Both the position numbers and the translations under genes were made by a program. Positions 1 through 64,000 of a DNA stretch of 64,000 bases are shown in pieces. The DNA lies in the NCBI GenBank assembly GCA_963971535.1, contig OZ020587.1:157765901-157829900 (forward strand), in the 5' to 3' direction. Source of the DNA: Notolepis coatsorum. Taxonomy: Eukaryota; Chordata; Actinopteri; Aulopiformes; Paralepididae. The number at the start of each line of letters is the position of its first letter. The stretch's first letter is position 1. The notes under the pieces are model-generated. The model saw only the letters and a program-made list of their open reading frames with translations, did no database searches and had not been told where the DNA came from.

Positions 1-745
1 GGGGGGACACACAGATCTCAGGTCAGTTTACAGAGTCAAGCAGACATGTTGGAGCCTCTGGGGGAGGGGACACACACACAGATCTCAGGTCAGTTTACAG
101 TCAAGCAGACATGTTGGAGCCTCTGGGTGGAGGGGGACACACACACACACACAGATCTCAGGTCAGTTTACAGAGTCAAGCAGACATGTTGGAGCCTCTA
201 GGTGGGGGGGACACACAGATCTCAGGTCAGTTTACAGAGTTAAGGCAGACATGTTGGAGCCTCTGGGTGGGGGACACACACAGATCGCAGGCCAGTTTAC
301 AGAGTCAAGGCAGACATGTTGGAGCCTCTGGGTGGGGGGGGGGACACAGATCTCAGGTCAGTTTACAGAGTTAAGGCAGACATGTTGGAGCCTTTGGGTG
401 GGGGACACACACACAGATCTCAGGCCAGTTTACAGAGTCAAGGCAGACATGTTGGAGCCTCTGGGTGGGGGGGGGGGACACACACAGATCTCAGGTCAGT
501 TTACAGAGTCAAGCAGACATGTTGGAGCCTCGGGGACACACACACACACACACACAGATCTCAGGTCAGTTTACAGACTCAAGGCAGACATGTTGGAGCC
601 TCTGGGTGGGGGGGGGGAGACACACAGATCTCAGGTCAGTTTACAGTCATGCAGACATGTCGGAGCCTCTGGGTGGGGGGGGGACACACAGATCTCAGGT
701 CAGTTTACAGAGTCAAGCAGACATGTTGGAGCCTCTGGGTTGGAG
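1..745 (+). repeat. 61-77 bp minisatellite, ~11 copies, cut by window edge
   Basis: Tandem units each contain CAGATCTCAGGTCAGTTTAC followed by AGACATGTTGGAGCCTCTGG, with variable (AC)n and poly-G spacers that make the period vary. I count about 11 copies of the ATGTTGGAGCC core. The array lies in the large sp3 intron downstream of the Btd-box exon. Its overlapping plus-strand ORFs only translate the repeat and have no gene-like features. I see no clear homology to the sp3-exon-derived array further right. Confidence 0.9.
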
Positions 746-783
746 ATTCTGTACCCCCCCCCTCATACTGTATGAACCTTTGA

Positions 784-1010
784 TTCCATTTTGATTTGAA
801 ATCTTTATTTCGAACGTGTAAATAAATACAAACATCAAATCAAAACAAATCATTGATCAAGAAATTAAATGAAAAATAATAGTAATAATAACCAAAAGCA
901 AAACATAACTCAATTTACATGTTCGAAAAGGAGTAGGAAGAAGTATACACTTTAATCCTACCCCTTTTCCACTACTGAGAGTGTACTAATTTAAAACCTT
1001 ACAAAACAAA
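784..1010 (-). mobile_element. LINE 3' tail fragment (minus)
   Basis: AT-rich sequence read on the minus strand ends in a TTCGAAATAAAGATTTC-like tail. It also contains an AGGGGTAGGATTAAAG motif. A similar pairing (GGGGGTAGGAATAC then TTCGAAATAAATAAACG) recurs on the plus strand at 51355-51480, so this is an interspersed repeat tail rather than unique DNA. The family is not certain; an L2-like non-LTR element is the best guess. Confidence 0.45.
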
Positions 1011-1079
1011 TATATATACCGGTATATGCAAAACTAAAAAGTATATATGTGAAACATGAAATGTACAGGTTTATTCACC

Positions 1080-1178
1080 TGTACATTGTATATCACTGTT
1101 GCACTTTACTGTTACATTTGCACTCTAGTTGGACGCAAACCTTATTTTTGTTGTACTGTACTTGTGCTGTGTGATGAC
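1080..1178 (+). mobile_element. LINE 3' UTR fragment, interrupted
   Basis: The stretch TTGCACTTTACTGTTACATTTGCACTC...TGTGCTGTGTGATGAC resembles the 3' UTR of fish L2/Rex1-type LINEs. It resumes after the hAT insertion at 2465 with GTGATGACAATACATTTAAA and an AATCT-type end (to about 2503). The hAT element (1179-2464) therefore landed in a pre-existing LINE tail and duplicated GTGATGAC. Confidence 0.6.
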
Positions 1179-2464
1179 CAGTGATGCCACAGATTACTTG
1201 TAAAAGTAATCTGATTACTGATTACTCCTTTAAAAAGTAATCTAAGTTACTTTACTGATTACTTGATTATCAGAGTAACTTAGTTACTTTGAAAGTAACT
1301 AGGTTACGAAGTCGTCGTCGTTCCCCCAACAGTTTTTTTTAAACGCTTTATTGAAAGTGCATAAATTGTTTTTAACTTGTTTCTCTGCACATAACGTAAA
1401 TTGTTAAACTAGTGCTTCAGCTTCTGTACCATCAAGTATGGTAAAGCAACAGTCTATGATGCTCACAGCATTAGAGCAGCCAGCCAGTGGTTTTACAAAA
1501 CCAGTGTATCACATCTAACAAATGCAGGCTGAACTATTCAATTATATCAACTGTAACTATTAAATTGTTTTTATAAATGTCTCTCTATAAACATACAATC
1601 AGTCTCTCTTTAACATGTAAATTAACTGTAAATCTGGCAAATAAGAGCTTTTGCTCTGCCACCATCAAATATACATTAATCAAAAGGGAAAGAAACAATC
1701 TCTCTCTTTTGCTGTTGGACCTCCGAGTCCTCTTGTACCTAGTCGAAGCGTCGGCTAGTGTTGTGATTCCAGATGCTTTCAATGCAATTGGATGTGCTGT
1801 TTTTAGCGGTAGACAGTATTTTGTTTCCTCCGCATATGAATGTTTTTTTCACCCGGCTTAGCTGACACAAACGTGAAGTAGTGACTGAGGCTACGTTTAG
1901 ACGAGCGTTTTGGGATGGAAGTCTGAACAGAAACCGCAAAAGTCGTCTTGCGGTTTCACTTTTAATTTTGCGTTTAGACAAGCGTTTTGGGGTGGAATTC
2001 TCTGTGCAGACGAGGCTGTAACGACGGAGCCCTGCTGTCACACGATTGGCGCATATGTCACATGACGTGCTGTGAAGACCCGCCCTACTCTGCCTCTGAT
2101 TCGCAGACTGTGGATGGGGAATGTGATTGGACCAAAGCAGAGTCACTCACAGACAGAGGGTCCAGTCACGCCGCGGGACACATTCTTGTGTAACCCTTTC
2201 ACTGCCACACGACGTCACTCCCAAATAAGAAAAACAGCTCAAAATTTATTTTTGACTGTCGAAAACGAAATAAAATACTGCATTCCGCCTGCATTATGAA
2301 TTTATGATGAGATGGTAACAAAATAGTAACGCACAGCCACTTGGACAAGTAACTGCAATCAGATTACTGGATTTTAAAGATTAACGCGTTAGATTACTAT
2401 TCTCGGGGAAAAGTAATCAGATTACAATAACGCGTTACTTAGTAACGCATTACTGGCATCACTG
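1179..2464. mobile_element. hAT-type non-autonomous element, 8-bp TSD GTGATGAC
   Basis: The termini CAGTGATGCCA and TGGCATCACTG are inverted repeats, and both flanks carry GTGATGAC (1171-1178 and 2465-2472). The subterminal regions are rich in AGTAATC/GTTACT repeats. There is no transposase ORF. A single TAACCCTTTCACTGCC unit of the dispersed minisatellite sits at about 2192. The left breakpoint of the segmental duplication falls inside this element at about 2180. An 8-bp duplication with short TIRs is the hAT signature. Confidence 0.85.
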
Positions 2465-2472
2465 GTGATGAC

Positions 2473-2935
2473 AATACATTTAAATCTATTCTAATCTAAC
2501 AGACTCACCCCCCCCCCCCCCCGACTCTTTACAGTTAGCCTAATCTTCATCTGCAACTGTGAAGAAAAACCCTATTGTTTTAAACAGAATGTAGACACAA
2601 TAAAAAATAGACGCATAAAAAAACAATACAAATTGGAGGGTTTCCCCCCCCAAAAAACAGAATAATTTCAGGTAATTAACATTACATATCTCTTGTTGTG
2701 GAATTAACACAACATTATGCATACTTTTGACAATAAATACAATCAGAATTTGCTCTTACTTGCTTGCCTGGGTAAATAAAGGTTAAATAAATGTAAAAAT
2801 AAAAAATACAAATAATCTTTTTTTGAAAACAGATACAGATCATTTCCGATATCACATTTTAATGCCAATATCGGCCGATAATATCGGTAGGCCGATAATA
2901 TCGGACATCCCTAGTTTTAATACTATAATATTAGT
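2473..2935. mobile_element. Array remnant plus transposon debris between LINE tail and minisatellite
   Basis: A poly-C stretch followed by GACTCTTTACAGTT (about 2510-2535) is one isolated unit of the sp3-derived minisatellite. It is followed by AT-rich sequence holding a CCTGGGTAAATAAAGG tail (about 2768) and the terminus GGCCGATAATATCGGACATCCCTA (ending about 2913). The same block is repeated at 5138-5600 by the segmental duplication, and a related stretch occurs on the opposite strand at 56755-56840. It has no coding content. Confidence 0.55.
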
Positions 2936-2959
2936 GTGAAGAAAACCCCCATTGCCCCC

Positions 2960-4532
2960 GACTCAGGACTCACCCCCCCCGACTCTTTACAGTTAGGGCA
3001 GGTACAGGCCACGCCCCCTTCTCAGGACTCACCTCCCCCCGACTCTTTACAGTTGGGGCAGGTACAGGCCACGCCCCCCTCTCAGGACTCACACCCCCCC
3101 CCCCCCCCACGACTCTTTACAGTTGGGGCAGGTACAGGCCACACACCCCTCTCAGGACTCACCTCCCCCCGACTCTTTACAGTTGGGGCGGGTACAGGCC
3201 ACGCCCCCCTCTCAGGACTCACCTCCCCCCGACTCTTTACAGTTGGGGCAGGTACAGGCCACGCCCCCTCTCAGGACTCACCTCCACCCCCCCCCACGAC
3301 TCTTTACAGTTGGGGCAGGTGCAGGCCACACACCCCTCTCAGGACTCACCTCCCCCCCCCCCCACGACTCTTTACAGTTGGGGCAGGTACAGGCCACACA
3401 CCCCTCTCAGGACTCACCTCCCCCCGACTCTTTACAGTTGGGGCAGGTACAGGCCACGCCCCCCTCTCAGGCCACGCCCCCCTCTCAGGACTCCCCCCCC
3501 CCCCCCCCCCCCGACTCTTTACAGTTGGGGCAGGTACAGGCCACGCCCCCCTCTCAGGACTCACCCCCCCCCGACTCTTTACAGTTGGGGCAGGTACAGG
3601 CCACGCCCCCCTCTCAGGACTCACCTCCCCCCCGACTCTTTACAGTTGGGGCAGGTACAGGCCACGCCCCCCCCCCCTCTCAGGACTCACCCCCCCACCG
3701 ACTCTTTACAGTTGGGGCATGTACAGGCCACGCCCCCCTCTCAGGACTCACCTCCCCCCCGACTCTTTACAGTTGGGGCAGGTACAGGCCACGCCCCCCT
3801 CTCAGGACTCACCTCCCCCCCGACTCTTTACAATTGGGGCAGGTACAGGCCACGCCCCCCTCTCAGGACTCACCTCCCCCCGACTCTTTACAGTTGGGGC
3901 AGGTGCAGGCCACGCCCCCCTGTCAGGACTCACCTCCCCCCGACTCTTTACAGTTGGGGCAGGTACAGGCCACACCCCCCTCTCAGGACTCACCTCCCCC
4001 CCGACTCTTTACAGTTGGGGCAGGTACAGGCCACGCCCCCCTCTCAGGACTCACCTCCCCCCCGACTCTTTACAGTTGGGGCAGGTACAGGCCACGCCCC
4101 CCTCTCAGGACTCACCTCCCCCCGACTCTTTACAGTTGGGGCAGGTACAGGCCACACACCCCTCTCAGGACTCACCTCCCCCCGACTCTTTACAGTTGGG
4201 GCAGGTACAGGCCACGCCCCCCCCTCTCAGGACTCACCTCCCCCCCCCAACTCTTTACAGTTGGGGCAGGTACAGGCCACGCCCCCCCCCCTCTCAGGAC
4301 TCACCTCCCCCCCGACTCTTTACAGTTGGGGGAAGGGAAAGGCCACGCCCCCCTGTCAGGACTCACCTCCCCCCGACTCTTTACAGTTGGGGCAGGTACA
4401 GGCCACGCCCCCCCCCTCTCAGGACTCACCTCCCCCCCGACTCTTTACAGTTGGGGGAAGGGAAAGGCCACGCCCCCCTGTCAGGACTCACCTCCCCCCG
4501 ACTCTTTACAGTTGGGGCAGGTACAGGCCACT
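2960..4532 (-). repeat. sp3 Btd-box/splice-donor minisatellite, block A (~25 units)
   Basis: Units of ~58-66 bp read on the minus strand as exon end plus donor: GTGGCCTGTACCTGCCCC, AACTGTAAAGAGTCGG, a G run, then AGGTGAGTCCTGAGAG. The first ~40 nt match the 3' end of the sp3 exon at 9937-10123, coding [13 protein letters not shown]. The remainder matches the start of its intron. About 25 GACTCTTTACAGTT cores are present on the plus strand. Unit length varies mainly through the C/G runs. Sub-variants, such as units with TTGGGGGAAGGGAAAGG, alternate near the right end. Long plus-strand ORFs across the array are artefacts of a stop-free repeat. Confidence 0.95.
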
Positions 4533-4654
4533 AGGGATGGGAATTGATAGGATTTTATCGATACGATTCCATTATCGATTCTGCTTATCGATTCGATTCT
4601 TTATCGATACCTGATCAATTTATAATTTACATAAATAAATTGGAAATGCAACAG
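4533..4654. mobile_element. Left half of hAT MITE (TAGGGATGGGAATTGA family), truncated
   Basis: It begins TAGGGATGGGAATTGATAGG directly after a minisatellite ACAGGCCAC and runs into ATCGATT-rich sequence matching 8004-8127. The right half is missing because the segmental duplication breakpoint follows. It is the duplicated counterpart of the element at 8004-9720. Confidence 0.8.
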
Positions 4655-4844
4655 AACTACATTTACATTTAGTCATTTAGCTGACGCTTTTATCCAAAGC
4701 GACTTACAAGTTCTGTACGACAAGCCATCAGGAAGGGCACAACTCTATCAGCTGAGCAACAATGTTCATCAAAGTGTTGAGTGCTACAGTGTAGGTTAGT
4801 TTATTAGGACAAGTGCATGACCGTACGGTTAGTTAGGGTTAGAT
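4655..4844. repeat. Interspersed repeat (CATTTAGCTGACGC family), copy 1
   Basis: This ~190-bp repeat contains CATTTAGCTGACGCTTTTAT and CCAAAGCGACTTACAAG and ends GGTTAGTTAGGGTTAGA. Near-identical copies occur at about 8128-8308 (9 bp shorter near its start) and 11413-11600. It is a common fish repeat whose class I cannot assign. The copy ends at the segmental-duplication junction. Confidence 0.75.
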
Positions 4845-5650
4845 ACATTCTTGTGTAACCCTTTCACTGCCACACGACGTCACTCCCAAATAAGAAAAAC
4901 AGCTCAAAATTTATTTTTGACTGTCGAAAACGAAATAAAATACTGCATTCCGCCTGCATTATGAATTTATGATGAGATGGTAACAAAATAGTAACGCACA
5001 GCCACTTGGACAAGTAACTGCAATCAGATTACTGGATTTTAAAGATTAACGCGTTAGATTACTATTTTCGGGGAAAAGTAATCAGATTACAATAACGCGT
5101 TACTTAGTAACGCATTACTGGCATCACTGGTGATGACAATACATTTAAATCTATTCTAATCTAACAGACTCACCCCCCCCCCCCCCCGACTCTTTACAGT
5201 TAGCCTAATCTTCATCTGCAACTGTGAAGAAAAACCCTATTGTTTTAAACAGAATGTAGACACAATAAAAAATAGACGCATAAAAAAACAATACAAATTG
5301 GAGGGTTTCCCCCCCCAAAAAACTGAATAATTTCAGGTAATTAACATTACATATCTCTTGTTGTGGAATTAACACAACATTATGCATACTTTTGACAATA
5401 AATACAATCAGAATTTGCTCTTACTTGCTTGCCTGGGTAAATAAAGGTTAAATAAATGTAAAAATAAAAAAATACAAATAATCTTTTTTTGAAAACAGAT
5501 ACAGATAATTTCCGATATCACATTTTAATGCCAATATCGGCCGATAATATCGGTAGGCCGATAATATCGGACATCCCTAGTTTTAATACTATAATATTAG
5601 TGTGAAGAAAACCCCCATTGCACCTACTATAATATTAGTGTGAAGAAAAC
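4845..5650. repeat. Second copy of 2180-2960 (segmental duplication, left part)
   Basis: From ACATTCTTGTG (4845) the sequence repeats 2180 onward almost base for base at an offset of 2665 bp. It includes the 3' end of the hAT element (ending 5129), its right duplication GTGATGAC (5130-5137), the isolated array unit and the transposon debris. A 43-bp sub-segment containing GTGTGAAGAAAACCCCCATT occurs twice in direct repeat at about 5586-5665. There are no genes. Confidence 0.9.
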
Positions 5651-5687
5651 CCCCATTGCACCTCCACCTCCCCACCTCCCCCCCCCC

Positions 5688-8003
5688 TTACAGTTAGGGC
5701 AGGTACAGGCCACGCCCCCTTCTCAGGACTCACCTCCCCCCGACTCTTTACAGTTGGGGCAGGTACAGGCCACGCCCCCCTCTCAGGACTCACCTCCCCC
5801 CCCCCCACGACTCTTTACAGTTGAGGCAGGTGCAGGCCACACACCCCTCTCAGGACTCACACCCCCCCCCCCCCCCCCCCCCCACGACTCTTTACAGTTG
5901 GGGCAGGTACAGGCCACACACCCCTCTCAGGACTCACCTCCCCCCGACTCTTTACAGTTGGGGCAGGTACAGGCCACGCCCCCCTCTCAGGACTCACCTC
6001 CCCCCGACTCTTTACAGTTGGGGCAGGTACAGGCCACGCCCCCTCTCAGGACTCACCTCCACCCCCCCCCCACGACTCTTTACAGTTGGGGCAGGTGCAG
6101 GCCACACACCCCTCTCAGGACTCACCTCCCCCCCCCCCACGACTCTTTACAGTTGGGGCAGGTACAGGCCACACACCCCTCTCAGGACTCACCTCCACCC
6201 GACTCTTTACAGTTGGGGCAGGTACAGGCCACGCCCCCCTCTCAGGACCCACCTCCCCCCGACTCTTTACAGTTGGGGCAGGTACAGGCCACGCCCCCCT
6301 CTCAGGACTCCCCCCCTCTCAGGACTCCCCCCCCCCCCCCCGACTCTTTACAGTTGGGGCAGGTACAGGCCACGCCCCCCTCTCAGGACTCACCCCCCCC
6401 CCCCCCCCCCCCCGACTCTTTACAGTTGGGGCAGGTACAGGCCACGCCCCCCTCTCAGGACTCACCTCCCCCCCGACTCTTTACAGTTGGGGCAGGTACA
6501 GGCCACGCCCCCCCCCCTCTCAGGACTCACCCCCCCACCGACTCTTTACAGTTGGGGCATGTACAGGCCACGCCCCCCTCTCAGGACTCACCTCCCCCCC
6601 GACTCTTTACAGTTGGGGCAGGTACAGGCCACGCCCCCCTCTCAGGACTCACCTCCCCCCCGACTCTTTACAATTGGGGCAGGTACAGGCCACGCCCCCC
6701 TCTCAGGACTCACCTCCCCCCGACTCTTTACAGTTGGGGCAGGTGCAGGCCACGCCCCCCTGTCAGGACTCACCTCCCCCCGACTCTTTACAGTTGGGGC
6801 AGGTACAGGCCACGCCCCCCTCTCAGGACTCACCTCCCCCCCGACTCTTTACAGTTGGGGCAGGTACAGGCCACGCCCCCTCTCAGGACTCACCTCCCCC
6901 CCCGACTCTTTACAGTTGGGGCAGGTACAGGCCACGCCCCCCTCTCAGGACTCACCTCCCCCGACTCTTTACAGTTGGGGCAGGTACAGGCCACACCCCC
7001 CTCTCAGGACTCACCTCCCCCCGACTCTTTACAGTTGGGGCAGGTACAGGCCACGCCCCCCCCTCTCAGGACTCACCCCCCCCCCCCCCCCCAACTCTTT
7101 ACAGTTGGGGCAGGTACAGGCCACGCCCCCCCCCTCTCAGGACTCACCTCCCCCCCGACTCTTTACAGTTGGGGGAAGGGAAAGGCCACGCCCCCCTGTC
7201 AGGACTCACCTCCCCCGACTCTTTACAGTTGGGGCAGGTACAGGCCACGCCCCCCCCCCTCTCAGGACTCACCTCCCCCCCGACTCTTTACAGTTGGGGG
7301 AAGGGAAAGGCCACGCCCCCCTGTCAGGACTCACCTCCCCCCGACTCTTTACAGTTGGGGCAGGTACAGGCCACGCCCCCCCCCTCTCAGGACTCACCTC
7401 CCCCCCCGACTCTTTACAGTTGGGGCAGGTACAGGCCACGCCCCCCTCTCAGGACTCACCTCCCCCCCGACTCTTTACAGTTGGGGCAGGTACAGGCCAC
7501 GCCCCCCTCTCAGGACTCACCTCCCCCCCCCGACTCTTTACAGTTGGGGCAGGTACAGGCCACGCCCCCCTCTCAGGACTCACCTCCCCCCGACTCTTTA
7601 CAGTTGGGGCAGGTACAGGCCACACCCCCCTCTCAGGACTCACCTCCCCCCGACTCTTTACAGTTGGGGCAGGTACAGGCCACGCCCCCCCCCTCTCAGG
7701 ACTCACCCCCCCCCCCCCCCCAACTCTTTACAGTTGGGGCAGGTACAGGCCACGCCCCCCCCCTCTCAGGACTCACCTCCCCCCCGACTCTTTACAGTTG
7801 GGGGAAGGGAAAGGCCACGCCCCCCTGTCAGGACTCACCTCCCCCCGACTCTTTACAGTTGGGGCAGGTACAGGCCACGCCCCCCCCCTCTCAGGACTCA
7901 CCTCCCCCCCGACTCTTTACAGTTGGGGGAAGGGAAAGGCCACGCCCCCCTGTCAGGACTCACCTCCCCCCGACTCTTTACAGTTGGGGCAGGTACAGGC
8001 CAC
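5688..8003 (-). repeat. sp3 Btd-box/splice-donor minisatellite, block B (~37 units)
   Basis: The same unit as block A is present in about 36 full copies plus a partial one. Block B arose with block A by tandem duplication and has since expanded: shared variant units (the CAATTGG unit, the TTGGGGGAAGGG units and the GGGGCATGTACAGG unit) appear in the same order. Poly-C runs reach ~20 nt. On the minus strand, which is the sp3 sense strand, it is strongly G-rich. It ends inside a unit at CAGGCCAC, where a hAT MITE has inserted. Confidence 0.95.
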
Positions 8004-8127
8004 TAGGGATGGGAATTGATAGGATTTTATCGATACGATTCCATTATCGATTCTGCTTATCGATTCGATTCTTTATCGATACCTGATCAATTTATAATTT
8101 ACATAAATAAATTGGAAATGCAACAGA

Positions 8128-8535
8128 ACTACATTTACATTTAGCTGACGCTTTTATCCAAAGCGACTTACAAGTTCTGTACGACAAGCCATCAGGAAGG
8201 GCACAACTCTATCAGCTGAGCAACAATGTTCATCAAAGTGTTGAGTGCTACAGTGTAGGTTAGTTTATTAGGACAAGTGCATGACCGTACGGTTAGTTAG
8301 GGTTAGATTTTTTTTTTTTATTCAGATAATGGTTGAAGAAGTGAGTCTTTAGTCGACGGCGAAAGATTGGACGTGATTCGGCTGTCCTAACTGGGGTGGG
8401 TAGTTCATTCCACCATTGTGGGGCAAGGACTGAGAATAGGCGACTTCTCTTTGATGACCCTCCCGGAGCTTGGATAGGAGTAGGTCTGAGGCGGCCAGAA
8501 GATGCAGAGCGTAGGGGTCTAAGCTGGTTAGAATA
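8128..8535. repeat. Nested interspersed repeat, copy 2, longer version
   Basis: It carries the CATTTAGCTGACGC repeat up to GGTTAGGGTTAGA (8308), then a T run and about 220 bp with GCAAGGACTGAGAATAGGCG and GATGCAGAGCGTAGGGG. It interrupts the hAT MITE, whose sequence resumes at AAGCTGGTTAGAATAACAAC (about 8520). There is no convincing ORF. Confidence 0.65.
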
Positions 8536-8759
8536 ACAACATGCAACTTGACATTTCTGATTGTCATTTATTGTTGAGCCCCCATGTCAGAAAAATACAA
8601 AAACTGTAAAAAATAAAACATTAACTATAGCCTACACTTAAATAAAATAATGTATTTGAGATTCTCTTAAAATGTATTTATTTTTTTATTCTTAAACTAA
8701 TTTAATCTATTGAATAACAGGTCGTTATTCCTCTGACTTCTGACACACACAAGAACAGA

Positions 8760-9159
<400 letters not shown>

Positions 9160-9720
9160 CTCTCCCCGGGCCCCTGTCCTATAAGGTATTGGCTTGTGTT
9201 GCTACACGGACACATTTGTATGTTGCACCACTTGTACTTCCTGGCTTACAGAGTACAGAAGTAAACAAACACTCCGTCTATTATGTGAACTAAAGAGTAC
9301 AAGGTTTACACAACAGCCCCCACCTGCTGTTTTATTGTATTTGTACCTGTACTATCCGCTGTCAGCTGTTTATCTCTCTTTGTGAGCTTGATTAAATAGC
9401 GTTAGCTCACGTTAGATAGCGTTAGCTCCGCGGCTAATTTTAGCTCACCCTCAACTAAATCAATGACTAGGTTCTAAAGCATTCAAGTAGTTTTCACTGC
9501 ACATAGAAGTAGCCAAACAGCGGGAGCATTTCGGGAGCATATTACCAAAACCCAGGCAATTTCGAGCCCTTAAGGAATCAAATAGAGTCTGCCATGGCTA
9601 CATGCTAACGTTATTGCGCAACTAGGAAAAACCTGGCAGCGATAATGGAATCGAAAGTCACGGGAGCTACACGGTTCCAGGCATCGGCCAATTAGGAACC
9701 GGTTTCGATTCCCATCCCTA

Positions 9721-9936
9721 CAGGCCACGCCCCCCCCCCCTCTCGGGACTCACCTCCCCCCCGACTCTTTACAGTTGGGGCAGGTACAGGCCACGCCCCC
9801 CTCTCAGGACTCACCTCCCGCCCGACTCTTTACAGTTGGGGCAGGTACAGGCCACGCCCCCCTCTCAGGACTCACCTCCCCCCCGACTCTTTACAATTGG
9901 GGCAGGTACAGGCCACGCCCCCCTCTCAGGACTCAC
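9721..9936 (-). repeat. sp3 Btd-box minisatellite, block C, contiguous with the parent exon
   Basis: Three full extra units lie between the hAT MITE and the intact exon (GACTCTTTACA cores at about 9764, 9823 and 9883; the fourth core at 9946 is the exon itself). One unit carries the same CAATTGG variant seen in blocks A and B. This block shows that the array grew directly from the exon 3' end and its donor. Confidence 0.95.
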
Positions 9937-10123
9937 CTCCCCCCCGACTCTTTACAGTTGGGGCAGGTACAGGCCACGCGCCGCAGCCTCTTGCTGGCCT
10001 CCTGCAGCACGTCGTCCTCGTCGACCAGCCGGACCCGCAGGTGGGACAGGTCGCTGGTGTTCAGGGTCGACTCGCTGCCCAGCTGCCAGTCCTCGCAGTC
10101 TGGCTCCTCCTTGATCTGGATGT
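9937..10123 (-). CDS. sp3: sp3 exon 6 (sumoylation motif and Btd box)
   Basis: The acceptor TTTACCACCACAG is followed by ACATCCAGATCAAGG. The exon codes (D)[14 protein letters not shown], then [13 protein letters not shown], and ends [15 protein letters not shown]. The 187-nt exon starts in phase 1 and ends with two nt (AG) before GTGAGT. IKEEP corresponds to the sumoylation site of Sp3, and CTCPNC is the Btd box that precedes the zinc fingers. The last ~40 nt and the donor are the seed of the adjoining minisatellite. A missed donor would give an immediate in-frame TGA. Confidence 0.93.
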
Positions 10124-11071
10124 CTGTGGTGGTAAACAAATATTATTATTTATTCATTAAATATATAAATGGTGCATTATTATATTAGCAGCTCAAGTCA
10201 AGTCAAGAGTTTTATTTGTCACGGCATACAAGGCATACAGTGAAATGCGGGTGGTCATGCCTGCAGCGATTGTGCAATAAATTATTCAAACAAACATACA
10301 TGTATGTAGTACAGATTGGTCGGATACACAAATGTACAGTGAAGACACACATACGCTATACTACCCACCCCTCATCCCCTCAGACGGTCTGTAGTGTGGT
10401 AGTGAAAGCGTTAACCTTCTGTAGTGTGGTAGTGAAAGGTTAACCTTCTGTAGTGTGGTAGTGAAACAGGGCTGTACGCTAAGCTTTTTCACTAGGGGCA
10501 CACTTGCCCCTAAATGAGAAATTTAGGGGCAAAGAATATATTTTAGGGGCACATTTTTAAATAACTATTTTACCATTATAGTAGGGCTGGGCGATATGGC
10601 CTCTAAATGATAACGCGATATTTTGACATTTCCTCTAAAGCACTTAAAAATGCTTGATTTAACCCTTTGATGCATACAGTCACGCCAATATGATGATTAT
10701 AATAAGTCCCTGCAACATATGTTTGCATTATTAAACCATGAAGATGCTTTAAAAAATAATTTAATGAAAATGTACTAAGAGTAGTCTACTGACACTAATA
10801 AAAAAAATTATTTACATCTAAGACTATTTATATAAAAACTCTTGGGTGCCTTTTACACAGTACTGTGTTTTCTATCCACTTTAGCCAAACACACACACAC
10901 ATATATATATATACACACACACACTACTGTGAGAAAATAATAATCACACAGACTTAATGATTTTAGAATATTTCAGATAATGAAATAAAATGTTTATATC
11001 ATCAACTATCCAGTTAGTATTTATACTGTGTGTAACATTTGGCTACTTTAAATCATTGAATGTAGAGAGAG

Positions 11072-11131
<60 letters not shown>

Positions 11132-11147
11132 CGAGAGCGAGAGCGAG

Positions 11148-11196
<49 letters not shown>

Positions 11197-14100
11197 GGGG
11201 CGAGAACGAACAAGAGAGCCAGCCCCCCCCCCCCCTTCGGGTTTTGTTCTAGGTTCGCGTTTTGATCGTCTAAGCTGCCGTAGGTGATGACGTCACACTC
11301 GAATGTAAACAGGAAGAGATGGAGATGCCTGGAGACACACGGAGATGGAAATTGAATGATATACAGAAATGAATAACCAATAAATATGAAGTTATGTTTA
11401 AACTTCTGTTTACATTTTTTACATTTAGTCATTTAGCTGACGCTTTTATCCAAAGCGACTTACAAGTTCTGTACGACAAGCCATCAGGAAGGGCACAACT
11501 CTATCAGCTGAGCAACAATGTTCATCAAAGTGTTGAGTGCTACAGTGTAGGTTAGTTTATTAGGACAAGTGCATGACAGTACGGTTAGTTAGGGTTAGAT
11601 TTTTTTTTTTTTTTTGTTGTCAAGCGTTGTCAATATAACCCACCCCCTTTCCTCACGAATGGAACTAGTCTTGTGGAGTCCGCTTTGACCGTTTTCCAGG
11701 GTTAGCAGAGATCGCTAGTTAACTTAGCATAATCCTAATGGATACCTTGGTTAGCAGCTACCGTTAGCTCATTGCTCGTGTCAATTAAATTGCATGTTAT
11801 TAAAGGTCCGCGCTGGTCTGTCTAATGAAATTACAACCGCAACATTATATTGCACTGTACAGCCCTGGTTGTAGGCTAATGTTTTACTACAATTTGTATG
11901 GATTAATTTAGGAGTGAAATGCGAATGAAGGGTTGAAATCACCACTCGCAAGCTTGCCCCCAGATATTATTTTAAACTCGCACGGACCAAATTAGGGGGC
12001 AATTTGCGATCATATCATCGCAATGTACAGCCCTGTGAAAGCGTTAACCTTCTGTAGTGTGGTAGTGAAAGCGTTAATCTTCTGTAGTGTGGTAGTGAAA
12101 GCGTTAACCTTCTGTAGTGTGGTAGTGAAAGGTTAACCTTCTGTAGTGTGGTAGTGAAAGGTTAACCTTCTGTAGTGTGGTAGTGAAAGCGTTAATCTTC
12201 TGTAGTGTGGTAGTGAAAGCGTTAACCTTCTGTAGTGTGGTAGTGAAAGGTTAACCTTCTGTAGTGGTAGTGAAAGCGTTAACCTTCTGTAGTGTGGTAG
12301 TGAAAGGTTAACCGTCTGTAGTGTGGTAGTGAAAGGGTTAACCGTCTGTAGTGTGGTAGTGAAAGGGTTAACCTTCTGTAGTGTGGTAGTGAAATGGTTA
12401 ACCATCTGTAGTGTGGTAGTGAAAGGTTAACCTTCTGTAGTGTGGTAGTGAAAGGGTTAACCGTCTGTAGTGTGGTGGTGAAAGGGTTAACCTTATGTAG
12501 TGTGGTAGTGAAAGGTTAACCTTCTGTAGTGTGGTTGTGAAAGGTTAACCTTCTGTAGTGTGGTAGTGAAAGGGTTAACCTTCTGTAGTGTGGTGGTGAA
12601 AGGGTTAATACATGTGAGGGATCTGATGGCGGGCCGTTCTCAACATATTTGTAGTGTAACTAACCAGGAATGGTTGACGGATTTGCCGATTATCTTTGAG
12701 GCTCGACCACAAAATAAGATCATACAGGAAAGCCTGATTTATCACAATTCATTAAGTGATCTTAATGAAGTCATTCTCCTTTTCCTCGGTTTTTAATCAC
12801 TGAAATATCTCTAAATCAAGGGTGTCAAACTAAATCACAGAGGGGGCCGCATGGTGAATCGCAGATGATACCGTGGGAAGGACTACATCATACTGGGAAA
12901 CACAATGTTGCGGTCACCAGTCAAATTAAAGGGGAACTATTTTATTATTTCTTTCACTATTTGGGCAATTTTACACAATTCCTGTGAGTCTATGGAACAC
13001 CTCTGTAAGGTTTTTTTCAAAAGAAATTCATTGTTTTGTATTTCTAATCAAGTACTCAAAAACAGCATTTTTCTACCTCAAGATCTTAAGCCGTTTTGAG
13101 GCTGGGCTCCAACCACTGTGTGGCCTGGTGCCAACTGCCACACCAACTGCCACATTATTATTAGGGATGTCCCGATCGCCTTTTTTTGCTTCCGATCCGA
13201 TCCCGATCATGTGATTTTAAATATCTATCGATCCGATCGTTTCCGATCCGATCTTTCACATTAGTAATCAATTTTGACGCATTTTTGTCAGAAACTGGCA
13301 GAGCGAGACAAGCCCATCTGTTGCCTATAGTCCGGGGCGCGAGAGCGGAGGCTTTTGTTATTACATTCACCCTGAGAAATGTGCTTCTGCTTCATATGAG
13401 AAATATTAAAAGTTTCAATATATGTTTGCACATTAGTATACATTCAGTGTTCGACTTACGTAATGGTCCATTCTGGTCTGAAACGCCGACGATAATCCTC
13501 AGTCACGTAACGTTATCCTCCAGGTGAAAAGTTAGTCTGAAAACTTCGCCTCCAGCCTGTCCTCCTTGCAAACATTGCAACTGGCTTGACTTTCTATTTT
13601 AAAATAATTAGTTCCAAACCTCTGACATTAAGTCTAGCTGCTCAAGTCAGTGGATATTAACCGTGTTTCAGGAGCGACGTGTTGTACTGTTGTTGTGATG
13701 TGGTCGAGCGTGTAGCGTGTAGCGTCTAAATTAAAGGGATGCGTTTGTTTCAACGGTGAAAATTAAAGGGGAATGTGTTTGTTGTGGACAATTATTCTGC
13801 TCTGTGTGACAATAAATACATTAATGATGATATATTATATGTAATTTAAAACCAAAACTAAGGCCTCCGTATGAGTTTAAGACGTGGACATGGTCATGTT
13901 TGTTGAATAAAATCTCTCTTTTTTTGACTGCCGATTTTTATTATTATTTTTTCCCGATCCCCGATCCTGTGAAAAGCACGTGATCGACGCCGATTCCGAT
14001 CACGTGATCGGATCGGGACATCCCTAATTATTATGCAGCTGAGAAATCTCTGACATCACAGATATGCACATTTTCAGATGACTCAGTTCAGCGAGGGTGA

Positions 14101-17100
14101 ATATTGTGAGAGGAGAATTGGAAGAATGCGCCAATATGATAATTAGAGACATAGATCCTATTAATATAAGTCCACATAGCTAGGAAACAATGCTAAACAC
14201 TGAAAAAGGCCATTTATAAGATAGTTCCCCTTTAAGACATTTTGTTTATCTTTTTTTCTCTCGCTTGAATTCATTCTTTTAAACTCAACGTGCTATTTCA
14301 TTAGCCTCATTTACAGCAACGGCGAGCTTACAAAACAAGACACAGTTTATCATATACATACATATAGGCACAATAAATAAACCATAAAAATCTGCTAAGA
14401 CGGTTACAAGTCGACACACGGTGGTCGGAGATCATACTTTTAAATGCAGCGAGAGAAGGAAGAACCTTCAGCTTCAGAGTCAGTCAGAGGGCGTTCCAGG
14501 TGTTGGAAGAACCTTCAGCTTCAGAGTCAGTCGGAGGGCGTTCCAGGTGTTGGAAGAACCTTCAGCTTCAGAGTCAGTCGGAGGGCGTTCCAGGTGTTGG
14601 AAGCATCAAAGGAAAACGTTTTCCTAGTTAACCTGTTAAGCCCTAGCCGTAGTTTTAAGAAATGTCAACGCTCATTGAGAGCTATCGATGGCCTCTGCTC
14701 ATATGACTACAACTGGCGACGTTTCGCTAATTAAAAATGGCGGATATTCGCTAAATTATTAAGACATTCCATAAACTAAAATCTCACTAATAACACTTTA
14801 CACTATTTACCTATTGGTAAACAAATGTATTGCTGAAAATATACACTATGACTGCTGTTGTGACATGGTTAAGGTCTTTACTCTTGGATACATTTGAAAA
14901 GAAAATGCTACTTAATGTCATACAGTCTGGAGAGATTGATTTATGGCGTGATGTAATTTGCGGTTCGGGCAAAGAATTATGATATTATTTTTAGGGATGG
15001 GACTTTATCACATTAATTTATGTTAATTAACTACAGAAAAAATGTTACGTTTAAAACAAATCTGCATTTATTGCGCTTTATACTTTATTTCTTTACTCTA
15101 GACAACACGGAACATTTCTCAGTGGACGAGTTCCAGGCATACCGCTTATACCGTTGCACAGCATGCATTGGGTGACGTCAGACAGTTAGCTATCATGGTA
15201 AAAGTTAAGACTGCGTTGCTTGCCCCGTTGAATGGGAGATTTAGATACAATTAAAAAGAAAAACAGATGGAAGTTTTGATACGAGAACGGTTGTGTTTGC
15301 AAAGACTTTGCATATCACCGGAGCATTTCAAGCCTACGTTATCACCTCAATGCTAAGCATGTTGTAGCTAACGTGGATGCTAGAGCTAATGCTGAAGCAG
15401 GGTTCAGAACCAAGATGAGTCAGACCTAGTGATGCACGATATATCATATATCGGCCACCGATATAATATCGGTCGATATGGCCGTTTTTTTTAACACATC
15501 GATATCGGTCCGAAATCAATCATCATGTTTTGGCCTTAAATAGTGTAAAAATATCAGTTCTTTCTGAAAATAAGTTACAAAATAAAAAAATAAAATAAAG
15601 AGTTTTGGAAAATAGCTCTATTTGATTATCATAAAAAAGTGTTTTCTATACAGAGATATCGACATCGGTAAATAACGGTATCGGCCAGAACAGCAATATT
15701 AATATCGGTTATCGGTCAACATTTTCACATCGGTGACTCAGACCACATCTAACGAAGTAACAAACACACTGGCTGGCTCGCTGAATTGCCGTGGACTGTA
15801 GACCACCAAGATACAGAAGCTGTAGAGTAGAACCTCCTTGAACCATGCAGGTAAACAAAAACCCACCCACAACAATAACCGTTTGATTAATGGGATTTAT
15901 TACAAGTTACTGTCCATTAACACATTGAGTGCCAGCAGGGGGCGCACTATTTATCGCTTGAATGCCAGCCTTTTGGGACAAATTTTCCGATATTTCATGA
16001 TTTTCGCGGAGCTATTTCTATATTCTATATTATGGCTATGTGTCTAATACGCCTGTCGCTTATCAATGACTTGCATGCAGTCAACATGTACGAAACGGAT
16101 TGTTTTTTCATTGGTACATTTCCGTTTTATACCGTTTTGAAAAACAGAAGTTTTTGGACATTTCTAGAAAAGAAAAAAGATTCCGCAGGAATCGCCCTTT
16201 AGTGTAATACGCACAACACGTTGTCATTTTCCGGCTGATTTATGAATCGTTTTCAAATAAACGCTAGATTATCGATAGTATATGTGTACTTATGCACACT
16301 AGAGAAGCGGGCTGAAAAATCGATTATCTATGACCTGGTCAGCGCTAACGTCATGTACACACACATAGGGGACACGTTGTGAAATATGTGAAAAAAAACA
16401 TCCGATTACCTCAAGACTGGTCAAATAGATTCCTTACCTCAGATCAGATGTTCTGCAAAAAGATTATTCCAATTCCTGATCGCCATTCCAAATATCGATC
16501 GCGTTTATTGATCCAACGTTATGTACTCGAAACACATAATCCACGCTGCTCTGAGGGTCCCCAATGAATGCAGTAGTCTCGGGTTACATGCCTGAGAAGT
16601 AAAATGTGGAATCCGGAGTTTTCTTTTCACATGCATTTTCATTGAGTCCATTCCAATGGGTGCAATACCATCCGGGAGACGAGTATTTGGGGAGCCTTTT
16701 CGAGCTCATAGACAGTCCCAATGATAACGTGAGGCTGGATTGATGAAAAATGAATGGATATCGCTAATAAAAGAAATAACGATTAAATAACGAGATTTGT
16801 CGTTGTTGGCACTCAACGCATGGCGGCCAACAACGAGATTTATCGTCGTTGGCACTCAATGTGTTAAAGCTTTGTGAATCGACAGTGAATTAGTGGAATA
16901 TAAATTAAATAGCTTTTCCAAAATGAAATGTACTGAATATTGATCACCATAGTAAAACGTTGCTGTTTTTATTAGCATTTCTTTTTTTTTATAGACTTAA
17001 TTGGTACAATAATTAATCGCTTTCCTAAACTAACTACTGCAGATATGTGAGGCACTGTTGTGAGAAGAACCCAACAGGGTCACCCCAGAACCCAACAGGG

Positions 17101-20100
17101 CCACCCCAGAACCCAACAGGGCCACCCCAGAACCCACAGAGGAGCCAGCAGAGAGGAAGAGCCTCCTGCTGTTTGCTTCAGATGGATGGAGGATGAAGAG
17201 GGGGCTAACAGTGCTCCGGTCCTCTACAGAGCAGAGACAACCGTTTCTTAGTCTGGTTTGTTCATACAGAATATTGAAAAAATAAGAGAAATTGAGTTCA
17301 ATCAAGACGTTTTTCCCAATGGTCAACTGTTCATGAATGTCCTCGAAAGTGCGTGAGTTTACAAAAAGGTCCTTTGCGCTACATATATTATAGGGCTGTC
17401 TTAAATACTTTGAAGCTTTGTTCGATGGGCATGGTATTCGAATATGAAAATAAAATTTGATTACCGTAATTCCTCTAATAGTAACCCCGGCTTGTATTTG
17501 TTTCAACTGTAGCGGGTACCAGGCTTGTATTAGGAGGAGGCCTGTATAAGAGGGAGGCCTATATTTCAAATTTTCAAACGGATCATAATGAATAAATCAA
17601 CATTTTGTGTCAGTTTGAACCCAGTAAAATGTACTGGGTTCATTTATTGAAACCAAGTACTGTATGAAATAGTAAACAGTGCAATTACAGGTGGTCACTG
17701 GTCATTTCAACGTTTTCAAAGTGAAATCAAGTAACTAGCTCAGTATGCAGCTCAGTATATTAGTAACCCGGCTTGTATTAGGAGGCCGGCTTATAATTGC
17801 TTAGCTCAAGAGCGCACCCGGCCATTAATAGAGACCCGGCTTGTATTTGAGACCCGGTTACTATTAGAGGAATTACGGTATGTTAAAAAAAAATACAAAA
17901 AATGTTGTGTGCAAAATCAACTGCCTCTCTTTGTTAACACTTTGAGCGCCACGCCGTGTTTTCCTTTTTACCCCCTTGAATGCCATGGTCCACTCCCAAT
18001 GTTAACGTTAATATGGCCTAATCTATGTTTTAAATTATGGCTATGTGTCTAATCTGCCCGTCGCTTATCAAAGAATCATTTTCCAGTCAGTGTTGTCAAG
18101 GCAGATTGTTTTTTTATCGCTTCATTTCCGTTTGAGAGCATTTTGAAAAGCACCCGTTTTCAGGTGAAAAACAACATATTCTATGATAATCGCCTTTTAC
18201 TGGAATATTCCAGAACGTTGATATTTGTCTGCCTATTTATGAATCGTTTTCAAATAAACGCTAGATGATCAATAGTATACGTGCATGCACGCACGTATGT
18301 TCGAGCCGCGCGCTGATAATAGCTGCTTTCATTTCCTCATGGATTTTACAGTGAAACAGCTAGAGCACATATCACAAAAAAGCTTATATCTCCTCGAAAA
18401 CGAGTCTGATTATCCTAACACTGATAACATAGATTCCTTAACTGACATCAGATGGTATCCAAATTAGGGATGCACGATATTGATTTTTTGACACCGATAT
18501 CGATAACTTTATGCTCCTCAAGCCGATAACCGATACCGATATTTATTGTATTATATATTTTTTTTTAAATGTATATATATATATTTTTTTGGATAACATT
18601 TTTTTTTTTTTTAGTATTTATAAGCTCCGACGTCATCGGTACTGCTATCGGTACTCGAGAAATTATGGAGTTTTTTTTTTAGGAATTTAAACGTCGCAAA
18701 CTAATCTTGTTGGCCGTTTTCTATATCTCTCGTGCCTGGGTGTCTCTGCCTGCGCAAGGAGCGGGCTGTGCTGTGCTCACACACACTCACTCACACACAC
18801 ACACACACACACGGGTGCTGCCGAGTACAGACAGCTCTGCTCTCATCATGGCGGACAGAACGAAACGTTCAAAAGTCTGGGTCTATTTTACTAAAGTCGA
18901 TGCTGACAACGCTCGTTGCCACAAGTGCAACAAGACATTTGCCAGTAATGTATAAGCGCTGGTACTTGTCAATGTGGCTGGCGGGGAGATAACGTTAGCT
19001 CCGAGTAGAATAATGGCTGACAATCGGGAAGTAAATAAACTAATGAGAGCTTCCGATTGGTGGTAAGAAGAAGAGGTGGGTGCAAGCGGTGGGACGTAAT
19101 TGGCAGATCGACTGTCTGCCTCCGAATGTAACGTGACTACGTCACAGCCAAGAAAGGGAGCACTGGATTTGTGAAAAACTCCCTGTTCCTAAACCACACG
19201 CTATCAGTGGTACCACATTATCGGCCCGATAATTATCGTGCATCCCTAATCCCAATGGTATATTCCAATTCCTGATCACCATTCGAAAAAATATAAAAGT
19301 ATGGGCAATAGCATAAAAGTATATTGATCCAACGTGTGTACAGTATAACCCATGATCGCCGCGGCTCAGAGGATCCAGAATGAACTCTGGTAACTCCGGC
19401 TGCATCAGTGGACTGGAAAATGTGGACTGGAATATTTTTTTTCCCCCATCCATTTTCATTGAGTCCATTCCAAAAGTGTGATTTACCATCTGGGAGACGA
19501 TAGGGGCGCTTTTTTCACATCTGATCGCCGGCGGCCCCTGGGTAGGCTAGGGTAGGCTCGCGTGATGCAATATGGAAAAAAAAAAAAACAATCAGAGAAA
19601 AGCCGTGACGTGGCTTTCAACGTAACTATCGTAAACACGAGATTAGCCGTGAGTGGCGCTCAAAGTTTTAACTACAACAAGCAATGCGGTTTGTTATTTA
19701 AGATGAGGTCGGACTCGGCACTGACATATTTGTGTTCATTGTGCTGCTTTTATAAAGCCTCAAATGACGGCTTACAATATTTCATGGAAGCAAAGTGTTT
19801 AGTTTGTCTAAGATTTAAAAAAGGTTTAAACTTTACAGCACTGACAAAGTTGAACAAAGTGCTGTACAAGTCCCACAACATAAAAAAAATATATATACTG
19901 TATATATTTTAATTATTTTTTTTAATTTTTCGAAGCTTCGAATTAAAATCGAATCTCGGCCCCGAAGCTTAGAATTCCAAAAGAATAATCGAAGGTCAGC
20001 CCTAATATATATATTATTCCTAAAATTGCTGCGCTTTGTTAAAAATTGCATTTACCTGTTGGTCTGTTTAGTAGCTAATAAACAAGATGTTGCTGCTTAA

Positions 20101-23100
20101 ACGTATGTATGATGTATATTCATTGATTCACTTGTATACCAAAATCCATTTGAATTGAAACATTTTGCTTTTCGCATCAAATATTGATATGCGATTAAAA
20201 TGAGATTAATTTGGATGAATTAACTATAAAGTCTCGAATTAATTCGATAAAACATTTTAATCGAGTCCCACCACTAATTATTTTGATTATTATGATTTGA
20301 TTTTGAGCCTGTACTGCACTTCATTATCTTGCTGTAAAAGGTTTGTTCACGTTGGTAGTATTCGTAACCTCGCTGAACTAAACCAGAACTACTGGCGGGG
20401 GAGACAGTGGCTCGGGAGGTAGAGCAGTCGTCTGGTAATCCGGAGGTTCCATGTTCGATTTCCGCTCCTCCCAGGCAGCATGTCGAAGTGTCCTTGAGCA
20501 AGACACTTAACCCCTAATTGCTCACGATGAGCAGGTTGGCAGCACCTTGCATGATCGCCTCCGCCATTGGTGTGTGAACATGTGAGTGAATGGGTCAAAT
20601 GTGAGGAACAAATTGTAAAGCGCTTTGGATAAAAGCTGTTATATAAATGCAGACATTTACCATTTACTGTATATTCCAATTTACAACGGGTTAAAAAGAA
20701 TGTTCCAAACAGCACGTTTTCCATCTAGAGATCAGACTCTTGGAAGGATGTTTGTGATCATTACCCCGCGTTGATACGGCCGATAAAACTATAGATCGGG
20801 GTTTGGATGTGATTAGCGCAATATATGGTCTTAATCAAAATATGGGGGGGGAGGGGCATTTGTTATGGACATCATGTTTTATTTTTTTTATTAGAAACCA
20901 ATATTTCAATTAGGCTCAGGATCCAATTAATTACAAAGCCATGCGCGTGCCGTTTATAGATGGGACACGCACGCTGCTCTCTGCAGCTCCTCAGCACTCA
21001 CATTTCATGCCACACTAATCCTACTACCTTCCATGACTTTTAAAACTTATAATAAGTTTACAATAGAGGTGCCCTTCACATTATACCTTTATTATTATTA
21101 TTATCACTGGTACCTGGTTGTGATAGAAGTACTGTTGAAGATGGCTATTGAAAAGACACTGGTACATTTGTAAGACTTTGTGGGTGATATAATAAAAATC
21201 ATCCTCCAGTTGAAAGTCATCATTTATTCCCAGCACGTCACCCCTGGTTCTCCACTCCCTCCCGCCACTGGCTTCCAATAAACCAGCCTTTCACTTTCAA
21301 GACACTCCTGAGTCCTGTTGGGAATTTAAGGCCATAAATGGCATCAGTCTCACCCCCCCCCCACCCCCACCACCGAGACCTCATCCAGACACTCAGGTCC
21401 AACCTGCCTTCAGGGGCTTCTCATCCCCCCAAACCTCATCCAGACACTCAGGTCCAACCTGCCTTCAGGGGCTTCTCATCCCCCCAAACCTCATCCAGAC
21501 ACTCAGGTCCAACGTGCCTTCAGGGGCTTCTCATCCCCCCAAACCTCATCCAGGACACTCAGTATTAGTGTTGTCACGATACTGGAATTTCGACTTCGAT
21601 ACGATACCTTGAAAAGTATCGATACTTCGATACCATTTCGATATCAAAAAAAAAAATATATATATATATATATATATTTTTTTTTCTTCTTTTTTTAAAC
21701 AAATTTAGCTTTTGTTGCTGGTTGATTCTCCTCAGCTTCTCTCTGGTACTATAAGAGAAGATAAATATAACACTTTTAAAACCCTTTGTTTATCTTTAGA
21801 TCACACATTTAAAAATAACTGTTCTTCTCACTTCAATCATTTTTATTGCAAATGCAGAACATGGTATTTTCTCAAGCAGACAGATGTAAACACTGTAATC
21901 TGTGTTGCATGTACCTGACAAACTGTTTGTATTACAGTTAGTAACGGTTTCGATTTTTATTTAAAGATAACGAGAGCGAGCGAGCGAGCGATCGAGAGAG
22001 AGAGACTATGCTCCTCGGAGCATTTTAGTAACGTTACATTTTCAACAAGATTGCTGCTATTTAAACACTTGATGGAAACGGGGTAACGTTAACCTTATGT
22101 CGACTGTAGTATTGTATGACCTCGACATAACGTTTAAACGTTAACGTTACTCCGTTTCCATGCAGTAATTATTAGGGATGGGAATTGATCAGATTTTATC
22201 GATACAATTCCATTATCGATTCTGCTTATCGATCCGATTCTTTATCGATTCCCTTATCGGTTCCTGATACATTTATAAATTAAATAAATAAATTAAAAAA
22301 ACTAAGCTGGTTAGAATAACAACATGCAACTTGACATTTCTGATTGTCATTTATCATTTATGGTTGAGCCCCCATGTCAGAAAAATACAAAAACTGTAAA
22401 AAATGTATTAACTATACACTTAAATAAAATAATGTATTTGAGAACTAATTTAATCTATTGAACTGTAGTTGCATTCAACAGGTCGTTATTGCAAAAGAGA
22501 ATTCGTTAGCAACATGCGTGGAGCTAACGTTATTGTTTTTAAATGCGCAACTGTCGGAAAAACATGGCATCGATAAGAGGAATCGGTAGTCACGGAGGCA
22601 TGCGATTCCAGGAATCAGACAATTAGGAACCGGTTCCCAATCGATTCCGATTCTCGATTCCCATCCCTAGTAATTATACAGGTGGGCAGCTAAGCTAACG
22701 GAGCTAACAGCTAGCAGTAGCTAACGTTAGCTGGTAGCTGTAACGTTACAACGAATCAGCTGTTGATATTATGCGCCATGAGTAGACAACGTATCATGTA
22801 TTAAACTAGAGTTAATGGTTTAATGCTTCAGTCACAGTGACGTTGAAAGAGCAGCTGTCACGAACCTCTTTCATTTCTTTATGGAGATCCACTGCACTGC
22901 TCTGCACTGCTCTGTTTACAAACTGAAGACGGCGATTGTGAGGGGGAGGGCTGGACTCGGAGCAGGCGGAGGGGCAAGCGCGCTCTGAACAGCGTGTCAA
23001 CAACTTGCTGTAGAACACGCGCCAGCTGGTACCGATACTGCAGAAAGTATCGGTATTTCGGGAAATGAGTATCGAAGCCGTTTTAAATATTCAGTATCGA

Positions 23101-26100
23101 TATGTATCGATACTTCGATATTTTTGACAACACTACTCAGTATGAAAAACGATCCTGCACGAAAGCGCCTTTCAAAATCTAAACAAAAACAAACATGACT
23201 TCCAAGATTGTACATCGTCTAATATGAGCTAATTATGGTCACACAACATGTCCAGCCAAAACATTTCCGTAAAGTAGGTTAAACAAATAATCCAGTGGAG
23301 CCAGTGACTTTCTAGAAACTCAAGACTGGTGCATAGTTAAGCTCATAGATGGGGCCATCCATCTGCTACACAGTTACAGAATATAACGATGTTATAGAGT
23401 ACCACGCGTATACTGCACCTTGTGTATACTGTTTACTAGATTAAAATTCTTTATTGCCTATATTTATTGTATTTTCTCATATTTCTATACTCAGATTGCA
23501 TTTTATTGCCTATATCTATGTCTTTCTACTATTATGCTATTGCCCATACCTGTACCCCCTCCCCCATGCTGCTATGACGCCCGAATTCCCCCAAGGGATC
23601 AATAAAGGAATATCTTATCTTAAGCTAAGTCCGTTTGTGAGTTCCATTAGAGGTGGGTCTGTCCGATACTGTGCTGGGTCGTCACAGATAGGAATCAGAT
23701 TTTCTATGTCTTTTGTAGAGTCAGGTGGTTGGCAATAATCACATGATTAGAGCCCAAGAGTCTAATGCAGGGAAAAGTCACAACCGCAAGTCTTTACACC
23801 ACTGGAGGCTAAAGGATTATTTTCCATATCATCCCGGAAGATATTTCTACTGTCAGCACAAACTAGGTGGGATGCCTCAAGAGTTTAAAGCCTTAATCTT
23901 AATTCTTAATTTTTGGTAGCAGGGGTTAGGGTTGGGTACCGTTCACATTTGAACCGATACCGGTACCCAACGGTACCTTTTTTCTGTACTTTAGTCTCTA
24001 AAAATGTAATCTACCTACCTCAGTTGTAAAAGAAATTTGTCCAAACTTCAGGATCGCTGTGGATAACTGGAATGGCGATCAGATAATTGGATTCTTTTTT
24101 TTGCATTACATCAGATACAAGGTAAGAACACTACCGGTATATATAAATATATCGTTGATCTGATATTTATTTCTACCGCAAATTGAAGCTATCTGTGTTT
24201 TATGTGTGTGGCTGTTTTCTAGCGTTGATTTCAGGAAGATTCGATAATCAGGCGAAAAATTACAACGTGTTTATTGAATTACACAAAAACGCTGCTTTCG
24301 CGTCTTTTCCCTGGAATTACTCAGCACCCAAACTATATTCATATTCAAAACGGAAATGTACGGATTGATTGCACGTTGACTGGAAGCAACTCACTGACAC
24401 TCAACAGCGTTATTAGACCCATAGCTATACTATAAAATATAGGTTTAGCTCTACAATCTACAACTACGTTTACATGGGGTTAATGGACGGCCAGGTCACT
24501 TCCCGGAAGGGGCGTGGCACTCAATGTGTTAAAACTAAGTACTGGATTCGGTACCCATCCCTAGCGGGGCTACATGTCTGTTTATATTATACCACTGACT
24601 AGTGGTGGGGGGAAATATCCATACAGTATAGTATCGCGATACTTTGCGTGGCGATACTGTATCGATACAAGGACGCCAAGTATCGATATTTTATTATGCA
24701 CATTTTTATTTTTTAGTATACACATTTCAATACCTGTAATAGTACAATGTTACTTGCTTATTGCACAATGTTGATACTATTATATGTTATTTGCACATCG
24801 TTGCGGGCAAGACCACCCGCATTTCATTGTATACTTGTATGCCGTGACAAATAAATCTCTTGACTTGACTTGACTAGTACAGTAGTCCATACACACACAC
24901 ACACATGCACGCACGTGTGCATTCAGTTGTTAAGCCTTACGGTCCCCCTATAGGGGTGGTAATGTGTACTTTTGCGTACTTTGGGGCACGCCTCACATAT
25001 CGGCATGTAACTCGAGAACCGCTGAACGGATTTTGTCACCTGAAAGGGCAATCAAATAGGGCTTTAATTATATCTATATAATGTATTAAAAGAAATTCAC
25101 ACCCGAGCCACTAGAAATCGGCAAAGAATCGTCCACATGTGGGCCCTTGGATGTTAAGAGGTTAATGTTTTTAAATATTTTTTTTGTAGCCAAGAGTAAA
25201 GAAGACCATAACCCTATCAAAAACAGTAGTCAAAGTGTATATTTTCATTTTTACCGATGTTTTATACGATTTATCGGAAATACGAATTTATCGAAAAATG
25301 CTAATTATCGTAAAAACCGCAAGGAAATGACTAAATCCAGATTCAACCCTGTCATTGGAAAGAGGAGCATTTTCCCTATCCATAGATGATATGATTTGGC
25401 CATAATAAGGCCAAGTTCAAGGTCAAATATGAATTTATAATTAAAATCGATTATCATTAATTACTGTATCTACAAATCCTTCTGTTTAATCATCTTCCCT
25501 TTATTCATTTGCTTAGATTTAGATTTGTACACATGATCTCAATAAGGTGGTGAATGAGCTCAGTGAGCATTTTCTCATACCCCGCAGATTTAACATGATC
25601 AATGATGCAAAAATCATAATTTATATTCTCCTTTTCTTCATTACAATTTACTCAGCCTAGTAACAGACACAATATTTCTGACACTGGAAATACATACCCC
25701 CAGGTCCCTAGATGTTCCTAGATACCAATAACATGCAAATTGACCTTGCAGAAGTGGAGCAATCTTCCATTTACTTAGGCATGTACCTTTAGGCGAAATA
25801 TTCCTACAGCTTAACAGGTTAAGTTGGAATATGACTGTAATACAAACAGTTCAGTTTGTCAGGTACATGCAACACAGATTACAGTGTTGTCATCCGTCTG
25901 CTTGAGAAAATGAGATGAACAGACTGAAAACTTTATTTTATTATTAGATAAAACAATGTTGACAAAGTTTTCCTTTGCAGTTGAAAAAAAGGTCATACAT
26001 CGCAATATATTGCAATAGTAATATCGCAATACTCAGCATATCGCAATATATTTTGAATCGCAATACTATCGTATCGTGAGTGACTTAAGTATCGTGATAA

Positions 26101-29100
26101 TATCGTATCGTGAGGCCTCTGGTGATTCCCACCCCTATTCCACTGACACGATGCCTTTAACCCTTTCACTGCTGCACTACCAAACGGTTAACCCTTTCAC
26201 TGCGACAATACACAGAAGGTTAACCCTTTCACTGCAAAACAATTTAAATAAAAAAAATTTCATAAAAATCTTAGTCAAACCTTTAGTATTATGGATATTA
26301 AACATGCTGGCAGAGTACATGCATCCATGTTGTCGTGAACATTTTAATTAAATAAAGAAATGCCCTATCCATAGTCGCCGTAGGAAGAGATAAAATAAAA
26401 AAATAAAATAAAAAAGAATTCCTACCTACTCATGGCCTTAACTGACAAACCAACAGGAACCAAACAGTATTTTGTTTTTATGCCTTAACCCTTTACTATC
26501 GCACTACCGACGGTAACCGAGAGAGGGAGCTTCCTTACCTCCGGGGCTGTTGTTCATGTCCCTGTCGTGCTGCGAGCCCACCGAGTTCACCCTCACCGTG
26601 TGCAGGTTGGGGATCTGCCCCGCGTGGTGGTGGTGGTGGTGGTGGTGGAGGAGGCCGCCCCCCTGCTGGCCGCTCCCCAGCGACAGCGTCTGGACGGGCG
26701 CCAGGGTGATCTGCTGCGGCGGCGTGGTGGTGGGCAGCTGGAGGTTCTGCAGGTTCTGCACGCCCTGCACCTGGAAGGTCTGCCACTGGATCTGCCCCGA
26801 CGCCGTCACTGTCTGCGCCTGGATAATGAAGGTGCCCGGGTTGATGAGCTGCACGTTCTGCAGGCCCTGGCCCCCGCCGCCCCCCGCCTGCACCAGCTGA
26901 CAGTCCAGGCCGCCGCCCTGCAGTTGCTGCAGCTGGAGGATGGGCTGCGCCGACGACACCTGGAGGTAGGGATGGGCAATTCATCGGGGGGAAAAAAATC
27001 GCGATCTCGATTCATAGACCTATGCAATCTCATTTCAAAATTATGACGATTTTCTTTATAAAATATATATATATATATTATATTATTAATTAATATTAAA
27101 TATATATATTTTTTTAAGCTTTTTTCCCTGCTCTTTTTTGAGGGCACTCCATCCACCCCCCCCCCTCTTCGGGGGACAACTTTATTATTTATTATACGTT
27201 TTAACTATTTACAGTACAAAATTTAATAAAAAGTGTAGTAAAATAAGAAAAATATTTAAAAAATATATTTCATTGCCCTCTCGGAGGGGGGGAACTCAGA
27301 CTAGACATTGACAAACAAATTACAACTAAGGACAATGAAGGACAACAACGAATACACATGACAAGGGAAAGGGGGGGGGGGCAGAGAGGGGAGTAAGTAA
27401 AGTAGGGGGTGAGGAGGGGGATTGAGAGAAGGGTGGGTTGTGGAGTGGACGGCTCACAGGTCAATCTCCTATGATTAGGAGCCTAGATTATTCACAAGCA
27501 ATTCCCAGATGTTATTAAATTGTGAGACTTCGATGTGATCCACGGTTGAGATTGTTTCCTGTGATATGTAATTTGAGAGAAGGCCCAACCATTGCCCAGT
27601 ATTCACATATTTTTTCTTGTCTTCCAGTTTAAGAGGATAGTTTTCTTGGCAACAGCTAGAGAAACGAGTAGGGGTTTGGTGTTCTGGACTAATAAATTGA
27701 TAGCAGTAGTATCCCCAAGTAGGCAGAGGGAGAGGGAGAGAGGAATGCTGCAGCTCATGACCCGGGATAGTGTATTGATGACGGAATTCCAGAAGTCTTG
27801 AACAGGTTGGCAGAGCCAGGTGGCATGGAAATAGTTGTCTGGGGTGTTGAGGGTGCAATGGGAGCATACATCTGTGCTTGCAAATCCCATTTGAAACATC
27901 CTGTGCTGTGTGATATGTATTAATATTAAAAAAAAAAAAAAAAAAAACCCGACCGGTACTTTACTTTTTTTAAATGATGACGATTCTGACTAGAGTTATT
28001 TTGTATGTTACAAGAGACTTTTAAGTTTAAAGGAAAACTCCAACATTTTGGGAAATTAGCTTATTTGCCATCTACCCTGGAGTTAGACAAGAAGATACAT
28101 ACCTTTTTCTTCTCTGTGCATGCAGTAGGAGTAGGAAGACGTTGGGAACTAGGCTAATGGAGGAACCTACTTCCAGTGACTGACGCTAAGCTAGGCTAAC
28201 GGTGCACGTCTTCCTACTCCTACTACATGCACAGAGAAGAAAAAAGGTATGCATCTTCTTGTCTAACTCCAGGGTAGATGGCAAATAAGCTAATTTCCCA
28301 AAATGTTGGGAGTTTTCCTTTAAGTCAAGCACTTTGATATATGTTATGTTGTCTGTTTAAGAAAGAGTGCAATAAATGATTTTATTGAATAAGAATCGTG
28401 TGAGAGAATAGTGATCACAATTCTTAAGAGAGGGAAAAATCGTGATTCACATTTTTAGCAAGAATCGCCCCCCAGCCCTACCTGGATGTTGTGGACCTGG
28501 TTCTGCTGCACGAAGGCCTCCTGGAGGACAGAGCCCCCCGAGTCCGCGTGCTGCTGCTCCATGGACGACAGCGAGGCGGCGTCCTGCGTGGTCAGCAGAA
28601 CCCCGCCCGACTCGCCCGCGGCGGCGGACGACGTCGGCACGTAGATCCCTTGGTTCGCGTGGTCGGAGTCATTCTGGGAGAGGAGGACGTGGCCCTTCAT
28701 CTCCAAGCAGCCCTCCGAGCCCTCCTCCTCCTCCTCCTCCGCCGACTGGCCGGTCATGATCAGCTGGCCGTCGGCGGTGACGCCGGTGGCGATGGTCTGG
28801 GCACCGGACAGGCCGAGGGAGTCCAGGTCCAGGCTGTTGATGGGCAGGAAAGTGATGTTCCCCGGCAGACCCATAGGCACGTTCGTGACCACCTGCCCCT
28901 GGCTGTTGAAGGAGGCGGAGTTCCCGATAGAGAGGCCCTGTATGTGCTGGACGTGGCCCGTCTGTGAGATGAGGTTCTGGTGGTTGGCGGCAGTGGTGAG
29001 GATGCTCTGGCTGCCGTCGCCGGGCAGAATCTGGATCTGGTGGTGACCCGCCGTGGCGCCGTCTTGCGACGAGAAGCTCAGCTGTCCGGCGCCGTCAGCC

Positions 29101-32100
29101 GTCTGGATCTGAGGGATCACTTGGTACTGGATGTTAGGCACTGCTGTGTGGGCGGAGGAGGAGGCGTCGAGCCCCGAGGTCACAAAGATGGGTTGACCCT
29201 GGAGGCCCTGGAGAACGTACTGTCCGTTGGACGTGAGGATGCCCTGACCCTGGATGTGGATCATGCCGGTGGGGTCGTCCTTGCCCCCCGCTGCCGTCAC
29301 CGTCTGGGGGCTCAACACCTCCCACCGGTCGCTCCCCGTCAGCTGGATGGACGTGAGGTGGTCCGTCGTCTGGGGGGGGGGGGGGGGGGGGGGGAGGGGG
29401 AGACAATGGAGGACTTATAGACAACGACAAACAAATGCTCTGAAAAAGACGGTAATGTATAGAGCAGTTGCTTATCGGAATAGTATACAGAGAAATATAA
29501 CTATGGTAAGGAACAAATTTATGTTTAGAAATAAAGTTTAAAAAATTGCGCTCTGGAATAACGAGATACATTTTGGTCATTGACTTATTATGGAAATTAA
29601 TATGGAAATATAAAGGTGATCGGTGACTTGAGAAAAGTTATGCTATATTATGAGTTAAAATCATATAAACGAGTTTATCTGTTTTGTTCTTATGGACTGA
29701 TTATGGAATATGTATTCTATGGTTGGAGAATTGTGATATCCGACTTATGAATATTGAGTGAGCTTTGATTCACTTGGTCTGTTTGTTGTGATGTATTCTT
29801 GCGAGTACTTCAATGTTTGTGGTTTTATATTTGTATTTAAAAAAAATTGTGTTTGTATTTTAAATGTTTGGACCCCAGGAAGAGTAGTCTCACCTTGGTG
29901 TAGACTAATGGGGATCCACAATAAAACAATAAAAAACGAAAGCAATGCAACAAAAAGGTGCTGTAAGTGTTAAGATAAGTGTTTAAGTACCTCTACATTC
30001 TGACGGCCATCACTGACTGCAGTAAACACAAAATACATTTCCTGGTATCCTGTTCCCGCATTATCCAATCAGGAGAGAGATACCTCTCACTGCAAAAATT
30101 GGCTGACAAAATAAGAAATAAAACCTAGTTTTAAGCAAATATGTGCTTGAAACAAGTATAAAAATCTGCCAGTGCAGTAAGCAAATTTGGCTTGGTAAGA
30201 TTTCTTGAAATAAGTCAAATTATCTATCTATAGGGTTCTCTCTCCTGATTGGATTGGATTGAAGTGAAAAGGGATACCAGAACATTTATTTTGTGTTTAT
30301 TGCAGAGTGGAGGAACTGGGAAACCCATGACACACCTATTTTAACAAAATAATACCACTTACAGCACTGTAAAATCTTTAAAAGGGAAAGTTCAGGGTTA
30401 TTATTAATCACTGGCCAAACCCCCTCATGGATAATTCAAAAAAAGGTTTTCATTGCATATTTCGCCTGGCAGAACCCTTATTGCAGAACCATAATATTGT
30501 GTTCCGGTTAGTCGTGCTACACGGACCCAAACACTCCCGTCTCCGTGCCTGGCAGAACCATCATCTGGTCTGCCGTTACTGTATGAAGCACTCGCTCAGG
30601 GGCTCATACAGAACCAAGCATGTCACCGTAAAGTATGTGTACGGGCCGGTATTTTATTGTGATCATTAATAAACAAACCTGATCAATATCTTTGACCAGG
30701 ATGACTAACGAACCAAAACCAAAAACCCACCCTGTACCAAAACATGAAATCTGCCGTTCCGTGAGCGGAGAGAGACCTGCTGCAGACAAGAGTGGAGGTA
30801 ATGTAATTATTACAAATGGTAACGGTGACCGCTTTGACATTAAGCGGCGCCATCGGGTATATTGCCGTGTTATGGTTATTGCCGCTGCCGTGCATTTTTT
30901 TAAGATGCGTTCTAAAAATAGATTTCCCTCCATGATGAATCGATCACTACTCGAGTATTTAATGCGATCAATCGATCTGGGGAAAACATTACTTGTGACG
31001 TTCCCCATTATGGTCCGTGTGAATGCAGTCACGCAGAAGGACCCTCTTTGAGTGTAGGCAGCCCTGGTCTAGTGGTATAATAATGCTTTCCATCACTGAC
31101 ATCACCAGCCTTCATGATAAACAAGGAGTGGTGCGATTTAGGCAACACAAAGGAACTGTCTAACCACTGCTCCCCAGACCTGGAGTTTATCACGATAAAA
31201 TGTCGACCCTTCTTCCTCCCAAGAGAGTTAACGTCCATCATCCTCATCGGAGTGTACATTCCACCACACGCGAACACTGGGGTCGCACTTTCAAAACTTC
31301 ACGACGAGGTAAACAAACTCCAGACAGCTAATGTTGACGCTGCCATTTTGGTTCTGGGTGATTTCAACAGCGCGCGTCTTAAAAAGGTGTTGCCGAATTT
31401 CTATCAGCATGTGACCTGTCCCACCAGAGGCGAGAACATATTAGACCATGTATACTCGCAATTTAAGAATGGGTACAAGTCACAGGCTCTTAGTCCATTC
31501 GGTAAAAGCGATCACGCCGCCATCTTTCTTTTGCCAAAGTACAAACAAAGTCTCAAGCGAACGCCGGTGGTCTCGCGAGAGGTTAAGCGTTGGGCCGTGA
31601 CGTCAGAGGAGTCACTCCAAGCTGCACAGACTGGAGTGTATTCCGTGATAACACAGCCAATATTAACGAATACACCGAAACGGTGATTGACTATGTCTGT
31701 ACTCTGGTAGAAGAAACAATCCCCTCCACCAAAATTAAAATCTACCCAAATCAAAAGCCCTGGGTAGACAAATCCGTCCGTGAGGCTCTGAAAGTGCGCA
31801 CATCAGCATACAACACCGGGCTGGTGACAGGCAACATGGAAGAACACAAGATGGCAAGATACAACGTCAGGAGAGCAGTAATAGAGGCAAAACGGCGTTA
31901 CAGGGATAAAGTTGAACTTCAGTTTGAAAAAAGGCTGACTCTAGAGGCATGTGGCAGGGCCTCAGAACAATGACAGACTACAAAGGCACCCCCCTCAAAC
32001 TGAACAGTGACATCTCCTTAGCAAATGATCTCAATTCCTTCTATGCAAGGTTTGAGGCTGTGAATAACAACACCAGCCTACAAACCACGGCAATGGGGGG

Positions 32101-35100
32101 GGGGGGGGGTCTGCTGATGGAGACTCAGTGTTCAGGGTAACAGAGCATGAGGTGAGACGGATCTTTAAAAAAGTGAATATCAGGAAGGCAGCAGGACCGG
32201 ACGGCATCCCCGGCCGCGTCCTAAAAGTCTGTGCCGACCAACTGGCCCCGGTATTCACTGACATTTTCAACCTGTCCTTGGAACAGGCTGTCATCCCCAC
32301 CTGTCTGAAGAAGTCCACCATCATCCCTGTACCCAAAAAATCTACGCCCGCTTGCCTCAACGACTACCGCCCTGTAGCCCTCACCTCCATAGCCATGAAG
32401 TGCTTTGAGAAGCTAGTGAAGGGCTACATCTGTTCCTCCCTCCCCATCAACCTGGACCCTCTGCAATTTGCATATCGCCCCAACAGGAGGACGCCATAGC
32501 CCATGTGCTGCACACAGCAGCATCACACCTGGACAAGAGGCAGGGGAACTATGTGAGAATGCTGTTCATCGACTACAGCTCAGCATTCAATACCATAGTC
32601 CCCTCCAAACTCATAGCCAAGCTCAGGGACCTGGGCTTGAACTATGACCTCTGCCAGTGGGTCTTGGACTTCCTGACGGGCAGACCCCAAGTGGTAAGAG
32701 CCGGCAACTGCACCTCCTCATCCATCACGCTCAACATAGGGGCCCCCCAGGGCTGTGTTCTGAGCCCCCTCCTCTACTCCCTGTACACACATGACTGCGT
32801 AGCACAGCGGAACAACAACACCATCATCAAATTTGCTGATGACACAGTAGTGGTGGGCCTGATCTCTGCCAACGACGAAAGGGCCTACCTGGAAGAGGTA
32901 GAGAACCTGTCACAGTGGTGTCAGGAGAACTGCCTCTCCCTGAACGTCAGCAAAACAAAAGAGATGATTGTGGACTTCAGGAGGTCGGGGGTCAAGGACT
33001 ACAGCCCCCTCAGCATCGACGGGGCACCGGTTGAGAGAGTGAACAGTTTCAAGTACCTCGGAGCCCACATATCCGAGGACTTGACATGGACCACACACAT
33101 TGACAGTGTTGTGAAGAAGGCACGACAACGCCTCTACTTCCTCAGGCGCCTAAGGAAGTTCCAAGTCAGTCAGAAGATCCTTAGGAACTTCTACTCATGT
33201 ACAATAGAGAGCATCCTGACCGGCAACATCACCTCCTGGTTTGGGAATAGCACTGCACAAGACCGTAGCAGACTACAAAGAGTGACACGTTCAGCCGAAC
33301 GCACAATTGGAGGGGGGCTTCCCACCCTCCAGAACATTTACAACAAGCGGTGCAAGGGGAAGGCTAAGAGAATTATTAAGGACTCGAGCCACCCGAACAA
33401 CTGCCTCTTTGAACTGCTGCGGTCAGGCAAGCGATACCGGAGTCTTAAGGCGAGCACAGAAAGACTCAGAAGAAGCTTCTATCCCCAGGCCATCAGGCTG
33501 CTAAACGAACAATAATCACTATGCAACAACCATCAAATGCACACAGCACACACACCCACACTCACTTAAACAAACAACACACTGCAGCAGCACCCACTCT
33601 CCACACTTTAGATCACCTAAACACACTTTACACTTTATATTTATTGGTAAAGGATTTGCACTACAACTCGTACACCTTACTGTAAATTGCACCTAAATTG
33701 TACCTCATCCCATTTCTCCATTTCTGCCTTGCACTATATAGTATTGTATATTAGTACACTGCACAGTATTGTATATTGTATGGTAACTACGTCTATTCTG
33801 CATCGAACATTGTACATATGTCTAAACTGAACACTGTGACCTCATTTTTTTACTTCTAATTTTACTATGTTATTTTATTTCATACTTATCTTGTCTTGCA
33901 CAGTCTCTGGAGCGCAACAGTAAGAAGCATTTTGTATAAAAGTATTCTGTACTTCTGTATGACAACTATTAAAGAAACTTGAAACTTGAACTTGAAACTT
34001 GACCAAAACGTCCGGACATGATTTCAAAACAGGTCCGGCTGAGCAACAGATGCTGGTTATGACTGTTGTATTGACCGGTGTAATTCTATTTTTACTCTAA
34101 ATCGTTTAGAGTCCTAACCGTTTGCAGCCTCTGTGCTTCATCCAATAACGCATTAAGTGACACAGCTTGAAAATGGGGATATTAAAAGGTCCCATTATTC
34201 ATAGTATAGTATATATAGTCCTTATTAAATAGGTCTTTGATGTTCCTAAACGTGTCTTGTTGGGGATATTAAAAGGCCACATTATTCATAGTATATATAG
34301 TCCTTAAATAGGTCTTTGGTGTCCCTAAACATGTCTTTGAAGTTTTCTTTTGCCATTCTAGCATTGGGATATGGGCAGGTTTCATCAAGTTAAATGTAAG
34401 ACTTTTTAAGACCTTTTTAATACCGCCTAGAACTAAAATGACTACTAATTTCACAACCATACTAGCGAAAAAAACTAAAGCGACACTAAACTGGCGACTG
34501 GACTTTAAAATGTGTATTATTGCATGTTCCATACAAGCTCTCACCAGACACACCAAGCTCCCGATAGCCCCCCAAAAAACATGAACATAAATATGATTTC
34601 ATCTCCCGACAGCCGGGCAGCCCCCCAAAAATTGAATACCTGTGCAAATGAAATGTACGACTTTCTAATACCTTTTAAGGCCTTAAATTGAGAATTATGA
34701 ATGTAATGCTTTTTAAGACATTTTAATACCCTTTAATACCCTAAGCAGTCATCTCAAGAAGAGGAAAACGATCACAGTACAGTGAAGGGAACCTCGTAGA
34801 GGCCAAAACAAGTGTGAAATATCTAGGAATCACTCTTGACCAGTCTGTCTCTGGAGAAGAAATCGCAGTGACAGTCCTGTCCAAAGTCGCAAAGAAAGTC
34901 ACATTTCTATATAGATAAGATACACACGTGATCTAAACCTAAAAGTAAAACAATTATTAGTTGCATCTCTAATCCAGTGTCATTTCGATTATGCTTGTTC
35001 TGCATGGTATAGTGATATTTCCCAAAAGCTCAAAAATAAACTGCAGGTTGCACAGAACAATGTGTGTGTGTATGCTAAACATATAGGAGACATATAGGAC

Positions 35101-38100
35101 CGATAGAAAGAAAAGAAGTAGGACTATTACCAGTAGATAAAAGAGTAAAACAACTTAAGCTAAACCACATGTATAACATTGTTAACGACAGGGCCCCTGC
35201 AGGCCTGTACACTGCGATGATATGATCGCGAATTGCCCCTTTAATTGGCCGTTGCGATTGGTAAATATTATCTGGGGGCGGGCTTGCGAGTAGTGCTTTC
35301 AAGCCTTGCATTCGCATTTCACTCCTAAATGATCCAAGGCGTGTGATGACGCCACTCACGCGAGCGGTCAGTGCGACACAATGTCGTGGTGCTATGAAAG
35401 AATCTGTCGGCAATGAATGAACTTACTGCGATCACAGATAGCCTGAGTGAAAAAAAAGATTTGCGTGTGGAGTGAATCTAGGTCACGCTATATACTTGGT
35501 ACTTGTAGTCTATCGTGCGATTAAAGACCATGTCCCTATCTGCGTAGTCTATACATCCAACACCAAATCCCATAATTCCTAGCAAAACGAAACTGAACGT
35601 GGCCTCTCTTCCTTTCAATATGGACTATTGCATCGCCAAAGAAGCACCTCATTTCAATACATTTAAGATACAAATTTTGCTCTGCAAGAACAACGGAGTG
35701 GATATCAGTCCACGTCCGATGTGGAGAGATGATAAGATGATGATGATTGACGTGATGATGTGATGATTGATTGACGGGGACACGGACACTTCTAACGTTC
35801 AGGTTCAGCCATTAGGTGAGTAGTAGTAGCCCACTATTAGGACGTGAAATACTGTCTACTTAAATTTATAAAATATCAACCTATCTATCTATCTAATAAT
35901 GAGACAATATGCAAATAAGATAATACTAATAATTGTCACGGTGTCCCCGTATATGAAATGAAAGTGGCTTGCAACTTTACTAGCTGTCACAAACTGTTTA
36001 TTTCTCGTTTAGCATAGTATTACATTCCACTTCTATAAACAATCAAAGTCCTACCGTAAGAGCCTCATACGGGTCAATTAAACCTTTCCTTCGAGCTAAG
36101 TTGGACTGAACATTTCACTGTCAAAAGCGCAAATGTAAATAAGGTTGCGTCGCAACACGGTTTTCAAAATAAAGGTCACATATACAAATCCCCTCTCAAT
36201 TCTTACTAAAAAAAGTCCCGGATATACATAAACATTAATTGGCATAGATCTCTATAAACGGCCCAACACATTGATCACTTTAGGCACACCCTGAAACCAG
36301 TAACATCACAAATATGAAGCAGGTAATTACCCATACAAATAATAAACCTTTCATGGGGTTATTTACAATAATAATTCATTTGATTTCTAAAGCACTTTTC
36401 ATTGTGAAACAAATGTATGCAGAGTTTCTTGTCCTCCTGATTAATGCAATGGTGTGTGTGTGTTGTGGTGATCTCATTCAAGGAGCACTACACAAGCGCG
36501 CGCACACACACACACACACAGTTTGTTGTTTTTGTTCTATTAGTGATTTACACACTTTCTCGGTTGGTTCATTATAAAAGATACAAACCTGAAAACAAAC
36601 GCACTTAAATGTTAAATAAAAGGACCACAGTAATGAGGCAGGAGGAACATATTTTTTAAATAATGGTAAAATTGTTATTTAAAAATGTGCCCCTAAAAAA
36701 TATTTTTTGCCTCTAAATGTCTCATTTAGGGGCAAGTGTGCCCCTAGTGAAAAAGCTTAGCGTACAGCCCTGGGCCCCTGGATATTTGAAAGGTCATGTG
36801 GTTATGGTAAGAGAGCTACACAATCATAACACCAGAGCTAGAATTATGTCTTGCAGTGTTCCTAAAGTTAAGAGTAAGATAGCTAGAAGCTCCTTTTTTT
36901 CACACAGGTGTAGTACTCTGGAATGAACTACCTCTGCCTACTAGGGCTGACCTTCGATTTTTTTTGGAATTCGAAGCTTCTGGGCCGAGATTCGATTTTA
37001 ATTCAAAGCTTCGAAATACATATTTTGTTTATATAAATATATTATTATTATTATAATTTTTTATTTCTTTTTTATGTTGTGGGACTTGTACAGCACTTTG
37101 TTCAACTTTGTCAGTGCTGTAAAGTTTAAACCTTTTTAAATCTGAGACAAACTAAACACTTTGCTTCCATGAAATATTGTAAGCAGTCATTTGAGGCTTT
37201 ATAAAAGCAGCACAATGAACACAAATCTGTCAGTGCCGAGTCCGACTAGGGATGGGTACCGAATTCGGTACTTTTGAGGTACCGAACCGAAACACGTCGG
37301 TACTACCGAGTATCGAATCAAGTGAGATACCGAGAGAGAGAGAAAAAAAATTACTTTTCATGGCAACGTTCACACGCACAATATATGCTTACCTAGGATT
37401 TGACTTGATTCAACAACAAAGCAGTCGGAGCAATGACAAGCCGAAAACTGTCGAAATTGTAGTTATTTGAAGTTTGGATATTTTTTTTTTACGACTGAGG
37501 TAGGTAAATTAAATTTCTTGAGACTAAAGTACCGAAAAAAGGTACCGTTGGGTACCGGTATCAATTCACAGGTACCGGTATCGGTTCAAATGTGAAAAGG
37601 TACCCATCCCTAAGTCCGACCTCATCTTAAATAACAAACAGCATTGCTTGTTGTAATTAACAAAGAGAGGCAGAGTTGATTTTGCTTCGAAGTATTTAAG
37701 ACCAGCCCTAGTTTTTATGTTTTAAATATGATATGTTTTTGATATCCTCAGGAATACAAATTGGTCATGATCATTTGTTTTTATGATGCGCTTGTAATTT
37801 CCAAATAATAATCAATAAGCATGCATCTAAACCCCTCTGTTTCAGGCCTGTTCTCAATGTGCTGTTTCTGCCTGAACCTTTAAATGAAAATGAGCTGCTC
37901 CTGCCCACAAACTAAATTCAGATCAAACTAGGCGTTGCAGATCAAATATGACTCAAGGTACATAGGGCCCCATGGATGGAATCGCGGAGTATTTCACGGA
38001 ATTGAGATATTAACACAGAATTTTGAATTATCGCGGAATGGCGTGGAATTTGCTTTAATTATACATAAATCAGTTTTCATATAAATCAATCGTCACTACG

Positions 38101-41100
38101 ACTTTAAAACTGTGACGTGGCACGGTCTACAGAGACGCAGAAATGACAAGTTACCAAATCCATTCTGAGACAACGGAACGCAGTGCGTCAGATGCGTTGC
38201 ACATAACGGGAGTCTCTCTCGCTCTCTCTCTCTCTCTAGTAGCCAAACGTTACACTATAAAAACTAACTGGATAGTTGATTTAGCCATTCTCCCTTTCTC
38301 TGTGTGTGTGCACGCGTGCGTGCCCATCCCATCTCTGGAAAGACCAGATGAGGTCAGAGGAGTTTGATAGTATTTACTGTGAGGATGGCCAGATAATGTT
38401 GATATTTAAACTTAAAAAGAGAAGCTTCAGCAAGTACAAAACGCTGCTGACTGCCAAAAGAGAATCCATCACTGAGGAAAACACAAAGCGCCTAACCATC
38501 ATGTATCACATGTCAGCCAGAGATGGGGAGAAGCATGAACCTTTAAAGGACATATCTTTGAAAGAAATGACATTTTAAATTTGTTTTCTTCTTTTAAACA
38601 AATTATTATTTAACTATTTAGTTATTATTTAGTTATTGCACGGCACTGGCAGTTGAACTGCATTGAACTGAACTGAAAAAGATCATAACTGAACTGACAC
38701 TGAACACTGTTATTAAAGTTAAAGTAAAGGTATTTTTTTTGTTAAATCCAAAAGGAAAAAATATTTAAATTAAAAACCAAGAAATCCGAAAACAGGAAAA
38801 GATAAAAACGGATTTCATAGGACCCTAGGTAGGTACAGCAATATCATATCCAACTCACTCCCAAAAAAACTGTATCAGAAACATATTTTAGGTTCAACTT
38901 TAGGTAGAAAGGATAAGATTCACAAGCAAGCCACGTGTTTTTCAAACGCAATCACGTGTCAAGGACCGCACATTGCAACAAGAGCTTCTCCCTGTGACAT
39001 CACATAAAGACGGAAGTCCAAGCGACTCGTTTAAAAAAAAGGCACAGCTTCTGGATACCGGGCCGGGTGCAAAATCTGACTGGGTTGTCTTATTTCACAG
39101 TTTCAGTGTTAATAGGCTCATCAGAGAGAGACCCACATGTACATATGTGCACAAACACAGAAAAAGTGAGTTTTTCCACAATATGGGACGTTTAAAAGCT
39201 TTCTTTGGAGAAAACGTTTATCATTATTATTATTCTGTGTGTGTCTGTGTGTGTGTGTGTGTGTGTGTATATACCTGTGTCATGATATACACAAACCAAT
39301 TAATAACGCTCTTGCTAGTGGTTGTATATTATTAACTAAATATTAATTGATGGCCTGAGGGAAGCTGTCCCCAAGGTAATAAGCCTGCCAAGTACGCCAG
39401 TCAATTGTTTGGTTCTTTAATAACCCTTTCACTGTAAGAAAGAAAGAAGAAGCAAGCAAAGAAAGAAGCATTTTATATAAAAGTATTCTGTACTTCTGTA
39501 TGACAACTAATAAAGAAACTTGAAACTTGAACTTGAAACTGCCGGACTACCAAAACGGTTAACCCTTTCACTGTGGCGACACACAGAAGGTTAACCCTTT
39601 CACTGCCGCACGACAGTAGATTAAACCCTTTCACTGCGACAACTCACAGAAGGTTAACCCTTTCACTGCCACGCGACAGCCGGTTAACCCTCGCACTGCC
39701 ACACGACAGAAAGTTAACCCTCTCACTGCCACACGACAGCCGGTTTTAACCCTTTCACTGCCACACGACAGAAGGTCAACCCTTTACTACCACACAACAG
39801 ACGGTCGCCGCACTACCAAAACGGTTAACCAGAGGTGGAACAGTGCTTCAGATTGGGGACCCGCTCCATTGGCAATAACGCTAAGCCCAGAGTGATATTG
39901 GTTATCCTGCGCCAAGTCAGAATAAAAGAAATGATTATTCGTGAAACTCGCAGGATGAAATGCAATCTGAAATACATGGATGTACCAATACACTGCTTTG
40001 AAGATTATTGTCGTGATGTAGTGGAACTGCGTGCCAAGTTCAAGACGGTGATGTCTCAACTATACCTGGAGAAATACAGACCCCTACTAATATACCCTGC
40101 AATACTTCGCATTGTCGATAAACAAGGAGCAAGGGTTCTCCTCAACTCGCCTGAAGATGCAGCCAAATTCTTGTCTGCACAACACGCAGAATAGTGTATA
40201 AATGGCCTTATAATCTCTGTTATGCAAGGTCACCATATAGTACAATCTTTAATAACCGAGGATTTGGGACAGAGAGACCTACGTGCTCAGAGTTTTTGAA
40301 TGCTTTCCCCGACGAGTTTATATTATTGCGGACATATTGGATTCAAGATTGGAACACTCCAGAACATACTGGAACATTCAAACAATGTAAAAATGACATA
40401 TTGGAATAATCTAGAACATCTAATCATTCTTTGATATATGGAACATTCTGGAATATCAGCAATACGTGGTCATTCACTCTACCAGAAGCCCCTCGGGGGA
40501 ATAATCAACAGCTATCTAGATACAGAACCATCATAGCCGGCCGGCTGAAAGATCACTCTACACAACGATCATCGCCCACCCCGGTCAGGGGAAATGCTGC
40601 ATATACGTATTTAAAAACTGTTTTTTATTAATGGGAAATAATTCCACTACTTCTCCAATTTATACTTTAGATGTTTAAGCATAGCAATGCTCTTTTAAGA
40701 TCTAAGTTAATGTTCTCTTCCTTTTACTTGTTTCTTTTTTTTTTTTCATCCGCTCTCTCTGATTTATTGAGGCTCTCTCTTCAGTCCAATACCTTCATAT
40801 TATTCATGGGTTACTATAAATTACACAAGTTCATATAAAATGTAAGTGATTAGGGCATGACAATTGAAGCTTATTTTTGGTCTTTATTTTTAGTTTTATC
40901 TCATTTAAATTTTTATTTATTTATTTTTTACGGGAAAGTGGCCAAGCCACAGTCGACATTCTACTTATGGTAGAATTTAGAGTGTTAGATCCTATGGTAT
41001 ACATAGGAATGTTAAGGATAATTGGATCATTCTGGGATATCCGGTGGTGCAAGGGAGGGAGTCATACGCAAAGGTTGTGTTCATGGAACACAATCCTGTA

Positions 41101-44100
41101 CGACTCTCGGTGGGAGGGAAGGGTAGGGGATTTTTATTTGTATATATGTATGTTTTTAAGCTCGGCTCTCAACGGGACCTCACTAGTGGGATGTATATCT
41201 ATTATTGCCTCGCACTCTAGAAGCATTACCAAAAATTACAATGCAACATGTATAGACTATGGCTAGTTTGAATATAATGATATGGAACACCGGGGGAATA
41301 AATAACCAACTCAAACGCAAAAGCGTGCTCACACTGATGAAAAAAGAACATGTGGACATTGCTCTGCTAAGCGAAACGCACATTCTAGGGAAAGACATAG
41401 ATAAATTAGCGGACAACATATACCATAATATCAGTCACTCTTCTATTGGTACGAGAACTCGGGGTGTAGCCATAGTCGTTAAACGTAAGTTGAATATTGT
41501 ACTAAAGGGAGTATGGTCTGATGTAGAAGGTCGGATAACTATAGCTAAGATTGAACATAACAGGAAAATAGCGTTGATAGCGGTATACGCCCCAAATTTG
41601 TACGAAGAAGATTTCTTCACTACACTAACCAATGCAATGTTAGACATTCCCGATTACTCATTTATAATAGGAGCGGATTTTAATGCCATCTGGAACCCAA
41701 GGATGGACCAATCTTACCTCGCCTTTTCCAGCGAACAAAAGAATTCATCGAAGGCATTAAAGGATTGGTCGAAGATTACAGGTGTAAATGACTTATGGCG
41801 GTTACTTAATCCCACAACCCGAAAGTACTCTTGTCGATCTGCGAGACATAATACACTATCCAGAATAGATTATGTCTTTGCATCACAGAGACTATTTGAT
41901 AATTATGAAGTGGAAATGATACCCAACGCATTATCAGATCACTGTTATTTACTCCTTAAAGGTACATTTGGTATACTATCCTCCCGAGCCCCAAGATGGC
42001 GATTTAACTCGTTGCTGCTTAATAACAAGGAATTCATTACACAACTCAAAGAAGCTCTTATAGTATTCCAACGGGAGAATGCAAACTCGGTGCAAGACCC
42101 CAGAATAATATGGATGTCGGTAAAGGGAATGATCAAAGATTTCACGGATAGCTTTTCCTCCAAAATGCGCAAGAATCAATGCACAAAACTGGCTGAGCTG
42201 GAAACGCTTTACTCAACGTTATTTAATTCTCTAAAATACAACAACTCAACTCGACTAGAAAATCAAGTTAACGTACTAAAAATAGAGATCAATGCCATAT
42301 ACAGACAACAATCGGAAATACAAATACGCAGCACAAGACAACAGCAGTACTCCCAAGGTTCCAAACCCAGCCACCTATTAGCCATGCGATTAAGAATTAA
42401 TGCAACATTTGCAGATATAACTACCATTAGAGCACAACAAGTACTTGTAACAGATCCTGTAAAAATAAACGATACATTCAAAGTATTCTACTCCGACTTA
42501 TATAAATCAGAAACGACCTTCGATCAAAACAAAATGGACACATTTCTTAATCAAATTATTCTCCCTAAACTTTCAGAGGATGACGCTAAACAATTAGAAA
42601 CACCGATCACACTAGAGGAACTCAAGAAGGCCATAACCGCAATGAAAAGTGGTAAGGCTCCTGGAAGAGACGGTTTCCCATCAGAAATGTACCTTTCTTG
42701 TTGGGACATAATTGGCCCCTTATTACTAAATATGATCTTATACTCAGTCAAGGAGGGGAACTTCCATAAGAATGACAATATTGCACTCATAACAGTCCTC
42801 CTTAAAAAAGACAAAGACCCCAACAAGTGCGGTAGTTATAGACCTTTAAGCCTCCTCGGAACAGATATCAAACTGTACTCTAAGGTATTAGCCATCAGAT
42901 TACAAAAGCATATGACGTCTTTAGTTCACCCGGACCAAACTGGCTTCATAGGAGGCCGCCTGATCACTGAGAACATAAGACGAATACTGCACGTACTTGA
43001 TGCCGACAAGGAGGACACCATACCTAAGGCGATGCTGTCCCTGGATGCTATGAAGGCCTTTGACAGGCTGGAATGGTCGTATCTGTGGGCAGTGCTAGAA
43101 AGGATGGGGTTAGGAAAAGGATTCATCGATATGATTAAAGTATTATACAAAGACCCATCGGCCATGATTACAACAGGCACAATCATCTCCAAAATATTTC
43201 CGGTATCACGCTCTGCCAGACAGGGTTGTCCTCTTAGTCCCGGACTGTTCAATCTATCATTAGAGCCTTTAGCACAATATATAAGACAATCCCAATACAT
43301 AGAACCAATCGTAATCAAGGGCACACAACAAAAAATTAGTTTATATGCGGACGATGTAATATTGTTCATGCAAAACCCCAACACCACATCGCCTCATCTG
43401 CTCAAGTTGATTGAGGACTTTGGTGATTTATCGGGATTTAAGATAAATTGGCCGAAGTCGGCTTTCCTTCCACTTAACACCCCTGCAAAAAAAGATACAA
43501 CCCTCCCAGGACAGATACCGATGGTAAAACATTTCAGATGCTTGGGAGTGGAAATATTCCCTACCATAAGACAAACGGTGAAGCACAACTACACAAAAAT
43601 CCAAAACAAAATCAAAGACGACCTTGATAGATGGGCAAAACTTAAAAACACAGTACAAGCACGGATATCAATAGTTAAGATGGATGTACTACCTAAAATC
43701 AACTTCTTCTGTTCAATGCTACCGTTACCCCCTCCAGAGGGTTACTGGAAAAGATTACACTCCTCCACATACAAATTTATTTGGAATAACAAACCACCAC
43801 GTATAAAAAAATCCACCGCACAGAGAAATAAAGCAGATGGTGGCATGGCATTTCCAGATTCTTTCCTATATTTTAAGGCGTACACATTAAGTCCATTGAC
43901 AACATGGTTTGACTCCCAAGCATTAGCATCCTGGAGAAAAATAGAAGAAAACATAGTAGCCCCACATAGACTGAAGGACATAGCATACACTAAACTACCA
44001 ATCAAGCACTGTGAACGAAAATTTGGCCCCATAATTACTCATGCGATCCGGATATGGCGAGAATCACAAAAAAAAAATCCTAACCCACAAAAATGGCACA

Positions 44101-46063
44101 ATCATACTCCCTTATTCAATAACAATGCACTCTTAATTGGAAAACGACCTATAAGATTCCCTATATGGGAAGAGCAAGGCATACACTCATTAGGGGATGT
44201 TTTTAACAAACAGGGTTTTTGTAGTGATAAAGAAATACGCAAAGAATTTAATATCACCAAGTCCACATGGCTTTTTCACAAACAGTTAGAGCTATGTTTG
44301 AAGTCTCACGGTGTTCCATTAGACAGACCAATTGAACACCACAGATACCACAAATTCTTCTACGCAAGAGAGACATCGAGAGGTTTTGTTTCAGAATTTT
44401 ATCATCAATTACTAACGTCCTCGTATGAAACCCTCCAACTTGACTCTGTCTGGAGGAGGGATATACCAGACCTGGAAAATGACTTTGATTGGCAAGGAGC
44501 CTGGGCAAATGTCCGACTTACATCAAGGAACCCGGATCATCAACAAATCAATCTTAACTATATTCACAGGACATACTTGACTCCTATAAGACTGTGCCGA
44601 ATGGGGCTTAAACAAGATTCCAAATGCATCCAATGTACATATGGGGACAAAGGGACATTTATGCACATGTATTGGGACTGCTCAATTAATGCTTGTATAT
44701 CTTATCGTGTGTTGTCATGTTTGTTTATATGTTTGTTTAAAAAATAATAAAAAAATAAAATACAAAACGGTTAACCCTTTCACTATGACGACAGACAGAG
44801 GGTTAACCCTTTCACTGCCGCACGACAGCAGGTTAACCCTTTCACTGCAACAACTCGCAGAAGGTTAACCTTTTACTATCACGGTTAACCCTTTCACTGC
44901 GACGACACACATAGGGTTAACCCTTTCACTGCCACGCGACAGCCGGTTAACCCGTCGGTTGTGTGGTAGTAAAGGTTTGACCTTCTGTCGTGTGGCAGTG
45001 AAAGGGTTTTAAGAGACATTTTGATTGAGTATTTTATTTCCGATATAACCCCCCAGCCACAGAGGTGGTGACACTTACCCCATCAGAGCCTGACGACAGC
45101 GGCGAGCCCACCTTGCTGCAGGTCGTGGCTAGAAGGTGCAGCGGTGAGGGCTGGGGGTCCTGCCCACCAGGGGGGCGGGTTCCAGGGGGAGAGAAAGTGG
45201 GTGGCCATTAGTCCAGTCCAGGAGGGGCCACATAGGAAGTTGGGACTCATCACTAGGCTAGCAACACTTTGAAACGTGTGAATGAATGAATGAAAACTTT
45301 ATTTAACAGATTGCAGAATGGGTACAATACAGTACGGCTCAATACACACAATTGTTAAGGGGATGCAGACCAGAGAAAGACATTAGTCTTGTTTACATCA
45401 GATGAACTCCACCCTTCCACTCACTCAACACACGACAGAGAAGATGCACAGACAGGGGGGGGTAGTTAGTTAGTTAGTCCGAAAACACAACATTACCTGC
45501 TCTCCTCTGTTGTTGTCTTGCTGCTGCTGCTGCAGAAAGTCGCTGTCCACGTCCATGGCTGCAGCCATGTCGTCCTCCTTCACAGGCTGTTCTGGGGCTG
45601 TTCTTGTGTTGTTGTAGGACAACAAAAGAGAATAGCAAAGGCTTATTAAGCCAAGCAAACCATGACGTGTTACTCTACCTAACACACTAAAGGAACGTTA
45701 GCCAGCTTTGCCAATAAGGTAACGTTGAGGTTAGCTTTATGAAAATGGACAGAAGTTGCTGCACAGAACAGAGAGCTAACCAGCTAACAGCAGCAGGCTA
45801 GTGTTGTATTGGAGGGACGCTAGCTAGCTAACAAGCGTAGCTGGCTTCTGTTGCTAAATAGCTAACGTGAGCTAACTAACCGACATTAGCTGCTTTATTT
45901 ACTTTCTAACTTTACTATATAAAGAACGAACAGCAGTGTGTTAGCTAGCGAGCTAACGGGATAGCTTAGCTTAAAGGACGCCCCCCCCCTAAGCTAGCCT
46001 GTTTGTTAGCTAGCTCCCGTTGGTTTATTATTAAAGAAATGGTTGAAATTACATACCAGTCAT
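9937..46063 (-). CDS. sp3: Transcription factor Sp3, N-terminal part (six exons visible; zinc fingers off-window)
   Basis: This is an Sp-family GC-box-binding nuclear transcription factor. Visible coding segments on the minus strand are 46063-46057, 45597-45497, 45159-45079, 29369-28482, 26959-26539 and 10123-9937. They join in frame for 1685 nt (561 codons plus 2 nt). Residues [13 protein letters not shown] match the Sp3 N-terminus. [36 protein letters not shown] and [11 protein letters not shown] (Btd box) are Sp3-type and not Sp1- or Sp4-type. The two glutamine-rich activation regions and a sumoylation-type IKEEP motif are present. The three C2H2 zinc fingers should follow beyond position 1. 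I cannot tell the sp3a from the sp3b paralogue. The exon encoding the Q-rich regions is split, which I believe is not the usual vertebrate structure. Confidence 0.93.
10197..10335 (-). mobile_element. 5'-truncated L2/Rex1-type LINE tail
   Basis: Read on the minus strand it ends GTGACAAATAAAACTCTTG then ACTTGACTTG. The plus strand shows GAAATGCGGGTGGTCATGCC. The same tail terminates the ORF-bearing LINE at 62290-63998, and plus-strand copies occur at about 24700-24875 and 61160-61266. Confidence 0.7.
10385..10466 (-). repeat. TTAACCCTTTCACT minisatellite, left part
   Basis: Three units of the dispersed ~31-bp repeat are present, on the plus strand as GTAGTGTGGTAGTGAAAG plus GTTAACCTTCT. A hAT element (10467-12035) separates them from the longer array at 12036-12607, so these were one array. 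Confidence 0.85.
11067..11196. repeat. (GA)n/(GAGC)n microsatellite
   Basis: A GAGA tract with interspersed GAGC units is nested in the hAT element. The RERER and LSLSL ORFs it produces are artefacts. Confidence 0.95.
11413..11600. repeat. Interspersed repeat (CATTTAGCTGACGC family), copy 3
   Basis: Nearly identical to the copies at 4655 and 8128, ending GGTTAGTTAGGGTTAGATTT with a T run. It is nested in the hAT element at 10467-12035. Confidence 0.75.
12036..12607 (-). repeat. TTAACCCTTTCACT minisatellite, main array (~18 units)
   Basis: Plus-strand units read GTAGTGTGGTAGTGAAAG(GG/CG)TTAACCTTCT with a ~30-32 bp period. The minus strand gives TTAACCCTTTCACTACCAC. It lies in an sp3 intron. 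The minus-strand 90-residue ORF only translates the repeat. Confidence 0.93.
12608..12925. other. Intronic sequence without a recognised gene
   Basis: Apart from a short GGGTGTCAAACTAAATCACA motif near 12828, which resembles the end of a common fish repeat, I recognise nothing here. The ORFs are short and unconvincing. Confidence 0.5.
12930..14231. mobile_element. TTAA-flanked MITE (piggyBac-like), hosting a nested hAT
   Basis: The left end TTAA-AGGGGAACTAT (TTAA 12926-12929) and right end ATAGTTCCCCT-TTAA (TTAA 14232-14235) are exact inverted repeats. TTAA duplications point to piggyBac or a similar TTAA-specific superfamily. Removing the nested hAT (13162-14026 plus one duplication) leaves about 430 bp, a typical MITE length. 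Confidence 0.8.
13162..14026. mobile_element. hAT MITE, 8-bp TSD ATTATTAT
   Basis: The termini TAGGGATGTCCCGATC and GATCGGGACATCCCTA are inverted repeats flanked by ATTATTAT on both sides (13154-13161 and 14027-14034). Many internal CCGATCCGATC motifs are subterminal repeats of the family. There is no transposase. Confidence 0.92.
14461..14601. repeat. 47-bp tandem repeat, three copies
   Basis: AGAACCTTCAGCTTCAGAGT recurs at 14461, 14508 and 14555, each followed by GGGCGTTCCAGGTGTTGG. It lies in intronic sequence. The flanks (14232-14460 and 14602-14991) show nothing recognisable. Confidence 0.85.
15255..15425 (+). pseudogene. BED zinc-finger relic of a hAT transposase
   Basis: One plus frame reads [20 protein letters not shown], then NAKHVVAN. 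This fits the C-x-C ... H-x4-H layout of a BED finger, but the frame carries a TGA just upstream. It ends in the next nested MITE at about 15428. It is a degenerate relic, not a functional domain. Confidence 0.55.
15428..15737. mobile_element. hAT MITE (ATCGGT-rich), nested
   Basis: It starts TAGTGATGCACGATATATC and ends near CATTTTCACATCGGTGA, with repeated CGATAT/ATCGGT motifs. It lies immediately after the BED relic. The terminal match is weaker than in the 18465 copy. Confidence 0.55.
15921..16863. mobile_element. piggyBac-like MITE, TTAA-flanked
   Basis: The left end TTAA-CACATTGAGTGCCA and right end TGGCACTCAATGTG-TTAA are exact inverted repeats. A diverged sister lies at 17938-19667, and a third partial copy ends at about 24531. 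Internal ORFs are short. Confidence 0.82.
17464..17878. mobile_element. MITE with ~24-bp TIR and TA duplication
   Basis: CCGTAATTCCTCTAATAGTA on the left is matched by TACTATTAGAGGAATTACGG on the right, flanked by TA on both sides. This is consistent with a Tc1/mariner-type non-autonomous element. Internal copies of GGCTTGTAT add further short repeats. Confidence 0.8.
17938..19667. mobile_element. piggyBac-like MITE, second copy, split by a hAT
   Basis: The left end TTAA-CACTTTGAGCGCCA and right end TGGCGCTCAAAGT-TTTAA are inverted and resemble the 15921-16863 copy. They share internal blocks such as TTATGGCTATGTGTCTAAT and CATTGAGTCCATTCC. A hAT (18465-19248) is inserted in it. Confidence 0.75.
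18465..19248. mobile_element. hAT element with BED-finger exon remnant
   Basis: The ends TAGGGATGCACGATATTG and TTATCGTGCATCCCTA are inverted. The flanks are ATCCAAAT and ATCCCAAT (one mismatch). At 18848-18955 the plus strand opens [20 protein letters not shown] then [11 protein letters not shown], the first half of a BED zinc finger of a ZBED-type hAT transposase, before a stop. It is an internally deleted derivative. Confidence 0.8.
20398..20666 (+). mobile_element. tRNA-headed SINE
   Basis: The head contains an A-box-like GTGGCTCGGGAGGTAGAGC and a B-box-like TGTTCGATTTCC. A body with GTGTCCTTGAGCAAGACAC and a tail TTGGATAAAAGCTGTTATAT follow. The promoter boxes imply RNA polymerase III origin. 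The 3' half alone is present again at 52376-52512 inside another minisatellite. Confidence 0.8.
20667..21340. other. Intronic sequence without a recognised gene
   Basis: It is moderately AT-rich and contains a short ATT-triplet tract near 21090. I see no ORF, terminal repeat or RNA gene that I can support. Confidence 0.4.
21373..21560. repeat. ~55-bp tandem repeat, 3.4 copies
   Basis: CCTCATCCAGACACTCAGGT recurs with CTGCCTTCAGGGGCTTCTCA and a CCCCCCAAA spacer. The last copy abuts the hAT element at 21566, whose duplication CTCAGTAT starts in it. Confidence 0.88.
21566..23135. mobile_element. hAT-type element, 8-bp TSD CTCAGTAT
   Basis: TAGTGTTGTCACGATAC on the left and ATTTTTGACAACACTA on the right are inverted. 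CTCAGTAT flanks both sides (21558-21565 and 23136-23143). ATCGATAC-rich subterminal sequence is present. A complete TAGGGATGGGAATTGA MITE is nested at 22173-22669. Confidence 0.9.
22173..22669. mobile_element. Complete 497-bp hAT MITE, TSD GTAATTAT
   Basis: It starts TAGGGATGGGAATTGATC and ends TCTCGATTCCCATCCCTA. GTAATTAT flanks both sides (22165-22172 and 22670-22677). This is the reference copy of the family that also split the sp3 minisatellite (8004-9720): shared internal blocks include AAGCTGGTTAGAATAACAAC and ATTAGGAACCGGTT. Confidence 0.93.
23431..23625 (+). mobile_element. LINE 3' tail
   Basis: A 3' UTR-like stretch ends AATTCCCCCAAGGGATCAAT then AAAGGAATATC, a typical fish L2-type tail. 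It is 5'-truncated and without coding sequence. The neighbouring 23144-23430 and 23626-23936 hold nothing I recognise. Confidence 0.6.
23937..24563. mobile_element. hAT-type MITE (GGTACC-rich) with nested piggyBac-like fragment
   Basis: TAGGGTTGGGTACCG on the left pairs with CGGTACCCATCCCTA on the right. The flanks GCAGGGGT and GCGGGGCT match at six of eight positions. A CACTCAATGTG-TTAA end near 24531 belongs to a nested piggyBac-like MITE. A cleaner member of the same family is at 37247-37612. Confidence 0.7.
24600..26139. mobile_element. hAT-type element (TATCG-rich), TSD CCACTGAC
   Basis: TAGTGGTGGGGGGAAAT on the left and GATTCCCACCCCTATT on the right are imperfect inverted ends. CCACTGAC is duplicated (24592-24599 and 26140-26147). 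Nested content includes a LINE tail (about 24700-24875) and a block with CTAAATCCAGATTCAACCC that recurs at about 47770 and 54305. Confidence 0.7.
26158..26245 (+). repeat. TTAACCCTTTCACTGC minisatellite, three units
   Basis: Short run of the dispersed repeat in plus orientation. A degenerate further unit lies at about 26486-26516, some 20 bp beyond the sp3 exon 5 donor. The intervening 26246-26480 is AT-rich without a recognisable gene. Confidence 0.85.
26539..26959 (-). CDS. sp3: sp3 exon 5 (second glutamine-rich region)
   Basis: 421 nt in phase 0 at the start, ending with one nt of the Asp codon completed by exon 6. It codes [51 protein letters not shown] and [15 protein letters not shown], the transactivation region B of Sp3. 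A run of eight histidines from a GTG/CAC triplet repeat precedes [16 protein letters not shown]. The donor is GGAG|GTAAGG. Its acceptor lies inside a transposon target-site duplication. I recall human SP3 encoding this region in the same exon as the preceding segment. Confidence 0.94.
27105..27925 (-). mobile_element. Tx1/L1-type LINE 3' fragment nested in sp3 intron 4
   Basis: At 27899-27603 (minus) the frame reads [20 protein letters not shown] then [14 protein letters not shown]. This resembles the C-terminal cysteine-containing tail of Tx1/L1 ORF2, comparable to [19 protein letters not shown] in the element at 39831. It is 5'-truncated. TAATATTAAA occurs near both ends and may be its target duplication. 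Confidence 0.65.
28029..28323. mobile_element. Foldback MITE with ~120-bp inverted arms
   Basis: AAAGGAAAACTCCAACATTT...ACCTTTTTTCTTCTCTGTGC is mirrored by GCACAGAGAAGAAAAAAGGT ... AAATGTTGGGAGTTTTCCTTT. The arms are nearly perfect over ~120 bp with a short GCTAAGCTAGGC-containing centre. Transcribed as part of sp3 intron 4, it would form a long RNA hairpin. Confidence 0.88.
28482..29369 (-). CDS. sp3: sp3 exon 4 (first glutamine/serine-threonine-rich region)
   Basis: 888 nt (296 codons), phase 0 at both ends. It begins [20 protein letters not shown]. It continues with [34 protein letters not shown], an acidic run of six glutamates in a GAG triplet repeat, [11 protein letters not shown], and ends [10 protein letters not shown]. 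The acceptor follows a long C run (G run on plus at about 29372-29391); the donor is CAG|GTAGGG. This is transactivation region A of Sp3. Confidence 0.95.
29861..29940 (+). mobile_element. LINE 3' tail
   Basis: TGGACCCCAGGAAGAGTAG ... CTAATGGGGATCCACAATAA is a typical terminal motif of a fish non-LTR element. Upstream sequence (29400-29860) is AT-rich and probably its 3' UTR, without a supportable ORF. Confidence 0.6.
29957..30369. mobile_element. MITE-like inverted-repeat element
   Basis: GGTGCTGTAAGTG on the left is inverted as CACTTACAGCACT on the right. Internal matching blocks (ATCCAATCAGGAGAGAG versus CTCTCTCCTGATTGGAT, and GGTATCC versus GGATACC) give a partial stem. There is no coding content. 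The adjacent 30370-31060 has no feature I can name. Confidence 0.6.
31061..34005 (+). pseudogene. L2/Rex1-type LINE, frameshifted copy
   Basis: The apurinic-type endonuclease remnant (31127-31620; [16 protein letters not shown]) lacks its N-terminus. Frameshifts occur at about 31625, 31946, the G run at 32096-32109, and a small deletion at about 32491. Reverse transcriptase blocks follow: [67 protein letters not shown] and the catalytic FADDTVVVG (about 32830). The last ORF ends at 33515. The 3' UTR closes with AAACTTGAACTTGAAACTTG. At least four frame breaks make it non-functional. It sits in the 15.7-kb sp3 intron 3. Confidence 0.93.
34150..34335. repeat. Two-copy tandem duplication, ~110 bp
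   Basis: GGGATATTAAAAGG ... CATTATTCATAGTATA ... AAATAGGTCTTTG(A/G)TG occurs twice in direct orientation (from about 34173 and 34264), differing by small indels. The following stretch to 34744 contains TTTTTAAGACCTTTTTAATACC-like repeats and nothing codable. Confidence 0.75.
34745..36945 (+). pseudogene. Non-LTR retrotransposon RT C-terminal fragment, split by a hAT
   Basis: The left part carries [11 protein letters not shown] followed by decayed sequence to 35199. The reading resumes after the hAT element as [20 protein letters not shown] and the start of an LWNELPLP motif. These are C-terminal features of L2/RTE-type reverse transcriptases. It is truncated at both ends and interrupted by frameshifts. 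Confidence 0.7.
35200..36772. mobile_element. hAT-type element, 8-bp TSD GGCCCCTG (same family as 10467-12035)
   Basis: CAGGCCTGTACACTGCG on the left and TTAGCGTACAGCCCTG on the right are inverted. GGCCCCTG flanks both sides (35192-35199 and 36773-36780). Compared with 10467-12035 it is inverted: the TTAGGGGCAAGTGTGCCCCTAG region lies at the right end here. No transposase. Confidence 0.9.
36946..37708. mobile_element. hAT-type element (TTCGAAGC-rich), hosting a nested MITE
   Basis: TAGGGCTGACCTTCGATT on the left and AAGACCAGCCCTA on the right are inverted. It is related to 17391-20003. The block GTACAGCACTTTGTTCAACT is shared in reverse orientation with 19850-19870. A GGTACC-type MITE is inserted at 37247. 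Confidence 0.7.
37247..37612. mobile_element. hAT MITE (GGTACC family), TSD AGTCCGAC
   Basis: The ends TAGGGATGGGTACCGAATTC and AAGGTACCCATCCCTA are inverted. AGTCCGAC is duplicated exactly (37239-37246 and 37613-37620). Confidence 0.93.
37968..38832. mobile_element. Probable transposon remnant
   Basis: CATAGGGCCCCATGGATGGA on the left and GGATTTCATAGGACCCTAG on the right look like diverged inverted ends. A plus-strand frame reads [20 protein letters not shown] then ITEENTKRL (about 38410-38500), suggesting a decayed coding exon I cannot assign. The following 38833-39420 has only a short TG repeat (39236-39268). Confidence 0.45.
39421..39830 (+). repeat. TTAACCCTTTCACTGCCACACGACAG minisatellite (~10 units)
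   Basis: The ~29-31 bp repeat is interrupted at about 39450-39540 by a truncated L2 tail ending AACTTGAACTTGAAACT, which matches 33920-34000. The array continues after the L1 element at 44763, so the L1 inserted into it. Confidence 0.9.
39835..40194 (+). CDS. L1 ORF1 C-terminal fragment
   Basis: About 119 codons. [20 protein letters not shown] corresponds to the RNA-recognition-type core, and [14 protein letters not shown] with SPEDAAKFL to the C-terminal domain of L1 ORF1 nucleic-acid-binding proteins. The N-terminal coiled coil is missing because the element is 5'-truncated. The downstream interval to 41258 contains no long frame, although [14 protein letters not shown] (about 40280) may be a decayed extension. 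Confidence 0.7.
   Translation: MEQCFRLGTRSIGNNAKPRVILVILRQVRIKEMIIRETRRMKCNLKYMDVPIHCFEDYCRDVVELRAKFKTVMSQLYLEKYRPLLIYPAILRIVDKQGARVLLNSPEDAAKFLSAQHAE
41259..44747 (+). CDS. L1 ORF2: endonuclease-reverse transcriptase, 1162 codons
   Basis: The protein nicks target DNA and reverse-transcribes element RNA at the nick. The N-terminal endonuclease (residues ~1-235) has [26 protein letters not shown] and SDHCYLL. The reverse transcriptase (~450-760) has [67 protein letters not shown] and YADDVILFM (near residue 695). The C-terminal region ends [19 protein letters not shown] and then diverges into what looks like 3' UTR, so the last part of the family's ORF2 is probably deleted. It is otherwise one open frame. 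ATG at 41259 fits the conserved start [11 protein letters not shown]. Confidence 0.93.
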   Translation: MASLNIMIWNTGGINNQLKRKSVLTLMKKEHVDIALLSETHILGKDIDKLADNIYHNISHSSIGTRTRGVAIVVKRKLNIVLKGVWSDVEGRITIAKIEHNRKIALIAVYAPNLYEEDFFTTLTNAMLDIPDYSFIIGADFNAIWNPRMDQSYLAFSSEQKNSSKALKDWSKITGVNDLWRLLNPTTRKYSCRSARHNTLSRIDYVFASQRLFDNYEVEMIPNALSDHCYLLLKGTFGILSSRAPRWRFNSLLLNNKEFITQLKEALIVFQRENANSVQDPRIIWMSVKGMIKDFTDSFSSKMRKNQCTKLAELETLYSTLFNSLKYNNSTRLENQVNVLKIEINAIYRQQSEIQIRSTRQQQYSQGSKPSHLLAMRLRINATFADITTIRAQQVLVTDPVKINDTFKVFYSDLYKSETTFDQNKMDTFLNQIILPKLSEDDAKQLETPITLEELKKAITAMKSGKAPGRDGFPSEMYLSCWDIIGPLLLNMILYSVKEGNFHKNDNIALITVLLKKDKDPNKCGSYRPLSLLGTDIKLYSKVLAIRLQKHMTSLVHPDQTGFIGGRLITENIRRILHVLDADKEDTIPKAMLSLDAMKAFDRLEWSYLWAVLERMGLGKGFIDMIKVLYKDPSAMITTGTIISKIFPVSRSARQGCPLSPGLFNLSLEPLAQYIRQSQYIEPIVIKGTQQKISLYADDVILFMQNPNTTSPHLLKLIEDFGDLSGFKINWPKSAFLPLNTPAKKDTTLPGQIPMVKHFRCLGVEIFPTIRQTVKHNYTKIQNKIKDDLDRWAKLKNTVQARISIVKMDVLPKINFFCSMLPLPPPEGYWKRLHSSTYKFIWNNKPPRIKKSTAQRNKADGGMAFPDSFLYFKAYTLSPLTTWFDSQALASWRKIEENIVAPHRLKDIAYTKLPIKHCERKFGPIITHAIRIWRESQKKNPNPQKWHNHTPLFNNNALLIGKRPIRFPIWEEQGIHSLGDVFNKQGFCSDKEIRKEFNITKSTWLFHKQLELCLKSHGVPLDRPIEHHRYHKFFYARETSRGFVSEFYHQLLTSSYETLQLDSVWRRDIPDLENDFDWQGAWANVRLTSRNPDHQQINLNYIHRTYLTPIRLCRMGLKQDSKCIQCTYGDKGTFMHMYWDCSINACISYRVLSCLFICLFKK
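44763..45010 (+). repeat. TTAACCCTTTCACTGCC minisatellite, right part
   Basis: Continuation of the 39421-39830 array after the L1 insertion. About eight units are present; the last ones turn to the opposite orientation (GTGGCAGTGAAAGGGTT near 45000). Confidence 0.88.
45079..45159 (-). CDS. sp3: sp3 exon 3
   Basis: 81 nt, phase 0 at both ends. It codes [20 protein letters not shown] then LSSGSDG, equivalent to the Sp-family SPLALLAATCSKIG box. The acceptor is GGTGGGCAG|GAC and the donor GATGGG|GTAAGT. Confidence 0.93.
45290..45390 (-). mobile_element. LINE 3' tail (AATGGGTACAATACAG family)
   Basis: The tail with GCAGAATGGGTACAATACAG and AATTGTTAAGGGGATGCAGA read here recurs at 46828-46865, 47313-47870, 47980-48072 (minus) and 50800-51085, 51290-51350, 55700-55797 (plus). 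It ends in a TGAT/ATTG-type tetranucleotide tail. The coding part is not present in any copy here. Confidence 0.7.
45497..45597 (-). CDS. sp3: sp3 exon 2
   Basis: 101 nt coding (A)[20 protein letters not shown] then [13 protein letters not shown]. It follows a polypyrimidine stretch and the acceptor AAGAACAG|CCCC. The donor is GAGCAG|GTAATG. The PVKEDD motif is the counterpart of the N-terminal lysine motif of Sp3. A CAG/CTG triplet run encodes the glutamines. Confidence 0.93.
46057..46063 (-). CDS. sp3: sp3 exon 1, coding part (start codon)
   Basis: CAA ATG ACT G|GTATGT: the seven coding nucleotides joined to exon 2 give MTAPEQPVK, matching the known Sp3 N-terminus MTAPEKPVK. That match, not length, fixes this start. 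The 5' UTR extends to larger coordinates; its end is not visible. Confidence 0.88.
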
Positions 46064-46400
46064 TTGCTTGACTTGTTTTAATTCGGAGAATCTGTGTGTA
46101 TAATCACACACCAGACATGGTCGGCGAATTCTATTTTGGTCGAAGGCAACGCAACAATAAGATGATAACTGTCAAGATTTTTTTCTTATTTTTGATTGAC
46201 GGGCGGTGGGGGAACACAAAGGGTGGGGCCTCAGATTGTTGACTGAGAGGTTTTTGCGTCACGTACGAAATCGACGTCATCGCGTAACAGGAAGTCCCGC
46301 CCATCTTCCCGACTGTGATTGGACGACATGGCTGTACCCCGCGCTATGATTTGTCAGTCACCGTGCCAGTCATTTTTTTCTGAACATTTCATTTCCTGTT
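46064..46400 (-). promoter_or_regulatory. sp3: sp3 5' UTR and promoter region
   Basis: GC boxes (CCGCCC-type at 46296-46302; GGGCGG at 46201-46206), an inverted CCAAT box (ATTGG at 46318-46322) and a CRE-like GACGTCAT (46273-46280) cluster upstream of the start codon with elevated CpG. There is no TATA box at a useful distance. The GC boxes would be binding sites for Sp proteins themselves, so autoregulation is plausible but inferred. Confidence 0.6.
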
Positions 46401-47019
46401 TATTATTTGCTTTCTCAGCTGAGTTTACCATTTGCATTATTATTCATGGATAGATGATACAGTCAGCTTATACAAATCAGTTTACTGGTCTATGGTGCAC
46501 ATATGTAACTATATAAAGAGGAATACCACTCAATATCAGTTATTCTAATGTTCTACTGTCCAATTAACATTTGTCAAGACAAACTAATATCTCCCCAAAA
46601 ACCTGAGAACTCAAAGGGTGATGTGATGTCATACAGTTGTAAAAGTTGCTTAAAATCTTTGTTTCAGCTTTTTGCTATACCTCGCTATATTTTACACCTG
46701 GCTGACATGCATCACAATTTCAGTTCTTAGTTTGCTGTTTTTTCTGGCTTTGGTTCATGTTCACATACTGATCATATGAATGCCACATGGCTCTGTTTTT
46801 TTTGGTTGGTGTGATTGGAAATGTTATTAACAGATTGCAGAATGGGTACAATACAGTACGGCTGTATTAATTAATTCCATTGCTATTCTTGAATAATAAT
46901 GTGTAAAAAAAAATACAATAATTCATTCATATGTGCGGAATATTTTCAATCAAATGTTTTGTTTGTTTGTTGACCAGTAGCAGCATAAACATTACATTAC
47001 AAGTTTCCCTTATTTTTTA

Positions 47020-47225
47020 AGTTTTCATTTTTGTACCTCATTGTACTTTCATTGTACTTAGGTTGTACTTTAGTTTGTATATTGTATATTTATATAGTGT
47101 TGGGACTTTATTTCTCTTAAACTTTTTTTTTTACTGTATGAAGCACATTATCAGGGCCTCTTACAGAACCAAGCATTTCACTGTAATGTACTTAAACGTG
47201 ACAAATAAAAACAAACTTGAAACTT
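47020..47225 (+). mobile_element. LINE 3' UTR tail
   Basis: TTGTACTTTAGTTTGTATAT ... CATTTCACTGTAATG ... GACAAATAAAAACAAACTTG then AAACTTGAAC is the 3' end of an L2/Rex1-type element related to the end at 33600-34005. It is 5'-truncated. The rest of 46401-47312 is AT-rich and unrecognised. Confidence 0.65.
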
Positions 47226-47312
47226 GAACATCCTAACCAGATCAAAGGGGATTTAGTTGGAACTAGAAAGATGTGCTCAGTAGAGCGCAAATCTTCACCA
47301 TTGATTGATTGA

Positions 47313-47870
47313 TTGATTGATTGAAAACTTTATTAACAGATTGCAGAATGGGTACAGTACAGTACAGCTCAATACATACAATTGTTAAGGGGATGCAGAA
47401 CAGAGAAAGACTTTCATCTTGTTTACATCAGGGTCCCCCATTTTCAATTAATCGTAACATATATGACATACATGACATACAGATAGACAGTACTGCTACA
47501 TCTATACATTTATGACATACCAGATTTGCAAATACAGTACTGTTTGTGTTACGAAAAGCCACCCATTTCTTCTCTAGTAGCCTACACCTTAGATGAGGAT
47601 TAAAGGAGTTGTAAGTGGTATTTCGTAAGTTAAAATAAGTGTTAAATAAAAAGGCGCTTATAGACACAAGGATTTGGCGCAACCTAACTTGAGTGTAGTC
47701 TTTTGAGAGAAGAGACCCAGGGCTTTCGATTGGCTTTCGAATAAAACATTTTTTTGCTGCACTATCAGGGGCGCCTGGTGATACTAAATCCAGATTGAAC
47801 TCTGCCATTGGAAAGGGGAGATTGGCCCGATCCATAGATGTGTGACTTGGCCATAATAAGGTAATTTATA
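47313..47870 (-). mobile_element. LINE 3' region fragment (AATGGGTACAATACAG family)
   Basis: Longest copy of this tail in the window: a TTGA tetranucleotide run at the left, then the conserved tail. The right end carries GGTGATACTAAATCCAGATT, also seen near 25340 and 54300. A further short copy lies at 47980-48072. No ORF is supportable. 48073-48274 has nothing recognisable. Confidence 0.65.
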
Positions 47871-48274
47871 GGCCTGATATAAAAGTCACATGAAAGTCAA
47901 ATGACTGTTCAGTCTGAGGTCGTATTGCAAATTGATGAATTGAAAATGGGGGACCCTGATGTAAACAAGACGAAAGTCTTTCTCTGGTCTGCATCCCTTT
48001 AACAATTGTGTGTATTGAGCCGTACTGTATTGTACCGATTCTGCAATCTGTTAATACAATTGTCAATCAAGCAATCAAAAGAATCTGACGTGAGAGTCTG
48101 ATTCAGGACCACATACTGTATGAAAGTGGCCCAAATGAGAATTGAAAAGATTCCATGTGATTTCTGCTGTTCACACTGTCACTTCTGCCTGGAGTGTGAA
48201 CGTGGCTAAAGTGTCCATGTTAAGATGAGTTTTGTAGCAGAATTTACACAAGAATATCTTACACACTGTAGCTT

Positions 48275-48485
48275 TAACCCTTTCACTACCACACTACAGA
48301 AGGTTAACCCTTTCACTGCCACACTACAGAAGGTTAACCCTTTCACTACCACACTACAGAACAGGTTAACCTTTCACTACCACACTACAGAAGGTTAACC
48401 CTTTCACTACCACACTACAGACGGTTAACCCTTTCACTATCACACTACAGGTTAACCTTTCACTACCACACTACAGAAGGTTATA
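48275..48485 (+). repeat. TTAACCCTTTCACTACCACACTACAG minisatellite, left part
   Basis: About seven units of the dispersed repeat. A DIRS-type fragment separates them from units at 49275-49375, so it was probably one array before that insertion. Confidence 0.9.
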
Positions 48486-49275
48486 TATTCGTATCTGGCT
48501 TATCGCGTCCCGCTCTTAAAGCCTATCGAGATACCCCTTATCTCCTGTACCTATTGTACTCCATCACGAAAACAACTTGTACACCCACACCTGACCGGGT
48601 CCCGCCTCTATGGAGGCGTAGCCTATAAGACCATGACCATGGTCACCAACACACCCTTCCTCTATACGAGTACCAGAGGATGCCGTTCGGTTATTCTCTG
48701 GCTCCCCGCACATTCACCAAGTGCGTGGCGACTGCGCTGGAGCCTTTACGTCGTCGGGGGTTACGAGTTCTATTCTATCTCGACGACATTCTACTCCTCA
48801 GTCGTTCGGAGGAGGTTGCCAGGTCTCATACCAGGCTGGTGGTGGAATTCCTCACCAGCCTAGGTTTTGCTGTGAATTGGAAGAAGAGTACCCCTCTTCC
48901 CAGTCAACAGGTGGAGTACTTGGGCTTGACGTTGAGGTCAAGGCCCATAATTGCAATCCTTTCGGAGCAGCGCCAGGTGTCTATCCATCGCACGCTCTGG
49001 GGTTTCCGTCTGGGAGGGACGGTCACGGCGCTGCAAGTGATGCGTCTGCTCGGCATTATGGCATCTGCTCACGCGGTGGTTCCTCTTGGCCTCCTCTTCA
49101 TGAGGAGGATACAGAGGTGGTTTCTCTCTATGAAAATAGATCCGGTGAGGGACAAAGGGAAACGGTTGACGGTTCCTTTGTCGATATGGGGAGATCTCGC
49201 CCACTGGAGGAGGCTGGGTATCCTCACCATTGGGGTCCCCATAGGCAGCAGGCGCTCACACATCACGGTCTTCAC
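48486..49275 (+). pseudogene. DIRS-type retrotransposon reverse transcriptase/RNase H fragment
   Basis: The frame from about 48660 reads LYEYQRMPFGYSLAPRTFTK, VLFYLDDILLLSRSEE, LGFAVNWKKSTPLPSQQVEY and LLGIMASAHAVVPLGLLFMR. The catalytic YLDD and the downstream block are typical of DIRS-like tyrosine-recombinase retrotransposons. Both ends are truncated, and the frame then runs into the flanking minisatellite. No recombinase is present. Confidence 0.8.
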
Positions 49276-49375
49276 ACAACCCTTTCACTACCACACTACA
49301 GATGGGTAACCCTTTCACTACCACACTACAGAAGGTTAACCCTTTCACTAAGTAGTGACTGGTAGTGAAAGGGTT
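49276..49375 (+). repeat. TTAACCCTTTCACTACC minisatellite, right part
   Basis: Three units; the last flips orientation (GGTAGTGAAAGGGTTAA). Confidence 0.85.
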
Positions 49376-49565
49376 AATGTCCTTCCTTTCTTGTATTAAA
49401 GGCATATAACTTTGAAAAGCTTAGGGTGGGGCTTGAACATGTATTATTTAATTTGGACACATTGTTGACCGACTTTTATATTGTTGAGGTTTATATTGTG
49501 TAGCTAATTGCTCAGTGTAAACAAGTGGCTGTTACCATGACAGCTCCAGCAGTGTGAACCGGTTC

Positions 49566-49860
49566 GGGGCAGCGGTGGCCTAATGGTTAGAGAAGCGGGT
49601 TTGTGACCGGAAGGTCGCCGGTTCGATCCCCGGGACCGGCAGGGAAAAACCTGCTGCTTGAGCAAGGCACTTAACCCCCAACTGCTCCAGTGGAGTTGCT
49701 CAGTGGCCAATGGTGTCAGACTGTGGTTGTACTGGGCAGCTCCCAGGTATGAATGGAACTGTGTGAATGTGAAGCAGGGCGTAGCTGAAAAAGAGCATCT
49801 GTGCTCAGCGAACCTACCCTGGGTAAATAAAGGTTAACAAACAATGAACAATCAAAGGAA
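49566..49860 (+). mobile_element. tRNA-headed SINE
   Basis: The head GGGGCAGCGGTGGCCTAATG contains an A-box-like TGGCCTAATGG, and a consensus B box GGTTCGATCCC lies at 49620-49630. The body includes CTTGAGCAAGGCACTTAACC, and the tail is CCCTGGGTAAATAAAGG with an A-rich end. It is pol III-derived. It is not a functional tRNA gene because no cloverleaf 3' half follows. 49861-50230 is LINE-tail-like AT-rich sequence. Confidence 0.85.
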
Positions 49861-50259
49861 AAAAAACAATGAAACATGCTTTTCTTAATTGATTCAGCAT
49901 TTGACTGTATTCATATTTTCCCTCACTTGATCATGTATATATCCATCTGAATATACCTGCATAATCCTTACTTATACACCTGCATATAACCCATATAACT
50001 CATAATGCATATAACCCATAATGTACAAACTTTGAACTGTTGCCAATACTCAATGTATACCTGCCTACTGCTTCCACTGTCTACAAATGTGTTAGACTGT
50101 AATCATAACTACCTACCTCCAACTATAGTCTACCCATCAGTGGCGGCTGCTGACCAAATTCTTTGGTGAAGCACAAATTATTATATTATATATTCAATTA
50201 TATTTTTTAAACATCCCCCACTGTGTGTGTCAGTGGTCAGTGGACACAGATGAAAACAT

Positions 50260-50480
50260 ATTAACATTAGGTGACGGCGCACCTGACCAGACACAGATGC
50301 AAAAAATTACATATTCGGTGACGGCGCACTTGACCAGACACGGATGCAAAAAATTACATATTCGGTGACGGCGCACCTGACCAGACAGATGATATTGGGT
50401 GACGCGTGACGGCACACCTAACCAAACACAGATCAAAACATATTAGGTGACAGCGCACCTGACCAGATGAAAGTGAGTTC
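50260..50480. repeat. ~46-bp tandem repeat, 4-5 degenerate copies
   Basis: GTGACGGCGCACCTGACCAG then ACACAGATGCAAAAAATTAC recurs with decay. It lies inside a likely transposon that starts CAGTGGCGGCTGCTGACC at about 50146. Confidence 0.8.
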
Positions 50481-50776
<296 letters not shown>

Positions 50777-50799
50777 CAGGTGTGTGTTAGCAGTAGGTA

Positions 50800-51085
50800 A
50801 TGTACAGTTTCTACGTCAAATGTATATACTCCCTTTTCTTGACTCCTTCTGTATCACAAACAGTACTGTATTTGCAAATCTGATATGTCATAAATGTATA
50901 GATGTAGCAGTACTGAATATCTGTATGTCATGTATGTCATATATGTCCTGATGAATTGAAAATGGGGGACCCTGATGTAAACAAGACGAAAGTCTTTCTC
51001 TGGTCTGCATCCCCTTAACAATTGTGTGTATTGAGCTGTACTGTATTGTACCCATTCTGCAATCTGTTAATAACGTTTTCAATCA
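50800..51085 (+). mobile_element. LINE 3' tail (AATGGGTACAATACAG family), plus orientation
   Basis: It mirrors 47313-47560 and 45290-45390 and ends GTTAATAACGTTTTCAATCA with an AATC repeat tail. Confidence 0.75.
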
Positions 51086-51263
51086 ATCAATCAATCAGCT
51101 ATGTGTTAGCAGTAGCTATGTGTTAGAAGCAGCTATGTGTTAGCAGTAGGTAGCTATGTGTTAGCAGCAGCTATGTGTTAGCAGTAGGTAGCTATGTGTT
51201 AGTAGTAGGTAGCTATGTGTTAGCAGTAGGTAGCTATGTATTAGAAGCAGCTATGTGTTAGCA
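51086..51263 (+). repeat. AGCTATGTGTTAGCAGTAGG minisatellite, left part
   Basis: 17-21 bp units; interrupted by the hAT element at 51264 and continued at 52020. Confidence 0.9.
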
Positions 51264-52019
51264 TAGGGTGACCATATTGTGTATTGAGCTGTTATATTGT
51301 ACCCATTCTGCAATCTGTTAATAACGTTTTCAATCAATCAATCAATCAATCAAGGGGGTAGGAATACATACGTTTACACTTCATTCTATACTCCTGTTTG
51401 TTTGTTTTTTAATCTGTTTATTACTTGTTTTTTATTATTATTTATTTTCAATTTATGTTCGAAATAAATAAACGCATTCATTCAAGATATTGTCTGAGCA
51501 AAAGTATAGTTAATTTACTCCCTCGAGTCTGGCCCCGTGCGGATCTCGCAGCTGTGCCCGCACAGTGCAATACTCCAATTCAGCCATTGGCAATTCAGCC
51601 ATTGGGTGGGTGGCACTGCTGAACGGCCCTCACAGCGCGGCCGTCAGCGCACGGCCCTGAGAGTGCCGCTGGCTCTGCGGCTCTGCAGCTGCATGGGAGT
51701 CCGGGGTGATCATCTGGCGCGCCATGTAAAAAGTTGCACGCCTGACATATCGGCATGTAACTCGAGAACCGAGGCACGGATGTGGGCGATTCAGATAGCA
51801 TTCGAACGGCAACGAACAGCGCTTTAATTCGGCCATTTATATGTTCAGCGAAAAATGCAGTCCCGAGCCTTCAGATGCTCGCAAAGGGCCGTGAAACTGA
51901 AAATGAAAAACAATGAAACCCCGGACATTTCCATGCATTTATAAACCCCCCCCCGGACGCCCTGGACAGGGCGTGAAAAGAGGACATGTCCGGGCAAAAG
52001 AGGATGTTTGGTCACCCTA
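51264..52019. mobile_element. hAT-type element in minisatellite, TSD TGTTAGCA
   Basis: The ends TAGGGTGACCATA and TTTGGTCACCCTA are inverted. TGTTAGCA flanks both sides (51256-51263 and 52020-52027). It contains a LINE tail and a block with ACATATCGGCATGTAACTCG that is shared with about 24990. Confidence 0.85.
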
Positions 52020-52880
52020 TGTTAGCAGCAGCTATGTGTTAGCAGTAGGTAGCTATGTGTTAGCAGTAGGTAGCTATGTGTTAGCAGTAGGTAGCTATGT
52101 GTTAGCAGTAGCTATGTGTTAGCAGTAGCTATGTGTTAGCAGCAGGTAGCTATGTGTTAGCAGTAGGTAGCTATGTGTTAGCAGTAGCTATGTGTTAGCA
52201 GTAGCTATGTGTTAGCAGTAGCTATGTGTTAGCAGCAGGTAGCTATGTGTTAGCAGTAGGTAGCTATGTGTTAGCAGTAGCTATGTGTTAGCAGCAGCTA
52301 TGTGTTAGCAGTAGCTATGTGTTAGCAGTAGCTATGTGTTAGCAGTAGGTAGCTATGTGTTAGCAGTAGCTATGTGCTAATTGCTCCCGATGAGCAGGTT
52401 GGCACCTTGCATGGTTGCGTCCACCATCGGTGTGTGAATGTGTGAGTGAATGGGTAAATGTGAGGAACAAATTGTAAAGCACTTTGGATAAAAGCGCTAT
52501 ATAAAATAAAAGCAGCCACTATGTGTTAGCAGCAGGTAGCTATGTGTTAGCAGTAGGTAGCTATGTGTTAGCAGCAGGTAGCTATGTGTTAGCAGTAGCT
52601 ATGTGTTAGCAGTAGCTATGTGTTAGCAGCAGGTAGCTATGTGTTAGCAGTAGCTATGTGTTAGCAGCAGGTAGCCATGTGTTAGCAGTAGGTAGCTATG
52701 TGTTAGCAGTAGCTATGTGTTAGCAGTAGGTAGCTACAGTATGTGTTAGCAGTAGGTAGCTATGTGTTAGCAGTAGCTATGTGTTAGCAGCAGGTAGCTA
52801 TGTGTTAGCAGCAGCTATGTGTTAGCAGTAGGTAGCTATGTGTTAGCAGTAGCTATGTGTTAGCAGTTAGCTATGTGTTT
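52020..52880 (+). repeat. AGCTATGTGTTAGCAGTAGG minisatellite, main array
   Basis: Alternating 17- and 21-bp units (AGCTATGTGTTAGCAGT/C with optional AGGT). About 40 units are present, interrupted once by a 5'-truncated SINE tail at 52376-52512. Confidence 0.93.
52376..52512 (+). mobile_element. SINE 3' half nested in minisatellite
   Basis: CTAATTGCTCCCGATGAGCA ... AAGCACTTTGGATAAAAGCG matches the distal half of the SINE at 20398-20666; the tRNA head is missing. Confidence 0.8.
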
Positions 52881-53640
52881 TGATTAATTGCCCAGCCCTA
52901 CTTTGTACAGTAAGTTAGCTTGGTGATCATCATTGTGATGTAATATAAGCTAAGCTAAAGGTAGCTAACAAAAATAGCTATCTTGTTAGCATCCAAGCTT
53001 TTACAAACACTACTTACTTTTTCATCCTCAACCTTTTTTCTGATCCAGATGCATAAGTCCTCTCCATGTTGCTGATTTTATACGTTGGTCCTAATAATGT
53101 TGGTGCAAAGTTTAATTTAGCCTACAGTGCTACTGCCTACACAGTAATGTTACTGACTCTACAGGGCTCTCCAAGCCATCTCAAAGCATGGGAAGGAAAT
53201 GGTGTTCTCTGATTGGATCTCAAGGTTGTCAACACAATGTAACACGGCGTGAACGCCAATCAATCAAGTGAGCTAAGCCTCACTAACCGCCTTTTTTAAA
53301 CTCAAATACCCTATTTTGATTGGATTATTAGATTCTTAAGCCCAGCCCAAATTTGCAGTGACTGATTGACAGCTGACAGCCTGACCAGTATCAATGTGTT
53401 ATGGGATCAGGGTCAGAGAGCTGTCACTTGGACATTTTTGAAGAAAAAGAAATTCACTGGCATTGTTTTTTTCACAGAGGAAAACATTTATAAAAAAAAA
53501 AAAAAAAAAAATGTAATAATATTTTTTTTCTTTTTCCCCCCCGTCTGTATACTAGTGAAGTACTGCCTCACTAGTAGTCATGCAACAACCTCCACTGCTA
53601 CACCGTTACAATGATATATAAAATATCATATTATATTATA
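52881..53640. other. Intergenic sequence without a recognised gene
   Basis: It contains AT-rich stretches, an A run followed by a T-rich run near 53494-53530, and a possible transposon end at about 53570-53600. No supportable coding region. Confidence 0.4.
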
Positions 53641-53643
53641 TAA

Positions 53644-53714
53644 CCATTCAATATGCACATGACAGAAAATATTATATGCCATATAATATGTTCTGTCATG
53701 TGCATATTGAATGG
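53644..53714. repeat. Perfect 24-bp inverted repeat (hairpin)
   Basis: CCATTCAATATGCACATGAC(AGAA) is mirrored by (TTCT)GTCATGTGCATATTGAATGG around a ~23-bp AT-rich centre that is itself partly palindromic. No flanking duplication recognised. Confidence 0.9.
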
Positions 53715-53728
53715 GTATTACTAATACT

Positions 53729-54822
53729 CTGTTCCACTCGACAGGGTCGGTACCGACCCCTTTTGACCTTATTATCATATAGGCATATTTTTATGAAGAT
53801 GAAAATAATTTATGATTTTAAAATCAACCGTTTTCAAGTAGAAACATCACTACTATGTCACAAATACATGTAGAATGTAAAACGTTAGGTTGGCAATAGT
53901 TTAGCAATAGGTTAAAAGTGTACTTATATCATTTTAAGTTTTCTATTTGCGATCGTCTATTTTGACCCGGAACCGGAAATGGAAATGTTGAACCATGGGA
54001 ATTGTAGCTATCTTTCTTGAAATTTCTCCGATCTACACTTCCTGTCACATACTATGGTGGTTCAAAGTTCAGCGTTCTGAATGAATCATATCAATAATTG
54101 TTATGATTCGCGATAATAAGCTACAAAAGGTAACGTTTTTGACAAATATTGAAACGCAGTCAGTTCCTCCACACTATTGTTACCATGTAGGAAGAATTAG
54201 ATCTGAAATTAGTTTCAAAATGGTTACACTGTGGGGGAAATAAAATAGTACAGTCGATTACAGTAAATATCAGTATCTGTTATTATGCAAGCCTGGTGAT
54301 ACTATATCCAAATTGAACTCGGCCATTTGAAAGATACTATATGTATATATATATAAATGTGCGAATTGGCTATAATAAGGTAATGTATAAGCATATATTT
54401 TATATTCTATAATAATATTTCAAATTGCATTGGTCCGGATGGGAGAATTCAGTACTGTATATACAGAACCTTCAGTTTGATCATCTTCCCTTTATTAATT
54501 TCCTTAGATCTTTTGTACACATGATCTCAAGAGGGTACTGAATGAGCTCAGTGGCAGTTTTTTAAGTTTGGTCATTATTATCATGGTTTTATTCACTGTC
54601 AAAGATGAAAAGAAAAATCATAATTCATATTTTCCTTTGTTTCATCACAATTTAAGCAAGCCTAGTAATAGACACAATATTTCTGACACTGAGAATACAT
54701 TCATTGAGGTCCATAGATGTTCCTAGATACCAAGAATATGCAAATAGCCCTTGTAGAAGTGGAGCAATATTCCATTTACCTAGGTATACATTTTATGCAG
54801 ATTTTCACCTGGGGTGGAACAG
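53729..54822. mobile_element. DNA transposon-like element with long flanking repeats
   Basis: CTGTTCCACTCGACAGG on the left and CACCTGGGGTGGAACAG on the right share an inverted CTGTTCCAC. The flanks GTATTACTAATACT and GTAATACTAATACT match at 13 of 14 positions; a 9-bp ACTAATACT duplication would fit a Mutator-like element. The block from about 54295 is shared with about 25340 and 47770. Confidence 0.5.
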
Positions 54823-54956
54823 GTAATACTAATACTAGCCAAGAGTAGGTCAAATTTTGGCTGGTAGCTCTCGGCTAGGTGGTAAATTAAAAAGTAGATC
54901 TTGGTTAAAAAAAGGTTGGGCACCCCTGCGTTAGGTTAACGCCTCAGATTGGTAGA

Positions 54957-55130
54957 GTGGGGGGGGGGGGGTTGGTGGAGAGAGGAGGGGGGGGGGGGTT
55001 AGTGGAGAGAGGAGGGGGTTGGTGGAGTGAGATGGGGGGGGTTGGTGTAGTGAGGATGGGGGGGTTGGTGGCGAGAGGAGGGGGGGGGGGTTGGTGGAGA
55101 GAGGGGGGGGGGGGTTGGTGGAGTGGGAGC
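54957..55130. repeat. G-rich minisatellite (GGTTGGTGGAGAGAGGAGGG)
   Basis: About seven units of GGTTGGTGGAG(A/T)GAG with G runs of 6-12. Strong G-quadruplex potential on the plus strand. The long ORFs on both strands are artefacts. Confidence 0.92.
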
Positions 55131-55368
55131 ATTTTTGGACGAGGCTCATTTGCATAGAAAGGGGACAACCCTTTGTGGATCCCGCCCTTAGTGGTCAGAC
55201 GTCCCCAATAGTTCTGCAGTTCTGCAGCCGTTAGTCGTCCAGCCGCTGGCAGCGGTCCATGCCCACGGTGCCATGGTTTATATATTGATAATATAGCCTG
55301 CAGCAAAACATGAATATTATAATACTGTATCCACACACAGTGGTTCACATCACACTTAGGCTATGGTT

Positions 55369-56520
55369 AGACTAGTGTATTCCTGGCGTTTTTTTATACG
55401 TTTTTGACGACGTTTCATGTCCTATCTACACAGAAATGCGTTTTTTGGCGTTTTTTTGTGGATACGGCTGAAACGCAAAATTGTGTTTGCGTTTGGATAT
55501 ACGCAAAAAAAACGAGTCGACAACAGTGTGTAGTCAGCACGGAGCAGTTGTTGCGAAAACGCCCATGCGCAGTAGATATCTGCGTGCCCTTCCGGTGACA
55601 ACAGTGTGTGTTTGGGACAGAGCTCCGTGTCCCAAATAGCTTCAGCTACCATGTGTTGTCAAGTTATTGTTATAAGGACCCCAGTCCAAGCTACAACAGT
55701 CTGCATTCCCTTAACAATTGTTTGTATTGAGCCGTATTGTATTGTACCCATATGCAATATGTTAAATAAAGTTTACATCCATTCATTCTGCTAGCATTAC
55801 CGATTGCATGAGCAGCTGGCTAACGTGAGCTATCAGGATTCAGACCCTGTTAGCTCAGAGTTCCTCTTTCAACTTAACAAGCATTAAACAAAATGGCCCA
55901 GTCATCTATTCACCTTTGTTTACACAACACACAGCGTTGTCTCTAATGTTATCTAACTACTGATAGCTCGCGATATCATCAGTTTTGGTGCAGGCTAAGT
56001 AGCGTGAGCTAACGTTAGCTTCTAGCCACAATGCTATATTGTTATAATGGCATACTCCATTGACGTTAGCATGCAGCTAACAATGCTACCGATCGTTTTT
56101 TAGACTAAACTATCCGCTCTTGGTGGTCACTTGTGTTGATGTTAGTTTTGTTTCATCAACAAATGACAGGCAGAACACACAGTGAATGTATCCGTTTTGT
56201 TTATTGCACTTTTATTAGGCTTTGCTGAAAAAAGAATTGCTGCATTGAGTAAATAGGCGCCTGCCTTATTGACATTTTCTTTGCTGGAGCTTCCACCAGG
56301 AAGTGTATTGGCACATTCGTTCTGATTGGTTGAAATTGCCTTCATGTTTGCCACCTACTGCCACCTACTGCTTTGGCAGTGTACTACATCTGTGTGCTCG
56401 GCTGACAAAACGAAAAAAAAACGAAAGTGTGACTCAGGCGCACGACGTCGCGGCGATACGCGGCGATACGCATAAGAAAACAATACGAAGATGATACGAA
56501 AGGTGTAACCCCAGCCTTAC
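55369..56520. mobile_element. Probable DNA transposon remnant
   Basis: TAGGCTATGGTTAGACTAGTG at the left and GGTGTAACCCCAGCCTTA at the right look like diverged inverted ends. A related GGCTACGTTTAGACGAGCG occurs inside the hAT at about 1890. A LINE tail is nested at 55700-55797. No coding region. Confidence 0.45.
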
Positions 56521-57462
56521 TCTACACAGGCACGTGCAAACGCAAACAAACACACACACACACAGGGCTGAGCCCAAACGCTCGAACGTTCGGACCTTCG
56601 TTCCTTACGTTGGCATTAGAATTCTAAATCAAGATTTGAATTTTTTATTTTTAATACATTTATTACATTTTTTTTATATATATATAAAATGTTTTAAATA
56701 AATGTATTAAAAATAAAAAATTCAAAATATATATATATCTTTTTTATGTGTTTTATTCATTCTGTTTAAACCAATGGGGGTTTTCTTCACAGTTGCAGAT
56801 AAAGATTAGGCTACACTAATATAGTATTAAAACTGATGAGTTATATTCATAAAAGAAAGTTGATTTAATTTTTTTTTTAAAAGACTAATTTAATCAGATT
56901 AATCACTTTATTCAAATTGAGGATTTAGTTTGAGGATATTTATAAAATTAAAATTAAAATTAAATATACTAATTTGCAAAACGCTGAACTGGAATCAAGA
57001 ACGCTCAGAGAAATCTAGTTTGTGCTGGTCGACCGATTCCACTCCGGCGTCGCTCCCTCCTCCATGCGGTGAGCAGAATGCATTGGGGAGTGTGTGCGAC
57101 TGTGCGCGTGACCCCTCGACCTCGCAGACGATGTCCTAACACCGCTTTGATCTTTCTCTCTCTCTCTCATACACATACACACACATGTAGTCAAGCCAAA
57201 TGTTTTCTTCTTTTATTCTATATATTTATTTCTTCTTCTAATTACTAGCATGTGGTTATCTATCTATCTTTATGCCAGCACTGTAAGAAAAAAAGCTGCA
57301 AGAAAACGGTAAATGTCTGGCATCAATGGTTGCCAAATACTTACTGTCAAATTACAGTAAAATCAAATACATTTACAGATTACAACCTTTATTTAATGGT
57401 TAATATTTTGATAAAACGTAATTTACTGTATTTTTATGGCATTTCTTAGAAGACTCTGATAT
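56521..57462. other. AT-rich intergenic sequence
   Basis: It includes a CAGGGCTGAGCCCAAACGC start (56563) resembling a hAT end and a block shared in reverse with 2535-2935 (about 56755-56840). A CACTGTAAGAAAA-type repeat lies near 57280. No gene recognised. Confidence 0.4.
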
Positions 57463-57882
57463 CGCCGGCGCGATAGAATGACGTCATTGTTTGACGTGAT
57501 CTGCCTGGGAAATGTAGTCTATTTCCGGTTTTTTTTCGACGTAGCATTATGACGTGGCCTTGAAACTACACGCTACTTTTTATTTGGTGTTGATAAAACA
57601 ATAAATAACTGAACCAGGATCATTTAAATTCGTGCTATAAAACTTTTACGCATGCGTAAAATGTGCCACATGTATTTTGTATTTGTTGAATAACTTTGGC
57701 TAGGAATATCGTATCATCACACTGTAAACGGAAACGGAAGCTGTAGACCCAGGGCTAACTCCTCCCATAGCTTTCTAGAAGTTTCCATTGCTCAGACCTC
57801 GTGTTTTGGAAGCTAACAGTCGGAAGATTGTCGGAGCAAGTTTGTGTATAAAATTTGACTTTTTGGAAAAAGATTTGGTATC
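57463..57882 (+). promoter_or_regulatory. Upstream region of the piggyBac gene
   Basis: GCCGGCGCGATAG, a palindromic CRE-type TGACGTCA (57480-57487) and a CTCCTCCCATAG stretch precede the ATG at 57883. I could not find piggyBac terminal repeats or TTAA duplications around the gene, so whether this is element or host promoter remains open. Confidence 0.4.
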
Positions 57883-61768
<3,886 letters not shown>

Positions 61769-61803
61769 GCACACAGGACAGCACAGTACAGCACAGTACA
61801 ATG

Positions 61804-61848
<45 letters not shown>
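61804..61848. repeat. (CA)n microsatellite
   Basis: Short CA repeat just downstream of the piggyBac stop codon. 61849-62285 is AT-rich 3' flank, with no further feature I can support. Confidence 0.95.
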
Positions 61849-61853
<5 letters not shown>

Positions 61854-62289
61854 GTATATGATGTACAGTAGTCTACAGTAGTCTATATAGTGTATATATG
61901 TATATTGAATATTCCTCTTTACTTTTACTTTTTACAAGTATTTTTATTGCACATTACTTTAGTTACATTCCATAATGATGATATATATTTTTTTTTTTTT
62001 ACTTTTACTTACTTTTTTACTGACTATTTCTAAAAAAGCATGATGGTGAGATTTTCCAGTTGAGAATCTAAATTTCGTCTGTGTTTATTACCTGTGTATG
62101 AAGAAAATACTTGTTTTTGAATTGAATTCTGCCCTGTTCTCTTTTGTTTATGCAAATATGCTACCTGAGGGGGCATTTCCACTGTTTTATATGCTTGATT
62201 GAATATGTTTGCATTGGTTCATAGTAAAAAGAACACATTTTCTCAATCCGATTTTGTGTTTTGTGTTGTACAGTATACAGTATACAGTA

Positions 62290-64000
62290 TCAAGAGTCAA
62301 GTCAAGTCAAGAGTTTTAATTGTCACGGCATACAGGTATACAATGAAATGCGGGTGGTCTTGCCCGCAACAATGTGCAATACAGTGGTACAACATATAAT
62401 AGAATCAAAAAATGAAAAAACAACATTGTGCAGTAAACAGGTAACAGGTAACATGGAGTGACATCTCGGTATCTGTACATAGTTATTTACAGAGCATATG
62501 GGACATGCTAGTTAGCTTTGGTAGTGCAATACACTGTTCCTGTTATTCTAATTTAAAGTGTCCTTTCCTTTGGCCATAAGTGTGCGTGTGTGCGACATGA
62601 GTGTGTGCCCGCTCATGTTAAAGTGTTAAGTGGCTGCTCGTGTGTGAGCGTGCACAGCGCGCGTGTCGTGTGTGTGTTCATGTGTGCTTGTGTGTGGATA
62701 GTTCAATGTTCTGAGCACTCAATGTTCATTGTTCATGGCTCTGATGGCCTGGGGGAAGAAGCTGAGCCTAAGCCGCTCTGTCCTAGTAGCTGGGGTTCGC
62801 AGGCGTCTGCCTGACCTCAGCAGCTGAAACAGGCTGTTATTGGGGTGGTGAGGGTCTTTCATTATCCTGCAGGCTCTGGATTTGCACCTCTTGTTGTATA
62901 GAACCTGCAGGGGGGGTAGTGCAATACCCGTGGTACGCTCGGCTGAGCGCACCACTCTCTGTAGGGCCTTCTTGTCCTGTGCCGTGCTGTTTCCATACCA
63001 GGCAGTGATGTTTCCGGTCAGGATGCTCTCTACAGCTCCTGAGTAGAAGGACTGGAGTATCTTCCCCGATACTCTGAACTTCCTTAACTGTCTCAGGTGG
63101 TAGAGGCGCTGTTTCGCCTTCTTTACTACTGTGTCTATGTGTGTTGACCATGTCAGGTCCTCTGAGATGTGGACCCCCAGGTACTTAAAGCTGCTCACCC
63201 TGTCCACGGTAGCCCCGTTAATCATCAGTGGTGTGTGCGTCTCCTGCTGTCCTCTCCTATAATCCACGATCAGCTCCTTGGTTTTACCAATGTTCAGGAG
63301 CAGGCTGTTGTCCTGGCACCAGCGTTCCAGTACCTCAACCTCCTCCCGGTAGGCCTTCTCGTCGTTGTCCGAGATCAGCCCCACCACCACCGTGTCGTCT
63401 GCGAACTTCAATATGGAGTTGGAGCTGAACTTGGCCACACAGTCGTGTGTGTAGAGTGAGTACAGCAGGGGGCTTAGAACACAGCCCTGGGGGGACCCGA
63501 TGCTCAGGGTGATGGTGTTGGAGGTCTGACCCCCCACCCTGACCGCCTGGGGTCTTTCACTCAGAAAGTCCAGTACCCAGGCGCTCAGGGCGGAGCTCAG
63601 ACCCAGCTCGATCAGCTTGTCCACCAGTCTGGTGGGGACTATGGTGTTGAACGCTGAGCTGTAGTCAATGAACAACAGTCTCACATAGCCCCCCTTCTGA
63701 CGGTCAAGGTGGGAGAGGGTGCTGTGCAGTACCTGGGAGACCGCGTCGTCAGTGGACCTGTTTGTCCTGTATGCAAATTGCATAGGGTCCATATCACTGG
63801 GGAGGGAGGCACAAATGTGGTCCTTGACCAGCCTCTCAAAACATTTCATGACCACAGAGGTGAGTGCCACCGGTCTGTAGTCATTTGGACATGTTGGGGA
63901 GGGTTTCTTCGGTACAGGGATGATGGTAGACATCTTGAAGCAGGCAGGGACCACCGACTCCGCCAGGGATTGATTAAATATGGCGGTGAACACTGGGGCA
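62290..64000 (-). mobile_element. L2/Rex1-type LINE, 3' portion, continues past right edge
   Basis: Contains an open reverse transcriptase frame (62719 to the edge), a ~430-bp 3' UTR and the terminal CTTGACTTGACTTGACTC repeat at 62290-62310. 5'-truncated copies of the same tail lie at 10197, 24700 and 61160, so this family has been active in the region. Confidence 0.9.
62719..64000 (-). CDS. LINE reverse transcriptase, C-terminal ~425 codons (partial at edge)
   Basis: Synthesises cDNA during retrotransposition. Visible blocks: [55 protein letters not shown], the catalytic [26 protein letters not shown] and the C-terminal [10 protein letters not shown] ... [14 protein letters not shown]. It has no frameshift in view, unlike its relative at 31061-34005. 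The endonuclease half is off-window, so completeness is unknown. The frame is open through the right edge. Confidence 0.93.

Follow-up and report, generated by a model that had tools for sequence, protein, structure and literature searches.

A hAT-type transposon probably gave rise to an intron of sp3a at a codon boundary that carries an unrelated intron in the paralogue sp3b

Giroux et al. are said to have described, in 1994, a maize Ds element (hAT superfamily) that is inserted in an exon and spliced as an intron. The sp3a locus analyzed here resembles that plant case in that an exonic hAT element is predicted to be spliced out, and differs from it in lying in a fish genome. A fish precedent is intron 3 of the notothenioid slc26a2 gene (NTE-1), described in 2025, where insertion of a transposable element into an exon produced an intron (PMC12357937). 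The gene slc26a2 is like sp3a in that GT and AG lie within repeats (direct and inverted) and a later nested element enlarged the intron. It is unlike sp3a in its 4-nt duplication, its tgt...aca ends and its presence in five notothenioids, whereas sp3a has an 8-bp duplication and TAGGG ends (hAT), was seen in one genome, and has a paralogue with an intron at the same boundary. Since this precedent follows the same logic, sp3a joins a known kind of intron gain, to which it would add a clear superfamily assignment and a same-site gain in a paralogue. An earlier note on this DNA had held that such clean examples are rare in a vertebrate regulatory gene, a view that slc26a2 tempers.

Other gains are known from further afield. 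Introners are DNA elements with target site duplications (TSDs) and terminal inverted repeats (TIRs) that become introns and often borrow their splice sites from the TSD (PMC9860276); they account for many introns per genome, whereas a small sample taken here showed no second hAT-born intron. Melanocortin-receptor genes of ray-finned fishes gained lineage-specific introns at proto-splice sites (PMC3151243); these differ from sp3a in being old, and repeats are listed for them with no splice-site-flush duplication in the parts covered. Parallel gains have been reported for Introner-like elements in fungi (PMC4457414) and in Daphnia (PMC4202315), and are likewise independent; the sp3 case differs in that it involves two vertebrate paralogues, one of which still shows how its intron arose. 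A review discusses transposons that duplicate a proto-splice site and tabulates cases from Oryza, Drosophila, Oikopleura and Zea (PMC3443670). Our literature search found no earlier report of the sp3a hAT intron and no papers on Sp3 gene structure. At this locus the element, its duplication, the predicted splice sites and unsplit relatives are all visible, and an unrelated intron occupies the identical boundary in the paralogue. The pair would be a concrete example of paralogues that have identical intron positions without having inherited them, a point of importance for reconstructions in which shared intron positions count as homologous.

The window, by which we mean the whole 64-kb stretch analyzed, is part of a 3.42-Gb genome and holds much of sp3a on its minus strand. 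Two coding exons were found in it upstream of the split exon, and two zinc-finger pieces lie outside it (in L030). The features of the gene and of the split exon are as follows.

45497..45601, minus strand: sp3a coding exon containing TAPEQPVK... (aligned part, approximate limits)
45073..45168, minus strand: sp3a coding exon (aligned part, approximate limits)
28482..29369, minus strand: upstream half of the split large glutamine-rich exon, after a CAG acceptor; 3' end ...AACATCCAG
28481..28488: donor-side TSD copy, forward CCTGGATG, minus CATCCAGG; 7 bases exonic, last G the first intron base
26960..28481, minus strand: predicted new sp3a intron, 1,522 bp, GT...AG, phase 0
26967..28480: hAT-type element, enlarged by nested insertions, with TIRs TAGGGATGGG / TAGGGCTGGG
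26986..26998, minus strand: pyrimidine tract TTTTTTTCCCCCC in front of the acceptor, contributed by the hAT end
26959..26966: acceptor-side TSD copy, forward CCTGGAGG, minus CCTCCAGG; CCTCCAG intronic, supplying the AG, last G exonic
26539..26959, minus strand: downstream half of the split exon, beginning GTGTCGTCG and ending CCCCGGAG, then donor GTAAGG
9936..10124, minus strand: next sp3a exon after the split exon, DIQIKEEPD... (aligned part)

We found that the 1,522-bp intron is the sum of a 1,514-bp hAT-type element and one 8-bp copy of its duplication. On the minus strand, the upstream exon ends at 28482 (CATCCAG/GTAGGGCTGGG, also CAACATCCAG/GTAGGGCTGGGG) and the coding sequence restarts at 26959 (CCCATCCCTACCTCCAG/GTGTCG, that is, CCCATCCCTACCTCCAG/GTGTCGTCG). 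The donor is formed by the last base of one duplication copy and the first base of the element, and the acceptor AG lies within the other copy. The two copies agree at 7/8 bases, a level of at least 7/8 that a random flank pair would reach in 25/65,536 cases if base frequencies were equal, and the element termini match at 9/10 bases. The intronic copy holds the single TSD mismatch (CTC); the exonic one retains ATC (Ile), the residue that P0001 to P0003 have as well (NIQ). With the intron removed, the frame reads through HNIQ/VSSAQ as 436 open codons with 0 stops; with the intron retained, HNIQ would be followed by eight codons and a stop (VGLGGDSC, then stop). No AG occurs between the pyrimidine tract and the acceptor AG, and the splice sites look close to what we take to be the consensus. 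The ends of the element show no inverted repeat above shuffled sequence beyond their first 10 bases (a local alignment scored 20, whereas the 95% point of the shuffles was 23), so the two ends are paired only by the short TIR, the duplication and comparison with the family.

These readings bear out most of what the earlier note had described: an intron made of a transposon plus one copy of an 8-bp duplication, TAGGG(A/C)TGGG terminal repeats, a donor G and an acceptor AG inside the duplication copies, a continuous HNIQ/VSSAQ frame and a mismatch confined to the intronic side. Its phrase "exactly one transposon" has to be amended, the element being a nest of three insertions.

We looked into the family to which the outer element belongs. 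The whole 1,514-bp element had a full-length match only to itself among the 40 scored of 5,962 genome candidates. Its right-end 157 bp, in contrast, found itself and 39 others at 90-93% as the 40 scored of 2,163 candidates, and an exact 25-base family end occurs 344 times in the genome (reversed-pattern control, 0). Both ends could be located in 24/29 fetched copies, 18 of which are 335-400 bp long; their TSDs match at 8/8 bases in 14 cases, at 7 in 4 and at 6 or fewer in 6, the low scores saying little since the copy ends were searched within +/-4 bases. The consensus of the family opens with TAGGGCTGGGC and closes with GCCCAGCCCTA. With an 8-bp TSD and short TIRs of the yAGGGnTGGG type, ends that we take to be hAT-typical, the element belongs to the hAT superfamily on these sequence features. 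No transposase was recognised in it.

Two further insertions are nested in the element.

27101..27918, minus strand: 5'-truncated LINE inside the hAT element
27089..27100 and 27919..27930: 12-bp target duplication of the LINE, ATTAATATTAAA
28027..28325: inverted-repeat element of ~300 bp, 88-nt arms 90% complementary (approximate ends)

Subtracting the LINE and the inverted-repeat element from 1,514 bp gives ~385 bp, the size of the relatives, so the original insert would have been a non-autonomous hAT element of ~385 bp. Compared with a consensus built from 20 genomic copies, the LINE differs at 13/808 bases (1.6%), and all 20 extend beyond its truncation point. Since it sits inside the hAT element, the hAT insertion must be the older of the two. 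The hAT insertion itself cannot be dated, since the right end differs from the family consensus at 5/150 positions and the left end at 14/118, two figures that disagree, with subfamilies mixed at the left end (6.4-27.5% divergence there in other copies); both figures are biased low, the compared copies being the best matches to the query. For this comparison 24 right and 19 left ends remained once L034 (the intron itself), L041, L046, L050, L052 and L053 had been omitted.

We then compared the split exon with its relatives in other genomes. Three protein searches, of which we kept the best 120 of 1,126, of 162 and of 1,043 hits, together gave 241 distinct proteins, 119 of them without zinc fingers; leaving out 8 that lack the upstream motif and 6 of the sp3b type made 105 countable sequences. 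Among these matches, 103/105 fish sp3a or tetrapod-type SP3 sequences cross the HNIQ/VSSA site unbroken, none ends there, and two stop short of it (P0121, a broken model, and P0221, a fragment). The comparison concerns open-reading-frame continuity in mostly unnamed contigs and not annotated gene structures: raw contig ORFs make up 95 of the 103, and the other 8 are NCBI/UniRef records, comprising 2 unnamed records and 6 named gene models, a kind of record in which introns do not show. As expected of unspliced DNA, 76/95 raw ORFs continue through the rest of the exon without entering the next one. Among the matches listed, eight tetrapod-type SP3 sequences, five raw ORFs included, run across both flanking motifs. 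P0003 is unsplit, ends in SPGGKEA plus a short tail with the same donor context as the window gene, and is its sister in a FastTree tree (support, 0.964) of 35 rows, namely the window sp3a and 34 of the best 120 proteins of the first search. The best protein hits are 65-67% identical to the sp3a product among the matches listed, and since the nearest named relatives reach only 65%, the gain cannot be placed in time on the tree. As 103/105 sequences cross the site and none ends there, the ancestral sp3a exon was most likely unsplit, as the earlier note had supposed for vertebrate Sp3 when it proposed a comparison with related fishes.

The genome contains a second sp3 gene on contig C6 (L070, G000:C6:20480001-20490000), which we call sp3b. 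Its counterpart of the large exon is in four pieces, with three breaks, all in phase 0, at CAG/GT and between Q and V codons.

sp3b intron 1 of the counterpart exon: YQ/VIPQ, 4,232 bp, phase 0
sp3b intron 2 of the counterpart exon: IQ/VSTS, 357 bp, phase 0, beginning GTGAGAATG
sp3b intron 3 of the counterpart exon: FQ/VQGV, 190 bp, phase 0

The 357-bp intron occupies exactly the codon boundary (IQ/VS) and phase of the sp3a hAT intron. Its start (GTGAGAATG) is unlike hAT, and it had a single candidate in the genome, itself, in a search that skips very common words. All six sp3b-type sequences of other fishes among the matches listed (4 raw ORFs, 2 gene models) end just past IQ/VS. A more distant paralogue on C9 aligned over the large exon as one open frame. 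Given that sp3b is a paralogue, that its intron is not hAT and matches only itself, and that sp3a orthologues lack the intron, we read the two introns, on this sequence evidence, as independent gains made in parallel at a CAG/GT proto-splice site, which fits the proto-splice-site model. Under the simplest history, the ancestor was unsplit, sp3b gained its intron early on, and the hAT element gave sp3a a separate one later. The earlier note had counted the same intron position in distant vertebrates without the transposon as evidence against its proposal; the sp3b intron is in one sense such a case, in a paralogue, and the sp3a orthologues are not. The sp3a exon holds 32 AGG sites and 4 CAGGT sites. 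Two of the CAGGT sites are positions of sp3b introns, so the chance of hitting an sp3b position is about 2/32 to 2/4 depending on the constraint assumed, and re-use of a position is not extraordinary if proto-splice sites are needed.

As for the remaining sp3b breaks, 20 sequences of other genomes (P0174, P0179, P0182-P0197, P0199 and P0200) end at WQTFQ/V, the position of the third sp3b intron. With one gene model, P0180, the FQ/V ends number 21; P0058 runs on with a variant residue. These ends suggest repeated use of that CAG/GT site.

We propose that the large exon of sp3a, then still unsplit, received a non-autonomous hAT element of ~385 bp within ...AAC ATC CAG GTG TCG..., and that the insertion left an 8-bp duplication with CCAGG at its end. 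The last G of the duplication and the first T of the element would form the donor CAG/GTAGGG, and the acceptor AG would come from the other copy, preceded by a hAT end rich in pyrimidines. With donor and acceptor so supplied, the spliceosome could remove the element together with one duplication copy and restore the ancestral mRNA exactly. The LINE fragment and the inverted-repeat element would have entered later and brought the intron to 1.5 kb, and sp3b would independently have acquired an older intron at the same codon boundary, a parallel gain at a proto-splice site. As is typical of introns created by transposons, the predicted splice sites fall in TSD and TIR, removal would restore the coding sequence, and orthologues appear to lack the intron. 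We consider it very probable that the hAT insertion created the predicted sp3a intron, which was later enlarged, in parallel to the sp3b gain. The anatomy, the family of the element, its nesting, the unsplit relatives, the coincidence with the sp3b intron and the open coding pieces can be read from the sequences themselves. We infer that the intron is spliced in the living fish, that the events took this order and that the insertion became fixed.

The alternative that keeps most weight, unlikely as we judge it, is that some transcripts keep the new intron or splice it alternatively, which would tune Sp3 isoforms, of which several exist. The intron lies inside the large glutamine-rich exon, after residue 297 of its 437-residue product, and is long and contains an inverted repeat, all of which would suit partial splicing; the good-looking sites argue for constitutive splicing instead.

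We give somewhat less credit still to a recent, disabling insertion that is spliced poorly or not at all, so that the sequenced allele yields truncated or reduced Sp3. Retention would bring a stop 8 codons past the junction, and the sp3a branch is long (0.338, compared with 0.058 for P0003, in the same FastTree tree). Against this reading, the intron has lasted through two nested insertions, one of them now 1.6% from its consensus, and the near-consensus-looking splice sites, the pyrimidine tract and the lack of a competing AG behind it count against it too. The aligned coding pieces are stop-free, and a search with the large-exon product, in which all 18 candidates were scored, found a single sp3a locus. 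Taking the right-end figure of 5/150 as an age, only ~1.3 stops would be expected in 1.3 kb (stop fraction, 2.9-3.4%), so a stop-free exon is weak evidence of splicing; loss of the gene is argued against, and the few stops expected since the insertion make this a weak test. The long branch could reflect relaxed constraint, and the third-position GC content (GC3) of sp3a offers an alternative reason, being 0.92 (0.90 in the zinc-finger exon) compared with 0.66 in sp3b, 0.60 in the C9 paralogue and a window GC of 43%. GC-biased gene conversion is one possible reason for both the GC3 excess and the long branch. The zinc-finger exon is identical to Centroberyx Sp3a at 67/68 residues. Structure and Pfam searches with the large-exon product gave no useful match.

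That an intron at IQ/VS predates the sp3a/sp3b duplication and the hAT element merely landed inside it is very improbable, even though sp3b here and the six other sp3b-type sequences break exactly at this boundary: we reject it on the grounds that the hAT duplications sit flush at the two splice sites and leave no remnant of an older intron, and that the sp3a orthologues are unsplit (an intron shared with sp3b was sought in these and in tetrapod SP3, and the sequences cross the site or, in two cases, stop short of it), the sp3b intron being in addition unrelated in sequence.

If the hAT insertion did create the sp3a intron, its family might be a vertebrate introner in waiting, with sp3a as one of several hAT-born introns in a repeat-rich genome, a suggestion that we regard as doubtful. 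The hAT end would supply the T of the donor GT, the antisense orientation an AG-free pyrimidine tract, and any exonic insertion with a duplication ending in AGG could then become a coding-neutral intron. The genome has 91 AGG-flanked hAT ends (the pattern also matches related hAT families), two of which coincide with the first 100 listed of the 344 exact right ends. We fetched 20/91, resolved 8/20 at both ends, and saw no second hAT-born intron among these eight, a small sample judged on open length alone; the longest open frame across a joined site was 65 of about 79 codons.

In the window as a whole, we counted 10 pairs of (C/T)AGGGnTGGG-type ends lying 0.1-6 kb apart, five of them with flanks agreeing at 7 or 8 of 8 bases, two of which share one right end. 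Besides the sp3a element, three TAGGGnTGGG-ended elements with perfect 8-bp duplications occupy 22173-22669 (GTAATTAT), 37247-37612 (AGTCCGAC) and 8004-9720 (CAGGCCAC). A BED zinc finger at 18683-18955 is perhaps the start of a hAT transposase, an open 1,163-codon LINE ORF at 41256-44747 has endonuclease and reverse transcriptase domains, and a fragment at 61259-61768 matches DDE_Tnp_1_7, which we take to be a piggyBac-type transposase, and zf-Tnp_2.

The element at 8004-9720 sits within a minisatellite in the sp3a intron that follows exon 10124-9936, and a left end like its own, with the same flank, recurs at 4532. The minisatellite has a ~60-bp period and covers 2954-4531, 5673-8003 and 9735-9979; its units consist of the end of exon 10124-9936 and the 5' splice site of that exon. 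The exon-end core TGTACCTGCCCCAAyTGTAAAGAG is present in 50 copies and GGTGAGTCCyGAG in 52, the first adjoining the true donor, and the minisatellite thus carries dozens of tandem splice-donor copies in an sp3a intron.
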